Below, one piece after another: positions 1-64,000 of a stretch of 64,000 nucleotides of DNA. Below the pieces are notes generated by a model. It was not told the origin of the DNA. It made no database searches and was given only the letters and a program-made list of their open reading frames with translations. Each line of letters opens with the position of its first letter. Position 1 is the stretch's first letter. Position numbers and translations under genes: made by a program. Source of the stretch: Chelatococcus sp. HY11 (lineage in GTDB: Bacteria > Pseudomonadota > Alphaproteobacteria > Rhizobiales > Beijerinckiaceae); contig NZ_JAHBRX010000002.1 in NCBI RefSeq assembly GCF_018398335.1, positions 558,001-622,000 of the forward strand, given 5' to 3'.

Positions 1-1
1 C

Positions 2-352
2 CGCCTTGCCCTGCCGCTCCTGCTCGATCCGGATCTGCGAGAACGCGGCTTTGGCCCGTTTGAGGGCGGGCCGGCGATCCCGGGGCTCTGGTCGAGGGAC
101 GCGGAGGACATGGAAACCCTCGAGGCGTTCTCGGGACGTATCGCGCGCGCCCTCTCGCGTCATCTCGACACGTCCTCATCCCTCCTGGTCGCCCATGGCG
201 GTGTCCTGCGCGTGCTCGGCCTCATGCTCGGCGTGACGATTTCCGACGACCTCGTGCGAAACGCCGCGCCGCTGGCCTTCAGCCGGACCGACGCGGATTG
301 GCAGGTGACGGATTGGCAGGTGACGGACTTGTCCGTCGCGATCAATCTCTGA
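2..352 (+). CDS. Histidine phosphatase family protein (3' part)
   Basis: Only the C-terminal part is present; the frame is open from the window's first bases and the start lies outside. The visible protein has LRERGFGPFEG, the segment typical after the first half of the phosphoglycerate-mutase-like fold, and VAHGGVLRVL, which carries the second catalytic histidine. The family removes phosphate from small molecules or proteins through a phosphohistidine; the substrate cannot be read. The last residues contain a duplicated five-residue unit (DWQVT twice) from a 15-bp tandem repeat. The next gene begins about 2 bases after the stop, so the two are probably cotranscribed. Confidence 0.8.
   Translation, partial: RLALPLLLDPDLRERGFGPFEGGPAIPGLWSRDAEDMETLEAFSGRIARALSRHLDTSSSLLVAHGGVLRVLGLMLGVTISDDLVRNAAPLAFSRTDADWQVTDWQVTDLSVAINL
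296..325 (+). repeat. 15-bp tandem duplication inside a coding end
   Basis: The unit gattggcaggtgacg occurs twice in a row without mismatch. It keeps the reading frame and doubles DWQVT near the phosphatase C-terminus. An exact duplication suggests a recent replication-slippage event. Confidence 0.9.
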
Positions 353-354
353 CA

Positions 355-1233
355 ATGGATTTGGCAAGCATGGCACAGGATTTTCGTATCGTTCAGGTCT
401 CGGATCTGCACCTGAGCGGCACACGCGCGCGCTATCAGGACAACTGGGAGATCACGCTGGAGTGGATCGAAGCCGAGAAACCTGATCTCGTCGTGGTCAG
501 TGGCGATGTCGCTTTGTCGGACCCCGATGTGGTCGACGATCTCGTTTTCGCGCGGCGCCAGCTCGACCGCATCAACGTGCCCTGGCGGGTCATCCCGGGC
601 AACCACGATATCGGCGACAACGTCGTGTCGGGCGGAATGGCCAAGTCGGTCGACGTCGAGCGACGGCAGCGCTGGCTTGACCTCTTCGGACCCGACTACT
701 GGCATGAGGCCTGCGGTCAGTGGACGGCGATCGGCGTCAATGCCCAGATCCTGAACTCCGATGGTTTGTCCGCCGAGGAGGAGCAAAGCGAATGGCTGGC
801 GCGGACATTGGCCGGGATCCCGCGCGAGCGGCCGATCGCGCTCTTCGTCCACAAGCCGCTGTTCATGGATCATCCCTCGGAGGCGAGCGTCACCTCGGAT
901 TGCCTAGATCCCGAGGCGCGCCAACGCCTGCTGCGCCCCTTTGCCGACAAATCGTTGAAGCTCGTCGCTTGCGGTCACAAGCACCAGTACCGCTCCTTTG
1001 GCATCAACGGCGTCGTCCACATCTGGGCGCCCGCCACGAGCGCCGTCAATCACCCTCCGGAGGTGAAAATGTGGGGCCTGCGCGAGGTGGGCTTTGTGGA
1101 CATTCGCCTGAGCGAGCACGGCATTCGGCAACGGCTCGTCGGACGCGACATGCTGTTCCGCCACGAGTCCTACATCTACGCCAATGAATATGGCTCGGCG
1201 GCGGCAGGACCGGAGCAGCCGGTCTCCCGATGA
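355..1233 (+). CDS. Metallophosphoesterase (calcineurin-like)
   Basis: A 292-residue protein with the full dinuclear-metal phosphoesterase signature: D17-x-H19 in SDLHLSG, G50-D51, G-N-H-D at 82-85, a histidine in FVHKP and a late GHKHQ motif. This resembles the class III cyclic-nucleotide phosphodiesterase/glycerophosphodiesterase type; the true substrate is unknown. It is probably cytoplasmic, as no signal peptide is seen. The start at 355 follows the upstream stop by 2 bases; an ATG at 370 is an alternative and neither has a strong ribosome site. The stop overlaps the next start by 4 bases, giving a phosphatase-phosphoesterase-regulator operon. Confidence 0.85.
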   Translation: MDLASMAQDFRIVQVSDLHLSGTRARYQDNWEITLEWIEAEKPDLVVVSGDVALSDPDVVDDLVFARRQLDRINVPWRVIPGNHDIGDNVVSGGMAKSVDVERRQRWLDLFGPDYWHEACGQWTAIGVNAQILNSDGLSAEEEQSEWLARTLAGIPRERPIALFVHKPLFMDHPSEASVTSDCLDPEARQRLLRPFADKSLKLVACGHKHQYRSFGINGVVHIWAPATSAVNHPPEVKMWGLREVGFVDIRLSEHGIRQRLVGRDMLFRHESYIYANEYGSAAAGPEQPVSR

Positions 1234-2228
1234 CACCTCCGGATAAGGACAATCATGAGCCCGCCCGCGGGGAAGCGCTGCCTCTTGGCGGCGGCGAGGA
1301 AAGCCGGCTGCAGCTCGCCACCCGCGTCGCCTGGATGTATTTCATCGAGGGATTGAAGCAGGAGGATATCGCTGTCGCCCTGGGCATCAGCCGCATGCGC
1401 GTCAATCGCCTGCTCGCGGCGGCGCGGGACGAGGGCCTGGTGCGCATCGACATCACCTCTCCCTTTCGCAGCAGCGCCGACTGCGAGGGGCGCCTGCGGG
1501 CCGCCTTCGGCCTGCGCGAGGTGGTGTTGGCGCCGACCGCGTCGAAGCCGGACCAGATCGACGTGGTCGTCGGCCACGCGCTCGGCAGCTACCTCAACGG
1601 ACGGCTCGCCAACGGCATGACCGTGGGCGTGCATCATGGGCGCTCGCCACACGCCATGTTCCAGGGGCTCAAGCCCGCCGTGATGCCGGATACCGCCATC
1701 GTCGCCCTGAAGGGCAGCCTGTCGGCGGAAGGCCGGATGGCGCCCTATGAGACGGTCGCGCGGCTTGCCCTGACGCTGCAGGCCAGTTGCTACCAGCTCG
1801 CGGCGCCGAGTTACGCCCGCACGACTCAGGAACATGAGCTGTTCACGCGCCTGCCGATGGTCGAGGCCGTCATGCGCCGCGCCGCGGCCTGCGACCTCGC
1901 GATCCTCACCGCGAGCCGTATCACCGACGACGGCGGTCTGGTCGGCTATGGCTACATCAGTCCTGCCGAAGCGAAGGCCCTGCGCGAACGCGGCGCGGTC
2001 GGCGCCGTGCTCGGCACCTTCATCGATGCCGACGGGCAGGTCATCGACCACGAGCTCAACCATCGGCAGATCGGGCTCGGCTTCGACGACCTCGCCGCCG
2101 TGCCTGAGGTCATCCTGACCGGCGCCGGCCCCGGCAAGGTGCTCGCGCTCCGGGCCGCGCTGACGCGGCGGCTCGCGACCGTTTTCGTGACCGACGAACA
2201 GACGGCGGAGCAGATTCTGGCCGCGTGA
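1230..2228 (+). CDS. SorC-family sugar-responsive transcriptional regulator
   Basis: A 332-residue protein with an N-terminal helix-turn-helix at about residues 27-65 (YFIEGLKQEDIAVALGIS followed by a recognition helix) and a C-terminal SorC/DeoR-like effector domain that normally binds a phosphorylated sugar. Family members repress or activate sugar and polyol operons. It overlaps the metallophosphoesterase by 4 bases (ATGA), so it is translationally coupled and probably regulates the operon it ends, most of which lies left of the window. The effector cannot be predicted. Confidence 0.88.
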   Translation: MTPPDKDNHEPARGEALPLGGGEESRLQLATRVAWMYFIEGLKQEDIAVALGISRMRVNRLLAAARDEGLVRIDITSPFRSSADCEGRLRAAFGLREVVLAPTASKPDQIDVVVGHALGSYLNGRLANGMTVGVHHGRSPHAMFQGLKPAVMPDTAIVALKGSLSAEGRMAPYETVARLALTLQASCYQLAAPSYARTTQEHELFTRLPMVEAVMRRAAACDLAILTASRITDDGGLVGYGYISPAEAKALRERGAVGAVLGTFIDADGQVIDHELNHRQIGLGFDDLAAVPEVILTGAGPGKVLALRAALTRRLATVFVTDEQTAEQILAA

Positions 2229-2367
2229 GCCGAGACACGGTTTCATGCGCGGTTTCATGGCGGAAGGACATCGTTCCGTCCGTCATCGCCGCGCGACTGG
2301 ACCCCGCTCCGCTCCCGAAGGACAATGCCCAAATGGTCGCCTGACCGCCATGACGTGAGAGCAATCC

Positions 2368-2853
2368 ATGGGCGTAGCATTTCTCCATTCGCGCGGGACC
2401 GAGATGCCGATCAAGATCCCGGCCATAGGGCTCGATCTCTTCGTCCGCATGCCCCCGGACGCGAGTGATGGCGCGGTCTGCATCATCGAGACCATCAACG
2501 CGCCGAACGCTGGTCCGCCCAGACATCGCCATCGGGAAGCCGAGATATTCCGTGTCATTGAAGGTCGCTATCTCTACGAGGTAGACGGACGCCGCTTCTT
2601 CGCCGAGGAAGGAGACATCGTCAGTATTCCGGGGGGCGGGGTACATGGCTTCGTCAATGTCACGAGCCAGCCGGCACGGCAGCTCGTGATGATCATGCCG
2701 GCGTTCGACGCGCGCCGTTTCTTCACTGAGCTCGGGCAGATCATGGAGCATGGGCTCCCCGACGCGGCGCTCCTCAACGCCTTTGGCCAGCGCTGGAACG
2801 TGGAATTCCTGGGGCCCCCGGTTCGGGCGACCGACGGGACGCGTGAACCATGA
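2368..2853 (+). CDS. Cupin-domain protein
   Basis: A 161-residue single-domain cupin. Motif 1 is GPPRHRHREAEIFRVIEG, with two histidines and a glutamate for metal binding; motif 2 is GDIVSIPGGGVHGFVN, with the last histidine. Such proteins range from small dioxygenases and isomerases to sensors. The tail after the barrel (residues 115-161) is predicted helical. It stands alone between a regulator and the first ku gene. Its stop lies inside the long upstream extension of the ku frame, but the likely ku start is 75 bases downstream. Function is unassigned beyond the fold. Confidence 0.75.
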   Translation: MGVAFLHSRGTEMPIKIPAIGLDLFVRMPPDASDGAVCIIETINAPNAGPPRHRHREAEIFRVIEGRYLYEVDGRRFFAEEGDIVSIPGGGVHGFVNVTSQPARQLVMIMPAFDARRFFTELGQIMEHGLPDAALLNAFGQRWNVEFLGPPVRATDGTREP

Positions 2854-2927
2854 TGCCGTTGGAACGGGCGATGCATTCGATGGAACCACAAAGCCCACGA
2901 GCGATTGAGCTGTCGGAGGTAAACGCG

Positions 2928-3731
2928 ATGGCCCGACGCTCCTTCTGGAAAGGGTATCTCAAGCTTTCACTCGTCACCTGCGCAGTGTCGATGACCCCCG
3001 CTCTGTCCGAGAGCGAGAAAGTCCGGTTCCATACGCTCAATCGCAAGACGGGCAATCGCGTTGTCAGCCGATACTTCGATTCAGGCAGCGGCAAGCCGGT
3101 CGCCGAGGACGAGGCGGTCAAGGGTTACCCGCGGGGCGATGACGAGTACGTCATGCTTGACGATGACGAACTCGAGGCTGTCGCACTGGAAAGCACCCGC
3201 ACCATCGATATCGAGACCTTCGTTCCGATCGATAGCATCGACTGGATCTGGTACGACAGGCCCCATTATCTCACGCCGGACGACAAGGTCGGCGAGGAGG
3301 CCTATTCGGTCATTCGCGATGCGATGGCGGCGACGAACACCGGCGGGATCGCCCGGGTGGTGATGTATCGGCGTGAGCGAGCCGTTCTGCTGAAGCCGCA
3401 CGACAACGGCATCGTGGTCTGGACCTTGCGCTACGGCGACGAGGTGCGCGAGGGCGCCAGCCACTGGCCTGACCCGTCGAAGAGCAAGCCGGATCAGAAA
3501 TTGCTGCGCCTGGTCAGCCAGTTGATCGACGAGCGGACGCGTCCCTGGGATCCATCCATGGCGGAAGACCCGGTCCAGGAGAAGTTGCTGGACATCATTG
3601 CCGCCAAGAAAAAGGGACGTAAACGCCCGGCGGCGCGCAAGAGCGAGCCGGCACCGCCAACCAATGTCATCAACATCATGGACGCCCTGAAGAAGAGCAT
3701 CGCCTCCGAGAAACAGACGAAGGGCCGTTAG
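2928..3731 (+). CDS. ku: Ku protein for non-homologous end joining (copy 1)
   Basis: A 267-residue bacterial Ku. The N-terminus (MARRSFWKGYLKLSLVTC) is the classic Ku core opening, and the body carries the conserved FHTLN, VKGYP and FVPID-like segments. It would form a homodimeric ring on broken DNA ends and recruit LigD. The frame extends upstream to 2850, but the ATG at 2928 has a strong GGAGGT site 7 bases before it and matches the family start. The C-terminal tail is lysine-rich but short. It converges on ligD with only 13 bases between the stops. It is clearly diverged from the second Ku beyond ligD, so it is not a recent duplicate. Confidence 0.93.
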   Translation: MARRSFWKGYLKLSLVTCAVSMTPALSESEKVRFHTLNRKTGNRVVSRYFDSGSGKPVAEDEAVKGYPRGDDEYVMLDDDELEAVALESTRTIDIETFVPIDSIDWIWYDRPHYLTPDDKVGEEAYSVIRDAMAATNTGGIARVVMYRRERAVLLKPHDNGIVVWTLRYGDEVREGASHWPDPSKSKPDQKLLRLVSQLIDERTRPWDPSMAEDPVQEKLLDIIAAKKKGRKRPAARKSEPAPPTNVINIMDALKKSIASEKQTKGR

Positions 3732-3744
3732 GTCTGGCTTGCCT

Positions 3745-6333
3745 TTATCCGGTCTTCTTGCCCGCCGCCTTCTTGCGGCCGCGCCGCGCGGTCTCCAATG
3801 GCGCAGCCGCGCGATGGAAGCCATCCCAAGGGTCGCTGGTGAGCGCGGCCAATCGCGTCGGCATGGTCTCGACCGTGAAATAAGCAGGCCCGATGGCGGG
3901 CCCTAACTCCTCCCACGCAATGGGTGCCGAAACCGCGGCACCTGGCCGGGCTCGCGTGGAATAGGGCGCGACCGCGGTCATGCCGCGCTGGTTGCGCAGA
4001 TAGTCTATGAGGATCTTGCCGCGTCGCTTTGACTTGGTGATCGTCGCGACATACCGGTCGGGATCTTCGGCGGCCATGGCATCGGCGAGTGCCTTGGTGA
4101 AGGCCTTCACGGCTGGCCAGTCGGCTTTCGGCTTGAGCGGCGCAACCACATGCAATCCCTTGCCGCCCGACGTCTTGACGAAGGCGGCAAGCCCGGCATC
4201 CGTCAGGCGCTGACGCACCTCCTGCGCGGCATCGATCACGGCTTGCCAGGGCACACCTTCGCCGGGATCGAGATCCATAACGATCCGGTCGGGGTGCTCC
4301 CAATCGGTCACGGTCGATCCCCAGGGATGAATTTCCAACACCGCCGACTGCACAAGTCCGATCAGCCCGTCGAGATCGTTGATGCTGATCAGCGGCTGTT
4401 CATCCACGTCCTTGGGATCCTTGATGAGCACGATGTTCGGGTTCAAGCCCTTCCAGGCATGCTTCTGGAAGAACTTCTCGCCCGTGATGCCGCTCGGGCA
4501 GCGCAGAAGCGCGAGCGGCCTTCCCACGAGATGAGGCGCGATATGACGCCAGACCTCGGCATAATAGTTCGCCAGGCCTTCCTTGGTGACGCCCTCATCA
4601 GGCCAGTAGAGGCGATCGGGATGGGTGAGCTTGACCCTTCGGCCCGGTGAGGACGGCGCCTTGGCAGCTTGTTTCGGTACTTCGCGTATGATCTCTCGGG
4701 CATCCTTGTCCTCCCGCAGCCCACGGAAAGAAGCGTGGCGCAGGTGCCCATCCGCGGTCCAGGCGCGGAACTCGATTTCCGCCACCAGCGTAGGCTGCAC
4801 ATAGCGGACCTGACGTCTTTCCTCCGCTGTCAGGGCTTCCGTGAAGGGACTCGACGGAATGCGGATGCTCTCCAGCTTGCGAAACAGATCCTCCGCGATG
4901 GCTCCCGTGAAGCCGGTTCCCACGCGGCCGACATGCTGGAGCTCATCGCCGTCATAGACGCCGAGCACGAGCGAGCCGATGGCGCGCGAGGACACCGTGG
5001 ACGGTACATAGCCGGCAATGACGAATTCCTGCCTCGCCGAGCACTTGGATTTAACCCAGCTTTTGCTGCGGCCATCTCGATACGGGGCGTCGCGTAGTTT
5101 CGAGACAATGCCCTCAAGGCTCAGCCGGCAGGCATGGCGCAGCACCAGCGCGCCACTTTCCATGAAATGACCGCTGTAACGGATCAGTCCGTCATTGTTC
5201 GTGCCGATGATCTGTTCGAGCAAGCCTTTGCGCGCGGTCAGGGTCAGACCGCGCAGGTCATAGCCATCGAGATAGAGCAGATCGAAGCCATAGAAGAGAA
5301 AATGATCAGTGCGCCCCTCACTGAGCGCTGCCTGCAAGGCCGAGAAGTCGGAGGCGCCGGCACCGGTTTCCACAATGAGTTCGCCGTCGATGATGGCGCT
5401 ATCGAGCGGAAGCGCCTTGAGCGCGGCTGGAACCGCCGCGCCGAACTTTTCCGTCCAGTCGAGACCGCTGCGCGTCAGCAGCTTGACACTGCCAGCCTCG
5501 ATACGCGCCTGGAGCCGGTAGCCGTCGAACTTGATCTCATGGAGCCAGCGCTCGCCAGCCGGCGCTTTGGCGACAAGCGTGGCGAGCATCGGCGGAACAA
5601 AATCAGGCATCCGCGCCTTCTTGGCCCCCTTGACCGTCGAGGGGTCCGGGGCCTTGCCATGAACCGGCCCGGCTGAGGCCTCCGGCTTGACGGAAGGCGC
5701 GGTTTGGGCAGGCATCTTCGCCGATTTTCTGATACGTCCGGTCTTTGAGGACCAGCCCGGAGCCTCACCAGCCACATCCGCGACTTCTCGGCCCGTTTTC
5801 ACCGATTCCGGGCGTTCCTCCAGGATGTCGGTGGCGTCCTCGGGGCGAGCGAATCCATCCTCGCCCTTGATGAGCAGCCAGTTCTCGCGCTTTTCCCCGG
5901 GCTTGCCGTGCATGCGCACCAGATGCCAGCGGCCACGGAGCTTCTCACCATGAAGCTCGAATTCGAGATGACCCTTGGAGTAGCCCTTATGGGCATCCCC
6001 TATGGGCGACCAGGTGCCGCGATCCCACACGAGCACGGTCCCCCCGCCATATTCCCCCTTGGGAATGGTGCCCTCGAAGTCGCCATACTCAAGCGGATGA
6101 TCCTCGACATGGACGGCTAGTCGCTTCTCCCCGGGCACAAGGCTCGGCCCCCGCGTCACGGCCCAGCTCTTCAGAACTCCATCCATCTCGAGCCGGAAGT
6201 CATAATGGAGCCGGCGCGCGTCGTGCTTCTGAATGACGAAACTGTCACCCGATGCACGGGATCGTCGACCGCGCGGCTCGGCAGTTGTGCGGAAATTGCG
6301 CTTGCTGCGGTAGGTTTCAAGTTGGTTGACCAT
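3745..6333 (-). CDS. ligD: Multifunctional ATP-dependent DNA ligase LigD
   Basis: An 862-residue repair enzyme with three domains in the order phosphoesterase, ligase, polymerase. The phosphoesterase domain (about 25-165) shows QKHDARRLHYDFRLE and HPLEYGDFEG with its metal histidines. The ligase domain (about 245-540) has the nucleotidyl-transfer motif K268-F-D-G-Y-R. The polymerase/primase domain (about 565-840) has YWPDEG and the metal-binding DLDPGEG. With Ku it trims, fills and seals double-strand breaks. A low-complexity linker rich in A, P and K (about 195-245) joins phosphoesterase and ligase. It lies just downstream of the second ku gene on the same strand, 15 bases apart, so those two form an operon. 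Confidence 0.96.
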   Translation of the reverse strand: MVNQLETYRSKRNFRTTAEPRGRRSRASGDSFVIQKHDARRLHYDFRLEMDGVLKSWAVTRGPSLVPGEKRLAVHVEDHPLEYGDFEGTIPKGEYGGGTVLVWDRGTWSPIGDAHKGYSKGHLEFELHGEKLRGRWHLVRMHGKPGEKRENWLLIKGEDGFARPEDATDILEERPESVKTGREVADVAGEAPGWSSKTGRIRKSAKMPAQTAPSVKPEASAGPVHGKAPDPSTVKGAKKARMPDFVPPMLATLVAKAPAGERWLHEIKFDGYRLQARIEAGSVKLLTRSGLDWTEKFGAAVPAALKALPLDSAIIDGELIVETGAGASDFSALQAALSEGRTDHFLFYGFDLLYLDGYDLRGLTLTARKGLLEQIIGTNNDGLIRYSGHFMESGALVLRHACRLSLEGIVSKLRDAPYRDGRSKSWVKSKCSARQEFVIAGYVPSTVSSRAIGSLVLGVYDGDELQHVGRVGTGFTGAIAEDLFRKLESIRIPSSPFTEALTAEERRQVRYVQPTLVAEIEFRAWTADGHLRHASFRGLREDKDAREIIREVPKQAAKAPSSPGRRVKLTHPDRLYWPDEGVTKEGLANYYAEVWRHIAPHLVGRPLALLRCPSGITGEKFFQKHAWKGLNPNIVLIKDPKDVDEQPLISINDLDGLIGLVQSAVLEIHPWGSTVTDWEHPDRIVMDLDPGEGVPWQAVIDAAQEVRQRLTDAGLAAFVKTSGGKGLHVVAPLKPKADWPAVKAFTKALADAMAAEDPDRYVATITKSKRRGKILIDYLRNQRGMTAVAPYSTRARPGAAVSAPIAWEELGPAIGPAYFTVETMPTRLAALTSDPWDGFHRAAAPLETARRGRKKAAGKKTG

Positions 6334-6348
6334 GTCAGACCGCTCCTG

Positions 6349-7293
6349 TCAGCCAGCACGGCGTCGCGCCGACGCGGTCTTGGCCTTGGCCGTGGTCACT
6401 GTCTTCCTGTTCGAGCCGGCTGAAGATTTCCGCCCTGGGCCGTCCTTCGCATCTTTCGCCGGCTTCGCCTTTCGGCCACGCGCGGATTTACGTGTTCCCT
6501 GATCGAGACCCGCACTTTCACGCAAAGCTTCCATGAGATCGACGACCTTGCCGGCGGGACGGCGCTTCGGTGCGACTATCTTCCGGCCTTCCAGCTTCGC
6601 CTTCACGAGCTCGGCAAGCGCGGCCTCGTAACGGTCCTCGAAGGCAGCCGGATCATAGACGCCGGCTTTCGTCTTGATGATATGCTCGGCAAGTTGAAGC
6701 ATCTCACCCTTGATGCGCAACGACGGCACATCGCTGAAGGCATTGTCGGCTGACCGGACCTCGTAGTTGAAATTCAAGGTCGTGGCGATGAGGCCGTCGC
6801 CCTCGGCGCGGACGATAACACTGCGGACACGCCGGAAGAGAACGGTCTGCGCCAGGGCGGCGACCTTCTTCCGGCTCATGCCCTCTCGGATCAGCACATA
6901 AGCCTCTTCCGCCTCCCGGTCAGCGGGCGCGAGGAAATACGGCCGATCGAAATAGATGTCGTCCACATCGCTGCAGTGAATGAAGGCCGAGACTGCAAGG
7001 GTCTTGTCGCTTTCAGGAACGGCGGCCGCCACTTCTTCGGGTTCGAGAACGACATAGTCTCCTTCGCCTGTCTCATAACCCTTGACCTGATCCTCCCGAT
7101 CAACGACTGCGCCGGTTTCGCTATCCGCGAACTGACGTTGCAATCGGTGGCCAGTGCGCCGGTTGAGCATGTGGAAAGCGATGCGATCTGAACTCGAGGC
7201 AGCCGTGTACAGCGCAACGCGACAACTGACTTCCCCAACCCGGAGGACACCCTTCCAGTTAGCACGCGTGCTTTCTGATGCTGTCATCAGCAT
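6349..7293 (-). CDS. ku: Ku protein for non-homologous end joining (copy 2)
   Basis: A 314-residue Ku with the core opening NWKGVLRVGEVSCRVALY and conserved FHMLNRRTGHRL, VKGYE and FIHCSDVDDIYFDRPYFL. After the core (about 255 residues) comes a basic tail of about 60 residues rich in K, A, R and S; such tails in bacterial Ku bind DNA and modulate LigD. The start at 7293 is tentative, since an ATG two codons later is equally possible. It is the first gene of a ku-ligD operon and faces a 490-bp AT-richer spacer. Having two non-identical Ku proteins raises the possibility of a heterodimer, as reported in some rhizobia. Confidence 0.93.
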   Translation of the reverse strand: MLMTASESTRANWKGVLRVGEVSCRVALYTAASSSDRIAFHMLNRRTGHRLQRQFADSETGAVVDREDQVKGYETGEGDYVVLEPEEVAAAVPESDKTLAVSAFIHCSDVDDIYFDRPYFLAPADREAEEAYVLIREGMSRKKVAALAQTVLFRRVRSVIVRAEGDGLIATTLNFNYEVRSADNAFSDVPSLRIKGEMLQLAEHIIKTKAGVYDPAAFEDRYEAALAELVKAKLEGRKIVAPKRRPAGKVVDLMEALRESAGLDQGTRKSARGRKAKPAKDAKDGPGRKSSAGSNRKTVTTAKAKTASARRRAG

Positions 7294-7786
7294 AATCCCC
7301 GGGTCTCATTCCCTTCATCTCGCCCTGCGTCTCGGGCCCGCGCCAACAAACTGGGGGCAAGCGTCATTTGGGCTTAACGGCTACCTCTGCTGGAGGTTCC
7401 AACAGCCTGCCTAAACAGCAAAACCCAAATCAGAGAATAAACGCACGAAGATCGCTGCAAATCGTTGTCAACGGAAAGAGATCGCCACGCAGGGAGCGCA
7501 TCGCGACGCATCGCGATAAAATTCCATCGCTCTGCGGAACAACGGTTCGAAAAATTTGTTGTTACTTATAATATCTATAGCAGGCATTAGGGGAGAAGTT
7601 CTCGGGTGAAATTATATATTTTTTCGAGAGCGCGATATCCATTGATGTGTTGGAGTTATGCCTAGTTCCTGCATTGCCGACGCGCAAAGACAATATCGAC
7701 TGCGGCAGGAAATTCCGTATGACTTTCAACCACCTGGCCGGTCGTGGTGGCTTGAAGCTTGATCGGGAGATTTAGGAGGCCTTTCT
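7294..7786. other. AT-rich spacer upstream of the ku-ligD operon
   Basis: No convincing gene. The stretch 7540-7660 is much richer in A and T than its surroundings and contains TATAAT at 7567-7572 without an obvious -35 box at the right distance. A perfect tandem 10-bp repeat lies at 7497-7516. The promoter of the leftward ku-ligD operon, and possibly one for the small rightward gene at 7787, should be here. Confidence 0.5.
7497..7516. repeat. Tandem 10-bp repeat in the ku promoter region
   Basis: The decamer cgcatcgcga occurs twice back to back with no mismatch, about 205-220 bases upstream of the second ku start. One helical turn per unit is a spacing often used by regulators that bind direct repeats; no regulator is identified. 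Confidence 0.6.
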
Positions 7787-8014
7787 ATGGAACGGAACGC
7801 GGAACTGCGCGCGAAAACCCAATCCGAAGATTTGAAGGGCGGAGATCCAATCCCACCCATGCGCGCTGACGACCATTCGACGGCTGATCCCGCTGTGCAG
7901 ACACCAGTCGAGGCGCGACAGGGCTTTCTCGACCGGCCTGTCTTGGTTGTTCTGATCACGGGACTGGTGCTTGCCGCGCTGGCGTGGGTTGCGGTCGAGG
8001 TCTTCGCCGCATAG
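7787..8014 (+). CDS. Small single-pass membrane protein, unknown
   Basis: A 75-residue protein with a polar, charged N-terminal half and one hydrophobic segment near the C-terminus (about residues 51-73, VLVVLITGLVLAALAWVAVEV). No cleavable signal is seen; it looks tail-anchored, with the N-terminus in the cytoplasm. The start is well supported by AGGAGG 7 bases upstream. The family is not recognised. It follows the ku-ligD spacer and is transcribed away from it. Confidence 0.6.
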   Translation: MERNAELRAKTQSEDLKGGDPIPPMRADDHSTADPAVQTPVEARQGFLDRPVLVVLITGLVLAALAWVAVEVFAA

Positions 8015-8092
8015 GCCCCGTGGCTCCGCCGAAGCTTTTCTCCCGCGTCGTCGACCAAGACCTCACAGAAGTCGATGCACAGCCATGGCCGC

Positions 8093-8371
8093 CTAACCGA
8101 GGGACTGCCTCAACTCCGCAAAGCGCCGTTCGAGATAATCAATAGCCTCGCGCGCGGCGTCCGCTTCATCCTCGACGGGCAAAGGCGTGAGCGGCTGAAA
8201 GTTCTTGATCCCCTTTATCACCTCCCGCGCGATCTCGTCGAACTGCTCGGGAAAATTCGGGGTGCCGGCTGATCGTTGCAGCAAGATGACGACAACAGCG
8301 TGGAGCGCATTGGCGAGCAAGGCATTGAAATGTGCATTAGCCCGCCAATAGCGTATGTCGTCTTCGTCCAT
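8093..8371 (-). CDS. Small hypothetical protein
   Basis: A 92-residue, mostly helical and acidic protein, ending in a segment that looks amphipathic (AREAIDYLERRFAELRQSLG). No signal peptide, membrane segment or known motif. The ribosome site before the ATG is weak, so the start is uncertain. It may share a transcript with the small gene at 8515-8745, about 140 bases upstream on the same strand. Confidence 0.5.
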   Translation of the reverse strand: MDEDDIRYWRANAHFNALLANALHAVVVILLQRSAGTPNFPEQFDEIAREVIKGIKNFQPLTPLPVEDEADAAREAIDYLERRFAELRQSLG

Positions 8372-8514
8372 TCAGGCAGCGCCTCTATCCTGACCAGTTA
8401 CCGTTACTTAACGTGCGGATTCAGGATTATCCAGTGAATGCTGTACATGGCGGGCAAGCCGACATCGCTCATGGTGGCAGGCGCGGGCTGTCGTGGGGGA
8501 CGCCAACCCGCTGG

Positions 8515-8745
8515 CTATAGCTGGATGGGGATACCGCGCGCGATCGCGGCGGCCACTATCTCGCGCCGAATTTCGTCCACGGTTCTCCCCAAGAGCGGCA
8601 GCTCACGGAAGATCCTTGCAGCTTCGGCCGTGGCATCGATAGGCTCGCGACTTGTTATGGCGCGGACAAAGAGCTGCTGCATGGCGAGGCTCAGTGGCGC
8701 AACGCTCCCGGAGGAAGGAACCCCTCCAGGGTTATCCTTATTCAT
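8515..8745 (-). CDS. Small hypothetical protein
   Basis: A 76-residue protein with a disordered N-terminus (about 15 residues rich in G, P and S) followed by predicted helices (LAMQQLFVRAITSREPID and RTVDEIRREIVAAAIARG). An AGGGAGA ribosome site 6 bases before the ATG supports it as a real gene. No homology is recognised. It faces the Crp/Fnr regulator gene across a 239-bp spacer. Confidence 0.5.
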   Translation of the reverse strand: MNKDNPGGVPSSGSVAPLSLAMQQLFVRAITSREPIDATAEAARIFRELPLLGRTVDEIRREIVAAAIARGIPIQL

Positions 8746-8984
8746 CGCCGTCTCCCTCTATATCGGGCGGCGGCGCGGACGGCCCGAGTGGTTCCTCGTT
8801 GGCGCAGTATGCGACTCGCACCGACAAGCGCAGTCTTATGTGAAAACTCACTCGGCACCGGGTTTTGTACGGAACCGCACCAAAGCTTGTGGAGGCCGCT
8901 CCGAGCGAGGATTAAAAGCCGCTTCGAGGGCCGGCTGGTAAACGACCCGACAACTTTTCGATCGCGAGCAAGAAGGAGTTCTGA

Positions 8985-9728
8985 ATGGCGATGATGCAAT
9001 CGGAGACACGCAATCGTCTTCTCTCAATGCTTCATCATGATGATTTTCTCACGCTTGCTCCGCATCTCCTCCCGATCGGCCTGCCAAAGGGCTATATCAT
9101 CGCCCGCGCTCAGGAGGACATGACGCATGCCTATTTTTTGGAGGCGGGCATCGGGTCCATCGTCTCCCATTCCCCCGAAGGGCAACGGGCGGAAACAGGG
9201 CTCGTCGGCCGGGAGGGGGTTCTGCCCGTGGCCTTCGCCCTGGACGTATCGATAAGCTCCCATGAAGTTATCATGCAGGTCGAGGGGCACGGGTTGCAAA
9301 TCGAAAGCGGCGTGTTGCGCGATGTCTTGGCTAGTCGGCCAAGGGTTCGCCAGATCATGAGCCGTTTCGCCCACGCCATGTGGATCCAGACCGCGCAGAC
9401 TGCCCTTTCCAACGCTGTTCACACCGTTGAGGAACGATTGGCACGCTGGCTTCTCATGTGTCTCGATCGAATGGATGATGGAGAGATACCGCTCACTCAC
9501 GAGTATATGGCGATCATGCTGGCTGTAAGGCGCGCGAGTGTCACGACCGCGCTTCACGTCCTGGAAGGCAAGCGCTTCGTTTATGCGGAGCGGGGGCGCG
9601 TGATCGTTCGAGATCGGAAAGCCCTCGAAGAATTCGCGGCCGACGCCTACGGCGCCTCCGAGCTTGAATACAGCCGCCTGATCGATTCGCTCGCCGGTTG
9701 GGGGCAACCTCTAGGCGTCCCGGCATAA
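8985..9728 (+). CDS. Crp/Fnr-family transcriptional regulator
   Basis: A 247-residue protein with a cyclic-nucleotide-binding-like beta barrel at about residues 15-125 and a C-terminal winged helix-turn-helix at about 150-215 (EERLARWLLMCLDRM, then LTHEYMAIMLAVRRASVTTAL). It lacks the cysteine cluster of oxygen-sensing Fnr proteins, so it is not an iron-sulfur sensor of that kind. An AAGGAG site sits 6 bases before the ATG. The effector and targets are unknown. It ends 26 bases from the convergent peptide-transporter operon and stands alone, which argues for distant targets. Confidence 0.85.
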   Translation: MAMMQSETRNRLLSMLHHDDFLTLAPHLLPIGLPKGYIIARAQEDMTHAYFLEAGIGSIVSHSPEGQRAETGLVGREGVLPVAFALDVSISSHEVIMQVEGHGLQIESGVLRDVLASRPRVRQIMSRFAHAMWIQTAQTALSNAVHTVEERLARWLLMCLDRMDDGEIPLTHEYMAIMLAVRRASVTTALHVLEGKRFVYAERGRVIVRDRKALEEFAADAYGASELEYSRLIDSLAGWGQPLGVPA

Positions 9729-9753
9729 ACGCAAGGCGGACCGGAATCCCAAC

Positions 9754-10635
9754 TCACCTGCGGCGCTCCGGCTGGGATAGATCCCGCAGGCCATCGCCCA
9801 GCAGATTGGTCGCCAGCACGAGCAGGAAGATCGCGATGCCTGGAATCCAGACGAGATAGGGCTTGGCGAACAGATAAGTCCGCCCCTCGGCAATCATCAG
9901 CCCCCAGGACGGCGTTGGCGCGCGAATGCCGAGACCGAGGAAGGACAGGCTCGCCTCGCTGAGGATGGCCATCGCCATTTCAAGCGTGGCGATGACCAGG
10001 ATGTGATGAAAGACGTTAGGCCGGATCTGCCGCCAGATGATCGCCGGCGCAGAGGCGCCCGCCACCTGCGCGGCCGCCACGAAATCGGCGCTGCGCACCT
10101 GTTGCGTCGCTGTCCGCACCACGACCGCATAGCGATCCCAGAACAAAAAGCCGAGGACCAGGACGATGGTGAGCAATGAGCCTCCAACGAGAGAGATGAC
10201 CGCGAGCGCCACCAGCAGCCCCGGCATGCTGAGGCGGCTGTTAATGATGTAGGTGATCACATCGTCGACCCGGCCGCCGAAATAGCCGCCTATGAAGCCG
10301 AGCGTCGAGCCGATGACCCCGGAGATCAGCATGGTCGAAAAGCCGACGATCAACGAGACCCGGCTGCCATAGATCAGCCGGCTGAGATAATCGCGGCCGA
10401 GATGGTCCGTGCCGAGCAAATGATCCGGCCGGCCGCCCTGCATCCAGGCAGGCGGCAGCAGGCGGCCGGACAGATTCTGGGCGACCGGGTCATAGGGCGC
10501 AATGAGGGGCGCGAAAACCGCGACAGCCACCGCCAGAAGCAGAATGGCCGCACCGAACACAAAACCGCCATGACGCAGCGCCCGGCGCAGCCGGAGGCGC
10601 CGGTCAGGCAGAGGGGCCACATAGGTTTCGGTCAT
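9754..10635 (-). CDS. ABC transporter permease, DppC/OppC type
   Basis: A 293-residue inner-membrane permease of the peptide/nickel importer family. After the first membrane segment it has HLLGTDHLGRDYLSRLIYGSR, the signature of the C-type subunit, and further on the cytoplasmic EAA loop for the ATPase (AAQVAGASAPAIIWRQIRPN). About six membrane segments. The ATG at 10635 overlaps the upstream permease stop by one base (TGATG); the frame stays open further upstream, but that part is antisense-like noise inside the partner gene. It is the last gene of a leftward binding protein-DppB-DppC operon. Confidence 0.92.
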   Translation of the reverse strand: MTETYVAPLPDRRLRLRRALRHGGFVFGAAILLLAVAVAVFAPLIAPYDPVAQNLSGRLLPPAWMQGGRPDHLLGTDHLGRDYLSRLIYGSRVSLIVGFSTMLISGVIGSTLGFIGGYFGGRVDDVITYIINSRLSMPGLLVALAVISLVGGSLLTIVLVLGFLFWDRYAVVVRTATQQVRSADFVAAAQVAGASAPAIIWRQIRPNVFHHILVIATLEMAMAILSEASLSFLGLGIRAPTPSWGLMIAEGRTYLFAKPYLVWIPGIAIFLLVLATNLLGDGLRDLSQPERRR

Positions 10636-11561
10636 CAGCCGGTCCGCCGCTGCTGCAGCCGCGGGTCGAGCCACGCGTTCAGAATGTCCGCCAGAAGCGT
10701 GAGGACGATATAGCTCACGGAGACGAACATCAGCGTCGCCTGGACGACAGGAAAGTCCCCCCGCTGGATCGAGCGGTAGGTGAGAAGGCCGATGCCATCG
10801 ATCGCGAACACGGATTCGACGATCACCGATCCACCGAGGAGGGTGCCGAGTTGTACCGCCGACAGCGAGATGAGCGGCAAGATGGCATTGAGCAGCGCAT
10901 GCCGGACCATGATGCGTGTGCCGGACACGCCCTTGGAGCGCGCCGTGCGGATATAATCCTGATCGAGCACCTCCAGCATGCCCGAGCGCGTCATGCGCAT
11001 CAGCGCTGGAATGGCGCCTATCGCCAGAACGACGATCGGCATCACATAGTGGAGCGGTGTCGTGGATCCCGAGATCGGCAGCCACCGCAGCGTGACGCCG
11101 AACAGGCTGACCATCATGAGCGCCAGAAAGAAGCTCGGCACGGCCTGTCCGGCAAGCGCCAGGGCGCTGACCAGGCGATCGAGCCAGGAATTGGGGTGAA
11201 GCGCCGCCAGCATGCCGAGCGGCAGGCTCACCACGATCGCCAGGATCAATGCCCCGACCGCGAGAATGGCGGTCGTGCCGATACGCGCCAGGAACAACGT
11301 CGACACGGCCTCGCGGCTGAAGAAGGATTCCCCCAGGTCACCGCGGAACGCGCCGGCCAGCCATTGCGCGTATTGCGCAAGCAGCGGTTTATCGAGACCC
11401 ATCTGACGGCGGACGGCCTCGATCTGTTCGGCGGTAGCGTTTTCACCCGCGAGCGTGGCAGCCAGATCACCGGAGAGATGCAGCAGCGCGAACCCCACCA
11501 GCGACACCGTCAGCATCACGAGCAGTGAAACGATCACCTTGCTACGTATGAAGCCCCACAT
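10635..11561 (-). CDS. ABC transporter permease, DppB/OppB type
   Basis: A 308-residue permease that pairs with the DppC-type gene. The N-terminus has the family's first membrane segment and an ALLHLSGDLAATLAGENATAE region, then MGLDKPLLAQYAQWL. The EAA loop is IRTARSKGVSGTRIMVRHAL. Together the two form the membrane channel of a binding-protein-dependent importer for peptides, opines, nickel chelates or related solutes. No ATPase gene lies next to it. A two-hairpin repeat element fills the gap to the binding-protein gene and may lower expression of the permeases relative to the binding protein. Confidence 0.92.
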   Translation of the reverse strand: MWGFIRSKVIVSLLVMLTVSLVGFALLHLSGDLAATLAGENATAEQIEAVRRQMGLDKPLLAQYAQWLAGAFRGDLGESFFSREAVSTLFLARIGTTAILAVGALILAIVVSLPLGMLAALHPNSWLDRLVSALALAGQAVPSFFLALMMVSLFGVTLRWLPISGSTTPLHYVMPIVVLAIGAIPALMRMTRSGMLEVLDQDYIRTARSKGVSGTRIMVRHALLNAILPLISLSAVQLGTLLGGSVIVESVFAIDGIGLLTYRSIQRGDFPVVQATLMFVSVSYIVLTLLADILNAWLDPRLQQRRTG

Positions 11562-11577
11562 TGCCTAGTCCGCTAAA

Positions 11578-11674
11578 GCATCGGCCCGAAAAGTGAAACG
11601 CGGTTTTCGGACAAGGCCGATGCGCAAACAAATGGCTATGGCACCGGACCGGATACCGTATCCGGTCTGGTGCC
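11578..11674. repeat. Two-hairpin intergenic repeat, copy A
   Basis: Two inverted repeats in a row. The first has arms gcatcggcc and ggccgatgc (11578-11623); the second is a long stem at 11640-11674 with 17-base arms and one G-T wobble. The same two-part layout and much of the first part recur at 27474-27568. It lies between a binding-protein gene and its permease genes. This looks like a dispersed palindromic element of the kind known in Hyphomicrobiales; the family name is not assigned here. Confidence 0.75.
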
Positions 11675-11683
11675 GTAGCCGCC

Positions 11684-13216
11684 TTACTTCGCCCAGGCGG
11701 CGAGCGAAATATCGGGAAAGTCGATGGCTGGCGCCGGGAATTTCACCTGATCGGAGGTCACATAGGTCGCAACCGCGCCGTAGAGCGGCAGCACATAGGC
11801 CTCTTCATTGATGCGCGTCAGCGTCTTGCGATAGAGCGCCTCCCGTTCAGCCTTGTCCATGGTGCGCGAGGCGGCCGCGTTCCATGCGGTAATGTCCTTG
11901 TCCTTGACGTAGTCCGTCGAGGACCCGTTGAAGAAGATGCCGAGCGAGTTGGAAATATCGAGCGACGACACGCCGCTTCCCCAGCCGACGATGCTCATCT
12001 GCGACTCGCCCTTGATGAAGCGTTCGCGCCAGGCCGGAAGCGGCAGGGTCTCGAGATTGACCTTGACGCCGATCGCCGACAGATACCCCTGCAGGGCCTC
12101 CCCGATCGGGCGCAGGCTCGCCTCCGCCATCAGCGTCACGGCGAAGCCGTCGGGATAGCCGGCCGCTTTCATCAGGGCCTTGGCCTTCTCGCGATCGAAA
12201 TCATAGACCGGCTTCACATCGGTGATGCAGAAACGTTGGGACGGATTGCAGTCTGTCGCCAGCACCGCGGCATCCGGGCTGACGAGGCCGTGCACCATCT
12301 CCGGCTTGTTGACCGCATAGGAGATGGCACGCCGCACATCGGCATTGGCGAGCGGATTATTGTCCTTGCCCGCGACATTCATGCTGAGAAAGAACATCCG
12401 GGTGGACTGGCCTGTCTCGATGACAACGCCCGGCGCGCCCTGCAGGGCGATCGTATCGGCAGGACTCAGCGAGAGCGCCATGTCGATGCCGCCCGACATG
12501 ATTTCGGCGATCTGGGTCTGGGTCTCCGGAATGACGCGGACCTCGATCGTCCCGATGGTCGGCTTCGCGCGTGGGCCTTCGAAATAATCGGCGTTCTTGA
12601 CCAGCGTGTAGGATGAGCCCTTCTGCATGCTCTTCAGCGCATAGGGACCAGTACCGACAGGCTTGGTCGCATGGACCATGTGGCCGTTGGCTTCAGTATA
12701 TTCGTTGGGCCAGATGCCGATGCGTGAGGCCAAAACGTTCTCGAAGGTCGGCTCTGGCTGCTTCAGCGTCAGCTTCACCGTGAAATCGTCGATCTTCTCA
12801 ACGGCGGCGATATTGCCGAAATCCTGCTGCTGTTGGCGGAACTTGTTGTCCATGTTCATGAGCTGGCGGAAGGTGTAGACCACATCGTCAGCGTTGAACG
12901 CCTCGCCGTTCTGGAACTTCACGCCTTCACGCAGCTTGAACTCAACCGTTTTGTCGTCCGTCCACTTCCAGGAGGACGCCAGCAACGGCTTGAATTCCCC
13001 GGTGGCGCGATCCGCATAGATCAGCGTGTCGAAAAGGATGGTACCGAACAGGTCGGAATCAGCGCTGCTGGTGTGGATGGAATCGACGAAATCCGTTTCG
13101 CGGGCGACGGCGACCCGGAGTGTATCGTCAGCTTGACCAGCCCACGCGGTTGCGGCAGTCAGGACGAGCGGAACGAGGAACAGGAAGCGTGTGGACCGAA
13201 TGAGTCGATTCTTCAT
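11684..13216 (-). CDS. ABC transporter substrate-binding protein, family 5 (peptide/nickel type)
   Basis: A 510-residue periplasmic protein. The N-terminus is a Sec signal peptide (basic MKNRLIRSTR, a hydrophobic core, cleavage near AWA). Mature features of family 5 include the LTLKQPEPTFENVLAS region, VGTGPYALK and a DREKAKALMKAAGYPDGF segment. The ATG at 13216 has AAGGGA about 8 bases upstream and gives a normal signal peptide; an in-frame ATG at 13240 is less likely. It is the first gene of the operon with the two permeases. The ligand could be a peptide or another medium-sized solute. Confidence 0.92.
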   Translation of the reverse strand: MKNRLIRSTRFLFLVPLVLTAATAWAGQADDTLRVAVARETDFVDSIHTSSADSDLFGTILFDTLIYADRATGEFKPLLASSWKWTDDKTVEFKLREGVKFQNGEAFNADDVVYTFRQLMNMDNKFRQQQQDFGNIAAVEKIDDFTVKLTLKQPEPTFENVLASRIGIWPNEYTEANGHMVHATKPVGTGPYALKSMQKGSSYTLVKNADYFEGPRAKPTIGTIEVRVIPETQTQIAEIMSGGIDMALSLSPADTIALQGAPGVVIETGQSTRMFFLSMNVAGKDNNPLANADVRRAISYAVNKPEMVHGLVSPDAAVLATDCNPSQRFCITDVKPVYDFDREKAKALMKAAGYPDGFAVTLMAEASLRPIGEALQGYLSAIGVKVNLETLPLPAWRERFIKGESQMSIVGWGSGVSSLDISNSLGIFFNGSSTDYVKDKDITAWNAAASRTMDKAEREALYRKTLTRINEEAYVLPLYGAVATYVTSDQVKFPAPAIDFPDISLAAWAK

Positions 13217-13303
13217 GCCTTTGTTCCCTTCATAGGCCACATTACTTGCGCTCCTCTGCTTATACTTAGAATGTGGAGGGGGGCAAGAAGGGAGCAGTCC
13301 GGC

Positions 13304-14401
13304 GTGGAACGCTATTTTTCAAAAGATTATTCCGAGGCTCGGCAGCGTTTCCTTGCGGGAGCAGAGGCAAGGCCCATCGCCATCGCGACTTATGAGAACC
13401 CAGCGCGAGGGCCCGCCGGCGAGGCCTTGTTCACCGACGTGGCGCGCATCGGCCCCGCATCGGCGCGCCGTGTGCTGGTTCTGGAATCCGGGCTGCACGG
13501 GGTGGAAGGCTATGCCGGCTCCGCCATCCAGCTCGCGGCGCTGGAGAGCGTCGAACTGCCGGCAGACGGTGATGTGGCGCTCCTGCTCGTTCACGCCATC
13601 AATCCGTGGGGCTTCGCCTCGAACTGTCGTTTCAACGAAGACAACATCGATCTCAACCGGCATTTCATTGATTGGGACGTGCCGGGCAATCTCGACAATC
13701 CGGGCTATCGCGATATCGCGGATTTCCTGATCCCCGCTGATTTCTCCGCGGAGGCGCTTGCCGCTTCGGACGCGAAACTCGAAAGCTACCGGCAGGATAA
13801 AGGCGAGCAGGCGCTGCGTTCGGCCATCAAGCTCGGCCAATATTCCCATCCGGAAGGGCTCTACTTTGGCGGGATGAAGCCCTCCTGGTCGGCGCGCACG
13901 GTCCAACGCATCGCGGAGGAGCATCTGCGGGCGGCCGAATTCTGCGGCTTGATCGATGTCCATACCGGCCTCGGCCCTTTTGGCTTCGGAGAATGCCTCA
14001 GCGGCATGGCGCCGGACAGCGAGGAAGGCCAGCGCTGCAGCGCCTGGTATGGCCATGTCGCTCATACCAAGAGCCCGAAAACCGACTATGCCGGAAGCGC
14101 CGCCTCTATCCTGGACGGTTACAAGCGCGCCGCACCCTGGCCGGTCTGGACACCGATCGGGCTGGAATTCGGGACACGATCGGAACAGGTGGTGCGCGAC
14201 GCCGTACGCTTCGACGGCTGGCTGCACCTCAACGGCGGCGCTTCGAACCCCCGCGCCAGCGCGGTCAAGGCCATGATGCTCCATGCCTATCGTCCTGACG
14301 AGGCCGAATGGCGCGCCGCGGTGGTCACCCGTGGCCAGGAGGTCGTCGGCCTCGGGCTCGCAGGAATTTCAGGTGAGGGTCTACGGCCGAGGCCAGCCTA
14401 A
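13304..14401 (+). CDS. DUF2817 / M14-like metallopeptidase family protein
   Basis: A 365-residue protein of the DUF2817 group, related in fold to M14 carboxypeptidases and deacylases. The zinc-ligand pattern is H65-x-x-E68 in ESGLHGVEGYAG, with a later histidine in IDVHTGLGPFG. NEDNIDLNRHF holds substrate-binding residues. The preferred start is the GTG at 13304 with AAGGGAG 9 bases upstream; an in-frame ATG at 13271 has no better site. It is divergent from the peptide-type importer, sharing an 87-bp promoter gap, so it may process what that importer brings in. Substrate is not known. Confidence 0.82.
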   Translation: MERYFSKDYSEARQRFLAGAEARPIAIATYENPARGPAGEALFTDVARIGPASARRVLVLESGLHGVEGYAGSAIQLAALESVELPADGDVALLLVHAINPWGFASNCRFNEDNIDLNRHFIDWDVPGNLDNPGYRDIADFLIPADFSAEALAASDAKLESYRQDKGEQALRSAIKLGQYSHPEGLYFGGMKPSWSARTVQRIAEEHLRAAEFCGLIDVHTGLGPFGFGECLSGMAPDSEEGQRCSAWYGHVAHTKSPKTDYAGSAASILDGYKRAAPWPVWTPIGLEFGTRSEQVVRDAVRFDGWLHLNGGASNPRASAVKAMMLHAYRPDEAEWRAAVVTRGQEVVGLGLAGISGEGLRPRPA

Positions 14402-14414
14402 ACCGAATAGCATC

Positions 14415-15734
14415 TCAAGACCAATGCCGCACGATGTCCGCGGCCGCGCGCTCGCCGCTCGCGGCTGCGCCCGTGACAAGCGATTGCGCGAGGTAGTCGC
14501 CGCAGAAATAGACCCGGCGCCGGACCGCTGACTGGCGGTCGCGGAAGCGGGCGACGGTACTGGTATAGCCGGGATAGAAGACCGGCAGCTTGCGCGCGAT
14601 CCACTGGTTGTGGATGTCGACGCAGTCACGGTCCAAAGCCGGATAAAGGGAGAGCACACGTTCCTTCACCAGCTCATCGAGCCTGTCGGTCATGTCCCGG
14701 CGCGATGCATCCTCCACCGCTTCAGGCGATAGCTGGGCATAGAGCTGCGGGGCCTGCCCCGTTGCATCGTTGCCAGGAACCTGCTGCCATGTGGCGAGCG
14801 GGCCAGATGCGTCACGGGTGAAGAAATTCATGGCTGGTGCCACCTGGCAGCCGAGCTGGTAGTGGACGATGCCAAGCGCGTTGTAGCGCACGCCATCAAG
14901 GAAACGCCGGTCTTCGTCCTCCAGATCGGGGAAGAGCGCGGCGGCAAGCGAGCCCTCGGTCGCGCAGACGACGAGATCGGCTTCATGCACGATCGGCTCG
15001 CCCTGCCGCTCCGCATGGATGCGGCAGGGGCCGACATCAGGCGTCTCGATCGCCATGACGCGGGTGTCGCAGTTCACGGTCAGACCGGCGGCAAGCGCAG
15101 CCGGAAGCTTGCCCATGCCGCCGGCGAGCACGTGGACGGTGTCCCGCCCGACCATATGCGGCGTGACCGAAGCGAAAAAAGCGGCCGAGACGTCCTCGGT
15201 GTTCCAGCTGCGTGTCCCACGGAAGACAGGCTCGATCATGCGCGCGAGCACGGCCGGACCAAGGGCCTGGCGGATATAAGCCGCAAGGGTCACGTTATCC
15301 TGCGCCAGCGCCGATGCCGCATCATCAGGGTCGGTATGGGCTCGTGCGGCAAGCGCGTGCAAGCCGAAGGTCAGGAAACGCAACCGCTCGGTCAACGACA
15401 AGCCGGGCGTAAGGAGGCTTCTTATCCCCGGCATCAGCTCGACCGGCCAGCGCCCATCCCCACCCACGCATTCGGCTGAAAGACGCCGCACCGGGATCAG
15501 TGCCGGTGTCAGGCCGATTTCATCGAGCAACCTGTTGAAAGGCCGGCTGAAGGCATAGAGAAGCCGGGCGCCCGCATTGAATTGGATGCCCCGGACCTGC
15601 CGGTCGCCGACACGCCCTCCCGGTATATTCCCGGCCTCCAGCACGCGCACGTCGTGACCCGCCTGCCCGAGCCTGCGCGCCGCGACGAGCCCGGCAATGC
15701 CTGCGCCGATGATGACGATGCGTTGCCCGCTCAC
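14415..15734 (-). CDS. FAD-dependent oxidoreductase (amine oxidase / protoporphyrinogen oxidase fold)
   Basis: A 439-residue flavoprotein. The dinucleotide-binding motif VIIGAGIAGLVAARRLG begins at about residue 6, followed by the GGR motif (IPGGRVGD) of the amine-oxidase superfamily. The C-terminal FAD motif is VYFCGDYLAQSLVTGAAASGERAA. It lacks features that would mark it as true HemG or a specific amine oxidase. The start overlaps the stop of the ThDP-enzyme gene by 4 bases (ATGA), so the two are translationally coupled and probably act on one pathway: a decarboxylation or ligation step and an amine, alcohol or C-C oxidation. Substrate unknown. Confidence 0.85.
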   Translation of the reverse strand: MSGQRIVIIGAGIAGLVAARRLGQAGHDVRVLEAGNIPGGRVGDRQVRGIQFNAGARLLYAFSRPFNRLLDEIGLTPALIPVRRLSAECVGGDGRWPVELMPGIRSLLTPGLSLTERLRFLTFGLHALAARAHTDPDDAASALAQDNVTLAAYIRQALGPAVLARMIEPVFRGTRSWNTEDVSAAFFASVTPHMVGRDTVHVLAGGMGKLPAALAAGLTVNCDTRVMAIETPDVGPCRIHAERQGEPIVHEADLVVCATEGSLAAALFPDLEDEDRRFLDGVRYNALGIVHYQLGCQVAPAMNFFTRDASGPLATWQQVPGNDATGQAPQLYAQLSPEAVEDASRRDMTDRLDELVKERVLSLYPALDRDCVDIHNQWIARKLPVFYPGYTSTVARFRDRQSAVRRRVYFCGDYLAQSLVTGAAASGERAAADIVRHWS

Positions 15735-17359
15735 GGCCGCAGCGCCTCCGGCCCGGTGATGAGTTCGATCAGCGCCGGACCGTCCGCCGCCAAGGCCGAT
15801 GCGAGGGCCGGCGCGAAAGCCTCGGTGGTCTCGACCCGGAAGCCATTCGCGCCGAAGGCCCGCGCATAGGCCGAGAGATCGACAGGTGACAGATCGGTGC
15901 CGACCGTGCGGCCGAAATGCCTGCTCTGGCTGGCCGCAATCGCGCCATAGCTGCTGTTGTTGACGACGATGACAACCACGGGGAGCTTGTGCAGCACGGC
16001 GGTGGCGAGTTCCTCGCCATGCATCAGAAAGCAGCCGTCACCCGCCATCGCCACAACCCGCCGCCCCGGGCACGAGGCCTGCACACCGATCGCCGCTGAC
16101 AATCCGTAGCCCATGGCCCCGCTTTTGGGGCCGAGCTGCGTGCCATAGACGGAATGGGGGAAATACCGTTGCGGCCAATGGGCGTAGGCGCCGGCTCCGA
16201 CCGTGAGCATGGCATCCGCCGGCAGCGCCGCGCGCAGAACCCGACAGATCTCGCGCATGTCAATCGGCCCCTTGCCCGGCCGGCCGACGGTAAATGCCTC
16301 CCGCGCCGCACGCAGCGCGCTCCGCCAGTGTGACCAGTCGGGCAGGCGATGCGCGGACAGCGATTGACCAAGCGGCTCGAACAGGGTCTCGGCCTCGGCG
16401 CAAACGGGCAGCGCGGCGCGATAGACGCGATTGAGTTCGCTGGCATCCGGGTGAATATGCACCAACGTCTGGATCGGCTGCGGCGCCGCAAGCAGGCGGA
16501 AGCCCTCGAAAACCCCCGGGCCGAACGTATTGATTTCCCCGAGCCGCATGCCGGCCACGATGACGAGATCGGCCCGCGCGACCGCATCGAGCACAGCGGG
16601 GTCGGCCCCTATGCCCAACTCGCCGACGAAGCAGGAATGATCAGCGGGCATGAGATCGCGGCGGCGATAGGACGTCACCACCGGCAGGCCCGTGGTCTGC
16701 GCGAGGTCTCGCAGCGCGGCCACGCCGGCCCGCGACCATCCGGTGCCGCCGACGACAAGGACGGGGTTGCTCGCCCCGGCCAGCATCGCCGCGATGGCAT
16801 CGACCTCGGCGAGAGGCACCCGCGGCCGCGTGATGACGGGCGGGGACAAGACCGGCGCGTCAACGGTCTGGGCCCAGACATCCTCGTTGACAGCCACAAC
16901 GACGGGGCCACGCTGTCCCGTCATGGCCGTCGCCCAGGCACGCGAGAGCATTTCCGGCAGGCGGGCCGCATCGGAGCAGGTTCCGATCCACTTCGCGACA
17001 GGCGCGAAGGCCAGCGAGAAGTCATTGTCGAGGAACGGCTCCCTCCCCGCCTGGCGCAGCGGCGGCTGGCCGATGACAAGGATCATCGGGGCGGCGTCGG
17101 TAAAGGCGGTATGAAGCGCGAGCGCTGAATTGAGCGCGCCGGGCGCGCGCCCGGCGAGACAGATGCCCGGCTTTCCGAGCGCATGTCCGGCTGCCTGCGC
17201 CATATAAGTCATCCCGGCTTCGTGGCGGCACGAGATCAACGGCGCCCCGATATCGGCAAGCGCATCGAGCGCTTCAAGGATCCCTTCACCGGGCACATGG
17301 AACACGGGGCCGCAATCCCAATGCCTCAGTGTCCGCGCGAAGAGCTGCGCCCCTGTCAT
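15731..17359 (-). CDS. Thiamine-diphosphate-dependent enzyme (acetolactate synthase / benzoylformate decarboxylase superfamily)
   Basis: A protein of about 542 residues with the three-domain fold of 2-oxoacid decarboxylases and acetohydroxyacid synthases. The catalytic glutamate is E47 in CRHEAGMTYMA. The ThDP/Mg motif is AGDGCFLMHGEE, ending in VVNNSSYG about 25 residues later. The middle domain (PVLVVGGTGWS) is the usual degenerate Rossmann domain. The chosen ATG at 17359 gives the family opening MTGAQLF; one at 17392 is possible. It is coupled to the flavin oxidoreductase and divergent from a peptide-type importer. An indolepyruvate- or phenylpyruvate-decarboxylase-like role would suit the aromatic-amino-acid theme nearby, but that is inference. 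Confidence 0.88.
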   Translation of the reverse strand: MTGAQLFARTLRHWDCGPVFHVPGEGILEALDALADIGAPLISCRHEAGMTYMAQAAGHALGKPGICLAGRAPGALNSALALHTAFTDAAPMILVIGQPPLRQAGREPFLDNDFSLAFAPVAKWIGTCSDAARLPEMLSRAWATAMTGQRGPVVVAVNEDVWAQTVDAPVLSPPVITRPRVPLAEVDAIAAMLAGASNPVLVVGGTGWSRAGVAALRDLAQTTGLPVVTSYRRRDLMPADHSCFVGELGIGADPAVLDAVARADLVIVAGMRLGEINTFGPGVFEGFRLLAAPQPIQTLVHIHPDASELNRVYRAALPVCAEAETLFEPLGQSLSAHRLPDWSHWRSALRAAREAFTVGRPGKGPIDMREICRVLRAALPADAMLTVGAGAYAHWPQRYFPHSVYGTQLGPKSGAMGYGLSAAIGVQASCPGRRVVAMAGDGCFLMHGEELATAVLHKLPVVVIVVNNSSYGAIAASQSRHFGRTVGTDLSPVDLSAYARAFGANGFRVETTEAFAPALASALAADGPALIELITGPEALRP

Positions 17360-17487
17360 CCCGGCTTGTTCCACTCCGGCGTGTCCTGGCATCGCTTCTG
17401 CGTCCCTCGTGCTGCCGGTCCATTTGTCGCAAACCTTGGCCAGGCCGCAACCACACCCTGTGCGGAACCGGCCGCGAATGGACGGAT

Positions 17488-17516
17488 TTCCAAAAAGCTA
17501 TGCCCGGAAGAAAAAA
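17488..17516. promoter_or_regulatory. Shared upstream element, copy 1
   Basis: The stretch starting ttccaaaaag and ending aagaaaaaa matches the one at 25923-25952 at roughly 24 positions when a 2-base gap is allowed. It lies in the divergent gap between the ThDP-enzyme operon and the second peptide-type importer, 98 bases before the binding-protein start. Its core atgcccggaag also resembles the site at 34249-34275. Candidate regulator-binding site; no experimental support. Confidence 0.45.
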
Positions 17517-17613
17517 GTCGTGCTCTGGCCAGATCGCATTAGGCCGCCGATACTCCACACTGAAAAAATCCGCATGCAATACTCGTCTAGCGGACAAGAG
17601 AGTGGAACGTGAG

Positions 17614-19221
17614 ATGAGCGACGACGCCAATTCCGCAATCATGATGGACCGCCGCCAAGTGCTGCTGTTCGGTTCGGCAGCTCTTATCTCCGGCGCCATG
17701 ATGCCGAGCACGGCATCGGCCGCGGCGGGAACACTGGTCATGACCATCAATCCCGAGCCTAACGCGATGGTGAGCGCCTTCAACACGGCCTCGCCCGTCG
17801 CCGTGATCTCCGGCAAAATGACGGAAGGGCTCGTCCACTATGATTTCGGGCTCAATCCGCAGCCGGAACTCGCGACGTCTTGGGAGATCGCGCCGGATGG
17901 CCTGTCCATGACCTTCAAGCTGCGGGACGGAGTCAAATGGCATGATGGCAAGCCATTCAGCTCCGCTGACGTGGCCTATTCGATCATGGAAATCCTCAAG
18001 CAGCACCATCCGCGCGGCCGTGGCGTTTTTGCCAAGGTAACGGCTGTTGAAACGCCTGATCCCCTGACCGCGATCATCAGGCTCAGCGAACCGACGCCTG
18101 CCATGATCTACGCGCTGGCGGGCTGGGAATCGCCGATGCTGCCGAAACATGTCTACGAGGGCAGCGAGGTTCTCAAGAACCCGGCCAATAATGCGCCGAT
18201 TGGAACGGGGCCCTTCAAATTCGTGGAATGGCAGCGCGGCAGCCATATCATCCTGGAAAAGAACCCCGACTACTGGGACAAGGGCAAGCCACTCCTCGAT
18301 AAATTGATCGTGCGGATCTACCCGGAGCCGAGCGCGCGCGTCGCGGCGTTCGAGGCCGGCGAGTTGAATCTCGGTGGTGACGGGCCGATTCCGCTCAATG
18401 AGGTCAAGAAGTTCCAGGACAATCCGGCGTTCAAGGTGGAAACGCGCGGCACGGAGATGAACAACAGCCTCGACGTGCTGGAAACGAACTTGCGCAACGA
18501 ACATCTCGCCAAGCCCGAGGTGCGCAAGGCGCTCATGCACGCCATCAATCGGGATCTCATGGTCAAGACGGTGTGGTATGGGCTGGCCCAGCCCCTGACC
18601 GGCCCCATTCCGCAGACGCTGCCGCATTTCTACAGCGCCGATGTGCCATCCTATCCCTACGACGTGGCCAAGGCAGAGGCTTTGCTCGACGCGGCGGGAT
18701 ACAAGAAGGATGCGAAAGGCACCCGGTTCAAGCTCCGGCTCATCTATCCGACCACGGGCGACACCTATGATAGGGCCGGGCAGTTCCTGCGTCAGCAATT
18801 CCGCAGGATCGGCGTGGAGCTCGACCTGCAGACCGCTGACGTGCCGACTTTCATCCGGCGGGTCTATGGCGAGTATGATTTCGACCTCTCGATGGTCCCA
18901 GCATCGGCAACGGCCGACCCCTCCATCGGATTGCAGCGCTTCTACCATTCGGCGGCGGCCAAGCAGGGAACGCCCTTCGTGAACGCATCCGGCTACAAGA
19001 ATCCGGAAATGGACGATGTCCTGTCCAAGGCGGCCGTCGAGCCAAACGCGAGCAAGCGTGTGGACCTGTTCAAGCGGTTCCAGCAAATCGCCATGGAGGA
19101 CCTGCCTATTCTTCCCCTGGTAAGGCCGATTTACGTCACCATCGCCAGCGCGAAAGTACAACACTTCGTAACCGGCCCGGAAGGCGTGCGGAGCCATTAT
19201 TCGACACTGAGCCTGGGGTGA
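17614..19221 (+). CDS. ABC transporter substrate-binding protein, family 5, with twin-arginine signal
   Basis: A 535-residue periplasmic binding protein. The N-terminus has DRRQVLLFG followed by a hydrophobic stretch and an Ala-rich cleavage site, a twin-arginine export signal. Family-5 features include the LRDGVKWHDGKPFSSADV motif, IGTGPFKFVEWQRGSHI and NPDYWDKGKP. The ATG at 17614 or 17641 could be used; both keep the signal. The permease genes start 180 bases after its stop. It is divergent from the ThDP-enzyme operon. Ligand unknown: family members carry peptides, opines, sugars or amino-acid derivatives. Confidence 0.92.
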   Translation: MSDDANSAIMMDRRQVLLFGSAALISGAMMPSTASAAAGTLVMTINPEPNAMVSAFNTASPVAVISGKMTEGLVHYDFGLNPQPELATSWEIAPDGLSMTFKLRDGVKWHDGKPFSSADVAYSIMEILKQHHPRGRGVFAKVTAVETPDPLTAIIRLSEPTPAMIYALAGWESPMLPKHVYEGSEVLKNPANNAPIGTGPFKFVEWQRGSHIILEKNPDYWDKGKPLLDKLIVRIYPEPSARVAAFEAGELNLGGDGPIPLNEVKKFQDNPAFKVETRGTEMNNSLDVLETNLRNEHLAKPEVRKALMHAINRDLMVKTVWYGLAQPLTGPIPQTLPHFYSADVPSYPYDVAKAEALLDAAGYKKDAKGTRFKLRLIYPTTGDTYDRAGQFLRQQFRRIGVELDLQTADVPTFIRRVYGEYDFDLSMVPASATADPSIGLQRFYHSAAAKQGTPFVNASGYKNPEMDDVLSKAAVEPNASKRVDLFKRFQQIAMEDLPILPLVRPIYVTIASAKVQHFVTGPEGVRSHYSTLSLG

Positions 19222-19403
19222 GGCGGAGCGGGACTGTTGTCCGATCGCCTTGCATTTCTCTGTGCCGGGTGTGCCTGCGGCGGAGCCGTGTTCTGGACAT
19301 AAACTTGAGATTGCGGAACGAGCGCGCCGCCATGGGCGCGGTCGGGCGCGCATCCGCAAACCAGCCCATCTCGACACCGTCCGTCTGATCAAACGAGAAC
19401 CTG

Positions 19404-20396
19404 ATGTCAGCACCGCGACGCAATCTGCCGCTTCGTTTCATCGGCAGGAGACTTCTACAGGCCCTGCTGACGATCCTCGGCATTGCGATCATCAATTTCT
19501 TCCTTCTGCAACTGGCGCCCGGCGACGCGGCGGACGCGCTGGCCGGCGAGGCGGGGACCGCCGATGCGGAATACCTGGCCAATCTCAGACGGGAATTCGG
19601 TCTGGACCGGCCCTTATGGGAACAGCTCGCGGCCTTCCTGATGCGGATCGCCACATTCAACCTCGGCTATTCCTTCCGTTACGGCGAGAATGTGTCCACG
19701 CTGATCCTGGGGAGGCTTCCGGCCTCGCTGCTCTTGATGGTGGCGAGCATCCTCATCGCGCTCATGGTCGGCGTTATCTTCGGCGTGACCGCCGCGCGGT
19801 ACTTCAATCGCTTGCCGGACCGGCTGATCTCGCTGCTGGCTCTTCTTTTCTACGCCACGCCGCCTTTCTGGATCGGCCTCATGATGATCGTCGTCTTCTC
19901 GGTGTGGCTCGGCTGGGCACCGACCGGCGGCATGCGCGACATCACCGCGCAGGATCGCGGATTTGCAGGCGTGCTCGACGTGCTCCGGCACCTTGCCCTG
20001 CCCGCTTTGACCCAGGCGTTCTTCTATCTCGCCATCTACACCCGGCTGGTGCGCGCAGGCATGCTGGAAGTTATGAGCCTCGACTACATCCGTGTTGCGC
20101 GCGCCAAGGGTGTCTCGGAACAGCGCATCGTCTATCGCCATGCGCTGCGCAACGCGGTGCTGCCGCTGATCACCGTGGTGGGAACGAATATCGGCGGCTT
20201 CCTCGGCGGCGCCGTGCTGACGGAGACGGTGTTCTCCTGGCCGGGCATCGGCCGGCTGATGTTCGACGCCATGATGCAGCGCGATCTCAATCTGCTGCTG
20301 TCGATTCTCGTTCTCAGCTCGGTTTTCGTCGTTCTCGCCAATCTGGTGGTGGACCTCATCTATCCCTTTATCAATCCGACGGTGGAGCTGCGGTAA
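19404..20396 (+). CDS. ABC transporter permease, DppB/OppB type
   Basis: A 330-residue permease with the family opening FIGRRLLQALLTILGIAII, the LAPGDAADALAGEAGT periplasmic stretch and the EAA loop IRVARAKGVSEQRIVYRHAL. Five to six membrane segments. It belongs to the operon with the preceding binding protein; its stop overlaps the next start (TAATG). This set is distinct in sequence from the first peptide-type importer at 9754-13216, so it is a separate system and not a duplication. Confidence 0.92.
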   Translation: MSAPRRNLPLRFIGRRLLQALLTILGIAIINFFLLQLAPGDAADALAGEAGTADAEYLANLRREFGLDRPLWEQLAAFLMRIATFNLGYSFRYGENVSTLILGRLPASLLLMVASILIALMVGVIFGVTAARYFNRLPDRLISLLALLFYATPPFWIGLMMIVVFSVWLGWAPTGGMRDITAQDRGFAGVLDVLRHLALPALTQAFFYLAIYTRLVRAGMLEVMSLDYIRVARAKGVSEQRIVYRHALRNAVLPLITVVGTNIGGFLGGAVLTETVFSWPGIGRLMFDAMMQRDLNLLLSILVLSSVFVVLANLVVDLIYPFINPTVELR

Positions 20397-21235
20397 TGCG
20401 CTACGTCCGGCTTGCCCTGCGGAACTGGACCATGGCGCTCGGCATCCTGCTGCTGGCTGCCGTCGTGATGATGGCGCTGACGGCGCATCTCATCTTTCCG
20501 GGCGATCCCTACGAGATGGTCGGCGTTCCCCTCACCTGGCCGGGGCAGGAGCCCGAGACGCTGCTCGGCACCGACAGCCTCGGCCGCGATATGGCCGCCG
20601 GCCTGTTCTACGGCGCGCGCGTGTCGCTGCTGGTTGGCTTTTGCTCAGCCTTCGTAGCGGCGACGGTCGGTGTCCTTGTCGGCGCCTTCGCCGGCTACTA
20701 TGGCGGGTGGACTGACGATGTGCTGATGCGCATCACCGAGCTATTCCAGACCACCCCGCAGTTCATGCTGGCGCTCGCTGTCGTCGCCGTTCTCGGGCCA
20801 TCGGTTACGGTCATCATCTTCTCACTGGCCGTGGTATCCTGGCCGACAGTCGCCCGCCTCGTGCGTGGAGAATTCATCGTCATGCGCGATCGTGCCTTCG
20901 TGCACAGCTGCGTCGTGACCGGCATGAGCGACCTGCGCATCATCTTCGCGCAGATCCTGCCCAATGTCGTGCCAGTCATCATCGTCATGTCCACGATCCT
21001 GGTCGCGACCGCGATCCTGATGGAATCGGCGATCTCCTTCCTGGGCTTCGGAGATCCGAATGTGCTGACCTGGGGCACCATGATCGGCATGGGGCGAGGC
21101 CAGCTGCGTGACGCCTGGTACATCATCGCCATTCCCGGAGTGGCGCTGCTGCTCACCGCGCTTGCGCTCAATCTGGTTGGCGAGGGCCTGAATGACGCGC
21201 TCAACCCGCGCCTGAGACAAATGAAGGGACGATAG
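20396..21235 (+). CDS. ABC transporter permease, DppC/OppC type
   Basis: A 279-residue permease coupled to the DppB-type gene by a TAATG overlap. It has TLLGTDSLGRDMAAGLFYGAR, typical of the C-type subunit, and the EAA loop region CVVTGMSDLRIIFAQILPN. The second conserved block is ESAISFLGFGDPNVLTWG. A longer open frame in the same phase runs upstream through the DppB gene but has no family similarity there. No DppD/DppF ATPase gene follows; the convergent AraC gene ends 23 bases downstream. Confidence 0.92.
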   Translation: MRYVRLALRNWTMALGILLLAAVVMMALTAHLIFPGDPYEMVGVPLTWPGQEPETLLGTDSLGRDMAAGLFYGARVSLLVGFCSAFVAATVGVLVGAFAGYYGGWTDDVLMRITELFQTTPQFMLALAVVAVLGPSVTVIIFSLAVVSWPTVARLVRGEFIVMRDRAFVHSCVVTGMSDLRIIFAQILPNVVPVIIVMSTILVATAILMESAISFLGFGDPNVLTWGTMIGMGRGQLRDAWYIIAIPGVALLLTALALNLVGEGLNDALNPRLRQMKGR

Positions 21236-21258
21236 AGCGCCCGCCCCCAACGGCGCCC

Positions 21259-22320
21259 TTACGGCATATCCGTCGGCACCAGCCGCTGACGGGCCTGTTT
21301 TGGCGTCAAGCCGAAATGCGCGCGGAAGGCCGAGGTGAAGCTCGCCTGATGGCGGAAGCCGACAGCCTGGGCGACAGTGGCGATCGGCGTGTCGCTTTCC
21401 GCCAGCAACTGCATGGCGCGATGCATGCGGTGGCGGTTGCGATAGGCGAAGATCGTCGTGCCATATAGCAGCCGAAATCCGCTTTTCAGCTTGGTGGCGT
21501 TCGTGCCGAGCTTTCGGGCCAACCTCGGAATGGTCTGCGATTCAGAGAAGTCGCTCGCCAGAACGTCGCGGGCGCGATCGAACATGGCGAGTTCACGGGC
21601 GGTGAAGACGATCGACTGCTCCTCGGCCTTGCCACCGCGGTCGACGGCATCGACGGAGAGCACAAGAAGCTCGATGATACGGGCGGCCGCCAGCGGAAGC
21701 CCCCTCGGGCCGGTAAACTTGATCTCGAACAGATCGCGCAGGAGACGCAGGAACTCCGGATCGATCTTCTGCTCCGACATGGCCATCGTGCCCTCGCGGG
21801 GCGAAAGCAACTGCTGCGCCATGCTGTGCGAGACATCCATGCCGAAGCTCCCCGCGAGGAGATCCGGCCGGACGTAGAAGCTCGCCATCTTGTAGGTTCC
21901 GGGCTGGCAGACGACGTCGTAAGCCATGCCCGCCGCCTGCTGGCAGACGATCAGCGAGACGTTGGTGGGGGCGGTGGCGTCCCTCTCTTGAGGAAGAGAG
22001 AGTTCAACCGGCCCCTCAAGCAGAAAATGGAACTCCAGCAAGCCTTCAGCGGCCACGCGCTCATGGCGAATCGTGAAGTATTCGCAGTCCGTCAGAACCG
22101 CGAATATGCCCTCGGAAGGAGACAGGAAACGCCACGCCCCCCTTCCCTCCTTCGCGGGCAGATCAAAGCACGCGTGGAACAGGCCGAGACGTTCGTCGAC
22201 TTGGAGCTTGACATCGGATTTTGCCAGGTTGCGAAACGTGGCGGAAACCGTTCCCTCCGGCCCTCCGAAATAGGCGCGGAACAGCCCTTTTTTATGCGCC
22301 GCGTCTTCACAATCGTCCAT
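21259..22320 (-). CDS. AraC-family transcriptional regulator
   Basis: A 353-residue regulator whose C-terminal 100 residues hold the two helix-turn-helix motifs of AraC proteins (PRLARKLGTNATKLKSGFR and IATVAQAVGFRHQASFTSAF, ending in GLTPKQARQ). The N-terminal 240 residues are a divergent effector domain. Its helix-turn-helix region resembles the PchR-like group. The ATG at 22320 has GGAGA about 7 bases upstream; the frame extends to 22410. It is the last gene of the aldehyde dehydrogenase-kynureninase-dioxygenase operon, so it probably controls this module and may bind the shared element described upstream of neighbouring operons. Confidence 0.88.
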   Translation of the reverse strand: MDDCEDAAHKKGLFRAYFGGPEGTVSATFRNLAKSDVKLQVDERLGLFHACFDLPAKEGRGAWRFLSPSEGIFAVLTDCEYFTIRHERVAAEGLLEFHFLLEGPVELSLPQERDATAPTNVSLIVCQQAAGMAYDVVCQPGTYKMASFYVRPDLLAGSFGMDVSHSMAQQLLSPREGTMAMSEQKIDPEFLRLLRDLFEIKFTGPRGLPLAAARIIELLVLSVDAVDRGGKAEEQSIVFTARELAMFDRARDVLASDFSESQTIPRLARKLGTNATKLKSGFRLLYGTTIFAYRNRHRMHRAMQLLAESDTPIATVAQAVGFRHQASFTSAFRAHFGLTPKQARQRLVPTDMP

Positions 22321-22413
22321 TCTTGTCTCCAGCCCGCTCGCACGGTCTGGACAAATTATCATCGATTGTGAAGATTCGGCACGCAGGCGTCTCCGTTCGG
22401 CGATCAACATCGC

Positions 22414-23247
22414 CTAAAGGTCGGATCGGACGTGCCAGAGTTCGGGAAAAAGCTCGACCTCAAGCATCCGGCGCAGATAGGAAACGCCGCCGGTGCCGCC
22501 GGTGCCGCGCTTGAAGCCGATGATGCGCTCCACTGTGGTGACGTGGTTGAAGCGCCAGCGCCGGAAATAGTCCTCGAAGTCGACGAGCTTCTCCGCCAGC
22601 TCGTACAACGGCCAATAGTGCTGGGGATCGGCATAGATCTGCCGCCACGCCTCACGCACCTTGGGGTTGATAACGCGGGTCTGGCGGATGTCGGCGCGGG
22701 GTTCGTCACCGACATCGAAGCCATTGCGCTGGAGAAGCGCGATCGCCTCGTCGTAGATCGAGGGCTCGGACAGGATGCTATCCAGCTGGCCGAGGGTTTC
22801 CGGCCGGTGCTCATGCGGCCGCAGCATGGCCAGGTTACGGTTGCCCGCCAGATATTCGATGGCCCGGTACTGCCAGGACTGGAAGCCTGAGGATTGGCCG
22901 AGCGATGGCCGCATGATGTTGTATTCGGACGGCGTCATGGTCCTGAGCACATCCCAGGCCGAATTGAGCTGGTCGAAGATGCGGGCGACCCGCGTCAGCA
23001 TCTTGAACGCGGGCTGCAGCTGGTCGACTCGCAGCGCCCGCGAGGCCGAGCGCATCTCATGGATGGCGAGCTTCATCCATAGTTCCGAAGTCTGGTGCTG
23101 GATGATGAACAGAAGCTCGTCATGCGCGCCCGAGAGCGGCTTCTGTGCATTCAGCACCTCATCGAGATGCAGATAGTCGCCATAGGACATCTTGCGGTCG
23201 AAGGACATTTCCGCGCCTTCGACGGATGGATCGTAAGGCTCGGTCAT
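22414..23247 (-). CDS. kynA: Tryptophan 2,3-dioxygenase
   Basis: A 277-residue haem enzyme that opens the indole ring of L-tryptophan to N-formylkynurenine. Visible signatures: [14 protein letters not shown] near the start, H51 in [13 protein letters not shown] (active-site base), and near the end H235 in [19 protein letters not shown] (haem ligand), followed by the GTGG loop. Length is normal for the family. Its start overlaps the kynureninase stop by 4 bases (ATGA). With kynureninase and the formamidase-like hydrolase at 33313-34179 it gives the three steps from tryptophan to anthranilate and alanine. Confidence 0.96.
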
Positions 23248-24437
23248 GTCACGGCTGCCTTGTGATGATAATCAGGCGTGTCCCAGAGCCGCTTATCCAG
23301 AACCTCGGCCAGCACGGCCACAGCCTTGTCGATATCGGCCTCGCCGAGATAGAGCGGCGTGAAGCCGAAACGTATGGAATCAGGAGCGCGGAAATCCCCG
23401 ATGACCCCCTTGGCGATCAAAGCCTGCATGACCGCATAGGCGTGGGGGTGGCGGAAGGACACTTGGCTTCCGCGCGCCGCCGGGTCGCGCGGACTGCCGA
23501 GTTCAAGGCCCGGGCAGGCGGCTTCCACTCCGGCGATAAAGCGCTCGCTCAACAGGATCGACTGGGCGCGCACATCACTCAGCGCGACGTTTTCCCAGAT
23601 GTCGAGGGCAACGTCGAGCACGGTCAGTGCGATGACCGGCGGGGTGCCGACACGCATCCGCTCGATTCCGGGTGCCGGGCGATAGTCGAGGTCGAAGGCG
23701 AAAGGCGCGTCATGGCCCATCCAGCCGGACAGGCTGGGGCGGGCGCGGTCGGCATGGCGCGGCGCGACATAGATGAAGGCCGGCGCGCCGGGTCCGCCGT
23801 TCAGATATTTATAGGTGCAGCCGACGGCGAAATCCGCGTCCGCGTCCGTCACATTCACAGCGAGGGCACCGGCGGAATGCGCCAGATCCCAGACCGTCAC
23901 GGCGCCGGCGGCATGGGCCTTGGCGGTGAGGCGCTTCATGTCATGGAGGCGCCCCGTGCGATAGTCGACCTCGGTGAGGAGCGTGACGGCGACACGCTCG
24001 TCGATGGCGCCCTCCACCTCCTCGGGCTTGACGACCTTCAGCTCGTAACCACGCCCCAGCGAGGCGAGGAGCCCTTGGGCGATATAGAGATCCGATGGGA
24101 AATTGCCGCTGTCTGACAGCACGATGCGCCGTTCGGGCACGAATTCGAGCGCCGCCGACAATGCCTGATAGACTTTGATGGACAAGGTATCGCCCATCAC
24201 CACCGTACCGGGCGCGGCGCCAATCAGCCGTGCCACCCGGTCGCCGACCTTGCGCGGCTGCACATACCATCCGGCGGTATTCCAGCCGCGGATCAGTTGA
24301 TCGCCCCATTCCCGTGTCAACATCCGCGCGAGGCGCTCGCCGGCGGCAACCGGCAGCGGCCCGAGCGAATTGCCGTCCAGATAGACGACGCCGTCAGGGA
24401 TATGGAAGGCTGCGCGGGTCTTGGTGAAATCGGTCAT
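23244..24437 (-). CDS. kynU: Kynureninase
   Basis: A 397-residue pyridoxal-phosphate enzyme that cleaves kynurenine to anthranilate and alanine (or the 3-hydroxy form). The opening [13 protein letters not shown] is diagnostic. The cofactor aspartate is in [11 protein letters not shown] (D184), and the Schiff-base lysine is K210 in [11 protein letters not shown]. It is translationally coupled to the dioxygenase gene downstream and starts 15 bases after the aldehyde dehydrogenase stop, so all three plus the AraC gene form one leftward operon. Confidence 0.96.
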
Positions 24438-24452
24438 GCGCCTCGGTCCTGA

Positions 24453-25844
24453 TCAAGCGGCCACTGAACGGATGACGATCGCCTTCTTGCGGAGAAATCG
24501 GCGAAAGCCACCGTAACCATAGCGCGTGCCTCCGAGGCCCGAGCAGCCGAACGCGGTTTTCTCGGCGCGGGCACCGACACCGCCCATCGTGTCGAAATCA
24601 TTGATCCACAACCCGCCCGCATTGATGCGGCTGCCGATCGCGATCGCCTTGGCCTCCTCGCCTATGACGGCCGCGGAGAGCCCGAATTCCGTGTCATTGG
24701 CCAATCTGACAGCGTCCTCGTCCGTATCGAAGGCCATGATCGGAACAATGGGACCAAAGGTCTCGTCGCGCATGACCGCCATGTCCTGCGTGACGTCGAC
24801 CAGAACGGTCGGCTCGCACCAGAGCCCGCCGTCATGCGAGATGATTCTGCCGCCGGCCAGCACCTTGGCGCCCTTGGCGAGCGCATCGGCGAGCTGGTCG
24901 CGCAGTATGTCCGCCTGACGGGCGAAGATCACCGGCCCGATTTCCCCCTGCTTGATGTCGGCGGTGTTCATGATGAGCGCCTTCATGCGCGCGACGACCC
25001 GCTCGCATACGGCCTCGTAGACGCCACGCTGCACATAGACGCGCTCGATGGCGCAGCAGAGCTGGCCCGCGTTCTCCACTGACCCGCGCACGATGATCTC
25101 CGCCGCGAAATCGGGCTCGGCACCGTCCAGCACGACAGCCGGATCGCTGCCGCCGAGTTCGAGGAACACGGTCTTGAACTGGGCGGCGGCGCGCTCCTGC
25201 ACCTTACGGCCGGTACGCACCGAGCCCGTGAAGACCAGCGTGTCGGTGAGATCCACGATCATCGCGCCCGTCTCGCCATCACCCTCGAAGACATCGAGCA
25301 CGTCCCGCAGATGCTCGACTTCCGCAATGGCCGCGCGGAAGGGCTTGATGAAGCGTGGCGTGACCTCCGACGGCTTGATGGCGACGGCCGAGCCGGCGAG
25401 CAGTGCCGTGATGGCGTCGATCATGCAGAGGATAAGGGGGTAGTTCCACGGCGAGATTATGCCCACCAGTTCGTAGGGAACGTGCTGTTGCTGGAAGCGC
25501 AGCGTCGGATCGGAGGAAGAGCCGGTCGCCTCCGCGAGCGCCTCGGCCGCCGTGGCGCAGCGCATACGCGTAATGCCCTTGAGGCCCTCGATTTCATTGA
25601 CCGACCACTCGTAACGACCGGTGTCGGCGCAGAGCGCCTTAAGGATCGCGTCATAGTGGCGATCCACCGCATCGCACAGGGCCAGCATCGCCTTCGCCCG
25701 GCCATCGATGCCCAACGCCAGCCATGCAGGCTGGCCAGCGCGCAGTTCCGCGCAGCGCGCCTCCAGCGCCTCACGGCTCAGGGGCGTTATCGCATAGTCA
25801 TTGGCGCCGGTACGCGGATTGCGGATATCGAGCGTGCGGGTCAT
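24453..25844 (-). CDS. Aldehyde dehydrogenase, in the kynurenine operon
   Basis: A 463-residue NAD(P)-dependent aldehyde dehydrogenase. The catalytic glutamate is E229 in FLELGGSDPA and the nucleophile C263 in AGQLCCAIERV; SPWNYP and FTGSVRTG are the cofactor motifs. The ATG at 25844 gives a normal length; the frame is open 113 codons further but that part resembles nothing. It is the first gene of the leftward operon with kynureninase and tryptophan dioxygenase and is divergent from the UbiD-family gene. By analogy with the 3-hydroxyanthranilate route it could oxidise a semialdehyde, but the ring-opening dioxygenase and ACMS decarboxylase of that route are absent here. Confidence 0.92.
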   Translation of the reverse strand: MTRTLDIRNPRTGANDYAITPLSREALEARCAELRAGQPAWLALGIDGRAKAMLALCDAVDRHYDAILKALCADTGRYEWSVNEIEGLKGITRMRCATAAEALAEATGSSSDPTLRFQQQHVPYELVGIISPWNYPLILCMIDAITALLAGSAVAIKPSEVTPRFIKPFRAAIAEVEHLRDVLDVFEGDGETGAMIVDLTDTLVFTGSVRTGRKVQERAAAQFKTVFLELGGSDPAVVLDGAEPDFAAEIIVRGSVENAGQLCCAIERVYVQRGVYEAVCERVVARMKALIMNTADIKQGEIGPVIFARQADILRDQLADALAKGAKVLAGGRIISHDGGLWCEPTVLVDVTQDMAVMRDETFGPIVPIMAFDTDEDAVRLANDTEFGLSAAVIGEEAKAIAIGSRINAGGLWINDFDTMGGVGARAEKTAFGCSGLGGTRYGYGGFRRFLRKKAIVIRSVAA

Positions 25845-25922
25845 CGTGCATCCTCTTGTCTCGACCAGAAGATGGCCGAGCGTCCCGCTCCTGCAAAGGG
25901 GCGCGTGTCGCGTCCTGCCGAA

Positions 25923-25952
25923 TTCCAAAAAGTTAGGGCTGGCGAAGAAAAA
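25923..25952. promoter_or_regulatory. Shared upstream element, copy 2
   Basis: Starts ttccaaaaag and ends gaagaaaaa, closely matching 17488-17516. It lies between the divergent aldehyde dehydrogenase operon and the UbiD gene, 62 bases before the UbiD start and 79 bases from the dehydrogenase start. Both copies thus sit in divergent promoter regions and in the same orientation relative to the rightward gene. Confidence 0.45.
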
Positions 25953-26013
25953 GCGAAAGCTGTTATCGGCTGCCGCAAGCGGATTAACTGGCGGAACCGA
26001 GAAGGAGACGACC

Positions 26014-27345
26014 ATGCGGCGATTCATCGAAGATCTGGCCCAACGCGGCGAACTTGGCGTCGTGCGCCGTCCGGTCAATCCGCGCCACCAGCTCGCGGCC
26101 GTCACCAAGGCCGTCCAGAAGGCGGGCGAGCAGGCGGTGCTGTTCGAAAAGGTCGAGGGCACGGCCCTTCCGGTCGTATCCAACCTCTACGGCAGCCACG
26201 ACCGGCTTTGCCGGCTGATCGGCGCCGGCGACGGCAAGACCTTCTGCCAACGATGGATCGAGCTCACGGACGCCTGTATCGCGGCGCAAGACGATGACGT
26301 GCTGGAACAGGCGCCCGCCTCGGTCCAGTCCGAATTCGTCGCGGGCCAGCTCTCGGACCTGCCGGCTGTCACCTATCACGCCCGAGATGCGGGCCCCTAT
26401 TTCACATCGGCCATCTTCCTGGCACGCGAGCCCGACAGCGGCGTGCCGAACCTGTCCTTCCACCGCGCCATGCAGGTCTCGGATGAGGAATTGCGGGTCC
26501 GCCTCGGCTCGACGCACGACCTCGCCCGCTACCAGGCCAAGGCGGAACAGCGCGGGCAGCCGCTGGAGGCCGCGCTGCTCCTGTCCTGCCCGCCGGACAT
26601 CTTCCTTGCCGCCTGCGCCTCCCTGCCCTACGAGGCGTCAGAACTGGCGATGGCCGCCAAGATCAGCGGCGGCAAGCTCGCGATGCGGCGCTGTGAGACG
26701 ATCGACCTCGACGTCCCCGCCTCGGTGGATATCGTGGTCGAGGGCCGCTTTCTGCCCAACGTCAAGCGGCCGGAAGGACCATTCGGCGAATTCATGGGCA
26801 ATTACGTCGGCGTCGGCGACAACCATGTCTTCGAGGTCAGCCATGTGAGCTACAGGCCCGGCGCCGTCTTCCACGGCCTGGTATGCGGCTCACCGGAGGA
26901 CCTGCGGCCGCTGGAGGCCGTCACCGCGGCCCGCATCTATCGCCACGTGGCCTCTCAGATGCCTGGCGTCATCGATGTCTGCTGCCGCCCCAACGTGATG
27001 ATTTCCATCATCAAAATCCGAAAAACCTACGAGGGCCAGGGCAAGCATGCCATCCTCGCGGCGCTCGGTTCCCATCTCGACTACAACAAGGTCGTCATCG
27101 TGGTGGACGAGGACGTGGACATCTACGATCTCGACGACGTGATGTGGGCCTATATGACGCGCGGCCGCGCCGATACCCGCGCGATGATCCTGAACGACAT
27201 TCCCGGTTTCTATCGTGACCCCCACAAGGATCATTGGGGTCGGCTCTGCATCGACGCGACCATGCCCTTCGGCCGCGAGGCGGAATTCGCGCGCAAGACC
27301 ATCCCCGGCGAGGACGCGGTCGATCTCAGCCAATGGCTGGAGTGA
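26014..27345 (+). CDS. UbiD-family (prenylated-FMN) decarboxylase
   Basis: A 443-residue member of the UbiD family, which decarboxylates aromatic or alpha,beta-unsaturated acids, or runs in reverse, with prenylated FMN. The catalytic glutamates fit E254 and E259 in RPEGPFGEFMGNY, and R151 in LSFHRAMQVSDEEL fits the conserved arginine. The ATG at 26014 has AAGGAGA 5 bases upstream; the frame extends upstream without similarity. No UbiX-type flavin prenyltransferase is encoded in the window, so the cofactor must come from elsewhere. Its position with tryptophan-degrading genes suggests an aromatic acid of that pathway; which one is unknown. Housekeeping UbiD is less likely given the catabolic context. 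Confidence 0.88.
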   Translation: MRRFIEDLAQRGELGVVRRPVNPRHQLAAVTKAVQKAGEQAVLFEKVEGTALPVVSNLYGSHDRLCRLIGAGDGKTFCQRWIELTDACIAAQDDDVLEQAPASVQSEFVAGQLSDLPAVTYHARDAGPYFTSAIFLAREPDSGVPNLSFHRAMQVSDEELRVRLGSTHDLARYQAKAEQRGQPLEAALLLSCPPDIFLAACASLPYEASELAMAAKISGGKLAMRRCETIDLDVPASVDIVVEGRFLPNVKRPEGPFGEFMGNYVGVGDNHVFEVSHVSYRPGAVFHGLVCGSPEDLRPLEAVTAARIYRHVASQMPGVIDVCCRPNVMISIIKIRKTYEGQGKHAILAALGSHLDYNKVVIVVDEDVDIYDLDDVMWAYMTRGRADTRAMILNDIPGFYRDPHKDHWGRLCIDATMPFGREAEFARKTIPGEDAVDLSQWLE

Positions 27346-27473
27346 TGCGACCCGTTTCAGGCGCGGCTTCGCCACATGGCGCATCCGTTGTGCCGGTCGC
27401 TTAAAAGCTTCGCCCGATTGCGCAAGCGCCCGGCATTCCGCGCCCGCCGGCCTTCGTTAAGGTCTCCTCCAGA

Positions 27474-27568
27474 GCATCGGCCCGAAAAGTGGAACGCCTT
27501 TTTTGGGCAAAGCCGATGCACGAACAAAGAGCTGCGGCACCGGGCCGGAAACGGCCCGATGCCGCAGC
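27474..27568. repeat. Two-hairpin intergenic repeat, copy B
   Basis: First inverted repeat at 27474-27519 (gcatcggc...gccgatgc), second at 27531-27568 with 16-base arms and one G-T wobble at the matching place to copy A. The opening gcatcggcccgaaaagtg is identical to copy A at 11578. It lies between the UbiD and Rid-family genes, ending about 20 bases before the latter's start codon. Confidence 0.75.
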
Positions 27569-27587
27569 AACATGAGGAGCTTCACCT

Positions 27588-27965
27588 ATGAAGAACCGGA
27601 TCTTCTCCGGAGCACCGTCCGAGGACTTCGCCGGCTATGCCAAGGCGGTGATCGACGGCCCGACGATTTATGTCTCGGGCACGATGGGGCAGGATGCCAC
27701 GGGAGCCTTGCCCGAAGGCGTGACGGAACAGGCACGCAATGCGCTCGCCTCCATCGACGCGGCACTGGTCAAGGCAGGCGCCAGCCTGAAGAACGCGGTC
27801 GCCTGCCGCGTCTACATCACAGATCCCGGTTATCTCAAGGAGGTGGCGCTCGTCCTGGGCGAGGTCTTCCGGGATATCCGCCCGACCAACACGCTCCTTG
27901 TCTGCCAGCTTCCCGCACCCGGTGCCAAAATAGAGATCGAGGTGACGGCCTCGACGCGCGTGTAG
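27588..27965 (+). CDS. Rid-family (RidA/YjgF-like) protein
   Basis: A 125-residue protein of the YjgF/YER057c/UK114 family, which forms trimers and, in the active subgroups, hydrolyses enamines and imines; 2-aminomuconate deaminase also belongs here. Family features: VISGTMG-like YVSGTMGQD, NALASIDAALVKAGASL, VACRVYITDP and the closing IEIEVTA. The arginine that catalyses imine hydrolysis in RidA, expected in the block before LPAP, appears to be replaced by threonine (T100), placing it in a non-canonical subgroup. GAGGAG precedes the ATG. It follows the UbiD gene on the same strand, separated by the repeat element. Confidence 0.88.
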   Translation: MKNRIFSGAPSEDFAGYAKAVIDGPTIYVSGTMGQDATGALPEGVTEQARNALASIDAALVKAGASLKNAVACRVYITDPGYLKEVALVLGEVFRDIRPTNTLLVCQLPAPGAKIEIEVTASTRV

Positions 27966-27987
27966 CGGTCTGTGGACATGCAGCATT

Positions 27988-28035
27988 CCCCCAGATGTCG
28001 TTACCGGAGAGAAACCGCGGATGACATCTGAGGGG
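27988..28035. terminator. Hairpin between convergent genes
   Basis: Arms cccccagatgtc (27988-27999) and gacatctgagggg (28023-28035) pair over 12 bases with a one-base bulge. It lies between the stops of the Rid gene (+) and the permease gene (-), with no long T tract, so a bidirectional terminator or transcript-end hairpin is likely but not certain. Confidence 0.55.
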
Positions 28036-28043
28036 CTTCCCGG

Positions 28044-29348
28044 TCACTTTCCCGGTATGAGGCCCTGAGGCCTGAACCGCAGCACAACAATCAGAATCAC
28101 CCCCATCACCAGGAGCCGCATATGTGCGGCGCTTTCCATCAGATGCTGTTTGAGAGCCGATCCGTCGGCCATGCCGGCTGTGGCGAAGGCCATCAGGCTA
28201 TTGCCCCAAGGCTCGACCTGAACCCAAAGATACCAGATCAGAAAGCCCCCCAGCACCGCGCCAAGATTGCTGCCGGAACCACCGACCACGACCATCACCC
28301 AGATCAGGAAGGTGAAGCGCAGGGGCTGGAACGCGCCCGGGGTGAGCTGCCCTTCCATGGTGGCGAGCATCGCGCCCGCAATGCCCAGCACGGCGCAACC
28401 AAGAACAAAGATCTGCAGGTGCCTGCGCGTCACGTCCTTGCCCATCGCGGCGGCGGCCACCTCGTTGTCGCGGATGGCGCGCATCATGCGCCCCCAGGGG
28501 GAATGCAGCGCTGCCTCCGACAACAAGACGAGCACCAGCAGCACCGCGAGGAACATGCCGGCATAGATGAGCTTGATGGCCACGGCCGAGGCGGCGACGG
28601 AATCGGCACCGATCCATGAGGCCAGCGAGAGGAAGCTCTGGCTAGCCTGAAGGTCCACCTCGAAAGGAACGGGACGGGGAATATCGACAACGTTTTTGAC
28701 GCCGCGATCCAGCCAGTCTTCGTTCTTCATCACCGCGATGACGATTTCGGCAATACCGAGCGTCGCGATGGCGAGATAATCCGAGCGCAACCCGAGCGCG
28801 GTCTTGCCGATGAGCCAGCCGGCACCCGCCGCGAGCAGGCCGCCGACCGGCCATGACAGGAGCACGGGTAGCCCGAGACCGCCGATATTGCCCTGCAGCG
28901 CGGGATTGATCGCCTCGACGGCGGCGACGGCGGGATCGAGGATCCAGCGATAGACAACGAGGCCGGAGATCAGCAGCACGGCGAGGGCGAGGATCCGCGC
29001 CCGGCCTCGCGGCAGCCGCCGGTGAAGCAGCGCCGCGGCGGCGATGACTGCCGCGCCGAACAGCAAGGCCGCCAGGATACGGAAACCTCCGGCCTGCCAG
29101 GCGCCGGGCACGGGATCGAGCGCGACGAGAACTGTCGCCAGACCGCCGAGGGCGACAAAGCCCATCGTGCCGACGTTGTAGAGGCCGGCATAGCCCCACT
29201 GGATATTGACCCCGAGCGCCATGATCGCGGAGATCAGGCCCATGTTGACGATCGTCAGCGCCGCATTCCAGCTCTGCGTCAGGCCGGTGAGCGCGATCAA
29301 CGCGCCGACGACGAGGAAAAGCAGGAGGTTGCGCGTGGTCTGGCTCAT
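28044..29348 (-). CDS. livM: Branched-chain amino-acid-type ABC permease LivM
   Basis: A 434-residue inner-membrane permease of the LivM group, with about ten hydrophobic segments. Diagnostic blocks: NIQWGYAGLYNVGTMGFVALGG near residue 50, LRSDYLAIATLGIAEIV in the middle, and a GRMMRAIRDNEVAAAAMGKD loop that contacts the ATPases. It is longer than usual because of a roughly 100-residue hydrophobic insertion before the LRSDY block. It overlaps the LivH gene by 4 bases and ends the leftward operon. The substrate could be branched-chain or aromatic amino acids, amides or aromatic acids, all known for this family. Confidence 0.94.
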   Translation of the reverse strand: MSQTTRNLLLFLVVGALIALTGLTQSWNAALTIVNMGLISAIMALGVNIQWGYAGLYNVGTMGFVALGGLATVLVALDPVPGAWQAGGFRILAALLFGAAVIAAAALLHRRLPRGRARILALAVLLISGLVVYRWILDPAVAAVEAINPALQGNIGGLGLPVLLSWPVGGLLAAGAGWLIGKTALGLRSDYLAIATLGIAEIVIAVMKNEDWLDRGVKNVVDIPRPVPFEVDLQASQSFLSLASWIGADSVAASAVAIKLIYAGMFLAVLLVLVLLSEAALHSPWGRMMRAIRDNEVAAAAMGKDVTRRHLQIFVLGCAVLGIAGAMLATMEGQLTPGAFQPLRFTFLIWVMVVVGGSGSNLGAVLGGFLIWYLWVQVEPWGNSLMAFATAGMADGSALKQHLMESAAHMRLLVMGVILIVVLRFRPQGLIPGK

Positions 29349-30355
29349 GCTGCCCTGCCGCGAAAGATGCCGGTTGGCCTGAACAGAAGGACGAGAACAA
29401 GAACAATGAAGCTGACAGCGACCTTGTAGTCGGTGCTCAGGAGCTGCAGCAGCCCCTCCGGTTGCCAGCCGGATGGAAGCAGGTAGGTTGCGACCTTCTT
29501 GAAACTGTAGGTGAACAAGATTTCGGAGAAGGCAACGACGAAGCCACCGGCAACGGCCCCCAGCGGATTGCCGAGCCCGCCGACAACGGCAGCGGCGAAA
29601 ACAGGCAGCAGAAGCTGGAAATAGATGATCGGCCGGAATGACTTGTCGAGGCCATAAAGGACGCCCGCAAGCGTGGCGAGCGCCGCCGATAGTATCCAGA
29701 CGATCCTGACGACGCGCTCGGGATCGATGCCCGAAAGCAGAGCGAGGTTCTCATTATCGGAAAAAGCCCGCATGGACTTCCCCGTGCGGGTGCGTTTCAG
29801 GAACCAATGCAGCCAGCCGACGGCGAGGACCGTGGTCGCAAGAGTGATGACTTGCGTCGTACGCAGCGCCATCGTCTCCGCCAGCCCCGTCCACTGGCGG
29901 AACTGCGCGGCGGTGAAGACGAAGCGCGCCCCGTCCGCGAACTGGCGATCGTCGACCCCGATGAAGATGCGGACCAGCCCACCCATGACGAACATGACGC
30001 CCAGCGAGGTCATCACGAGCGTGATCGAGTGGACCCTCTTCATGCGATAGGGTCGATAAACCAGCCGATCAGTCGCCAGAACCACGAGGATGGTGGCGAG
30101 GACGCCGACTGGCAGGGCGAGCAGCGCGACCGGCAGCGGCGCGATGCCCACCCCGGCGGCCTGCAGCGCCCATGTCGCCAGGATGGTCGCCATCGTGCCG
30201 AAGGCCATGGTGTCGCCGTGCGCGAAATTCGAGAAGCGCAGGATGCCATACACCAGGGTCACCCCCAGCGCGCCGAGCGCCAGTTGGCAGCCATAGGTCA
30301 TGGCCGGCAGCAGGACGAAATTCGTGAAGGCGACGAGCGCGTTGAGCACATCCAT
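29345..30355 (-). CDS. livH: Branched-chain amino-acid-type ABC permease LivH
   Basis: A 336-residue permease with the LivH pattern ALGVTLVYGILRFSNFAHGD, RTRTGKSMRAFSDNENLALLSGID and GGLGNPLGAVAGGFVVAFSE. About eight membrane segments. It pairs with LivM to form the translocation path. It is coupled to LivM by an ATGA overlap and follows LivF by 4 bases. The LivH-type N-terminus is about 25 residues longer than common. Confidence 0.94.
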   Translation of the reverse strand: MDVLNALVAFTNFVLLPAMTYGCQLALGALGVTLVYGILRFSNFAHGDTMAFGTMATILATWALQAAGVGIAPLPVALLALPVGVLATILVVLATDRLVYRPYRMKRVHSITLVMTSLGVMFVMGGLVRIFIGVDDRQFADGARFVFTAAQFRQWTGLAETMALRTTQVITLATTVLAVGWLHWFLKRTRTGKSMRAFSDNENLALLSGIDPERVVRIVWILSAALATLAGVLYGLDKSFRPIIYFQLLLPVFAAAVVGGLGNPLGAVAGGFVVAFSEILFTYSFKKVATYLLPSGWQPEGLLQLLSTDYKVAVSFIVLVLVLLFRPTGIFRGRAA

Positions 30356-30359
30356 GCCG

Positions 30360-31091
30360 TCAGCCCCCCAAAAAGGTGCTGCGCACCTCCGGGTCGGCGA
30401 GCAATTCCTTGCCTGTTCCGGTGAAGCGGTTCGCGCCCAGCACCAGCACGTAGCCTCGGTCGGCGATCTCGAGGGCCTGCCGGGCGTTCTGCTCCACCAT
30501 CAGGACCGTGACACCGATGCGTGCGATATCGATGATGCGGTCGAACAATTCATCCATGACAATGGGGCTGACGCCAGCCGTTGGCTCGTCGAGGAGGAGC
30601 ACGGACGGTTCGGTCATCAGGGCACGGCCGACGGCGACCTGCTGGCGTTGGCCTCCCGAAAGCTCCCCGGCGGCCTGGAAGCGCTTGTCCTTGAGCACGG
30701 GAAATAGCGCATAGACCTGTTCCATCGTCCCGCTGAAATCGTCGTGCCGCAGGAAGGCGCCCATCTCGAGGTTTTCCTCCACCGTCATGGACGGAAAAAC
30801 GTTCTCGGTCTGCGGCACGAAAGCCATACCCTGGGCGACGCGCTCCTGTGGTCGAAGCCGCGTTATGTCCTCGCCGCCCAGCCGCACGCTCCCCTCGCGC
30901 AGTTGCAGCATGCCGAAGATGGCCTTCATGGCCGTCGACTTGCCTGCGCCGTTGGGGCCTACGATGACGGCTATTTCGCCCTTCTCGACAGCGATGGTGC
31001 AGCCGTTGAGGATGTCGGCGCCGCCGTAGCCGCCCGTCATGCCAGCGCCAACCAAAAAGGGGGACGTGCTTGCGATGACGCCTGCCGTCAC
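30360..31091 (-). CDS. livF: Branched-chain amino-acid-type ABC ATPase LivF
   Basis: A 243-residue ATPase with Walker A GPNGAGKST at 45-53, the signature LSGGQRQQVAVGRAL, Walker B VLLLDEPTAG and the family-typical GVSPIVMDELFDRI. FVPQTENVFPSMTVEENL is the Q-loop region characteristic of LivF. The start overlaps the LivG stop by 4 bases. It energises transport with LivG on the cytoplasmic side. Confidence 0.95.
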   Translation of the reverse strand: MTAGVIASTSPFLVGAGMTGGYGGADILNGCTIAVEKGEIAVIVGPNGAGKSTAMKAIFGMLQLREGSVRLGGEDITRLRPQERVAQGMAFVPQTENVFPSMTVEENLEMGAFLRHDDFSGTMEQVYALFPVLKDKRFQAAGELSGGQRQQVAVGRALMTEPSVLLLDEPTAGVSPIVMDELFDRIIDIARIGVTVLMVEQNARQALEIADRGYVLVLGANRFTGTGKELLADPEVRSTFLGG

Positions 31092-31903
31092 GACGCGGCC
31101 CCGCCGATCATCGCCTCGGCGATATCCGCGGCCACGACCTTGTTCTTCAAGCCGGTACCGAGATAGGCCTCTATCACCCGCTCGTTGCGCACGATTTCAG
31201 CCGGCCGGCCCTCCGCCAGAATTCTGCCCTGAGCCATGACGATGACACTGTCGCAAAGCCGCGCGATGAAATCCATGTCGTGCTCGATGACACAGAAGGT
31301 GTAGCCACGCTCCCTGTTCAGCCGCACGATCGCCTCGCCGATCGTCCTGAGCAGGGTGCGGTTCACACCCGCGCCGACCTCGTCTAGAAAGACGATACGT
31401 GCGTCGACCATCATCGTGCGGCCGATTTCGAGCAGTTTCTTCTGGCCGCCGGACAGGTTCCCGGCCAGTACGTCACGCATCGAGCCGAGTTCGAGGAACG
31501 CGAGCACATCGAGCGCCCTGGCGCGCAGCTCGGCCTCCTCACGGGCGATCCTGCGCCGATGGACCCAGGTGTTCCAAAGCGTCTCGCCGCTCTGGCCACC
31601 CGGCACCATCATCAAGTTTTCCAGCACGCTCATGGTAGGGAATTCATGCGCGACCTGAAATGTGCGCAGCACACCCCGGGCAAAAAGTGCGTGCGGCGGC
31701 AGCCCGGTGATGTCCTCGCCGGCCATCGTGATGCGGCCTGCCGTGGGCTTATGAACTCCGGCTATGACATTGAAAAGGGTCGACTTGCCGGCACCATTCG
31801 GCCCTATCAGGCCCGTGATGGCGCCGTCTGGAATCGTCAGCGAAACACCGTCTACAGCACGGAACCCGCCGAATTGCTTGTGAATGTCATGGCAAACGAT
31901 CAT
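31088..31903 (-). CDS. livG: Branched-chain amino-acid-type ABC ATPase LivG
   Basis: A 271-residue ATPase. Walker A is GPNGAGKST at 34-42, then FNVIAGVHKPTAGRI, the signature NLSGGQKKLLEIGR, Walker B IVFLDEVGAGVN and the switch histidine in FCVIEHDMDFI. The chosen ATG at 31903 follows a G-rich stretch and gives the standard LivG opening (IHKQFGGFRAVDGVSL); a GTG at 31969 would add 22 residues. The glutamate after Walker B is followed by VGAGVN where PxAG is usual, a small oddity. Second gene of the importer operon. Confidence 0.94.
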   Translation of the reverse strand: MIVCHDIHKQFGGFRAVDGVSLTIPDGAITGLIGPNGAGKSTLFNVIAGVHKPTAGRITMAGEDITGLPPHALFARGVLRTFQVAHEFPTMSVLENLMMVPGGQSGETLWNTWVHRRRIAREEAELRARALDVLAFLELGSMRDVLAGNLSGGQKKLLEIGRTMMVDARIVFLDEVGAGVNRTLLRTIGEAIVRLNRERGYTFCVIEHDMDFIARLCDSVIVMAQGRILAEGRPAEIVRNERVIEAYLGTGLKNKVVAADIAEAMIGGAAS

Positions 31904-31983
31904 CCGCCCCCCGCCGGCTCCGAAACCGCTGGACGTCCCGCCCTCCGGCAGATCGGCTGAGCGACCCACCGCTCTTCCGGCAA

Positions 31984-33180
31984 TCAGTGGTACTTCACTG
32001 TCTTCATCTCGCCGTTCTCCACCACGATCTCGCGGTAGGAGCCAGCGCTTTCCCCCTTGCCGATGAACTCGACCGCCGATGCGCCGACATAATCGATGTC
32101 GCCGCCCTCCTTGAGAATCTTCAAGGCCTTCGCGAGCTCCCCGGGATAGATCTTTTCGCCCGGAGCATTCACCACACTCATGATCTTGGTCTTGTAGTCC
32201 GCCGGCTTCGCGGATCCGGCGGCCTGCATGGCGAGCAGCATGATCGCGGTGGCATCGTAGGTTTCCGGCACGAAGGTGGCCGTGCCATTGATGCCGGCGG
32301 CCTTGGTCATCTCCAGTAGCTTCGCCGCGCCCGGACTGTCGGAGCCGGGACGATCACCAAAGGCGCCATCGAGCTGCTTACCAAACTTCTTGATCAGGCT
32401 TTCGCCCCACATGCCGTTTGGAAATACGAATTTGGAGAAAGCGCCAGTGTCGAGAACCGTCTGTACGACGCCAGCGCCCCCCTGGTCGGCATAGCCCGCC
32501 ACGATGATTGCGTCGCCGCCGGCGGAAGCGAGCGCGCCGATCTCCGCCGAATAGTCGCTTTTGCCGTCTTCGTGCGGGGCACTGAGCGTGATCTTGCCGC
32601 CGAGTTTCTCAAAGGCGGACTGGATGGAGGAAGCGATGCCCTTCCCATAGTCGTTGTTGGTGTAGCTGATCGCCGCGGATTTGATGCCACGATCCCACAT
32701 GATCTTCGAGAGAATCTCGCCCTCACGGGCATCGGACGGCGCGGTACGGAAGAACAGGCCCTTGCCGTCGATTGTAGAAAGGCCGGGCGAGGTCGCCGAC
32801 GGCGAGATCAGGACCATGCCGTTGGGAATGGCGACATTGGTCAGGACCGCGCTGGCGGCGCCCGAGCAGGTTGGCCCGATGATACCTGACACCTTGTCGG
32901 ACGTGATGAGCCGCTCGGCGGCGGCGGTAGCGGCGCCCGCGTCGATGCAGGTCTCGTCGCCTCGGACCGGGATGACCTTGGCTCCATCCAGGAAAATGCC
33001 GGAATCGCTGACTTCCTTCATGGCGAGTTCAGCGGCTTGCGCCATCGGCGGCGTCAGGGTCTCAATAGGCCCGGTAAAGCCCATTTCAATGCCGATCTTG
33101 ATGTCCTCAGCCTTGGCCATGCCCGTTAGAGCCAGGCACGACATGGACGCGAGCAGAAGCGCCTTGATTGCGTGTCCCAT
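31984..33180 (-). CDS. ABC transporter substrate-binding protein, LivK/leucine-binding type
   Basis: A 398-residue periplasmic binding protein with a Sec signal peptide (MGHAIKALLLASMSCLALTG, cleavage after AKA) and the Peripla_BP_6 fold: IKIGIEMGFTGP, VSGIIGPTCSGAASAVL, NDYGKGIASSIQSAFEKLGG. The ATG at 33180 has AGAGGGG upstream at 4-6 bases. It opens the transporter part of the operon; the formamidase-like gene lies 132 bases upstream on the same strand. Proteins of this kind bind amino acids or aromatic acids; tryptophan, kynurenine or a downstream acid would fit the context. Confidence 0.93.
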   Translation of the reverse strand: MGHAIKALLLASMSCLALTGMAKAEDIKIGIEMGFTGPIETLTPPMAQAAELAMKEVSDSGIFLDGAKVIPVRGDETCIDAGAATAAAERLITSDKVSGIIGPTCSGAASAVLTNVAIPNGMVLISPSATSPGLSTIDGKGLFFRTAPSDAREGEILSKIMWDRGIKSAAISYTNNDYGKGIASSIQSAFEKLGGKITLSAPHEDGKSDYSAEIGALASAGGDAIIVAGYADQGGAGVVQTVLDTGAFSKFVFPNGMWGESLIKKFGKQLDGAFGDRPGSDSPGAAKLLEMTKAAGINGTATFVPETYDATAIMLLAMQAAGSAKPADYKTKIMSVVNAPGEKIYPGELAKALKILKEGGDIDYVGASAVEFIGKGESAGSYREIVVENGEMKTVKYH

Positions 33181-33312
33181 AAGTCCCCTCTCTACCGTCA
33201 TCTGGGACGCGGCGGTTTTCCCATCTTGCGCCCGATTCCGAGAATTTACGTCGTCTATGTGACCTTATCGCGAGCAGTTTCACAATGCGGCTGTCGCAAG
33301 TGGCCTCATTTT

Positions 33313-34179
33313 TCAGATTTCAGCTTTTTCGCGTGCTTCTGGCTGACTGCCACAACCAAGCAGCGCCCGCGTCAGCGGATGTCCCGCAATCGTGAGCCCA
33401 TCGACAATGTTGAAATGGTGACGGTCAGGCTCGACGATCGCGGTCGTCGCGGCCCCAAGCCCGCTCCAGATATTCGCCAGCAGCGCATTCTGGCGCAAGA
33501 ACTCCTGGCGCTCGGCCCCACCAGCCCAGCAGACGATCCTGACATCAGCCATCGGTCGCAGTAGCGCCGGGCTCTCAGCTAGAGCCTCAGACTCGTCGAT
33601 CCGCAACACCGCGTTCATGCTGGTCTTCATCAGGGGGCGTAAATCGTGAAGGCCGGAGATCGAGACGACATTGCGGATGCGTTCTCGCGCAACATCGGGA
33701 AGGGGGGTGGTCGCGGCAACCATGCGGCTCACCAAATGTCCGCCGGCGGAATGTCCGCTCAGCGCAATTGGCCCCTCGATCAAGGTCGCGGCTTTCCCAA
33801 TGGCAAGCGCGACCTCGTGGACGATATCGGAAATTCTGATGTCGGGGCATAGGGTATAAGTCGGCATCGCGACCGCATAACCGCTATCCACCGACCCGGC
33901 CGCGAGATGCGACCACGCGCGCTGATCCGACTCCATCCAGTAGCCGCCGTGGACGAAAACCATAAGCCCCTTCGGCTTGGCCTCAGGGAGGAACAGATCA
34001 AGCCGCTGGCGGGGCGCGCGGCCATAGGCGACATCCAATCGGGCTCGACCGGCGGCGGAAAGACCATCACGATACCGCTGCGCCGCCTCGATCCAGAGCG
34101 CGGGCCACCGGTGACCGCCAGCAATGTTGTCACTGTTCGAATAGGCGCTGTCCCAGTCCTCGACATAATATTCGAGCAT
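33313..34179 (-). CDS. Alpha/beta hydrolase, kynurenine-formamidase-like
   Basis: A 288-residue alpha/beta hydrolase with the oxyanion motif H77-G-G-Y-W81 and the nucleophile S144 in SGHSAGGHLVSRM, the combination typical of animal and yeast arylformamidases and the related bacterial esterase group. EPDRHHFNIVDGL near residue 255 carries the catalytic histidine. This is unrelated to the metal-dependent KynB fold. The kynurenine genes 9 kb away on the same strand make N-formylkynurenine hydrolysis the best guess; another amide or ester is possible. It precedes the Liv-type importer and may be cotranscribed with it. Confidence 0.8.
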   Translation of the reverse strand: MLEYYVEDWDSAYSNSDNIAGGHRWPALWIEAAQRYRDGLSAAGRARLDVAYGRAPRQRLDLFLPEAKPKGLMVFVHGGYWMESDQRAWSHLAAGSVDSGYAVAMPTYTLCPDIRISDIVHEVALAIGKAATLIEGPIALSGHSAGGHLVSRMVAATTPLPDVARERIRNVVSISGLHDLRPLMKTSMNAVLRIDESEALAESPALLRPMADVRIVCWAGGAERQEFLRQNALLANIWSGLGAATTAIVEPDRHHFNIVDGLTIAGHPLTRALLGCGSQPEAREKAEI

Positions 34180-34248
34180 GGGTCCCTCCCCCCTCGACGG
34201 TGCCGTAGCAATGGCCAGCCGCGGCAGCTCACGTCAAGGGGCGGAAGC

Positions 34249-34275
34249 AAAAAACTTCGGGCATGAACTAATTCC
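34249..34275. promoter_or_regulatory. Weak third match to the shared upstream element
   Basis: Read on the minus strand, the direction of the formamidase-like gene, this stretch contains agttcatgcccgaag, matching agctatgcccggaag of copy 1 with two single-base gaps and one change, then a run of T where the others have A. It lies about 70 bases before that gene's start. Could be chance. Confidence 0.25.
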
Positions 34276-34376
34276 GCAACCGCAGGCCTTTCCGTCGCCT
34301 GCCGAAGGCCCGTGCCCTTCATGTTTGAAGGCGGAGCCCCCAGGTCAATGCAGAGGCCGTTGGGGCGAAGCGTTGC

Positions 34377-34688
34377 TTAATGTGTACGTGCCCATTCATC
34401 GCTCGAAGGGTTCTCGCGTAGATAATCCTCGACCCGGCTGCGGGCCTGATCAGGCACGTGTTCGAGCCCATAGTAGCGAACCGAGACCCATGACATGAAC
34501 GCGATGATGTCCTCGGAGGTCTTGCCGAGCGCATCGACAATCATCTTCGACAGCATATCGAGGTCCTGGGGAGCCAGCATGATGCCGGTCTCCTTTTGGA
34601 ACGCCTGGCGCATGATGTCGTTGTCGTAGGCCCACATCACGAAGTCTCGCCATGCCATAGCGTTGGTAGCTTCAGTGGCGGTACTCAT
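34377..34688 (-). CDS. Small hypothetical protein
   Basis: A 103-residue acidic protein, predicted mostly helical, with two tryptophans near the N-terminus (AWRDFVMWAYDNDIMRQAF) and conserved-looking KMIVDALGKTSEDIIAFMSW. No signal or membrane segment. The family is not recognised. GAGACGAAG precedes the ATG, a weak ribosome site. The next gene upstream on this strand is 385 bases away, so it is probably monocistronic. Confidence 0.6.
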   Translation of the reverse strand: MSTATEATNAMAWRDFVMWAYDNDIMRQAFQKETGIMLAPQDLDMLSKMIVDALGKTSEDIIAFMSWVSVRYYGLEHVPDQARSRVEDYLRENPSSDEWARTH

Positions 34689-35073
34689 ACTTCGTCTCTA
34701 TTGCGTGGCGAAAAGCCATGTGAATGACAGATCTTATGTATCTGTAAATCACAATAAATCCCAATTTCACAGCTGTTCGCGGCCTTCGAGCCGCTAAGCT
34801 CGCTCAACCGCGCATTGCCCGTGCCTTTCGGACGGGGCGCTTGGTGGCGACGCGAAGAGCGAGACCCGAGGCGGAAAATGGTCGCAACCTCCATCGCCGC
34901 GCCAACGCTTGACGAGGCCGAGGGCGCCGGAAGGCCGCCCGCGCGTCCAGCTGACGATATCAATCTGCACGCGGCCGACGGCTATCCCGCCGTCGTCGAC
35001 GACGAAAGTTCTCCTGGCCTGCCGTTACGGCGGCCCGGCCACGGAAGAAGGGGAATGAAGGGATGCTGAGCGG
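34689..35073. other. Spacer without a supported gene
   Basis: Short open frames occur on both strands but none has a good ribosome site or recognisable product. The 34700-34770 part is AT-richer and probably holds the promoter of the leftward gene at 34377-34688. The rest is GC-rich and could include decayed coding sequence. Confidence 0.4.
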
Positions 35074-35295
35074 TCAGTCTTCTTCGTATGTGATCGCTGA
35101 GATAGCCGCTATCGGAATAAGGGTGCGGAATTTCTTCGCAGGGTCACCAACGACGATGTAATCGGATGCGAGCTCGGTGATCGCGCCATAGGCCTTTGTT
35201 TCACGGTCGTTCAGGATGTAGTTCACCGCCTTCTTTGATCCATGGACCGTTTTGAGGAAGGAGAGCAGATTTGCTCGCGTGGCTGTGGGGCTCAT
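35074..35295 (-). CDS. Small hypothetical protein
   Basis: A 73-residue protein: an N-terminal helix (NLLSFLKTVHGSKKAVNYI) followed by short beta strands (GAITELASDYIVVGD, then FRTLIPIAAISAITYEED), reminiscent of small Sm-like barrels, though that likeness is by eye only. A good TAGGAGA site 4-5 bases before the ATG supports it. Location and function unknown. It lies 116 bases downstream of the DUF4239 gene on the same strand. Confidence 0.6.
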   Translation of the reverse strand: MSPTATRANLLSFLKTVHGSKKAVNYILNDRETKAYGAITELASDYIVVGDPAKKFRTLIPIAAISAITYEED

Positions 35296-35411
35296 TGGTT
35301 CTCCTACTCTTTCACACGACCCAGCATAGCTGCCGCCTCACAATGACGCCATCATGTCATGTCGGTTCCCGGCTCGATGAGACGCTGGCGCATCGTCGCC
35401 CGGGCCTCGCC

Positions 35412-36164
35412 TCAAGGTTTTCCCAGGCGGTCGATCGCAGCAACCAGTGGCCCTTCCGAAACCCTGATAAAGCCGAGATAGGGATGGTCCATGTCGATAA
35501 TCAGGGCCAATGCGCCGGTTATCGACAGCGAACAAATGAACAGGGTGAAGACGACTGTTGCGTTGCGGGGAGTCAATAGCCCAAACGAGCCAAAAAGCAG
35601 CGCCAGCCAAACCACGAGGAATGCAACGAAGAGGCTCGGAAACTCCTCGGACTCGGTTTCCGGTCTGAGCCAATGCGCCTCGGCGATCTCCCCGCTGAGT
35701 TGAAGCGCCCGCGTCTGCAGCCAGCGCTGGGCGTTGCTCCCTGGCGTCAGGCTTCGCAAACCATCCTGGATTTCCTCGACATCCAGGCCGTCCGCGACGG
35801 GAATCGGACTGTTATAGCCGCCGGTGATCTGGCGCAACCGTTCCTGCACTAATGTCCGAAGTTCACCACGCATCTCCTTCGTTTCCGGACCGTAGTGGGC
35901 CATGACCCGGTCCAATAGAACAACCCGCGCCGACCAGGTTCTCAGCTCAATATTTGCGTCATCGAGCGAGCGCTTTGACGATGCGATCAAAAGGCCTAGA
36001 GCAAGGGCCGAAAGGGTACCGATGATGGCCGTCGCCAGCTTGATCGCATCCCGCGAGTCGCCGGATAAATGTCCGTCCGGCAGGCGGGAGTGCAAAAGCA
36101 TGCCAAGGCAAGCGGCGCCGAACACGAAACAGAACGCAAGACTGCCGATTGCAAGTGGGCTCAT
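35412..36164 (-). CDS. DUF4239-type integral membrane protein
   Basis: A protein of about 250 residues with two membrane segments at each end (about 5-25 and 40-62; about 180-200 and 210-230) around a soluble helical middle, the layout of DUF4239 (bestrophin-like) proteins. The DSRDAIKLATAIIGTLSALALGLLIAS segment is typical. The ATG at 36164 matches the family start (MSPLAIGS); one at 36185 would add seven basic residues. Function is not established for the family; ion-channel-like roles have been suggested from the fold. It is not clearly linked to neighbours. Confidence 0.75.
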   Translation of the reverse strand: MSPLAIGSLAFCFVFGAACLGMLLHSRLPDGHLSGDSRDAIKLATAIIGTLSALALGLLIASSKRSLDDANIELRTWSARVVLLDRVMAHYGPETKEMRGELRTLVQERLRQITGGYNSPIPVADGLDVEEIQDGLRSLTPGSNAQRWLQTRALQLSGEIAEAHWLRPETESEEFPSLFVAFLVVWLALLFGSFGLLTPRNATVVFTLFICSLSITGALALIIDMDHPYLGFIRVSEGPLVAAIDRLGKP

Positions 36165-36368
36165 TGGTACCCGCCGTCTCTTCATTCATCCGTGACGTGC
36201 ATGTGACGCCAGCAATATTACAAGAAGAATGCGTCAGGGCACGATATGACATGACGTCATGCCTTGCGACGTGATGGAAGGTGGCTTTCATGTATCGCAG
36301 TCGCTTCCGCGACGGCTTCCACGCCCTGGCGAGGCCTGCAGAGCCTTTTTCCGGCTGCGTGAGAGACG

Positions 36369-37403
36369 CTATTCCGCGGCTGACCGCGTGGAGCGCGCGA
36401 CGGGCGCTGGCCCGGTGGATTGGCGGACGGTCAGAGACGCCGGAACCTTTTCGCGTTCGCGCAGGATGGGAAGCCCGAGCAACCGGGTGAGAAGCATGTT
36501 CGTCGCCGTCCGCGCGACCTGATCGATCCGCGCCGTGAGCGTCGTCAGTGGCGGATAACAGAAATCGGCGCCGAAAATATCGTCGCATCCCACCACGCTG
36601 ATGTCCCCCGGCACCGAAACACCGAGCTCGGCGAAGCGCTTCAAGCCAGCGATCGCCAGCATGTCGTTGAAGAACAGGCAAGCGGTAACCTTGTGATGCA
36701 GGGCGGCGTCGGCGGCGGCCGCGCCCGATTGCGTCTCCCCGAAATGGCCGAGGTTGAGACATTCCACCTGCAGCCTGTCCGCGGCCGCCTGGAGAGCCTC
36801 CCAACGTTTCCGGCTCGACCAGGACGAGAGCGGACCACCGAGGAAAGCAACGCGCGAATGACCGAGCGACGCGATGTAATTCAGGGCTTGCGTGACCGCG
36901 GTCGACGTGTCCACGACGACACTTTGCACGCCCTCAATCTCCCGGTTCACGACAACCATCGGCAGCTTCTGCGCAATCGTGACAAGACGCTCATCGGACA
37001 ACCGCGATCCGGCGAGGACGACCCCGTCCACCGCCGCGGGCAATTCCTGGAGATACTGCTCCTCGAGGTCGGCGGAGGCCTCGGTGTCCACCAGCATATG
37101 GCGATAGTTGCGAACCTTGGCCTCCGCCTGGGTGCCACGGATAAGGTCGAAAAAATAGGGATTGGTCGCGCCGGGGATGAGGAGCGCCAGCGTGTGGGTG
37201 CGGCCGGACGACAGCGAGCGAGCCTGGAGGTTGGGGCGATAGCCGAGTTCCACGGCGACGTTCAGGACGTGCTTGCGCATCGTCTCGCTGACACGGCCGG
37301 ATTGAGTCAGGGCGCGGGACACCGTTGATGTCGCCACCCCGGCCTCGCGGGCCACATCCAGGATTGTGACCGCCTCCTTCAGATTCTCCACACGTCTCTT
37401 CAT
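36369..37403 (-). CDS. LacI-family transcriptional regulator
   Basis: A 344-residue repressor-type protein. The helix-turn-helix TILDVAREAGVATSTVSRAL and hinge NLQARSLSSGRTHTLALLIP are classic LacI features; the rest is a periplasmic-binding-protein-like effector domain ending in a minor C-terminal tail. The ATG at 37403 has GAGGA 6 bases upstream; the frame extends to 37490 with no similarity. It is divergent from the sugar-type importer operon, and two candidate operators with a shared GCAARCGWYTGC pattern lie in the gap. It most likely represses that operon and itself until the sugar or a derivative binds. Confidence 0.92.
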   Translation of the reverse strand: MKRRVENLKEAVTILDVAREAGVATSTVSRALTQSGRVSETMRKHVLNVAVELGYRPNLQARSLSSGRTHTLALLIPGATNPYFFDLIRGTQAEAKVRNYRHMLVDTEASADLEEQYLQELPAAVDGVVLAGSRLSDERLVTIAQKLPMVVVNREIEGVQSVVVDTSTAVTQALNYIASLGHSRVAFLGGPLSSWSSRKRWEALQAAADRLQVECLNLGHFGETQSGAAAADAALHHKVTACLFFNDMLAIAGLKRFAELGVSVPGDISVVGCDDIFGADFCYPPLTTLTARIDQVARTATNMLLTRLLGLPILREREKVPASLTVRQSTGPAPVARSTRSAAE

Positions 37404-37486
37404 TCCATGTCCTCGTGGGCCGCCTGGCCTCATAGCCGGCGACAACAGAACCAGCCACAGCGAAATAAGCCTTTCGCAACAACGTG

Positions 37487-37498
37487 GCAAACGTCTGC
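37487..37498. promoter_or_regulatory. Candidate LacI-family operator near the regulator gene
   Basis: gcaaacgtctgc lies inside the larger near-palindrome tggcaaacgtctgcca (37485-37500, 7 of 8 pairs match) with the central CG typical of LacI-family operators. It is 84 bases upstream of the regulator start, fitting autoregulation. Confidence 0.5.
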
Positions 37499-37567
37499 CA
37501 AATTTTGCGAGCCATATTTCTTCCCAAGATTAGCAAATTTCCCTGCAAAATAAAGGAAATGAGTCTG

Positions 37568-37592
37568 TTGACAAGCGATAGCAAGCGATTGC
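37568..37592 (+). promoter_or_regulatory. -35 box and overlapping candidate LacI-family operator
   Basis: TTGACA at 37568-37573 is a consensus -35 box. gcaagcgattgc at 37581-37592 has arms gcaa/ttgc around a central CG and would occupy the spacer and -10 area, so bound repressor would block polymerase. The stretch is also a tandem decamer repeat, aagcgatagc then aagcgattgc (37573-37592). No good -10 box is seen. The binding-protein gene starts 72 bases downstream. Confidence 0.55.
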
Positions 37593-37664
37593 ACAGTTAG
37601 AGAGCCAACGCGAGTTTCGGGTTCAACCGAACGTCTTTGCTCATGACAAAGTTGGAGGAAACCG

Positions 37665-38909
37665 ATGAGGGGTGTTTTCGGAACACGTCGGCAGTTTCTG
37701 ACCGCTGCCGCGACCACGGCGCTATTGGCAGCCGCCAACCGCGCGCATTCCGCGCAATCAAACGTCATCACCATCTGGGTGGGAAGCTGGTGGGAACCTC
37801 AGGTCCCCGTGGCGCAGCAGCTATGGGCCAAGGACTTTCCAAACGTCCGCCTGAATATCCAGGCCCTGCCGATCAACGGCTATCTCGACAAGTTCACGGC
37901 CGCAGCGCTCGGCGGCTCCCCACCCGATGTCGTCGATCTCGACACGACCTGGGTTTCCACCGTCGCGGCTCAGGGCCTGCTCGAGACCCTGGACAAGCTG
38001 GTCGACAAGGTCCCCGTTGCCGATCTTGCTCCCGCTGTCTGGAAGGCCAGCCAGTTCAAGGGCACGCAATATGCTATCCCGATGCGGAGCGGACCGGGCG
38101 TATACTACTATAACAAGACTGTCTTCGATAAGGCCGGGGTGCCCTATCCGAAGGACGGCTGGACCTACGCCGACCTGCTCGACCTCGCTCGGAAAACCAC
38201 GATCCCGGGGCAGCAATATGGGATCGGGGTCCCGGCCGATATCAGCGATCCCTCAAACGTCTTGACCTTATTCGCACCCATCCTATGGGCCAAGGGCGGC
38301 GACTTCATCACCCCGGATGGTTCGGCGCCAGCCATCAATACGCCGCAGTCTGTCGCAGCCATTACTTTCTGGTCCGATCTCTATCTCAAGTACAAGGTCA
38401 CTCCGGAAGGCACGCCCAACTTCACGACGACGCGCGACATCCAGCCTCTGTTCGAGGCCAACAAGGTCGGGCTCCTGACCTCCTCGTCCAATGCTTTCGA
38501 CACCTTCTCGAAGAACCCCAACCTGAAATGGGACATGGTGCTTTCGCCTGATGGCGTCAATCGCGGCGGGGGCTGGACCATGGGCGTGCCGGTGGGCGCG
38601 AGCAACCCGGATGGAGCCAAGGAGTTCCTCGTATGGCTGTCCCAGCCGGACATTCTCGCCAAGGTGCTGAACCGTTTCCCGGCGAACAAGAAGGCGCTGG
38701 AGCTCCCACCGTGGAATAATCCGGCAATAGCCATCTTCAAGGAGGCCGAACAGGGCGCGCGCTCCGTTCCCTCAGTGGCCGGCTGGTTCCAGATGCAGGA
38801 AGCAACGATCGTCGAGCTGCAGAAAATCCTGGTCGGCCAGAAGTCACCGCAGCAGGCGGCGGACTCGGCGGCCGCCACAATCGCGCGAATTATTTCCGAA
38901 AACAAATAA
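37665..38909 (+). CDS. ABC transporter substrate-binding protein, family 1 (sugar type)
   Basis: A 414-residue extracellular binding protein with a twin-arginine signal (GTRRQFLTAAATTALLAAANRAHS). Mature features: ITIWVGSWWEPQVPVAQQLW, GGSPPDVVDLDTTW, VYYYNKTVFDKAGVPYPKDGWTY-like segment and MGVPVGASNPDGAKEFLVWL, all typical of carbohydrate-binding family 1. GGAGGA lies about 7 bases before the ATG. First gene of a rightward operon of eight genes (to 45310) opposite the LacI regulator. The ligand is probably a mono- or oligosaccharide or a polyol. Confidence 0.93.
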   Translation: MRGVFGTRRQFLTAAATTALLAAANRAHSAQSNVITIWVGSWWEPQVPVAQQLWAKDFPNVRLNIQALPINGYLDKFTAAALGGSPPDVVDLDTTWVSTVAAQGLLETLDKLVDKVPVADLAPAVWKASQFKGTQYAIPMRSGPGVYYYNKTVFDKAGVPYPKDGWTYADLLDLARKTTIPGQQYGIGVPADISDPSNVLTLFAPILWAKGGDFITPDGSAPAINTPQSVAAITFWSDLYLKYKVTPEGTPNFTTTRDIQPLFEANKVGLLTSSSNAFDTFSKNPNLKWDMVLSPDGVNRGGGWTMGVPVGASNPDGAKEFLVWLSQPDILAKVLNRFPANKKALELPPWNNPAIAIFKEAEQGARSVPSVAGWFQMQEATIVELQKILVGQKSPQQAADSAAATIARIISENK

Positions 38910-39019
38910 TTCACGTCCATAACGCGACGCACTTGCATCACGGCGTCTGCGACCGTCTTCGCGCGCACCGCGCAGCGGTGCGCTGTGTTCAGCGGACAGC
39001 ATTAACGGCGAGAACACCG

Positions 39020-39838
39020 ATGATAAGGTATGGCTTCAGCACCATTGGCTGCCCGAACTATGACGTTCCCCAGGTCGTTGCGCTCGCGCGCTCCCACGGT
39101 TTCAAGGGCGTCGAGATCCGGTTCCTGCGCGGAACCGTGGATCTGACATCGCTTGCAGAATTCTCACCCGCCGGCCTCGCGGACACGCGCAAGCGTTTCC
39201 AGGACGCGGGTATCGAGGTCGTGGGGATCAATACGGGTGTTCGCATGGTCTCGCTCGACCCCGCGGTCCGCCAGCAGCAGCGAACCACTGCCAAGGCCAA
39301 TCTGGATATCGCGCTGGGGCTCGGCGCGCGCTATCTCAGGGTCTTCGGTGGCCCCATCCCGGCCGAACAGGACCGTGAGCGCAGTCTGGATGCCATCGCG
39401 GAGGGCCTTGGGGAGATCGCCGACCTCACCTATGCGGCGGGCGTTCACTCCCTGATCGAAACGCATGACGCCTTTTGCCGCGCGGACAGCATCCGCGATC
39501 TTTACAAGCGCGGTGCCAGCCGCAATCTCGGCGTTCTCTGGGACACGCTCCATTCCTATCGCCATGGCGAAACGGGCGAGGAGACCTGGGCCAAGCTCAA
39601 CGACCAGATCAAGCTCGTCCACGTCAAGGACGCCAACACGGCAACGCCGGAGAAATTCGACTTCGCGCTCACCGGTGAAGGCACGGTGCCCGTCGGCTCG
39701 TTCCTCGACCTGCTCGAACGTGAGAATTTCGACGGCTTCGTCAATTTCGAATGGGAGAAGGGCTGGCATCCGGAAATCGCCGATCCCGAGATCGCCATTC
39801 CCCATTTCGCCCATTTCATCGCCAGCCGGGGAGGATGA
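39020..39838 (+). CDS. Sugar phosphate isomerase/epimerase family protein (TIM barrel)
   Basis: A 272-residue protein of the AP-endonuclease-2-like TIM barrel group, which includes xylose-type isomerases, inosose dehydratases and 3-keto-sugar epimerases. Metal-ligand regions are visible as SLIETHDAF, GVLWDTLHSYRHG, IKLVHVKDAN and the late FVNFEWEKGWHPEI. The ATG at 39020 gives the family opening (MIRYGFSTIGCP); the longer frame is not supported. It lies between the binding protein and the permeases, which ties it to the imported sugar. The exact reaction is not readable. Confidence 0.87.
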   Translation: MIRYGFSTIGCPNYDVPQVVALARSHGFKGVEIRFLRGTVDLTSLAEFSPAGLADTRKRFQDAGIEVVGINTGVRMVSLDPAVRQQQRTTAKANLDIALGLGARYLRVFGGPIPAEQDRERSLDAIAEGLGEIADLTYAAGVHSLIETHDAFCRADSIRDLYKRGASRNLGVLWDTLHSYRHGETGEETWAKLNDQIKLVHVKDANTATPEKFDFALTGEGTVPVGSFLDLLERENFDGFVNFEWEKGWHPEIADPEIAIPHFAHFIASRGG

Positions 39839-39841
39839 GCC

Positions 39842-40810
39842 GTGGCCGCTTCGCATGCAGGAGCCGCGCCGATGGTGAGCACGCGCCGGACAGCGTCGCG
39901 GCGCAGCGAAAGCATCAGCCTCAAGGCACAGCGCCGACGACGCGCCTATCTGCTCGTGGCGCCGGCTATTATCCTGATCGCGCTCATGATGATCTATCCG
40001 ATCATCCAGACGATTTACTTCAGCTTCTCAAAAGTTCAACTCCCGGCACTGCGGACCACTTTCGTCGGATTCGATAACTTTATGCGAATTCTCAACAATC
40101 CGGAAACCGGACCGCTGGTACAACGCACCCTCGTCTGGATCGCGGGCAGTGTCGCGCTGAAGATGGCTTTAGGGTTGATCGCCGCACTCGTGTTCAACGC
40201 GAAGGTGCGCGGGACGGTATGGATGCGTGTGCTCGTCATACTGCCCTGGGCCATCCCTTCCGTCGTCGGCGCCAATCTGTGGCGCTGGATCGTGCAGACC
40301 GATGCCGGTGTCCTCAACCAGACACTGCGGTCCTGGGGCCTGGAGAGCTGGGCGCTCAACTGGCTGGGCGACCCGAGTACAGCCATGTTCACGGTTATCG
40401 TCGCCTACTCCTGGGGCGGTTTTGCCTTCGTCATGCTGCTTATTCTGGCGCGACTACAGGGATTACCAGAGGATATCAACGAAGCCGCGCGCGTCGACGG
40501 CGCCAACTGGTGGCAAATCTTCCGCTATATCACCCTGCCCTCCCTGAGCGGCGTGCTGGCCGTCGCGCTGATCCTCGAAATCGTCAGCGGCATGAACTCC
40601 TTTGATACCCTGATGATCATGACCGGCGGCGGCCCCGCCAACGCCACGCGTATCTGGGGCATCGACATCTACAAGACCGGCTTCACCGAATTCAATCTCG
40701 GCGGCGCCGCCGCGCAGAGCGTACTCATGTTCGCCGCCGTCATCGTCGTCTTCTCCATCTACGGAGGCGTCAACAGCCGCATCGCGCGTCGCCAGGGAGA
40801 GCCGGCATGA
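39842..40810 (+). CDS. ABC sugar permease, MalF/UgpA type
   Basis: A 322-residue permease with a short basic N-terminus, six membrane segments and the EAA loop DINEAARVDGANWWQIFRYITLP. The GTG at 39842 is chosen because a full GGGGAGG site ends 7 bases before it; it lies 3 bases after the previous stop. It forms the channel with the MalG-type gene that overlaps it by 4 bases. No ATPase gene is in the cluster. Confidence 0.92.
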   Translation: MAASHAGAAPMVSTRRTASRRSESISLKAQRRRRAYLLVAPAIILIALMMIYPIIQTIYFSFSKVQLPALRTTFVGFDNFMRILNNPETGPLVQRTLVWIAGSVALKMALGLIAALVFNAKVRGTVWMRVLVILPWAIPSVVGANLWRWIVQTDAGVLNQTLRSWGLESWALNWLGDPSTAMFTVIVAYSWGGFAFVMLLILARLQGLPEDINEAARVDGANWWQIFRYITLPSLSGVLAVALILEIVSGMNSFDTLMIMTGGGPANATRIWGIDIYKTGFTEFNLGGAAAQSVLMFAAVIVVFSIYGGVNSRIARRQGEPA

Positions 40811-41697
40811 CCGCCATCCCTTCAATCGGACGCCCGAAAACGGCCCATGACTACGCCATGCGTCAGATGATCGGCACCGTCGGGAAATATGCACTGGTCT
40901 ACGGCCTGGGACTGATCTTCGTCCTGTTCAGCACCTTGCCGCTGATCTGGGGCATCAGCACCGCCCTGAAGGTACCATCCGAGGTCTATGCCTTTCCGCC
41001 AAGCTGGATACCGACAACGCTGACCTTCGAAAACTTCCTTCTCGTGGTTCAGAACAAGAACCTGCTGCGCGCTTTCCTCAACACGCTGATCATCGCGTCG
41101 GGAACGACTTTCGTCGCGCTGATTGTCGGCGTTCTCGGCGGCTACGGATTTGCGCGTTATCACTTTCCCGGCCGTAACATGTTGTTGTGGTCGGTGCTGT
41201 TCACAAAGCTCTTTCCGCGCGTCGTGGTGATCGTTCCGTTCTTCGTCACGCTACGCAATCTCCAGATGATGAACACCTACCAGGGCCTTATCCTTGTCTA
41301 CCTGATGGTGACGTTTCCGGTCGCAATCTGGCTGCTCAAGGGCTTTTTCGACAAGATCCCGGTCGAGATCGAAGAGGCCGCCGTCATCGACGGATGCAAC
41401 CTCCCGCAACTGCTCTGGTATGTGATCCTGCCCATGTCGCGGCCTGCCATGATAGCCGTCGCCATGTATTCATTCATCCTCGCCTGGAATGAATTTCTTT
41501 TTGCCCTTGTATTCACCAACGGTCTTGAGCGGCGCCCACTGTCGATCGCACTCGCTTTCTTCATCGACGAAAATGGAATCCGCTGGGGCGAGCTGATGGC
41601 TGCTTCGGTCGTCATGAGCCTGCCCGCCATCATTGTCTTCAGCTTCGCACAAAAGCTTCTCGTGCGTGGCCTCAGCGACGGAGCCGTAAAGGGATGA
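40807..41697 (+). CDS. ABC sugar permease, MalG/UgpE type
   Basis: A 296-residue permease: first membrane segment near residues 28-50, then TLTFENFLLVV (the N-terminal block of MalG-type permeases), and EAA loop VEIEEAAVIDGCNLPQLLWYVILP. The C-terminus FAQKLLVRGLSDGAVKG is typical. It overlaps both neighbours by 4 bases, showing tight translational coupling in the operon. Confidence 0.93.
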   Translation: MTAIPSIGRPKTAHDYAMRQMIGTVGKYALVYGLGLIFVLFSTLPLIWGISTALKVPSEVYAFPPSWIPTTLTFENFLLVVQNKNLLRAFLNTLIIASGTTFVALIVGVLGGYGFARYHFPGRNMLLWSVLFTKLFPRVVVIVPFFVTLRNLQMMNTYQGLILVYLMVTFPVAIWLLKGFFDKIPVEIEEAAVIDGCNLPQLLWYVILPMSRPAMIAVAMYSFILAWNEFLFALVFTNGLERRPLSIALAFFIDENGIRWGELMAASVVMSLPAIIVFSFAQKLLVRGLSDGAVKG

Positions 41698-42428
41698 ACG
41701 ATCGCAACGGACAAGTGGCCCTGGTTACCGGCGCGAGCTTCGGCGTCGGACGCGCCACGATCGCGGCACTCACGGCTCGTGGCATGGAGGTCATCGCTGC
41801 CGCGCGCGACATCGGCCGGCTGGAGGCGGCGATCGGCGAGCTAGCCCCGGAGCATCGCGATCATGTCACGCCAATCGCCGCGGATGTGCGCGAAGAGAGT
41901 GACGTGATGCGCCTGAGCCACCAGGCCATCGACCGCTTCGGGCGTATCGACGTCCTGGTGAACAGCGCCGGGGTCAGCATGTCCGCGCGCACCCGGCTCG
42001 TCGACAGCACATCGGACGAGTGGCACAAGATCATCGAGACCAATCTCACCGGCACCTACCTCATGTGCCGCGCGTGCCTGCCGCATCTGGAAAAATCCCC
42101 GGATGGCTACATCCTCAATGTCCAGTCGACGGGGGCCTATCGGGCAAGCCCCGGCGTCAGCCTCTATGCGGCCTCGAAGTTCGGCGTGCGCGCGCTCAGC
42201 GAGGCGCTGATCGAGGAATATCGCCATTCGAACATCCGCATCACGTCCGTCAGTCCAGGGCCCATCGATACCAATATCTGGTCGCATAAGGTCGAGCCGC
42301 CCTCGGCGGAACGGCGGGCCCTGATGCTGCGGCCGAGCGACATCGCGGACATCTTCGTCTGGCTGCTCGATCGGCCCCGGCACATGCATATTCCCGATAT
42401 CACCGTCACGCCGTGGACGGGCATCTAG
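41694..42428 (+). CDS. Short-chain dehydrogenase/reductase
   Basis: A 244-residue classical SDR. The cofactor motif is VTGASFGVGRATI (about residues 12-24), the NSAG motif is VLVNSAGVSM, and the catalytic set lies around VQSTGAYRAS and Y-A-A-S-K (SLYAASKFGVRALSE). It would oxidise or reduce a hydroxyl or keto group with NAD(P), plausibly on the imported sugar or a derived acid. The start overlaps the MalG-type permease stop (ATGA). Confidence 0.9.
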   Translation: MNDRNGQVALVTGASFGVGRATIAALTARGMEVIAAARDIGRLEAAIGELAPEHRDHVTPIAADVREESDVMRLSHQAIDRFGRIDVLVNSAGVSMSARTRLVDSTSDEWHKIIETNLTGTYLMCRACLPHLEKSPDGYILNVQSTGAYRASPGVSLYAASKFGVRALSEALIEEYRHSNIRITSVSPGPIDTNIWSHKVEPPSAERRALMLRPSDIADIFVWLLDRPRHMHIPDITVTPWTGI

Positions 42429-42439
42429 CGAGACAATCC

Positions 42440-43612
42440 ATGAAAACCGTATCCGTCGGCTTCATCGGAGCCGGATTCTCGGCCCATCTCCATGTGGAAG
42501 GTTTGAAGAAAGTCTACGGTGTTACCGTGCGCCTGGCCGGCGTCACGGCGACGCGCCCGGAGCGCGCGGTGGCTTTTGCCAAGGCCCACGGCGTCGCGGA
42601 AACCTTCGCCACCTGGCAGGATCTCCTCGCATCCCCAGCAATCGACGTGGTGTGCATCTGTGTGCCGAATGGCCTCCACGCCGAGATTGCCATCGCCGCC
42701 GCGCGGGCCGGGAAGCACGTCATCTGCGAGAAGCCGATGACCGGCGCCTTTGGCCCGTCCAATGGCCTGACCGGCGTGGCGCGTGCCCATGACGAACGCG
42801 AGCGGGCGCTGGCCTCGATCGATGCCATCCGCGGGGCGGTGCATAAGGCAGGCGTGCTCTTCCTCTATGCGGAGAACTGGGTCTACGCGCCCGCCATGCT
42901 CAAGACGAAGCGCCTCCTCGAAACCGCGAAAGGCGCCATCATCGATATTCGCGCCGAGGAAAGCCACAGCGGCTCCCATGCCCTGCGGTCACGCCGACGG
43001 GAGACGGCCGGCGGCGGCGCGCTGATGATGCTCGGCTCTCATCCCATCGGCGCCGCCCTTCACCTCAAGGACTACGAGGCGCAGGTTGCGGGCGTGGCGC
43101 CCATCCGGGCGACGACCGTGACCTGCGAAACACGAGCGTTCTACGATACCGAGGCCGTCCGGCGCGCGGGCCACTCCTGGATCGTCTCAGACTGGCAGGA
43201 TGTCGAAACCTGGGCCAACCTCATCATAGGCTTCAGCGACGGATCGCAGGCGGTTATATCAGCCTCCTTCGCCATGCTTGGCGGTGTTCGCAATACTTTT
43301 GAGGTCTACACCACTAACGCGGTCTATCGCGGCAACATGACGCCGAATGACGGGCTGCTCGTCTATACGCCCGATCCCCAGGGCTTCGGCAACGAATACC
43401 TGCACGAGAAGATCGAAACCCGGACCGGCTGGATCACGGCCGCGCCAGACGAAGACTGGGTGCGCGGCTATCCGCAGGAGATGCAGGATTTCATGGAAGC
43501 GATCGCGTCCGCCAGGCAACCCGTGTCTGGCCTCACCCTCGCGGCCGCTGTCGTGGATGTCATCTATGCCGCCTACCAATCAGCGGAAGAAGGGCGGCGC
43601 GTCAGCCTCTGA
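42440..43612 (+). CDS. Gfo/Idh/MocA-family oxidoreductase
   Basis: A 390-residue two-domain dehydrogenase. The Rossmann motif is VGFIGAGFSAHLHVEG at the N-terminus and the conserved lysine lies in HVICEKPMTG. The C-terminal domain carries the substrate site (MLGSHPIGAALHLKD). The family oxidises inositols, sugars and glucosides at one hydroxyl. The ATG at 42440 gives the normal opening; the frame begins at 42413 within the SDR gene. With the two TIM-barrel proteins nearby, an oxidation-epimerisation or oxidation-dehydration sequence on a cyclic polyol or sugar is plausible. Confidence 0.9.
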   Translation: MKTVSVGFIGAGFSAHLHVEGLKKVYGVTVRLAGVTATRPERAVAFAKAHGVAETFATWQDLLASPAIDVVCICVPNGLHAEIAIAAARAGKHVICEKPMTGAFGPSNGLTGVARAHDERERALASIDAIRGAVHKAGVLFLYAENWVYAPAMLKTKRLLETAKGAIIDIRAEESHSGSHALRSRRRETAGGGALMMLGSHPIGAALHLKDYEAQVAGVAPIRATTVTCETRAFYDTEAVRRAGHSWIVSDWQDVETWANLIIGFSDGSQAVISASFAMLGGVRNTFEVYTTNAVYRGNMTPNDGLLVYTPDPQGFGNEYLHEKIETRTGWITAAPDEDWVRGYPQEMQDFMEAIASARQPVSGLTLAAAVVDVIYAAYQSAEEGRRVSL

Positions 43613-43643
43613 CCCGGCGCAGAATAATGACTGGAGAGATACG

Positions 43644-44447
43644 GTGATTTACGAACTGAACCATTACGGCATCGTGGTGCGCGACCTGCAGAAATCCCTC
43701 GATTTCTACCAGGGACTGTTGGGCGCGCGGATCGTCTACAAGGGATTCATTCCGCCCTCCAAGACGGATGTTATCTATTTGCTCATCGCGGGCGGTCTCA
43801 TCGAACTGCTCCACCCGGCCGAGCCGGGCCCGGATACGAAGTTCGGCATTACCCATATCGCTTTCATGAGCAACGATCTGGACGCCGACTACGAGCGGCT
43901 CACCAAATTGGGTTACGTCGGGCAAGTCGCCCCCAAGGTGGCGGGGAGCGGCGTCGGCCGGCTCGCCTTCCTCGGCGATCCCAACGGGGCCCGCATCGAG
44001 CTGATCCAGCGCGACGTGCCGATGCGCGACGACCCGCCCAGCCATGCTGTCATCCGCGCGTTCGACCACTACTCGCTGCTCGCCAACGACCTCGATGGCG
44101 CGCTCAAGCTCTATCGCGACGCCATGGGCATGAAGGTGCTCAAGGAGATGACGGTCCCTCACCCGACAAATCCCCTGTCGATCGTCTATCTCAACTGGGA
44201 CTACGACGTCCTCGAACTGCTTCATCGTCCGTCGCCCGATCCGAAGGCCGAACTCTACGGCCATTTCGCGCTACGCGTGGATAGCGTCGATGAGGCCCTG
44301 AAATACTTCGCCGATCACGGCGTTCCCGCCGAGCCCGGCACACCGAAGGCGGCCGGCACCGGCATCGGCCGCATCGGCATCATCCGCGATCCCGACGGGG
44401 TGAAGATCGAGCTCGTCGACCGTGCCGACCTGCGTGACCTGCCATGA
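43644..44447 (+). CDS. VOC-family protein (two glyoxalase-like modules)
   Basis: A 267-residue protein of two vicinal-oxygen-chelate modules. Module 1 starts with LNHYGIVVRDLQKSLDFYQGL and closes with FLGDPNGARIELIQ; module 2 starts with FDHYSLLANDLDGALKLYRDA and closes with IIRDPDGVKIELVD. The histidine and glutamate at these ends are the usual metal ligands. The GTG at 43644 is preferred, with GGAGAG 5 bases upstream; the frame extends upstream through the dehydrogenase gene. Family members are glyoxalases, epimerases, or ring-cleavage dioxygenases. The gene overlaps the next by 4 bases. Confidence 0.87.
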   Translation: MIYELNHYGIVVRDLQKSLDFYQGLLGARIVYKGFIPPSKTDVIYLLIAGGLIELLHPAEPGPDTKFGITHIAFMSNDLDADYERLTKLGYVGQVAPKVAGSGVGRLAFLGDPNGARIELIQRDVPMRDDPPSHAVIRAFDHYSLLANDLDGALKLYRDAMGMKVLKEMTVPHPTNPLSIVYLNWDYDVLELLHRPSPDPKAELYGHFALRVDSVDEALKYFADHGVPAEPGTPKAAGTGIGRIGIIRDPDGVKIELVDRADLRDLP

Positions 44448-45310
44448 GGTTCTCGCTGTTCACCGGCTCCTGCCCGGAGTGGGCACCCGACGAGGTCGCT
44501 CAGCACTGCGCCGCGCAGGGCTGGGACGGGGTGGAATTCCGGATCGCCGATCAGGCCCCAAGCGCGACGCCCGGCTTCTGGGCCGGGAATCGCGCGACCT
44601 TTCCCTTGACGGGCCTGGAGAATGACGCTGCGCGTCTGGTGGATATGTCGCGCCGGTCAGGGCTCGCTCTCTCCGGGCTCGCCCCCTATGTCCCCTTGGC
44701 GGATCACGCCAATGCCGAGCGTGTGTTGCGCGTGGCGGCGCAAACCGGCGCGCAGCGTGTGCGCTTTACGTCGCCAAAGCCGGCGGACGATATCGGGTTC
44801 GACGCGCTCTTCACCAAGGCACGTGCGGATCTCGAGGTCCTTCAGGAAATCGCCAGACCCTTGGGCGCGCAAGTGGTGATCCAGATCCATCACGGCAACA
44901 TCGTCTCGACGGCCTCATGCGCCCGTCGTCTCGTTGAGGGGCTCGATCCGCAGGTCGTGGCCGTCATGCACGATCTCGGCAACACGACCATCGAAGGACG
45001 GGAGGGGCTTCTCAGCCTCAAAATGGGCCTGGACATCCTTGGCCCGTATCTCGCCCACGTGCATATCAAGAATGCTGTCTGGCAGGCGGCTGGAACCGAC
45101 GAGGACGGCGTGGTCCAGTGGAAATGGGCCTGGGCCACCCTGCGCAAGGGTATGGGCGATGTGAAAGCCTACTTCCGAGCTCTGAAGGCCGTTGGCTACG
45201 ACGGTTGGGTGACGCTCGAGGAGTTCACGACCGAATTGCCCCTGGAGGAACGACTCGCCGACGACCTCGCCTTCCTCAAGTCCTCTGCGGCCGCCGCAGG
45301 CTATCCCTAG
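44444..45310 (+). CDS. Second sugar phosphate isomerase/epimerase family protein
   Basis: A 288-residue TIM-barrel protein of the same superfamily as the one at 39020 but clearly different in sequence. Metal-site blocks: VVIQIHHGNIVSTASC, VAVMHDLGNTTIEG, YLAHVHIKNAVW and YDGWVTLEEFTTELP. It starts inside the VOC gene's stop (ATGA) and is the last gene of the rightward operon. Two such enzymes in one operon suggest two successive steps, such as dehydration followed by epimerisation, of an oxidised sugar. Confidence 0.87.
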   Translation: MRFSLFTGSCPEWAPDEVAQHCAAQGWDGVEFRIADQAPSATPGFWAGNRATFPLTGLENDAARLVDMSRRSGLALSGLAPYVPLADHANAERVLRVAAQTGAQRVRFTSPKPADDIGFDALFTKARADLEVLQEIARPLGAQVVIQIHHGNIVSTASCARRLVEGLDPQVVAVMHDLGNTTIEGREGLLSLKMGLDILGPYLAHVHIKNAVWQAAGTDEDGVVQWKWAWATLRKGMGDVKAYFRALKAVGYDGWVTLEEFTTELPLEERLADDLAFLKSSAAAAGYP

Positions 45311-45475
45311 ACATCTCTCCGCTGTCCACACGCTCGGTTCAGCCAGGCAGCGAGCGCGCGCCGCGCTTCCGAGGCGAGGTCATGCGCTCGGCGATCATGA
45401 GCGCATGGCGCTAGAGAGAGCCAGCGCGCATATTTCCGAACAAGTTCTGGACGTCGTGGCGGATCAAAACCCCGG

Positions 45476-46237
45476 TTACTGTTCGGTCCTGACAGCAGCC
45501 AGGGCGGAATTGGCTGCGTCCGCCAGCAGGCCCGTGTCGCCATTCACCGTAACCATGCGGAAGCCCATGCGCAGGGCCTCCCTCGCAAAGGCCGGCGAGG
45601 CGCAGTGAAGGGCAGCGATGATGCCGTTGCGCGCCGCGGCGGCGACAACCGCCGCATAGGCCGCCATGAGTTCAGGAGTCGGATTGTCGATCCGAGGTTC
45701 AAGCCCCATCGAAAAAGCAAGATCAGTCGGGCCGACATAGAGACCGGTGATGCCCGGCACCGCGGCAATCGCTTCCACATTGGCGAGAGCCGTCGCTGTC
45801 TCAATCATCGGCAGCAGGATGACGCGCTCGTTGGCAACCTTGGCATAGGTGCCCGGCTCGTAATAGAGCACGGCGCGCGTCGCGCCGCGGCTGCGCCGGC
45901 CGACTGGCGGATAGAGGCTGTCAGCCACGAAGCGGGCGACGTCATCGGCCGTATCGACCATCGGACAGATGAGGCCGGCGGCGCCGGCATCGAGAAGCTT
46001 GCCTGTCAGTGGCGATCCCAGTTCAGGGATGCGCGCCAGCGGAACAGCGCCGGCGGCGCCCACGGCCTGGAAACTGGCCAGCGCATCCGGGAACTCGAGC
46101 ATGCCGTGCTGCAGGTCAACCGTCAGGCTGTCGAAACCGGCTCGCGCCATGATCTCCGTGCTGAAGGCGCATGGCAGGCTGATGAACGCATTGATGACGG
46201 AGCCGCCCGCGTTCCAGATCGCACGCAAGTCTTTCAT
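45476..46237 (-). CDS. HpcH/HpaI-family aldolase
   Basis: A 253-residue class II pyruvate aldolase-type protein. LTVDLQHGMLEFPDALASF near residue 37 and the metal-binding PMIETATALANVEAIAAVPGI followed by YVGPTDLAFSMG are diagnostic. The family cleaves 2-keto-3-deoxy acids (2-keto-3-deoxy-L-rhamnonate, 4-hydroxy-2-oxoheptanedioate) to pyruvate and an aldehyde. It is convergent with the sugar operon and upstream of nothing else, so it may serve either flanking sugar module: cleavage of the keto-deoxy acid would yield an aldehyde that the dehydrogenase at 50786-52207 could oxidise. The assignment to one module is inference. Confidence 0.9.
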   Translation of the reverse strand: MKDLRAIWNAGGSVINAFISLPCAFSTEIMARAGFDSLTVDLQHGMLEFPDALASFQAVGAAGAVPLARIPELGSPLTGKLLDAGAAGLICPMVDTADDVARFVADSLYPPVGRRSRGATRAVLYYEPGTYAKVANERVILLPMIETATALANVEAIAAVPGITGLYVGPTDLAFSMGLEPRIDNPTPELMAAYAAVVAAAARNGIIAALHCASPAFAREALRMGFRMVTVNGDTGLLADAANSALAAVRTEQ

Positions 46238-46317
46238 ATCCCGTGTCCCGCTTTCATGTCACATAGACCGGCTTGATTGGCCGCCGCCGGCCATATCCAA
46301 AATTTGATCATCGGGCC

Positions 46318-46337
46318 GAAAGCCGTTACCGGCTTTC
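46318..46337. repeat. Short perfect hairpin downstream of a binding-protein promoter gap
   Basis: Arms gaaagccg and cggctttc with a 4-base loop, in the gap between the sugar-binding protein gene and the aldolase. The preceding catcgggccgaaa and following atgcgcgaa loosely echo the first half of the two-hairpin repeat, so it may be a worn copy. Confidence 0.4.
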
Positions 46338-46417
46338 AGCAATATCCAATGCGCGAATGAAAAGACAAAATCGCGATCTCTTCTAATCGGCATTTATCCC
46401 TCATCGGGAAATCTGCA

Positions 46418-47671
46418 TTATTTCCTCGCCGCCGCGATGCCGTCCAGCGTATCGCGCGCCGCTTGCGCCGCGGTTTTGCGCCCTAGCGCCGCGGCCTGCA
46501 TATTCTCAAGGTAGAGATCTTGTGCCTTGCCGATGCCGTCAAACGGGGAGATCACGAACTTCGCCCCGAGAACCGCCTGCTTCTCGGCATCGGCATAAGG
46601 GACGGCTTCCTTCACGCGTGGATCATCATAAGCATTTGTACGGACAGGCCCATTCCCGTTGAGCGTCATCCGCACCACCGTCTCCGGCTCCACGAGCTGA
46701 CGCAGCAGGGCGCAGGCGCGCTCCTTGTTCTTGCTCCCTAGAGGAATGGCGGCGGACCACACCGTCGTCCGGGCCACGAAGGGTGGCTTCTGTCCCTCGA
46801 CCGCTGGAAAGGCGGCCACCTTGATCTGGCCGGCGTAGTCCGTCTTGGACTTGTCGTTATAGGTCAGGTAACGGTTGAAGGGCTGTACGGACATCGCGAT
46901 GCGTCCCTGCCAGATACCTTGTGTAATCTGGTCAATGCCCATGGCCGTAAAATTCGACGGCAACGCGCCGGCGGTATAGAGATCCGCCAAAGCCTGAAAC
47001 GCGCGTGTCAATGCCTCCGCGTCGGCCGTCACCTGGCCCTTGGCATCGGTCAGGGTCGCGCCATACGCCATCAGCACATTGAAGGTGCCGCCGGCATTGG
47101 TGCCATCGATGGACAGGCCATAACGGCCGGCGCCACGCTCGCTCAAGGCCTTGGCGGTCTTCACGAGGTCCTCGAAGCTGGCTGGCGCCTGCTGAATTCC
47201 CTTCTCGGCGAGCAATGCCGCATTGTAATGCAAGGCTGTAGTCGCATGGCGAATGGGCAGAGCTTTAAGTTTGCCGTCCTGGGTAACCTGATCGAGGAAG
47301 GTTTGCGGGATGTCGCTGAGATCAAGACCTTTCAGGCACGTATCCAGGGGCTCAAATTTGCTCAAGGCCGCCTGCGTCGCATAGGAATCGAGGATGAGGC
47401 CGACATCGATCGCCGTCGATGACAGGTTGGCCTCGCGCATCAGCCTATCATGCAGCGGTCCGATGTCCGCCGTGACCCAGTTGATCTTCACCCCGTTCTT
47501 CGCGCGCCAGTCGGCAAGCGCATCGCCGCCCGTGCCGGTGGTGCCCATGACGGAGGCCTGAATGCTCGGATGGGCGAGCACCGTCAGTTCCTGCGCGCAC
47601 ACACCAGCTGCGCCCGATGCCAGGACCGCGCCCGCAGCGATCAGCGCTTTCACACCCTTGAAAGTGGACAT
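46418..47671 (-). CDS. ABC transporter substrate-binding protein, family 1 (sugar type)
   Basis: A protein of about 417 residues with a Sec signal peptide (MSTFKGVKALIAAGAVLASG, cleavage near VCA). Mature features of family 1: ELTVLAHPSIQ, IDVGLILDSYATQA, LPIRHATTALHYNAALLAEKGI and WSAAIPLGSKNKERACALL. GGGGAGG 7 bases before the ATG at 47671 (4 before the adjacent ATG at 47674) decides the start; the much longer frame is unsupported. It is divergent from its permease genes, an arrangement that lets binding protein and channel be expressed at different levels. Confidence 0.9.
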   Translation of the reverse strand: MSTFKGVKALIAAGAVLASGAAGVCAQELTVLAHPSIQASVMGTTGTGGDALADWRAKNGVKINWVTADIGPLHDRLMREANLSSTAIDVGLILDSYATQAALSKFEPLDTCLKGLDLSDIPQTFLDQVTQDGKLKALPIRHATTALHYNAALLAEKGIQQAPASFEDLVKTAKALSERGAGRYGLSIDGTNAGGTFNVLMAYGATLTDAKGQVTADAEALTRAFQALADLYTAGALPSNFTAMGIDQITQGIWQGRIAMSVQPFNRYLTYNDKSKTDYAGQIKVAAFPAVEGQKPPFVARTTVWSAAIPLGSKNKERACALLRQLVEPETVVRMTLNGNGPVRTNAYDDPRVKEAVPYADAEKQAVLGAKFVISPFDGIGKAQDLYLENMQAAALGRKTAAQAARDTLDGIAAARK

Positions 47672-47730
47672 CATTGCTCCTCCCCATTTGGCCGGCCTGC
47701 GCCAGCGTCTCAATCCACAAAACAGCAACT

Positions 47731-47740
47731 TATGATATAA
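47731..47740. promoter_or_regulatory. Candidate operator half-pair, left
   Basis: tatgatataa here is the exact reverse complement of ttatatcata at 47829-47838. The two sites bracket the predicted promoter at 47749-47776 and lie in a divergent gap; the GntR-type regulator gene at the end of this cluster has a related ttatatgtta in its own upstream region (53139-53148). Confidence 0.45.
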
Positions 47741-47748
47741 ATCAAGAA

Positions 47749-47776
47749 TTGACAGCAGACAGGCTTTCGATAAATT
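47749..47776 (+). promoter_or_regulatory. Candidate promoter for the second sugar permease operon
   Basis: TTGACA at 47749-47754 and TAAATT at 47771-47776, spaced by 16 bases, 73 bases before the permease start. The -35 box matches the consensus; the -10 box is moderate. Confidence 0.4.
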
Positions 47777-47828
47777 CCCGAGCAAATGCCTTGATTTTTC
47801 CGCGATGATCGCGCCAGAGAGCATCATC

Positions 47829-47838
47829 TTATATCATA
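47829..47838. promoter_or_regulatory. Candidate operator half-pair, right
   Basis: ttatatcata, 10 bases before the permease start codon and overlapping its ribosome-site area; exact inverted partner of 47731-47740, with about 98 bases centre to centre. Confidence 0.45.
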
Positions 47839-47848
47839 GGTAACGAGA

Positions 47849-48748
47849 ATGAATGATGTGGGGAGCGTAGACCGTTATGGTCGTAGCGCCCGTTTCGCGG
47901 GCGCGCTCATGCTGGCGCCTATGCAGTTGCAGCTTATCGTCGTGCTCGCGATTCCCTCGCTCTATGTGCTGTGGCTGAGCTTCACCCAGTCGAGCTATGG
48001 AGCGGATTACAGCTTCGTCGGATGGGCGAACTACGCCGCCATCCTGGCCGACCCGATCTTCTGGCGATCCCTGATCAACACGCTGATCGTGGTCAATATC
48101 GTCGTTTATGTCGAAGTCGGCCTCAGCGTGGGCGTGGCCCTGCTGTTCCAAGGCGTTCGCAGTGGCCGCGCCGTCCTCATGGCGGCGATCCTCGCCCCCT
48201 ATGCCATCAGCGAAGTCGTCGCGGTGCTGGCTTGGCGCTTTCTACTTGAGCCCGATATCGGAATGCTCACGGCGTTGCTCTCGCATTTCGGCTATGTGCT
48301 GAACTGGGCCACCAATCCGAACGAAGCGCTCATTCTTGTGGCGCTGATCGGGGTCTGGTTGCATCTGCCATTCAGCTTTCTCCTGATCTATGCCGCGCTC
48401 ATCGCCATTCCCGGCGAGTTGCATGAAGCGGCCCACATCGATGGCGCGCGTCCGTGGCAGGGGTTTCGCTACGTCACGCTTCCGCTCTTGATGCCCGCCA
48501 TCATGATCGCCATCATCTTCCGCTATATCTTCGGCTTCCGCATCTTCACCGAAGTATGGCTGCTGACACAGGGAGGCCCGGCCCGCTCCACTGAGGTGAT
48601 GGCCGTCTACCTCTACAAAAACGCCTTCCGCTACAACGAGTTCGGCATGGCTGCCGCCACGGGATGGCTCATGGTGCTGGGAGCGCTTCTGATGGCTTCC
48701 TTCTATGTCTATCACATCTACCGCTCGGGATTCCGCAATGAAGCCTAA
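47849..48748 (+). CDS. ABC sugar permease, MalF/UgpA type
   Basis: A 299-residue six-segment permease with EAA loop ELHEAAHIDGARPWQGFRYVTLP and a TEVWLLTQGGPARSTEVMAVYLYK block typical of MalF-like sugar permeases. The ribosome site is weak (taacgag). Its stop overlaps the MalG-type start by 11 bases. It is the first gene of a rightward operon that also holds two unknown proteins and an aldehyde dehydrogenase. Confidence 0.92.
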   Translation: MNDVGSVDRYGRSARFAGALMLAPMQLQLIVVLAIPSLYVLWLSFTQSSYGADYSFVGWANYAAILADPIFWRSLINTLIVVNIVVYVEVGLSVGVALLFQGVRSGRAVLMAAILAPYAISEVVAVLAWRFLLEPDIGMLTALLSHFGYVLNWATNPNEALILVALIGVWLHLPFSFLLIYAALIAIPGELHEAAHIDGARPWQGFRYVTLPLLMPAIMIAIIFRYIFGFRIFTEVWLLTQGGPARSTEVMAVYLYKNAFRYNEFGMAAATGWLMVLGALLMASFYVYHIYRSGFRNEA

Positions 48749-49568
48749 ACTGCACACGGGCATGCTGCGCAGGTTGGGTGTGACGTTGCTATGCATCTGG
48801 TCGCTGGGCCCGATCGTCATGATCATCCTGAGTTCGTTCCGGCCGGAGCGAGACATCTTCTCCCCGGCGCGCCGCTTCGTCCTTGAATTCACGACCAGCA
48901 ATTACACGCAGCTCTTCGTTTCATTTCCGCAATTCGTCGGAAACATGGGCAATAGCCTCATCGTCGCGATCGGCGCGACAGCGCTTGCGGTGATCACCAG
49001 TACGCTGGCTGGCTTTGTTTATTCGCGACAGCGCGGAAAGATCCTGGCTGCGAGCGCCTTTTTCGCCATCCTGATCAGGTTGGTGCCTCCGGTGGTCGTC
49101 TCGCTCCCGCTGTTTCCCATCGCCGACGCCCTGCACCTGAGCGATACTCACATCCTCCTGATCATACTCTATTCGACATTCTGGGTTTCCATGCTGTCGG
49201 TGATGATGAAAACCTTCATCGACCAGATCCCGACAACGCTCGACGAAGCGGCGCGGGTCGACGGTGCCGGCACCTTCCAGATCTTCCTCAAGATTGTCTT
49301 GCCGCTTTCGATAACGGGCATGATCGCAGGCGGTATCTTCGTCTTCGTCTTTGCCTGGAACGAGTATCTATTCGCCTTCATCTTCACCAGCACTTATGCG
49401 GTGACGGGTCCGGTGGTCGTTTCCAACATCATGGACTCGGTGGCCGGCACGCAGTGGGGGGTGCTTTTCGCCGCGGCGACGCTGCAGCTCGCACCCGTGC
49501 TGGCGCTCGTCATCATCTTCCAGAAATACCTGATCGCCGGCCTCATGGCCGGCTCCGTCAAGGGCTAG
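48738..49568 (+). CDS. ABC sugar permease, MalG/UgpE type
   Basis: A 276-residue permease, with EAA loop TTLDEAARVDGAGTFQIFLKIVLP and the closing FQKYLIAGLMAGSVKG. The ATG at 48738 gives the normal short N-terminus; an upstream in-frame start at 48705 would lie deeper in the partner gene. Pairs with the preceding permease. No ATPase gene accompanies this importer. Confidence 0.92.
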   Translation: MKPKLHTGMLRRLGVTLLCIWSLGPIVMIILSSFRPERDIFSPARRFVLEFTTSNYTQLFVSFPQFVGNMGNSLIVAIGATALAVITSTLAGFVYSRQRGKILAASAFFAILIRLVPPVVVSLPLFPIADALHLSDTHILLIILYSTFWVSMLSVMMKTFIDQIPTTLDEAARVDGAGTFQIFLKIVLPLSITGMIAGGIFVFVFAWNEYLFAFIFTSTYAVTGPVVVSNIMDSVAGTQWGVLFAAATLQLAPVLALVIIFQKYLIAGLMAGSVKG

Positions 49569-49594
49569 TGCCATTTCTTCAGGGGAGCCTTCCA

Positions 49595-50449
49595 ATGCAG
49601 CCTCACATCGACAGATATACGGACCATCGACTGGATCGCTTTGATCCCTTGCCACGAATACTCGTCCATGACGATTTCAACCATGGCCTCAATGGCTGGA
49701 TCGGTTTGATCGGCAATTACGAGGATTCGCTCGACAAGATGTTGCCGGTCTTCAAGCCCATGACCCAGCCCATGCTATCGACAGCTGTTGGGTGGGACAG
49801 CGGCTCACATGGTGGCCTTTCAGGCGCCTTTTCGATGAAAGTCGCGACACGCCCGATCAAGGGCACCATGAATCTCGCGCTCAAGCGCTTGAGCTTCCGT
49901 CACCTCGGCGAGATCCAGCTCGAGGCTTATCTCGCGGTGAAGCCGGAGGCTTCTGACGCAACCCTGTCGATCGAGGACGTGCGCTCCTTTGGCATGTTCA
50001 TGGACCTGCAATCGAACCGCTATCGCGGGCTGCCGCATGTGCGCTTCCTGAATTGCCTCGACGGCACCTTGCGCCAGACATGGCAGTTCAAGCAGAAGGT
50101 CCCGCCCGACACGATCGTGTCATCCTCTTCGCGCACGCGCTCGCTGCAGCATCTCTATCCCGAAGGCTGGGAGGACGTGCCCGACGGGTATCAGGAAATC
50201 TGCTACAATGAGCTTCCGACGAAGATGAACTGGCAGTATTTCAAAGCTGGAATCGATCTGGCCGAGATGCGTTTTACGTCTCTACAGTTCAACGATCGGA
50301 AATTTGATCCCGCCGGACTTGGTGTCATGCGGCTCGATCCCTGGGCCAATCTCGAGTGCATGCTCAATATTGGCTTCTTCGTTGAGACCGACACGGACAA
50401 GCGTGCCTTTCTTTATGTCGATTCCGTGCTGCTTTCGGGAGATTTCTGA
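49595..50449 (+). CDS. Conserved protein of unknown function in a sugar-uptake operon
   Basis: A 284-residue protein with no signal peptide or membrane segment and no catalytic motif that could be recognised. It is rich in aromatic residues and predicted beta strands (RILVHDDFNHGLNGWIGLIG, LSGAFSMKVATRP, LGEIQLEAYLAVKPEA), and looks like a jelly-roll or carbohydrate-binding-like sandwich, by eye only. GGGGAG 7 bases before the ATG supports the start. It overlaps the next small gene by one base (TGATG) and follows the permease by 26 bases, so it is probably made with the importer and acts on or senses the same compound. Confidence 0.75.
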   Translation: MQPHIDRYTDHRLDRFDPLPRILVHDDFNHGLNGWIGLIGNYEDSLDKMLPVFKPMTQPMLSTAVGWDSGSHGGLSGAFSMKVATRPIKGTMNLALKRLSFRHLGEIQLEAYLAVKPEASDATLSIEDVRSFGMFMDLQSNRYRGLPHVRFLNCLDGTLRQTWQFKQKVPPDTIVSSSSRTRSLQHLYPEGWEDVPDGYQEICYNELPTKMNWQYFKAGIDLAEMRFTSLQFNDRKFDPAGLGVMRLDPWANLECMLNIGFFVETDTDKRAFLYVDSVLLSGDF

Positions 50450-50775
50450 TGCTGAATGCCACTGTCGCGACGCTGACCCGAGGCGAGCCCTTCAGCAGCG
50501 GAGACGTGACCGAACCCTATGAGGCCGGCTGGGCCAGCGAGGCGGTGTTCTTCGCCCGCGGCCTTGACGCTGGCGAGACCGGAGGCTCCGCCTTCGTCCA
50601 GATCTCGCCGGACGGTATCCGCTGGTGCGACGAGGGAACGGAACTGGCGCTTGGCGCCGGTAACCGGCTGACTTTCGCCCGGATACGCGAATTCGGCCAC
50701 TTCCTGCGGCTGCGCATCGAGCTGCCGGAGGGGCTCTCACGCTCCTTCCTCGTCACCATCGCCCTCAAAAGCTAG
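50449..50775 (+). CDS. Small protein of unknown function, coupled to the preceding gene
   Basis: A 108-residue protein with predicted beta structure (SAFVQISPDGIRWCDEG, RLTFARIREFGHFLRLRIELPEG) and no signal peptide, membrane segment or known motif. The TGATG overlap with the upstream unknown gene implies coupled translation and possibly a complex between the two products. The aldehyde dehydrogenase gene follows 10 bases later. Confidence 0.7.
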   Translation: MLNATVATLTRGEPFSSGDVTEPYEAGWASEAVFFARGLDAGETGGSAFVQISPDGIRWCDEGTELALGAGNRLTFARIREFGHFLRLRIELPEGLSRSFLVTIALKS

Positions 50776-50785
50776 GGAGGCAACG

Positions 50786-52207
50786 ATGGAAAGAGCCCGG
50801 TTTCATTATATCAACGGCCAATGGTGCGAGCCGACCGGCGCCGAATGGATCGACGTGCGCAATCCGGCCAGCGAAAGCGTGGTCGCGCGCGTGCCGGCAG
50901 GCACGGCCGCCGACGTGGACCGGGCGGTCGCTGCCGCCCGGGGCGCCTTCGCCGGTTTCTCCACGACGAGCGTGGCTGATCGGCTGGCAATGCTCCGGCG
51001 CATCATCGAAGTCTATCGCACCCGCCAGGACGAGATTGCCGCCGTGCTGTCGGAGGAGATGGGCACGCCGATCACGCTCGCCAGATCGCTTCAGGCGCCG
51101 CGTGGCGGCGATCATTTCGCCGCCACTGCCGATGCGCTCGAGGCTTTCGCGTTCGAGGAGCGTATCGCCAACGGGCTGGTCATCCACGAGGCCATCGGGG
51201 TGGCGGCCCTCATCACACCATGGAACTGGCCGCTCAATCAGATTGCCGCCAAGCTCGCGCCCGCCCTCGCCGCGGGATGCACCGTCGTCTTCAAGCCGAG
51301 CGAGATAGCCCCACTCAACGCGGTCATTCTCGCCGAGGTTCTGCATGAGGCCGGCGTTCCCGCCGGCGTGTTCAACCTCGTGCACGGCGATGGCCCGGGC
51401 GTGGGCCGTACGATGGCGCAGCATCCCGACATCGACATGATCTCCTTTACGGGATCGACGCGCGCGGGCGTTTCAGTCGCCATTGACGCTGCTCCCTCCG
51501 TCAAGCGCGTCGCGCAGGAACTGGGCGGCAAATCCGCCAACATCCTCATGGCCGACGCCGATTTCGAGGCCGTGGTGCCCCGTGGTTTTACCAGCATGTG
51601 CACCAACGCCGGGCAGTCCTGCAATGCGCCGTCGCGTATGCTCGTTCCAGTCGACCGTTATGAAGACGTCGTCGCCCTGATTCGCCGGACGGCTGCGGAA
51701 ATCCCGATTGGACAGCCTGCCGATCCGGCAACGGTCCTCGGCCCGGTCGCCAATGCGAATCAATTCACGCGGGTGCAAGGTTTCATCGAACAGGCCATGG
51801 CGGAAGGCGCCGAACTCATCTGCGGCGGGCCGGGACGGCCACCGGGATTCAATGCGGGCTACTTCGTCCGGCCGACAGCTTTTGGACGGGTCACGGCGGC
51901 GATGACCATCGCAAAGGAGGAAGTATTCGGCCCGGTCCTCAGCGTCCAGACCTACAAGACAATCGACGAGGCGATCGCGATCGCCAATGATTCCCCTTAC
52001 GGCCTGGCGGCCTATGTGCAGGGTCGCGACCAGGAGGCGGTTAGGGCTGTGGCGCGCCGCCTCAGGGTCGGTATGGTATCGGCCAATTACCCGAGACAGA
52101 ACCTGCAGGCTCCCTTCGGTGGCTACAAGCAGTCCGGCAACGGCCGCGAATACGGGAAGTTCGGTCTGGCGGAATTCCTTGAAACCAAGGTCATCCTCAT
52201 GGACTGA
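50786..52207 (+). CDS. Aldehyde dehydrogenase
   Basis: A 473-residue NAD(P)-dependent aldehyde dehydrogenase: cofactor motif TPWNWP (144-149), FTGSTRAG, catalytic E245 in QELGGKSANIL and C279 in NAGQSCNAPSR. AGGGAGG precedes the ATG. It ends the operon of the second sugar-type importer; oxidising a sugar-derived aldehyde (glycolaldehyde, lactaldehyde, or 2,5-dioxopentanoate-like) would fit. The HpaI-type aldolase at 45476-46237 would produce such an aldehyde. A terminator hairpin follows 75 bases downstream. Confidence 0.93.
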   Translation: MERARFHYINGQWCEPTGAEWIDVRNPASESVVARVPAGTAADVDRAVAAARGAFAGFSTTSVADRLAMLRRIIEVYRTRQDEIAAVLSEEMGTPITLARSLQAPRGGDHFAATADALEAFAFEERIANGLVIHEAIGVAALITPWNWPLNQIAAKLAPALAAGCTVVFKPSEIAPLNAVILAEVLHEAGVPAGVFNLVHGDGPGVGRTMAQHPDIDMISFTGSTRAGVSVAIDAAPSVKRVAQELGGKSANILMADADFEAVVPRGFTSMCTNAGQSCNAPSRMLVPVDRYEDVVALIRRTAAEIPIGQPADPATVLGPVANANQFTRVQGFIEQAMAEGAELICGGPGRPPGFNAGYFVRPTAFGRVTAAMTIAKEEVFGPVLSVQTYKTIDEAIAIANDSPYGLAAYVQGRDQEAVRAVARRLRVGMVSANYPRQNLQAPFGGYKQSGNGREYGKFGLAEFLETKVILMD

Positions 52208-52279
52208 ACCTCTGGACTGAACCTATGGGCTGAGTGCACACAATGAACGCTTGAGCGGCGTATCATGGGATCAGCAATC

Positions 52280-52303
52280 AAAAGAGCCCCGAATTCGGGG
52301 CTC
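52280..52303 (-). terminator. Rho-independent terminator of the GntR gene
   Basis: A perfect 20-base palindrome (arms gagcccc and ggggctc around gaattc) followed on the minus strand by TTTT. It starts 15 bases after the minus-strand GntR stop; the palindrome could also slow transcription from the convergent aldehyde dehydrogenase gene. Confidence 0.85.
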
Positions 52304-52317
52304 GGCATGCTGATGGT

Positions 52318-53109
52318 TCAGTCGTTCTTGGCGAGTTCCTCCCCGCCGCGCTCCAGCATCTCGATGATCCGCTCTGGCTCCAATGCCGGCTTCCCATTGG
52401 GTCGCATCGCCAGGGTTTTCGCCTCGCTCGCATCGAAGTGGTCGGACATCGCCTGGCGTGCGGCCGCCGGATCTCCCGACCCAATGGCTTCAACGATAGC
52501 GGCGTGACGCGCGATCGTGGCTGAGCGGTCAGGCGTCACACCCTTCGCGTGCAGCATCCGTATGGTCTCCCGAATGGTGCCCTTGAGGGCATGCATCAGG
52601 AACATCAGCAGCCGGTTGTCACTCGCGTCGACCAGCGCCATGTGGAAGGCTATATCGGCCTCGACGAACGCCTCGGGGTTAGCCCGCGCCTTCTCCATCG
52701 TCTTCAGAGCCTGTCGCAGCTGCACCAGCTCGGACATCTTGATGTGCTGGGCAGCCCGCTCGGCAATGTACGTCTCCAGACCGCGGCGCAACTGGACGGC
52801 TTCCACGAGCCCGTTGTCGGTCTCCATAAGCGCAAAGGAGAAGAAATACTCGAGTGGCCGAGGCGAGAGGCGCTTCACCAGGCAGGCCCGTCCCTGGCGG
52901 ATCTCGACCACGCCCAAAGCCGCGAGTTGCTGGAGTGCAGCCCGAATCACCACCTTGCTGACGTCGAACTGCGCCGCGAGCTCCCCCTCGGAAGGCAGCG
53001 AATGGCCGGGCGGATAGTCTCCCCGCAGCAACGCGCGACAAAGCGAGTTATAAACATATTCCGTCAGGCTCGATCGCGGACGATCATCACTCCCCAGGCT
53101 TGGCGACAT
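52318..53109 (-). CDS. FadR-type GntR-family transcriptional regulator
   Basis: A 263-residue regulator. The N-terminal winged helix is YVYNSLCRALLRGDYPPGHSLPSEGELAAQF and IRAALQQLAALGVVEIRQG; the C-terminal FCD domain has metal-ligand residues in EADIAFHMALVDASDN and ARHAAIVEAIGSGD. FCD proteins usually sense carboxylic or sugar acids. It is convergent with the aldehyde dehydrogenase gene, which with the operator-like sites suggests it controls the second sugar cluster. It has its own terminator. Confidence 0.9.
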   Translation of the reverse strand: MSPSLGSDDRPRSSLTEYVYNSLCRALLRGDYPPGHSLPSEGELAAQFDVSKVVIRAALQQLAALGVVEIRQGRACLVKRLSPRPLEYFFSFALMETDNGLVEAVQLRRGLETYIAERAAQHIKMSELVQLRQALKTMEKARANPEAFVEADIAFHMALVDASDNRLLMFLMHALKGTIRETIRMLHAKGVTPDRSATIARHAAIVEAIGSGDPAAARQAMSDHFDASEAKTLAMRPNGKPALEPERIIEMLERGGEELAKND

Positions 53110-53486
53110 AGCTCCCCAACCTAAACCTATAGCATATGTTATATGTTAAGGGATCTCGACCGGGTTTGCAATATTGCGCTCCACGCGCGGTGTCCACGCG
53201 TGGACGCTCTTCGCGACGCGGCAATCTGCCCACGCGAATGGGCTTAGGCCAACGCCGGGACGGCGTACAGGCCAGCGCCTTCGCGGCCATCTGAACATGC
53301 CGCGACGGCCAGCCGAATCCTGTGACGCTTTGTAAAAGCCGGGGTTAGGCAGGCATGCAGCGAAAGACGAGGGATTTTTACAGATTCATCGAACAGGATG
53401 CCGCCCTAAGGCGACCGGCCGCACGCGCGTCCCGCGAGGATAAGGGTCTCAGGAGGTGGCCTTGATAAAACGCTGACAGTCACCCG
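53110..53486. other. Spacer upstream of the GntR gene
   Basis: No gene is supported. 53133-53145 holds catatgttatatg, a palindrome with three-base centre, and ttatatgtta at 53139-53148 resembles the sites at 47731 and 47829; both lie 20-40 bases before the GntR start and could be its own operator. A perfect 14-base palindrome gtccacgcgtggac lies at 53192-53205. The remainder to 53486 is featureless. Confidence 0.45.
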
Positions 53487-53783
53487 TCAGGGGCAAACAT
53501 AACCCGAAGCATTAGGAGCGCAGCGTACACCATTCGGCAGCACAAGCTCACCGTTCAATTCACGGCGAACATACGCACCATTGGGAAGTGCGAAGCCTCC
53601 ACTGACGTCCGGGGTCACCATGGTGCCGTCCGGCAGGGCGAGCATATTACCGTTACGCGTTATCTGCTTGGCAGATGGCACGCCCGTAACGGAAGCCTGC
53701 CTATTCGGCGTGCATGCCGAAAGTACCAACGCGCAAACAATCGCGGCCGTCAAACGCATGCCCATAGCAATGGGTGTCTCCAT
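53487..53783 (-). CDS. Small putative lipoprotein
   Basis: A protein of about 98 residues with a lipoprotein signal: basic start, hydrophobic core and lipobox LSAC with the cysteine at residue 24. The mature part is repetitive, with alternating short strands of the form LALPDGTMVTPDVSGGFALPNGAYV and a closing LPNGVRCAPNASGYVCP pair of cysteines. It would sit anchored to a membrane facing the periplasm. The start among several in-frame ATGs (53783, 53765, 53759) is uncertain. Unlinked to neighbouring catabolic genes. Confidence 0.65.
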   Translation of the reverse strand: METPIAMGMRLTAAIVCALVLSACTPNRQASVTGVPSAKQITRNGNMLALPDGTMVTPDVSGGFALPNGAYVRRELNGELVLPNGVRCAPNASGYVCP

Positions 53784-54064
53784 GAACGTCGTTTCCGAAT
53801 AGCAAAATAACCTCCTCACTACAACCGTGAGGGGAAAGTTCTTTGCTCGCTCAAGGCGACGGTTGAAATGGAAGTATTGTTAAGAACGCCTGTCCAGCCC
53901 AGTCGAAGTTGATTTTGAGCGCTTCGGCATCAGATAACGACGAGATCGTCATTGGCGGCAATGCACGACACAACGGAGAGACTGGACCGGCCCAATGTGA
54001 TTCCGAAAAAAATCGGGCTGGTCTCAAGTTGTCGGCTTCCCCTGGCAGAACATGGGTGCCCTGG

Positions 54065-55426
54065 TCAGGCAAGCGCCTGGGAAACTACGGCCTCGGCAGC
54101 GGCGGCTATCGCCAGGATCCGTCGATCAAGGCCCGTGGCACCGGCAATCGTCAGGCCGACGGGCGCATCGGTGCCACCATCGCGGACAGGCACCGAAATC
54201 GCGCAGCCGTCGATCATATTGATCAGCGTCGCGTTGCGCAGACTGAGAAGATTGGCGCGCGCGAAGGCTTCGTCATCGGCCAGATCGGCTATGCGCGGCG
54301 GGACCATCGCGACGCTCGGCATCAGCACGGCGTCGACCGTCGCGAGACGCCGTGCCGCGCGTTCGATCAGTGACCGGCGCGATGCGATCAGCTGGATGTA
54401 GTCTGCTGCTGTCTGGCCCGCGCCACGACGGATACGAACCGCAACACGTGGATCATAGCCGGCCTCGCTCTTTTCCAGGAGCGACGCATGCCAGGCATAG
54501 CTATCGGCGGCGGTGAAGCCTCCCTTGGCGTTGATCGTCGCAACATCGTCGAATTCCGGGAATGGTGCTTCCTCGATCCGCGCTCCGGCCGCCGACAACC
54601 GACGCAAGGCGGACGCGAAAGCCGTCGCCACCTCGACATCAAGATCCTCGAGCGCGACCGTTGTCGGCACAAGAAAGCGCAACCCTTTCAGTGACACGGG
54701 ATCCAGTGCCGCGAATGGCTCGCCGGCCATCACCGAATCGAGCGCGGCACAGCAAGCCACCGTGCGTGCGATGGAGCCAATGGAATCAAGGGCTGCTGTC
54801 AAAGGCAGCGCGCCCTCGAGCGGCACGCGGCGCGCCGTCGGCTTGAATCCGGCGAGGCCGTTGAAAGCAGCCGGAATGCGGCAGGAACCACCGGTATCCG
54901 TGCCGATCGCGCCATGGGCCATGCCGTCCGCGACAGAAACGGCAGCGCCGGAGGACGATCCGCCGGGAATACGCTCCTCCGCGCGCCGCCACACCGATCG
55001 CGGCGTGCCATAATGCGGGTTGAGACCGAGGCCGGAATAGGCGAACTCAGTCATGTTCGTGCGACCGATCACGACGAAGCCGGCCCGACGTAACCGCGCG
55101 ATGGCCGGCGCGTCACGGGTCGCGGGTGGCGCATCCGCGAGCACGCGCGACCCGGCCGTCGTGACCTCGCCCGTCATGTCGAAGAGATCCTTCACCGAGA
55201 TCGGAATGCCGGCGAAGGGCGATGGCGCCGCGCCGGCGCCGCGCAGCAGATCCATCGCCCGCGCCACGGCGCGCGCTTTATCCGGTGCGACGGCGATGAA
55301 CGCCCGCGCGCCCTCCCCGGCCGGATCGGCGATCCGCGCCAGACAATCCTCGACAAGTGTCTCGCTGGTCGTACGGCCCGCGGCGAGATCGGTACTCAAC
55401 TGCATGAGGGAAGGTGCGGTATTCAT
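54065..55426 (-). CDS. Amidase-signature family hydrolase
   Basis: A 453-residue amidase. The Ser-cisSer-Lys set is visible as K79 in ISVKDLFD, the serines of GGSSSGAAV (156-163) and the nucleophile S181 in TDTGGSCRIPAAF. The family hydrolyses amides, carbamates or allophanate-type compounds. It is the last gene of the leftward FAD-monooxygenase-GntR-cupin-amidase unit, 14 bases after the cupin. It probably removes ammonia from a heterocycle- or amide-derived intermediate of the pathway encoded here. It resembles AtzF/GatA-like members only at the signature level. Confidence 0.92.
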   Translation of the reverse strand: MNTAPSLMQLSTDLAAGRTTSETLVEDCLARIADPAGEGARAFIAVAPDKARAVARAMDLLRGAGAAPSPFAGIPISVKDLFDMTGEVTTAGSRVLADAPPATRDAPAIARLRRAGFVVIGRTNMTEFAYSGLGLNPHYGTPRSVWRRAEERIPGGSSSGAAVSVADGMAHGAIGTDTGGSCRIPAAFNGLAGFKPTARRVPLEGALPLTAALDSIGSIARTVACCAALDSVMAGEPFAALDPVSLKGLRFLVPTTVALEDLDVEVATAFASALRRLSAAGARIEEAPFPEFDDVATINAKGGFTAADSYAWHASLLEKSEAGYDPRVAVRIRRGAGQTAADYIQLIASRRSLIERAARRLATVDAVLMPSVAMVPPRIADLADDEAFARANLLSLRNATLINMIDGCAISVPVRDGGTDAPVGLTIAGATGLDRRILAIAAAAEAVVSQALA

Positions 55427-55440
55427 CGCTCAGTCCTGTC

Positions 55441-55821
55441 TCAGACCGGATCGAAGTAGTGGATTTCCAGCAGCATGCAGCCGCTTTCCGACTTGAAGGG
55501 GCCATGGAAGGCTCCCGGCGGACGCACGGCATAGGTGTGTGGCGGAAATTGCTCGCCGCCTTTGCCTTCGGCATCATTGCCGACGGTGAGGTCGCCCGTC
55601 ATGAGATAGACCTCTTCCCAATAGTCGTGCACGAAAGGGGCCGTTGTGAACACACCGGGATCGAAGCGCAGGAGACGTGTGCGCGTGCCCCGCTTGCCCG
55701 CCTCGTCCAGAGCCCCTGAGAGGATCTTCTGCTGGATGCCGGAGGGATAGCCGGGTGGCACCTCCCATCCCGTCGACAGATCCACCGTCCTGAATTCATC
55801 GTGCAACTTGTTCACGGCCAT
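55441..55821 (-). CDS. Cupin-domain protein (ChrR-like)
   Basis: A 126-residue single cupin. Metal residues are in the first motif (PFVHDYWEEVYLMTGDLTVG) and the second (YAVRPPGAFHGPFKSESG). GGAGA lies 9 bases before the ATG at 55821, which is chosen over a TTG at 55830. It lies between the GntR regulator and the amidase on the same strand. It could be a small dioxygenase, isomerase or hydrolase helper of the same pathway. Confidence 0.8.
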   Translation of the reverse strand: MAVNKLHDEFRTVDLSTGWEVPPGYPSGIQQKILSGALDEAGKRGTRTRLLRFDPGVFTTAPFVHDYWEEVYLMTGDLTVGNDAEGKGGEQFPPHTYAVRPPGAFHGPFKSESGCMLLEIHYFDPV

Positions 55822-55866
55822 GGCCAACAATCTCCAGAAGGATGGGTGATGCGCGCGCGTCCTGGC

Positions 55867-56553
55867 TCAGATGAGCCGCGACACGCTCGAATGAAAGGAA
55901 GCCACATGCGCGCGCACAGCCGTCTCCGCGCGGTCGGGATCGCGCGCGCGTAACGCTGCGACGATGTCGGCATGTTCGCGCTGCACGGCCTCCCGTTGGG
56001 TCTGGGCGGTCAGCGAGAGGAACCAGAAGCGCAGGCATCGCTCGTGCAGCTTGCCGAGGAGGTCCTGCAGCACCTCATTACGGCTTGCGGCCGCGAGCGT
56101 GGCGTGAAAATCCCGATCCAGCAGCAGGAGTTGCTCGGTGTCGCGCTCGGCCGTCGCGCGCTCTCCCTCCTCCAGGATCTTCGTGAGATGGTCTATCTCG
56201 CCGTTGTTGGCGTGCTCGGCCGCAAGCCTCGCGCACAGAGCCTCATTGGCCGTGCGCACTGGCACGAGCTGCATCATCTCCCCGAGGCTGACATGGCGCA
56301 CGACCATGCCCTTGCGAGGCATGATGTCGACGAGCCCCTCCACGCTCAGGCGATCGAAAGCCTGATGGACCGGCGTGCGCCCGAGGCCGGTAGCTTGCGC
56401 CACCTGGGCCTCATTGATCAGCTCGCCGGGCCGGTAGGCGCAGGTCAGGATGCGCCATTTGATCAGCTCATAGGCTTTGTCACGCAGCGACTGCGGGCGT
56501 TTGCGGGCGTGCGCCGTAGAGGTCACGGCGTTTTGCACGTCTGTTGAGCTCAT
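55867..56553 (-). CDS. GntR-family (FCD) transcriptional regulator
   Basis: A 228-residue regulator: winged helix KAYELIKWRILTCAYRPGELINEAQVAQATGLGRTPV and an FCD ligand domain with LLDRDFHATLAAASRNEVL and REHADIVAALRARD. The start overlaps the FAD-monooxygenase stop by 4 bases (ATGA). It probably controls this unit and the divergent DUF2848 operon through the shared promoter gap. Confidence 0.9.
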   Translation of the reverse strand: MSSTDVQNAVTSTAHARKRPQSLRDKAYELIKWRILTCAYRPGELINEAQVAQATGLGRTPVHQAFDRLSVEGLVDIMPRKGMVVRHVSLGEMMQLVPVRTANEALCARLAAEHANNGEIDHLTKILEEGERATAERDTEQLLLLDRDFHATLAAASRNEVLQDLLGKLHERCLRFWFLSLTAQTQREAVQREHADIVAALRARDPDRAETAVRAHVASFHSSVSRLI

Positions 56554-57752
56554 CCCAATTCCTCGGCCCGCCGCAGACTCGCGATCATCGAAATACGCGT
56601 CAGAAACTGGCGCGTCTTCTCGGGATCGGCGGCCGTGGCGCGTAATTCATCGCGGAAACGCTGGCGATCCTGTTCGTCGCGCGCTTCGAGATCACGCTTG
56701 TTCTTGATCGTCGCTGTTTGCACATACTCCAGCGTAACCAACCGCCGCTGCAGATCATAGCGATTAAGCTCACTCTCGGGTGCACCATTGTTGATGACCT
56801 CGACGAGCCGGCCCGTGAGATTGATGGCGTCGTGAATGCCGCCATTCATGCCCATGCCGCCGAGCGGATTGTTCACATGCGCGGCGTCCCCGACGAGGAA
56901 GGCGCGCCCCTTCCGGAAGCTCTTCGCCACGCGTTGATGAACACGGTAAAGCGTGATGTGCTGGATGTCGTAAATGGCATCAACCGGAAGCACGCTCGTC
57001 ATCGCAATCCGCGCGTAGGCTTCGCTGCTGGCAACTTCGTCGGCCACGTCCGCCTCCACAGGCACCATGACGCGCCATGCGCCGGGGATGCGGAGCAGAA
57101 AATGCCAGCGTTCGGGATCGGCGACATAGGTGACCGACGCCAGATTCGGAATGAGAGCATCGAAGTCAAAAGCGGTGGTGACGACCAGAAAGCGCTCGGG
57201 CCACGTAAAGCCCTCGAAGTCGATGTCGAGGCCGCGCCGCACGACTGAACGAGCGCCATCGGCGCCGATGAGCCAACGCCCCCGTCTCACCTCCGGGCTG
57301 CCGCCGCCTATGTCGACGCTCACGCCATCGGCGTCCTGGGACAATGCGGCGACCGGCTTGCCGAACTCGACGGAGAACAACGGGTTCTCCTTCAGCGCCT
57401 CGAAGATGATGCGCGTCAGCTTGAACTGCTCCGCCTGCAAGCGGTAGGGATGCCGGGTGAGATCGGCGATGGCGCCGAAATCGAAGGCGCCCAGAATGCC
57501 ATCCGCCTTCGTCCGATACTGTACCGTTGGCGCAACCAGCCCCTGCGCGATGAGGGCCTCCGCAAAGCCGAGGTCGTCGAGCATGTCGAGTGTCGGCGGG
57601 TGAAAGGTCGACGCGCGCGATTGTCGGCTAAGATCGTTGGACGCCTCGAAGACGGTCACTGGAATGTTTTGGCGCACGAGGTTGGCCGCCGCGGTCAGGC
57701 CAACCGGCCCCGCCCCCACGATCAGAACCCGATCATCACCCTGCATCGACAT
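56550..57752 (-). CDS. FAD-dependent monooxygenase (aromatic hydroxylase type)
   Basis: A 400-residue class A flavoprotein monooxygenase. The N-terminal VLIVGAGPVGLTAAANLVRQ binds FAD; the DG motif is GRWLIGADGARSVVRRGL; the GD motif is AFLVGDAAHVNNPLGGMGMNGG. It would hydroxylate an aromatic or heteroaromatic ring with NAD(P)H and oxygen. The ATG at 57752 has AGGAAA 5-6 bases upstream. First gene of the leftward unit and divergent from the DUF2848-hydrolase-LLM operon. Confidence 0.92.
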   Translation of the reverse strand: MSMQGDDRVLIVGAGPVGLTAAANLVRQNIPVTVFEASNDLSRQSRASTFHPPTLDMLDDLGFAEALIAQGLVAPTVQYRTKADGILGAFDFGAIADLTRHPYRLQAEQFKLTRIIFEALKENPLFSVEFGKPVAALSQDADGVSVDIGGGSPEVRRGRWLIGADGARSVVRRGLDIDFEGFTWPERFLVVTTAFDFDALIPNLASVTYVADPERWHFLLRIPGAWRVMVPVEADVADEVASSEAYARIAMTSVLPVDAIYDIQHITLYRVHQRVAKSFRKGRAFLVGDAAHVNNPLGGMGMNGGIHDAINLTGRLVEVINNGAPESELNRYDLQRRLVTLEYVQTATIKNKRDLEARDEQDRQRFRDELRATAADPEKTRQFLTRISMIASLRRAEELG

Positions 57753-57929
57753 CACTTTCCTCGACTACGCGGTCTGTGTTCACGGCTTCAACGCGTGCGC
57801 GGCAGGCTCCGGCGGGCCGTGACAACTCCGCACGCAGAACAGACCCCGACCGCCGAGCGGCACCACGCGCGCGTCCCCCAGCCCTTGCACTAAAGCAGAC
57901 AAATTCCACGCTGAAAAGCGTAGAAATTA

Positions 57930-57945
57930 TTGTGATGTTTCACAA
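57930..57945. promoter_or_regulatory. Palindromic operator-like site in the divergent promoter gap
   Basis: ttgtgatgtttcacaa has perfect 6-base arms (ttgtga/tcacaa) with a 4-base centre. It lies 70 bases before the DUF2848 start and 178 bases before the monooxygenase start. It could bind the GntR regulator of the cluster or a Crp/Fnr protein such as the one at 8985-9728. Confidence 0.55.
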
Positions 57946-58014
57946 GCATTTTAGTCTTGCCGCCTGCGAAAACATGAGGGATAAAAACTGAAAGCATTTC
58001 CGGCGGAGCAAACG

Positions 58015-58713
58015 ATGGGCGTGAACGTACCCCTCGACATCGAGATTCATTCCCAGCGGGGCCGCGCAGCCCTGCGAGTACCTGTGTCGTCATTGATCAT
58101 CGCCGGCTGGACGGGCCGAGACAAAGCCGCCATGCTTCACCACATCCGCGAGTTGGAGGCGCTTGGCGTCACGCCGCCCGCCTCAACGCCGATCTTCTAT
58201 CGCATGGCGGCCTCGCGCCTGACGTCAGCCTCACATATCGAGGCTTCCGGGCCTGACTCCAGTGGTGAAGTCGAGTTCATCCTCCTTCGCCACGCCGGCC
58301 AACTCTATGTCGGAGTAGGGTCAGACCACACCGATCGCCGCGTTGAAGTCTATTCGATCACGGTCTCCAAGCAGATGTGCGACAAGCCTGTCGGCCGGAC
58401 CTTCTGGCCCTATGAAGAGGTCGCGTCGCACTGGGACCAGCTGCTGCTGCGCTCCATCATCCGTGAAGACGGAAAAGATGTGATCTACCAGGAAGGTGGC
58501 ATCGCCAAGATGCTTCATCCGGAGGCGCTTCTTGCCCAGCTCGCGGACAGTGACGGCGCGCTCGCCGATGGCGATGTCCTCTTCGGCGGTACATTGGCGG
58601 CGATTGGTGGCATCCGGCCCTCCCCGCGCATGGAAGTTGCGCTGATCGACCCCGTGCTGGATCGCGCCATCGTCCATCGATATGACATCAAGGAACTGCC
58701 GATGCGGGGGTGA
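58015..58713 (+). CDS. DUF2848-family protein
   Basis: A 232-residue protein of the DUF2848 group, which has a fumarylacetoacetate-hydrolase-like fold. Blocks seen: SLIIAGWTGRDKAAMLHHIRELEALGV, VGVGSDHTDRRVEVYSI, and FGGTLAAIGGI near the end. SDHTDR is the most conserved part and may hold metal ligands. The catalytic role is not established; such genes often lie with amidases and ABC importers, as here. First gene of the rightward unit. Confidence 0.85.
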   Translation: MGVNVPLDIEIHSQRGRAALRVPVSSLIIAGWTGRDKAAMLHHIRELEALGVTPPASTPIFYRMAASRLTSASHIEASGPDSSGEVEFILLRHAGQLYVGVGSDHTDRRVEVYSITVSKQMCDKPVGRTFWPYEEVASHWDQLLLRSIIREDGKDVIYQEGGIAKMLHPEALLAQLADSDGALADGDVLFGGTLAAIGGIRPSPRMEVALIDPVLDRAIVHRYDIKELPMRG

Positions 58714-58743
58714 CCTCGCGAACCCGATTTGTGAGTGGCGCTG

Positions 58744-59559
58744 ATGACTGCTGATCTGCTCAAGGTTCAATCTCCGGACGGCATCTCGCTCGCGGTCGAG
58801 CGGGTCGGTCAGGGCAAGCCCGTTCTTGCGGTCCATGGTACCACATCGACGCGCGGCCGATGGGCTCCCGTCTTGCCAGCGCTGAGCACCCATTTCGCCC
58901 TATACCTGATGGACAGGCGTGGCCGTGGCGCGAGCGGCGATGCGCCGGGCGTTCATAGCATGGCGCTCGAATTCGCGGATGTGGCCGCGGTTGCGGACGC
59001 CATCAGCCAGCAGACTGGCAGCGGCATCACTGTCGTCGCCCATTCCTATGGGGCGATATGCGCCCTGGAGGCCGCGCTGCTCACGCCAGCGATAAGCCGG
59101 CTCGTTGTCTACGAACCGCCGATTCCGACGGAAGCAGCTCCTGAATCGCACGACGAGGGCCCCGTCGAACGCCTTTCGGCCTTGGTAGCCTCGGGCGACA
59201 ATTCCGGCGCTCTCCTCTATTTTTATCGGTCAGTGATTGGCATGCCCGAGACGCTGATCGGCCGCATGACAACGCGAGACGACTGGCCCGCGCGCACGGC
59301 CGTGGCACCGACCCTGCCGCGTGAAATCATGGCCACGCGCCGCTACCGCTTCGATGCACAACGCTTCGCCCAGCTTACCATTCCTACACTTGTGATGGTC
59401 GGTGCCGAGAGCCCGCCGCGTTACCAAAGTTCGACAGCCCTGCTGGCGCAGACGTTGCCCAACAACCAGACAGTGTCGCTCGCAGGCCAGCAGCACAACG
59501 CCATCGACGCGGCACCTGATCTGTTCATCCGCGAAACTCTCCGTTTCCTAGCCCCCTGA
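58744..59559 (+). CDS. Alpha/beta hydrolase
   Basis: A 271-residue hydrolase: oxyanion-loop VLAVHGTTSTRGRW, LYLMDRRGRGASGDAPG, nucleophile serine in VVAHSYGAICALEAAL, and the late QQHNAIDAAPD with the catalytic histidine. Small hydrolases of this type include deformylases and C-C or ester hydrolases in ring-degradation pathways. The ATG at 58744 is preferred over a GTG at 58735; neither has a strong ribosome site. Between the DUF2848 gene and the LLM monooxygenase. Confidence 0.88.
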   Translation: MTADLLKVQSPDGISLAVERVGQGKPVLAVHGTTSTRGRWAPVLPALSTHFALYLMDRRGRGASGDAPGVHSMALEFADVAAVADAISQQTGSGITVVAHSYGAICALEAALLTPAISRLVVYEPPIPTEAAPESHDEGPVERLSALVASGDNSGALLYFYRSVIGMPETLIGRMTTRDDWPARTAVAPTLPREIMATRRYRFDAQRFAQLTIPTLVMVGAESPPRYQSSTALLAQTLPNNQTVSLAGQQHNAIDAAPDLFIRETLRFLAP

Positions 59560-59596
59560 GGGGCCTGTCGCCCTGCGACAACGAAAGGACAAGCCC

Positions 59597-60934
59597 ATGG
59601 CCAAGACAAACCAGATGAAGCTCGGCCTCCTGCTCAACAGCATCGGCTTCCACATCGCGGCCTGGCGCCACCCTGACGCGCGCCCCGACCTCGCTTCGAC
59701 ATTCGCGCCTTACGCTGATATCACGAAGACCGCCGAGCGGGGGCTGTTCGACCTCGTCTTCCTCGCCGACAGCGCCGCCGTTCACCACGCCCATGACTTC
59801 GACATCATGACGAAGATGGCCCCCTTCTATCAGATGGAGCCAACGACGCTGCTGTCCTCCCTGGCGGCTGTCACCGACAAGATCGGCCTCGTGGCGAGCA
59901 TCACAACCACCTATAACGAGCCCTTCCATATCGCCCGCAAGATGGCGACGCTCGACCATCTCAGCGCCGGTCGCGCCGGCTGGAACCTCATAACATCCGC
60001 GAACCAGGCCGAAGCCTTCAACTTCAGCCGCGATGCCCATGTCGACCACGCCCAGCGCTACGAGCGCGCGGAAGAGGTCGCCAAGATCGTGCGCGGACTT
60101 TGGGACAGCTGGGAGGACGACGCCTTCCTCTACAACAAGGAAACCGGGCAGTTCTTCCGGAGGGAGAAGCTGCATCTGCTCGATCACAAGGGGCCACTGT
60201 TCTCGGTTCGCGGCCCGCTCAATGTGAACCGCCCGCCACAGGGCCAGCCCGTCATCGCCCAGGCCGGCTCTTCCGAGCCTGGCAAGGAACTTGCCGCGGA
60301 GACCGCCGACATCGTCTTCACGCAGCAGCTGACGCTTGAGAACGGCAAGGAGTTCTACGCCGACCTCAAGGGACGGATGGGCAAGTTCGGCCGCGAGCGC
60401 GATGAAATCAAGATCATGCCCGGTGTGGTGCCCTTCGTTGGCCGCACGCAGGAGGAGGCGGACGAAAACTTCCAGAAGATGCAGTCCCTGATTCTCCCGG
60501 AAGTCGGTCTCGCCTTGCTGCGCGAACTCCTCGGCGGCGTGGACCTGTCCCAATATCCTCTCGACGGGCCGATGCCCGACCTCACCGAGACCAACGCCGG
60601 CAAGGGCCGCTTGAAGAACCTCACCGAGCTTGCCAAGCGGGAGAACATGTCGATCCGCCAGCTCTACCAACACGCGGCGGGATCGCGCGGCCACTGGGTC
60701 CTGCGCGGAACACCGGCGCATATCGCCGATGTCCTCGAGCACTGGATCAAGGAAGAGGCGGCCGACGGCTTCGTCGTCATTCCACCCTATCTACCCGGAA
60801 CCATCGACAGCTTCGTCGACCTCGTGGTCCCGGAATTGCAGCGCCGTGGCATCTACCGTAATGCCTACGAGGGCAATACGCTGCGGGATCATCTCGGCCT
60901 CGCACGCCCACGCAATAAGTTTGCGAAGGCTTGA
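59597..60934 (+). CDS. LLM-class flavin-dependent monooxygenase (NtaA/SnaA/DszA family)
   Basis: A 445-residue flavin-dependent monooxygenase of the nitrilotriacetate/dibenzothiophene-sulfone type. The opening QMKLGLLLNSIGFHIAAWRHPDA, the block TTTYNEPFHIARKMATLDHLSAGRAGWNLIT and QAGSSEPGKELAAETADIVFT are family hallmarks. It uses reduced FMN supplied by a separate reductase, which is not encoded in the window. AACGAAAGGAC precedes the ATG. It would oxidise a C-N, C-S or ring position of the cluster's substrate; the true substrate is open. Confidence 0.93.
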   Translation: MAKTNQMKLGLLLNSIGFHIAAWRHPDARPDLASTFAPYADITKTAERGLFDLVFLADSAAVHHAHDFDIMTKMAPFYQMEPTTLLSSLAAVTDKIGLVASITTTYNEPFHIARKMATLDHLSAGRAGWNLITSANQAEAFNFSRDAHVDHAQRYERAEEVAKIVRGLWDSWEDDAFLYNKETGQFFRREKLHLLDHKGPLFSVRGPLNVNRPPQGQPVIAQAGSSEPGKELAAETADIVFTQQLTLENGKEFYADLKGRMGKFGRERDEIKIMPGVVPFVGRTQEEADENFQKMQSLILPEVGLALLRELLGGVDLSQYPLDGPMPDLTETNAGKGRLKNLTELAKRENMSIRQLYQHAAGSRGHWVLRGTPAHIADVLEHWIKEEAADGFVVIPPYLPGTIDSFVDLVVPELQRRGIYRNAYEGNTLRDHLGLARPRNKFAKA

Positions 60935-60948
60935 TGCGCTACCATGGT

Positions 60949-60984
60949 TTTGATTTCAGCGTTCTCGCGACGCTCGATATCAAA
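60949..60984. other. Imperfect inverted repeat after the LLM gene
   Basis: Arms tttgattc-agcgt and acgct-cgatatcaaa pair with two small bulges around a 7-base loop. It begins 14 bases after the LLM stop and 88 bases before the binding-protein start. No T tract follows, so it may be a transcript-stabilising hairpin rather than a terminator. Confidence 0.35.
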
Positions 60985-61072
60985 CTGAGATGAACCTCGA
61001 AATCAAACACCAGTCGAAAGATCGCGTCGGATCAGCTCAATGACGGACAATCACAAGAACAGGGGAATAACA

Positions 61073-62095
61073 ATGTTGACTATGACCCGCCGTAATCTTC
61101 TGCAAGGCACCGCCGCGATGGGCGCACTCGCCTTCGCGGGCGCGCGCACGGCTTTCGCGCAGGCGCCAGAGGATACGAAGGCGCTGTACGAGGCCGCCAA
61201 GAAGGAGGGGACGCTCACCTACTACGCGACCGCCCAGGCGCCGATCACAAAACGCGTCACGGATCGGTTCTCGGAGCTGTACCCCGGCATCAAGATCAAT
61301 GTGCTGCGCCTTGCGACCGGCCAGATGGCGCAGCGCTTCGCGAGCGAGATGCAGGCGGGCAACATCGTCGCCGACGTGATCCAGATGGCCGACCCCCTTG
61401 CCTTCGAGGATGCCGCGAAAGCGGGCTGGCTAGCAAAGCCCGCTGATCTCCCGGCGTGGTCGGCCTTCCCCAAGGACTATCTCACGGAGCATTGGGCGCT
61501 CATCGGGATCTCCCCCCATACCATTGTGTCGAACACCGACCTTGTGGATGCCAAGGACTATCCCAAGGACTGGAAGGCGATGCTCGACCCGCGCTGGAAG
61601 GGTCAGATGATCCTGAGCGACCCGCGCAACAACATGGAGGTCGCCGACTGGGCCTATACCATGTTCGATGCCTACGGCCCCGAGTTCCTCACGGGCCTCA
61701 AGAACCAGCAGCCGCGCTTCGTCGAATCCATCCTGCCCGGCATCCAGATGCTGGCCGCCGGAGAGGCGATGATCCTGGCGCCGGCGCTGCATCAGGCCAC
61801 CATGCTGATGATGGAGAAGAAAGCGCCGGTCATCGACTTCTCCCCGGCCATGACCAGCGGCCAGGAAACGATGATGGGTGTCGTGGCCAAGGCCCCGCAT
61901 CCCAACGCGGCCCGCCTGCTCGCCAACTTCCTGCTCACCCGCGATGGCCAGGAGCGCTATTGCCGCGATATCGCGGCATCGCCCCTGCCGGACATTCCAG
62001 GCGCCCTCACCCTCTCGCCGCAATATCAGCGCGGCCGTTATCGCCAGGCTGCAGCCAAGCGCGCCGAACTCGCCGCTTTGCTGGGGCTCACCTAG
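61073..62095 (+). CDS. ABC transporter substrate-binding protein (iron/spermidine type)
   Basis: A protein of about 340 residues of the extracellular family-1/AfuA type. The signal peptide contains MTRRNLLQGTAAMGALAFAG, a twin-arginine-like pattern, with cleavage after AFA. Mature features: EAAKKEGTLTYYATAQ, GIKINVLRLATGQMAQRFASE, DPRWKGQMILSDPRNN and PHPNAARLLANFLL. AGGGGA lies 6 bases before the ATG at 61073. Despite similarity to iron-binding proteins, relatives also carry phosphonates, polyamines and small organic acids; the catabolic neighbours argue for an organic ligand. Confidence 0.9.
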   Translation: MLTMTRRNLLQGTAAMGALAFAGARTAFAQAPEDTKALYEAAKKEGTLTYYATAQAPITKRVTDRFSELYPGIKINVLRLATGQMAQRFASEMQAGNIVADVIQMADPLAFEDAAKAGWLAKPADLPAWSAFPKDYLTEHWALIGISPHTIVSNTDLVDAKDYPKDWKAMLDPRWKGQMILSDPRNNMEVADWAYTMFDAYGPEFLTGLKNQQPRFVESILPGIQMLAAGEAMILAPALHQATMLMMEKKAPVIDFSPAMTSGQETMMGVVAKAPHPNAARLLANFLLTRDGQERYCRDIAASPLPDIPGALTLSPQYQRGRYRQAAAKRAELAALLGLT

Positions 62096-62170
62096 TCAGT
62101 CATTGGAAACGCTGCCGGTCACGCAGGTCGCAAACCTGCCCGACCGGCTTCGTGTCAGGGGCGCTTCGTG

Positions 62171-62206
62171 ATCAGGGGAGAACGTTCAGTTCTCCCGCTG
62201 ACTGAT
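62171..62206. other. Hairpin between binding-protein and ATPase genes
   Basis: Inner arms gggagaac and gttctccc (62176-62183, 62189-62196) with a 5-base loop, and outer arms atcag and ctgat (62171-62175, 62202-62206). Within a transport operon, such a hairpin after the binding-protein gene often sets its transcript level above that of the downstream genes. Confidence 0.5.
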
Positions 62207-62264
62207 CGCGAGCGCCGGATAGCAAGGGGCGCGGAGCGCCGACAGCGCGCGCGTAGCGAATGCG

Positions 62265-63377
62265 ATGAACCAAACGAGCCGGCCACGCATCCGCGTGAGC
62301 AATCTGGTGAAGCACTACGGCACTGGCCGCGGGGCGGTGCTGGCGCTGGACAATGTTTCGATCGAAGTGAATGCCGGCGAGAAGCTCGTGCTTCTTGGAC
62401 CGAGCGGTTGTGGCAAGACGACCCTGCTGCGCTGCGTCGCCGGTCTGGAGACGCCCGACTCCGGGGAGATCGAGATCGACGGCAAGATCGTCTTCTCGTC
62501 GGCCCACCGCATCTCTGTGGCGCCGGAACACCGCCCGATCAGCATGGTCTTTCAGTCCTATGCGCTGTGGCCGCATATGACGGTGTTCGACAATGTCGCC
62601 TATCCGCTGGTGAACACGGGCGTCGCCAAGGCAGAGATCAGGACGCGCGTCGCGGCCGTGCTCGATATCGTAGGCTGCGGCCACCTCGCCGCCCGCTTTC
62701 CCGGCCAGCTCTCGGGCGGACAACAGCAGCGCATCGCGCTGGCGCGCGCTGTCGCAGGCAACGAGGGCACCATTCTGTTCGACGAGCCGCTGTCGAACAT
62801 CGACGCGAAGGTTCGCGAGCAGCTTCGCCTGGAACTCGTCGCCCTGCAGAAGCGCCTCGGCTTCAGCGCGCTTTATGTCACCCATGACCAGACCGAGGCC
62901 CTGGCGCTCGCCCATCGCATCGTCGTCATGGAAGTCGGCCGCATCGCGCAGGTCGGTTTGCCGCGGGACATCTATGAAGCGCCCCATTCGCGTTATGTCG
63001 CGGCCTTTACCGGTGCCACCAACGCATTGGAGGGCAAGGTCAAGACTGTGACGGGAAACATGGTCGTCGTCGAGACGGCGCTCGGCCCGATCAGCGCCAC
63101 TACAGCCAACGCCTTTACGGTGGGTCAGGCGGTCGACCTTCTGATGAGGCCAGAGCGTCTTGTCTTCAACCCGCCAGCAAGCGCGAGCAACCGGTTCGCG
63201 ATGACGGTCGACAGCACCATGTATCTCGGCCTCTATCTTGAATATGCGCTGGCGGCCGGAGACCAGCACTTCGTGCTGCGTAGCACGCAATCCAGCGAAA
63301 TTGCCGACGGCGAGACCGTGGCGGTCGGCATTTCGCCGATGCATGTGGGCATCTTCCCGCGTGCACAGGTGGCTTAG
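62265..63377 (+). CDS. ABC transporter ATPase, FbpC/PotA type
   Basis: A 370-residue ATPase: Walker A GPSGCGKTT at 45-53, Q-loop MVFQSYALWPHMTVFDNV, signature QLSGGQQQRIALARAV, Walker B ILFDEPLSNIDAKVREQLRLE and the switch histidine in VTHDQTEALALA. The C-terminal 120 residues form the extra domain (TOBE-like) of this subfamily. It belongs to the importer with the binding protein before it and the permease after it; its stop is 57 bases before the permease start. Confidence 0.93.
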   Translation: MNQTSRPRIRVSNLVKHYGTGRGAVLALDNVSIEVNAGEKLVLLGPSGCGKTTLLRCVAGLETPDSGEIEIDGKIVFSSAHRISVAPEHRPISMVFQSYALWPHMTVFDNVAYPLVNTGVAKAEIRTRVAAVLDIVGCGHLAARFPGQLSGGQQQRIALARAVAGNEGTILFDEPLSNIDAKVREQLRLELVALQKRLGFSALYVTHDQTEALALAHRIVVMEVGRIAQVGLPRDIYEAPHSRYVAAFTGATNALEGKVKTVTGNMVVVETALGPISATTANAFTVGQAVDLLMRPERLVFNPPASASNRFAMTVDSTMYLGLYLEYALAAGDQHFVLRSTQSSEIADGETVAVGISPMHVGIFPRAQVA

Positions 63378-63433
63378 GACAGAATGATGATCGTCACAGG
63401 CCCCAGGTTCGCTGCCCCCGAGCGCCGGAGCGC

Positions 63434-64000
63434 ATGATGCACGGACGCGCAACCCCTCCCGCTCGCGCCACGGACGCCGCCCCCGCAGGCCACAGCCTGG
63501 CCGGCCGCCTGATTTCGCTCCGCACGCTCGCCTTGCTCCTGGCCGCGTTGCTATGCGCCTTGATCATCTATCCCATCGGCACGATGATCCTGCGCGCTTT
63601 CTTTTCGCCAACCTCGGCCGGCGACGAAGGGATCCTCAAGGCGCTCGCGGACACGGGCTTCGTGCCGGTGCTCGTCAATACCCTCGTCGTCGTTGGGCTC
63701 AGCGGCACGCTCGCGCTCGTCGTGGGCGCGACCTTCGCCTGGCTGAATGAGCGAACGGACGCCTCCACGGGCTGGATCGGCGGCCTGCTGCCGCTGGTGC
63801 CGTTGCTTGTTCCACAGATCGCCGGCGTCGCCGGCTGGGTGATGCTACTGGCGCCGCAGGCCGGCATCGTCAACGGCCTGCTTCGCGACGGGCTCGCCTT
63901 CGTCGGCATGCCGATGCGGACCGGGCCGGTCAACATCTATTCCTTCGGCGGCTTCGTAGCGATCATGGCGCTCTACATGGTGCCCTACGTCTATCTGACG
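63434..64000 (+). CDS. ABC transporter permease, FbpB/ThiP type (5' part)
   Basis: The first 189 residues of a permease cut by the window end. After a polar N-terminus come membrane segments near residues 32-55, 80-104 and 115-145; ALLAALLCALIIYPIGTMIL and VNTLVVVGLSGTLALVVGATFAW match the N-terminal half of FbpB/PhnU-like permeases, which are often double-length (about 550 residues). Two adjacent ATGs (63434, 63437) are possible, with CGGAGCGC upstream. It completes the importer of the plus-strand catabolic operon. Confidence 0.85.
   Translation, partial: MMHGRATPPARATDAAPAGHSLAGRLISLRTLALLLAALLCALIIYPIGTMILRAFFSPTSAGDEGILKALADTGFVPVLVNTLVVVGLSGTLALVVGATFAWLNERTDASTGWIGGLLPLVPLLVPQIAGVAGWVMLLAPQAGIVNGLLRDGLAFVGMPMRTGPVNIYSFGGFVAIMALYMVPYVYLT

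Follow-up and report, generated by a model that had tools for sequence, protein, structure and literature searches.

We analysed a stretch of 64,000 nt from Chelatococcus sp. HY11 (NZ_JAHBRX010000002.1, positions 558,001-622,000; genome 99.4% complete), called the window below and numbered from its first letter. A first-pass annotation had singled out positions 22414-34179. The gene cluster reaches upstream beyond this region, with the genes for an FAD oxidoreductase, a TPP enzyme, Opp components and an AraC-family regulator at 14415-22320. Its features are:

14415-15734, minus strand: FAD oxidoreductase (FADox) with an amine-oxidase/PPOX fold (weak NCBIfam HpnE/PPOX matches, all below cut-offs)
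15731-17359, minus strand: TPP-dependent enzyme of the PRK08199 subfamily (590.6 bits, cut-off 539)
17614-21235, plus strand: Opp-type importer (binding protein 17614-19221; permeases 19404-20396 and 20396-21235)
21259-22320, minus strand: AraC-family regulator (PF12833)
22414-23247, minus strand: tryptophan 2,3-dioxygenase, TDO (TIGR03036, 411.3 bits, cut-off 390.7)
23244-24437, minus strand: kynureninase, KYNU (TIGR01814, 272.3 bits, cut-off 246.4)
24453-25844, minus strand: aldehyde dehydrogenase, ALDH (PF00171), leading the ALDH-KYNU-TDO operon
26014-27345, plus strand: UbiD-family decarboxylase (TIGR00148, 302.3 bits, cut-off 244.85; PF20695, PF01977, PF20696)
27531-27568, no strand: 17-bp inverted repeat in the gap separating the UbiD and Rid genes
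27588-27965, plus strand: Rid-family protein (PF01042)
28044-33201, minus strand: Liv-type importer (permeases 28044-29348 and 29345-30355; ATPases 30360-31091 and 31088-31969; binding protein 31984-33201)
33313-34179, minus strand: alpha/beta hydrolase, candidate arylformamidase (HaHSL_fam of NCBIfam, 353.6 bits, cut-off 320)

The TDO and kynureninase genes overlap by 4 bp and kynureninase lies 15 bp from ALDH, forming a tight minus-strand operon. Coordinates and strands confirmed the earlier description of this operon as headed by ALDH, with UbiD and Rid divergent from it; 169 bp separate ALDH from UbiD and 242 bp separate UbiD from Rid. The genes for FADox and the TPP enzyme also overlap by 4 bp. 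Foldseek searches with an AlphaFold model of FADox (pLDDT 91.7) placed CGOX, NicA2, PPOX, MAO and L-amino acid oxidase at the top, and the Rid protein scored below the cut-off of the Rid model TIGR00004. The Liv-type importer is complete, as previously annotated, its two ATPases matching the LivF and LivG models below their cut-offs. In the Opp-type importer, an ATPase gene is absent between the last permease and AraC; the nearest relative locus (L005) carries two ATPase-like genes at the position matching this junction.

The earlier calls of TDO and kynureninase stood, both proteins exceeding their family cut-offs, and together with the importer they resemble the known TDO-formamidase-kynureninase (anthranilate) pathway, of which ALDH, UbiD and Rid are not known to form part. 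By its gene position the alpha/beta hydrolase may be the arylformamidase; the model it matches, HaHSL_fam, is not a formamidase model. A relative accompanies a PF04392-type ABC importer in locus L013. The upper pathway would be conventional, with the importer, TDO, the candidate formamidase and kynureninase yielding anthranilate and alanine, and anthranilate would most likely then exit as 2-aminobenzoyl-CoA by means of genes elsewhere in the genome. The likely exit is a set of abm-like genes on contig C1; such genes (a bifunctional monooxygenase/reductase plus a CoA ligase) we take to represent the 2-aminobenzoyl-CoA route. The abm-like oxygenase on C1 (50% identical) is flanked by genes for an SDR, an enoyl-CoA hydratase (PRK08258, over cut-off), an acyl-CoA-dehydrogenase-like protein and a MarR-like protein, and a CoA ligase (56% identical) lies apart from it on the same contig. 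NCBIfam names the L017 relative of this oxygenase salicylyl-CoA 5-hydroxylase. A complete conventional route elsewhere in the genome, combined with no growth or metabolite change on loss of the UbiD gene, had been put forward as evidence against a new branch; the genomic half of this finds a counterpart in the likely anthranilate exit.

UbiD enzymes act on many aromatic acids, yet only a handful of these enzymes are known in detail (PMC8988006). The HY11 protein belongs to this family by its three domains and its TIGR00148 score, and the residues R151, E254 and E259, which make up the E(D)-R-E active-site network, are invariant in 20 aligned sequences and kept in a larger alignment among the rows that cover the region. 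The genome has two UbiX genes, at distances of approximately 55 and 68 kb on the upstream side of UbiD. The closest solved UbiD over the full length is HmfF (6h6v, named PtHmfF; 223.6 bits), in which the arginine and both glutamates of the triad are conserved. HmfF is a furan-2,5-dicarboxylate (FDCA) decarboxylase and its His296 and Arg304 are presumably substrate-binding residues; HY11 UbiD has Asp296 and Thr304 instead, and at these two positions does not match an HmfF-type FDCA decarboxylase. The indole-3-carboxylate decarboxylase AnInD (7p9q; 146.6 bits) ranked sixth among solved sequences overall and third by the N-terminal part. It is a member of the same family acting on a heteroaromatic acid, and its R155 aligns with R151, but its Asp169, which matters for substrate binding (indole NH), is replaced by Gly165. 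Four residues further on, HY11 UbiD has an Asp169 of its own, which is kept in 42 of 42 clade rows.

We surveyed 30 loci, the HY11 window included, whose UbiD proteins are at least 59% identical. UbiX was found near UbiD in 21 of these loci, an ALDH of the HY11 kind in 17, FADox in 15, AraC in 13, the TPP enzyme in 11, a RidA-type protein in 10 and a LivM-type permease in 5. Counted within approximately 10 kb of UbiD, TDO and kynureninase each occurred in 9/30 loci, which is more frequent than chance, as by plain arithmetic about 0.4% of 20-kb slices of a 5-Mb genome would contain one given gene. In the UbiD tree the pairing with kyn genes falls on distinct branches, the kyn label requiring three changes with ungrouped rows left out. 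The arrangement of the pairing varies: the Shinella locus (L007) reads ALDH-KYNU-TDO-UbiX, with a 4-bp overlap between TDO and UbiX, and the Novosphingobium locus (L024) has another kyn set (KYNU 51% and TDO 43% identical) beside UbiD, with an arylformamidase and an alanine dehydrogenase, both over cut-offs, an ALDH and a second-type Rid.

The linkage with tryptophan genes nonetheless extends over only part of the UbiD clade. TDO is missing from 21 of the 30 loci, and a further 12 UbiD loci (55-69% identity) contained no TDO, KYNU, abm oxygenase, TPP enzyme or Rid; ALDH, FADox and UbiX occurred in only one of the 12 (L093). In L010 and L028 the sole module component is an Opp-type importer, L011 has an importer, UbiX and TIGR02444, and no module gene was recognised in the 4 kb of L026. 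As a control, TDO/kynureninase were counted at paralogous UbiD loci (9/30 versus 0/10; Fisher p 0.08), a small comparison that alone is not significant. TIGR02444 proteins accompany UbiD/UbiX in 14/30 loci, 9/10 paralogous loci and 1/12 of the later ones.

Genes of the abm type are also found with UbiD: beside it in L017, L018 and L020, directly after the UbiD module in L007/L074, and on the contig of L014, some 5 kb beyond where that locus stops (L075). An abm oxygenase of at least 50% identity was present in 8 of 10 module genomes, which were hand-picked. A hint of a connection to indole compounds comes from L094, where UbiD lies in a row of minus-strand genes together with an L050-like ABC importer (PF04392) and a Rieske alpha subunit. 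Among solved structures this subunit is closest to 9o71 (352.2 bits) and to the IAA dioxygenase IadD (7yls/8h2t; 350.3 bits), with biphenyl dioxygenase next (171.1 bits), and it shares 71% identity with the subunit of L095. L094 and L095 in this respect resemble the iad auxin-degradation pathway, whereas the HY11 genome is without a Rieske alpha subunit. The words UbiD and decarboxylase do not occur in the main text of two papers on the iad pathway.

Since the UbiD-kyn pairing recurs in some other bacteria, these observations point to an undescribed side arm of tryptophan/indole breakdown rather than an altered textbook route. The first-pass annotation had raised an undescribed branch of tryptophan catabolism; recurrence of the linkage strengthens this idea, and its restriction to part of the clade weakens it. 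We propose, with evenly balanced confidence, that the UbiD module is a putative prFMN-dependent accessory arm of tryptophan/indole catabolism, in which an aldehyde would become an acid and the acid would then be decarboxylated. The proposal builds on the genes themselves, the conserved UbiD catalytic residues and the recurring neighbourhood, which are observed. The amine-oxidase-type flavoenzyme, Rid (by imine/enamine hydrolysis) and the TPP enzyme would generate an aldehyde, which ALDH would oxidise to an aromatic, heteroaromatic or alpha,beta-unsaturated acid; UbiX would supply prenylated FMN, with which UbiD would remove the carboxylate. We infer this order of steps and the use of prFMN, as well as the substrate class. 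The module would be tied to tryptophan/indole or anthranilate chemistry, an indolic or other tryptophan-derived aldehyde/acid being favoured. More tentatively, we suggest a fuller version, in which a UbiD/UbiX arm of aerobic tryptophan/indole catabolism oxidises the aldehyde of a tryptophan metabolite and then decarboxylates it non-oxidatively, in some species within one operon with kynureninase and TDO and joined to the abm pathway. Counting against an accessory arm are the lack of UbiX within the 64-kb window, the Gly165 substitution, the loci devoid of TDO, and L024, where the TPP enzyme and FADox are missing near UbiD. HyuA, near UbiD in L030, L049 and 5/12 later loci, is unaccounted for by it.

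A somewhat unlikely alternative is that UbiD belongs to an unrelated aromatic-acid module whose only tie to the kyn genes is a common location or regulation. There are paralogous UbiD modules, containing TPP, racemase, UbiX and TIGR02444, that lack kyn genes, and the absence of TDO from most loci and the non-significant paralogue contrast fit such a bystander. However, the same-operon coupling, the different arrangements across separate lineages and the association of abm genes with UbiD argue against it. It is rather unlikely that the module is an indole-3-carbaldehyde branch, in which ALDH would form indole-3-carboxylate and UbiD, acting as AnInD does, would release indole for oxidation towards anthranilate. 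The rank of AnInD, the IadD-like subunits of L094 and L095, and a Chelativorans genome with POR-type, TPP and cyclase-family genes beside abm genes and KYNU are consistent with this branch; yet HmfF is closer overall, the substrate-binding aspartate of AnInD is Gly165 here (despite the conserved Asp169 four residues on), and neither an indole oxygenase in the cluster nor a Rieske alpha subunit in the genome was recognised.

Decidedly less probable is a dehydroamino-acid or aryl-pyruvate route, whereby FADox would dehydrogenate tryptophan or kynurenine, UbiD decarboxylate the alpha,beta-unsaturated (enamine/enol) acid, Rid hydrolyse the product and ALDH oxidise the resulting aldehyde. UbiD chemistry of such a type was not found in the literature examined, L024 has no FADox near UbiD, and the decarboxylation would already be covered by the TPP enzyme, even though the modelled FADox fold appears similar to L-amino acid oxidase, MAO and NicA2. 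In favour of this route, FADox, UbiD, ALDH and UbiX recur together in L025, L013 and L093, and both L025 and L013 also have a Rid. L025 further carries an aromatic-amino-acid transaminase, and L030 has two Na+-dependent transporters. We consider improbable, too, and slightly more so, an isatinate-type funnel, with the TPP enzyme converting 2-aminophenylglyoxylate to 2-aminobenzaldehyde, ALDH oxidising this to anthranilate and UbiD acting on an upstream acid. The iad pathway reaches anthranilate by way of isatin and isatinic acid (PMC9613470), and anthranilate is also the point at which this funnel would converge with TDO/KYNU and the abm genes. However, the TPP enzyme is found in fewer loci than ALDH (11/30 versus 17/30), and an isatin hydrolase was not recognised within the cluster.

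The first-pass annotation had placed UbiD in the role of ACMS decarboxylase after cleavage of 3-hydroxyanthranilate, whose (nba-type) pathway includes an ALDH and a Rid-like deaminase, both of which have counterparts here. The ring-opening dioxygenase, which it had noted as missing here, was not found elsewhere either: the 3-hydroxyanthranilate dioxygenase (3-HAO) profile had no match in the genome, and as a control the same model found matches in 21 of 190 genomes from the class, 18 of them exceeding its cut-off. LigB and Rieske alpha-subunit searches likewise gave zero matches in the genome, and the search for ACMS decarboxylase gave 11 Amidohydro_2 matches, at family level only. The ALDH belongs to another subfamily, its best solved relative being 4h7n (named only aldehyde dehydrogenase; 414.8 bits) with the 2-aminomuconic semialdehyde dehydrogenase 7bzv far behind (169 bits), which speaks against that identity for the ALDH. 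Because of the absent oxygenases, the different ALDH and the likely abm-like exit, substitution of UbiD for ACMS decarboxylase is unsupported and close to refuted.

If UbiD acts on a tryptophan-derived acid in the proposed accessory arm, tryptophan/indole breakdown would gain a branch that depends on prFMN, and a novel decarboxylase specificity could be tested with a small number of candidate acids. As a further lead, the TIGR02444 proteins that recurrently accompany UbiD/UbiX may point to accessory factors of UbiD.

Gene calls and profile searches of the window bore out the gene list of the first-pass annotation. The genes for the aldehyde dehydrogenase (ALDH), kynureninase (KYNU) and tryptophan 2,3-dioxygenase (TDO) form a single tight operon on the minus strand, with a gap of 15 bp and an overlap of 4 bp, and UbiD diverges from this operon at a distance of 169 bp. 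The 242 bp between UbiD and Rid contain a 17-bp inverted repeat (27531-27568), and beyond Rid lie the genes of a Liv-type importer, then one for an alpha/beta hydrolase. A paired motif resembling this repeat is also found at 11635-11679, with 3 mismatches each. A promoter scan of 25500-28200 found none. The cluster continues further upstream than first annotated, with genes for a regulator of the AraC family, a binding protein and permeases of Opp type, a PRK08199-subfamily TPP enzyme and, overlapping the TPP gene by 4 bp, a flavoenzyme with the amine-oxidase/PPOX fold (FADox). The window holds two Opp-type sets:

9754-13240, binding protein and two permeases, no recognised ATPase gene adjoining
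17614-21235, binding protein and two permeases, no recognised ATPase gene adjoining

In the related locus L005, two ATPase-like genes lie behind the counterpart of the second set.

It had been proposed that UbiD might replace ACMS decarboxylase in the 3-hydroxyanthranilate route, as an undescribed branch of tryptophan catabolism. We rejected this route, since profile searches of the organism's own genome (6.95 Mb, 99.4% complete) returned no match for 3-hydroxyanthranilate dioxygenase (3-HAO), LigB or a Rieske alpha subunit, and the ALDH is of another kind. The LigB and Rieske models both matched in 4 of 14 control genomes. Because the 14 control genomes of the 3-HAO search gave no match either, the 3-HAO model was run over 190 genomes of the class, where 21 matched, 18 of them over the cut-off, and the window's genome gave none. 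The nearest solved relative of the ALDH is 4h7n (414.8 bits), named merely aldehyde dehydrogenase, as against 169 bits for 2-aminomuconic semialdehyde dehydrogenase. An ACMS decarboxylase may be among the genome's 11 Amidohydro_2 matches, which are assigned at family level. A 2-aminophenol route was also considered, and the lack of a LigB match in the genome speaks against it.

Anthranilate instead likely leaves through genes resembling the 2-aminobenzoyl-CoA (abm) route on contig C1 of the same genome. An oxygenase encoded there is 50% identical to the UbiD-adjacent oxygenase of locus L017 and neighbours SDR, MarR-like, enoyl-CoA hydratase and acyl-CoA-dehydrogenase-like genes, while a CoA ligase at another place on C1 is 56% identical to that of Shinella. 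NCBIfam names this oxygenase family salicylyl-CoA 5-hydroxylase; it is probably the 2-aminobenzoyl-CoA enzyme, in part because TDO and/or kynureninase genes lie inside oxygenase clusters of abm type at three loci (L076, L077, L078).

A genome scan with UbiD yielded 26 loci, among them one in Chelatococcus asaccharovorans DSM 6462 whose UbiD is 92% identical to the window's. Together with the window and L049, L056 and L057 (UbiD at least 59% identical; L061 and L080 not included), these loci made up a 30-locus matrix. It was scored by tblastn, and the analyst chose the cut-offs for identity and length. UbiX was present at 21/30 loci; ALDH at 17/30 and FADox at 15/30, where only proteins related to those of the window or of L025 were counted, with broken pieces of both at L023 falling below the length cut and the window's own FADox, outside its +-10 kb slice, scored absent. 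Lower counts were obtained for AraC (13/30), TPP enzyme and Opp permease (11/30 each), RidA (10/30), TDO and KYNU (9/30 each), racemase (8/30), LivM (5/30), an aminobenzoate-CoA-ligase-like protein (4/30), abm oxygenase (3/30), and RidB, a KynB-type protein and HyuA (2/30 each); absences mean little at L009, L012, L026, L027 and L028, which end at contig ends. Genes of the relatives were called with a simple purpose-written codon model, which missed the L007 UbiD and all L030 genes but one, and unscanned neighbours were named by eye.

The gene order is ALDH-KYNU-TDO-UbiX in Shinella and TPP-FADox-KYNU-TDO in Chelativorans, and KYNU-TDO lies opposite AraC in Paracoccus. Novosphingobium carries a different kynurenine set, in which arylformamidase and alanine dehydrogenase each exceed the cut-off and a regulator was named Lrp-like by eye; adjoining this set are UbiD, an ALDH and a Rid of a second type. 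At ten paralogous loci (UbiD 47-54%), TDO, KYNU, AraC and ALDH and FADox of the window type were each 0/10, whereas UbiX was present at 9/10; the ALDH and FAD enzymes that these loci do carry belong to other kinds. The contrast between clade and paralogues is weak (Fisher p 0.08 for TDO, with ten paralogues). On the UbiD tree the kynurenine label required 3 changes, with 16 rows in no group left uncounted; nine of the ten paralogues formed one clade, and L050 branched at the base of the main clade. UbiD of the window type is uncommon: counting the window's own genome, 2/397 genomes of the order matched at 59% or more (any match at E 1e-100 in 8) and 13/385 of the class at E 1e-150. A plasmid search with the ALDH gave no match at E 1e-110.

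Twelve later loci (L093-L104), found by the class search (UbiD 55-69%) and counted separately by direct tblastn, include several that end at contig ends. TDO, KYNU, abm oxygenase, TPP enzyme and Rid were each 0/12, and UbiX, ALDH, FADox and AraC were each 1/12, always at L093. Since TDO was missing from 21/30 matrix loci and neither TDO nor KYNU occurred at any later locus, the kynurenine link is confined to part of the UbiD clade. L094, L095 and L098 carry an ABC importer resembling the one at L050 (PF04392), and L102 has at least the permease, at a contig end. HyuA lay near UbiD at 5/12 later loci; caprolactamase/hydantoinase-like HyuA proteins occur near UbiD relatives at L097, L099, L101, L103, L104, L049 and L030.

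TIGR02444/DUF2390 proteins accompany UbiD/UbiX at 14/30 matrix loci, 9/10 paralogous loci and 1/12 later loci (L093), for example at L006, L012, L013, L037, L049, L053-L055 and L058-L060, and are possibly UbiD accessory factors. A paralogous module in L037 (G000 C2:505000-524900), L053, L059 and L060 comprises a TPP enzyme, ALDH, a GntR regulator (hutC in plasmid annotations), UbiD, UbiX, an Asp/Glu racemase, FAD/2Fe-2S oxidoreductases and TIGR02444; a formimidoylglutamate deiminase nearby in L053 hints at imidazole substrates. The region from 16692 of L037 onward into L038 holds a third UbiD of 450 aa, which shares 36% identity with the window's protein, together with importer genes and a UbiX about 5 kb downstream.

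Alignments led us to reject the window's UbiD as a plain orthologue of either the furan-2,5-dicarboxylate decarboxylase HmfF or the indole-3-carboxylate decarboxylase AnInD. Asp169 of AnInD, variants of which are severely impaired (PMC8988006), corresponds to Gly165 in the window's UbiD, which speaks against a simple indole-3-carboxylate enzyme. Position 169 of UbiD is Asp in 42/42 clade rows and His in 8/8 paralogue rows. A predicted model of UbiD reached a pLDDT of 83.2. Narrow literature searches of a limited collection, several of them combining many terms, turned up no report that connects UbiD with either kynureninase or the catabolism of tryptophan.

Several neighbours offer hints of the substrate. 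The L094 Rieske alpha subunit scores 352.2 bits against 9o71 and 350.3 against the IAA dioxygenase IadD (7yls/8h2t, entries named in PMC10374108), then 171.1 against biphenyl dioxygenase; the L095 subunit is 71% identical to it. Genes of abm type stand beside UbiD at L017, L018 and L020; in Shinella they directly follow the module, and in Paracoccus they lie about 5 kb beyond the end of L014. An abm oxygenase occurs in 8 of ten module genomes chosen by the analyst from the 26 scan loci, those of L024 and L025 being without it. In the gamma MAG locus L030 (3469-20814), a lyase falling between tyrosine phenol-lyase and tryptophanase, BoxB and BoxC lie beside FADox and a UbiD with an interrupted frame, along with HyuB-like, HyuA, two Na+-dependent transporter, acyl-CoA ligase and enoyl-CoA-hydratase-like genes. 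The predicted fold of FADox (pLDDT 91.7) resembles NicA2, PPOX, L-amino acid oxidase and MAO. Decarboxylation of kynurenate and oxidation of arylglycines were also considered for the module.

The observations cover which genes are present, that they recur together and which residues form the active site of UbiD; beyond these, we infer a substrate class and an order of steps. An aromatic amino acid or a derivative would be taken up by the importers, and either FADox with Rid or the TPP enzyme would yield an aldehyde. The ALDH would oxidise this aldehyde to an acid, from which UbiD, with prFMN, may remove the carboxylate.
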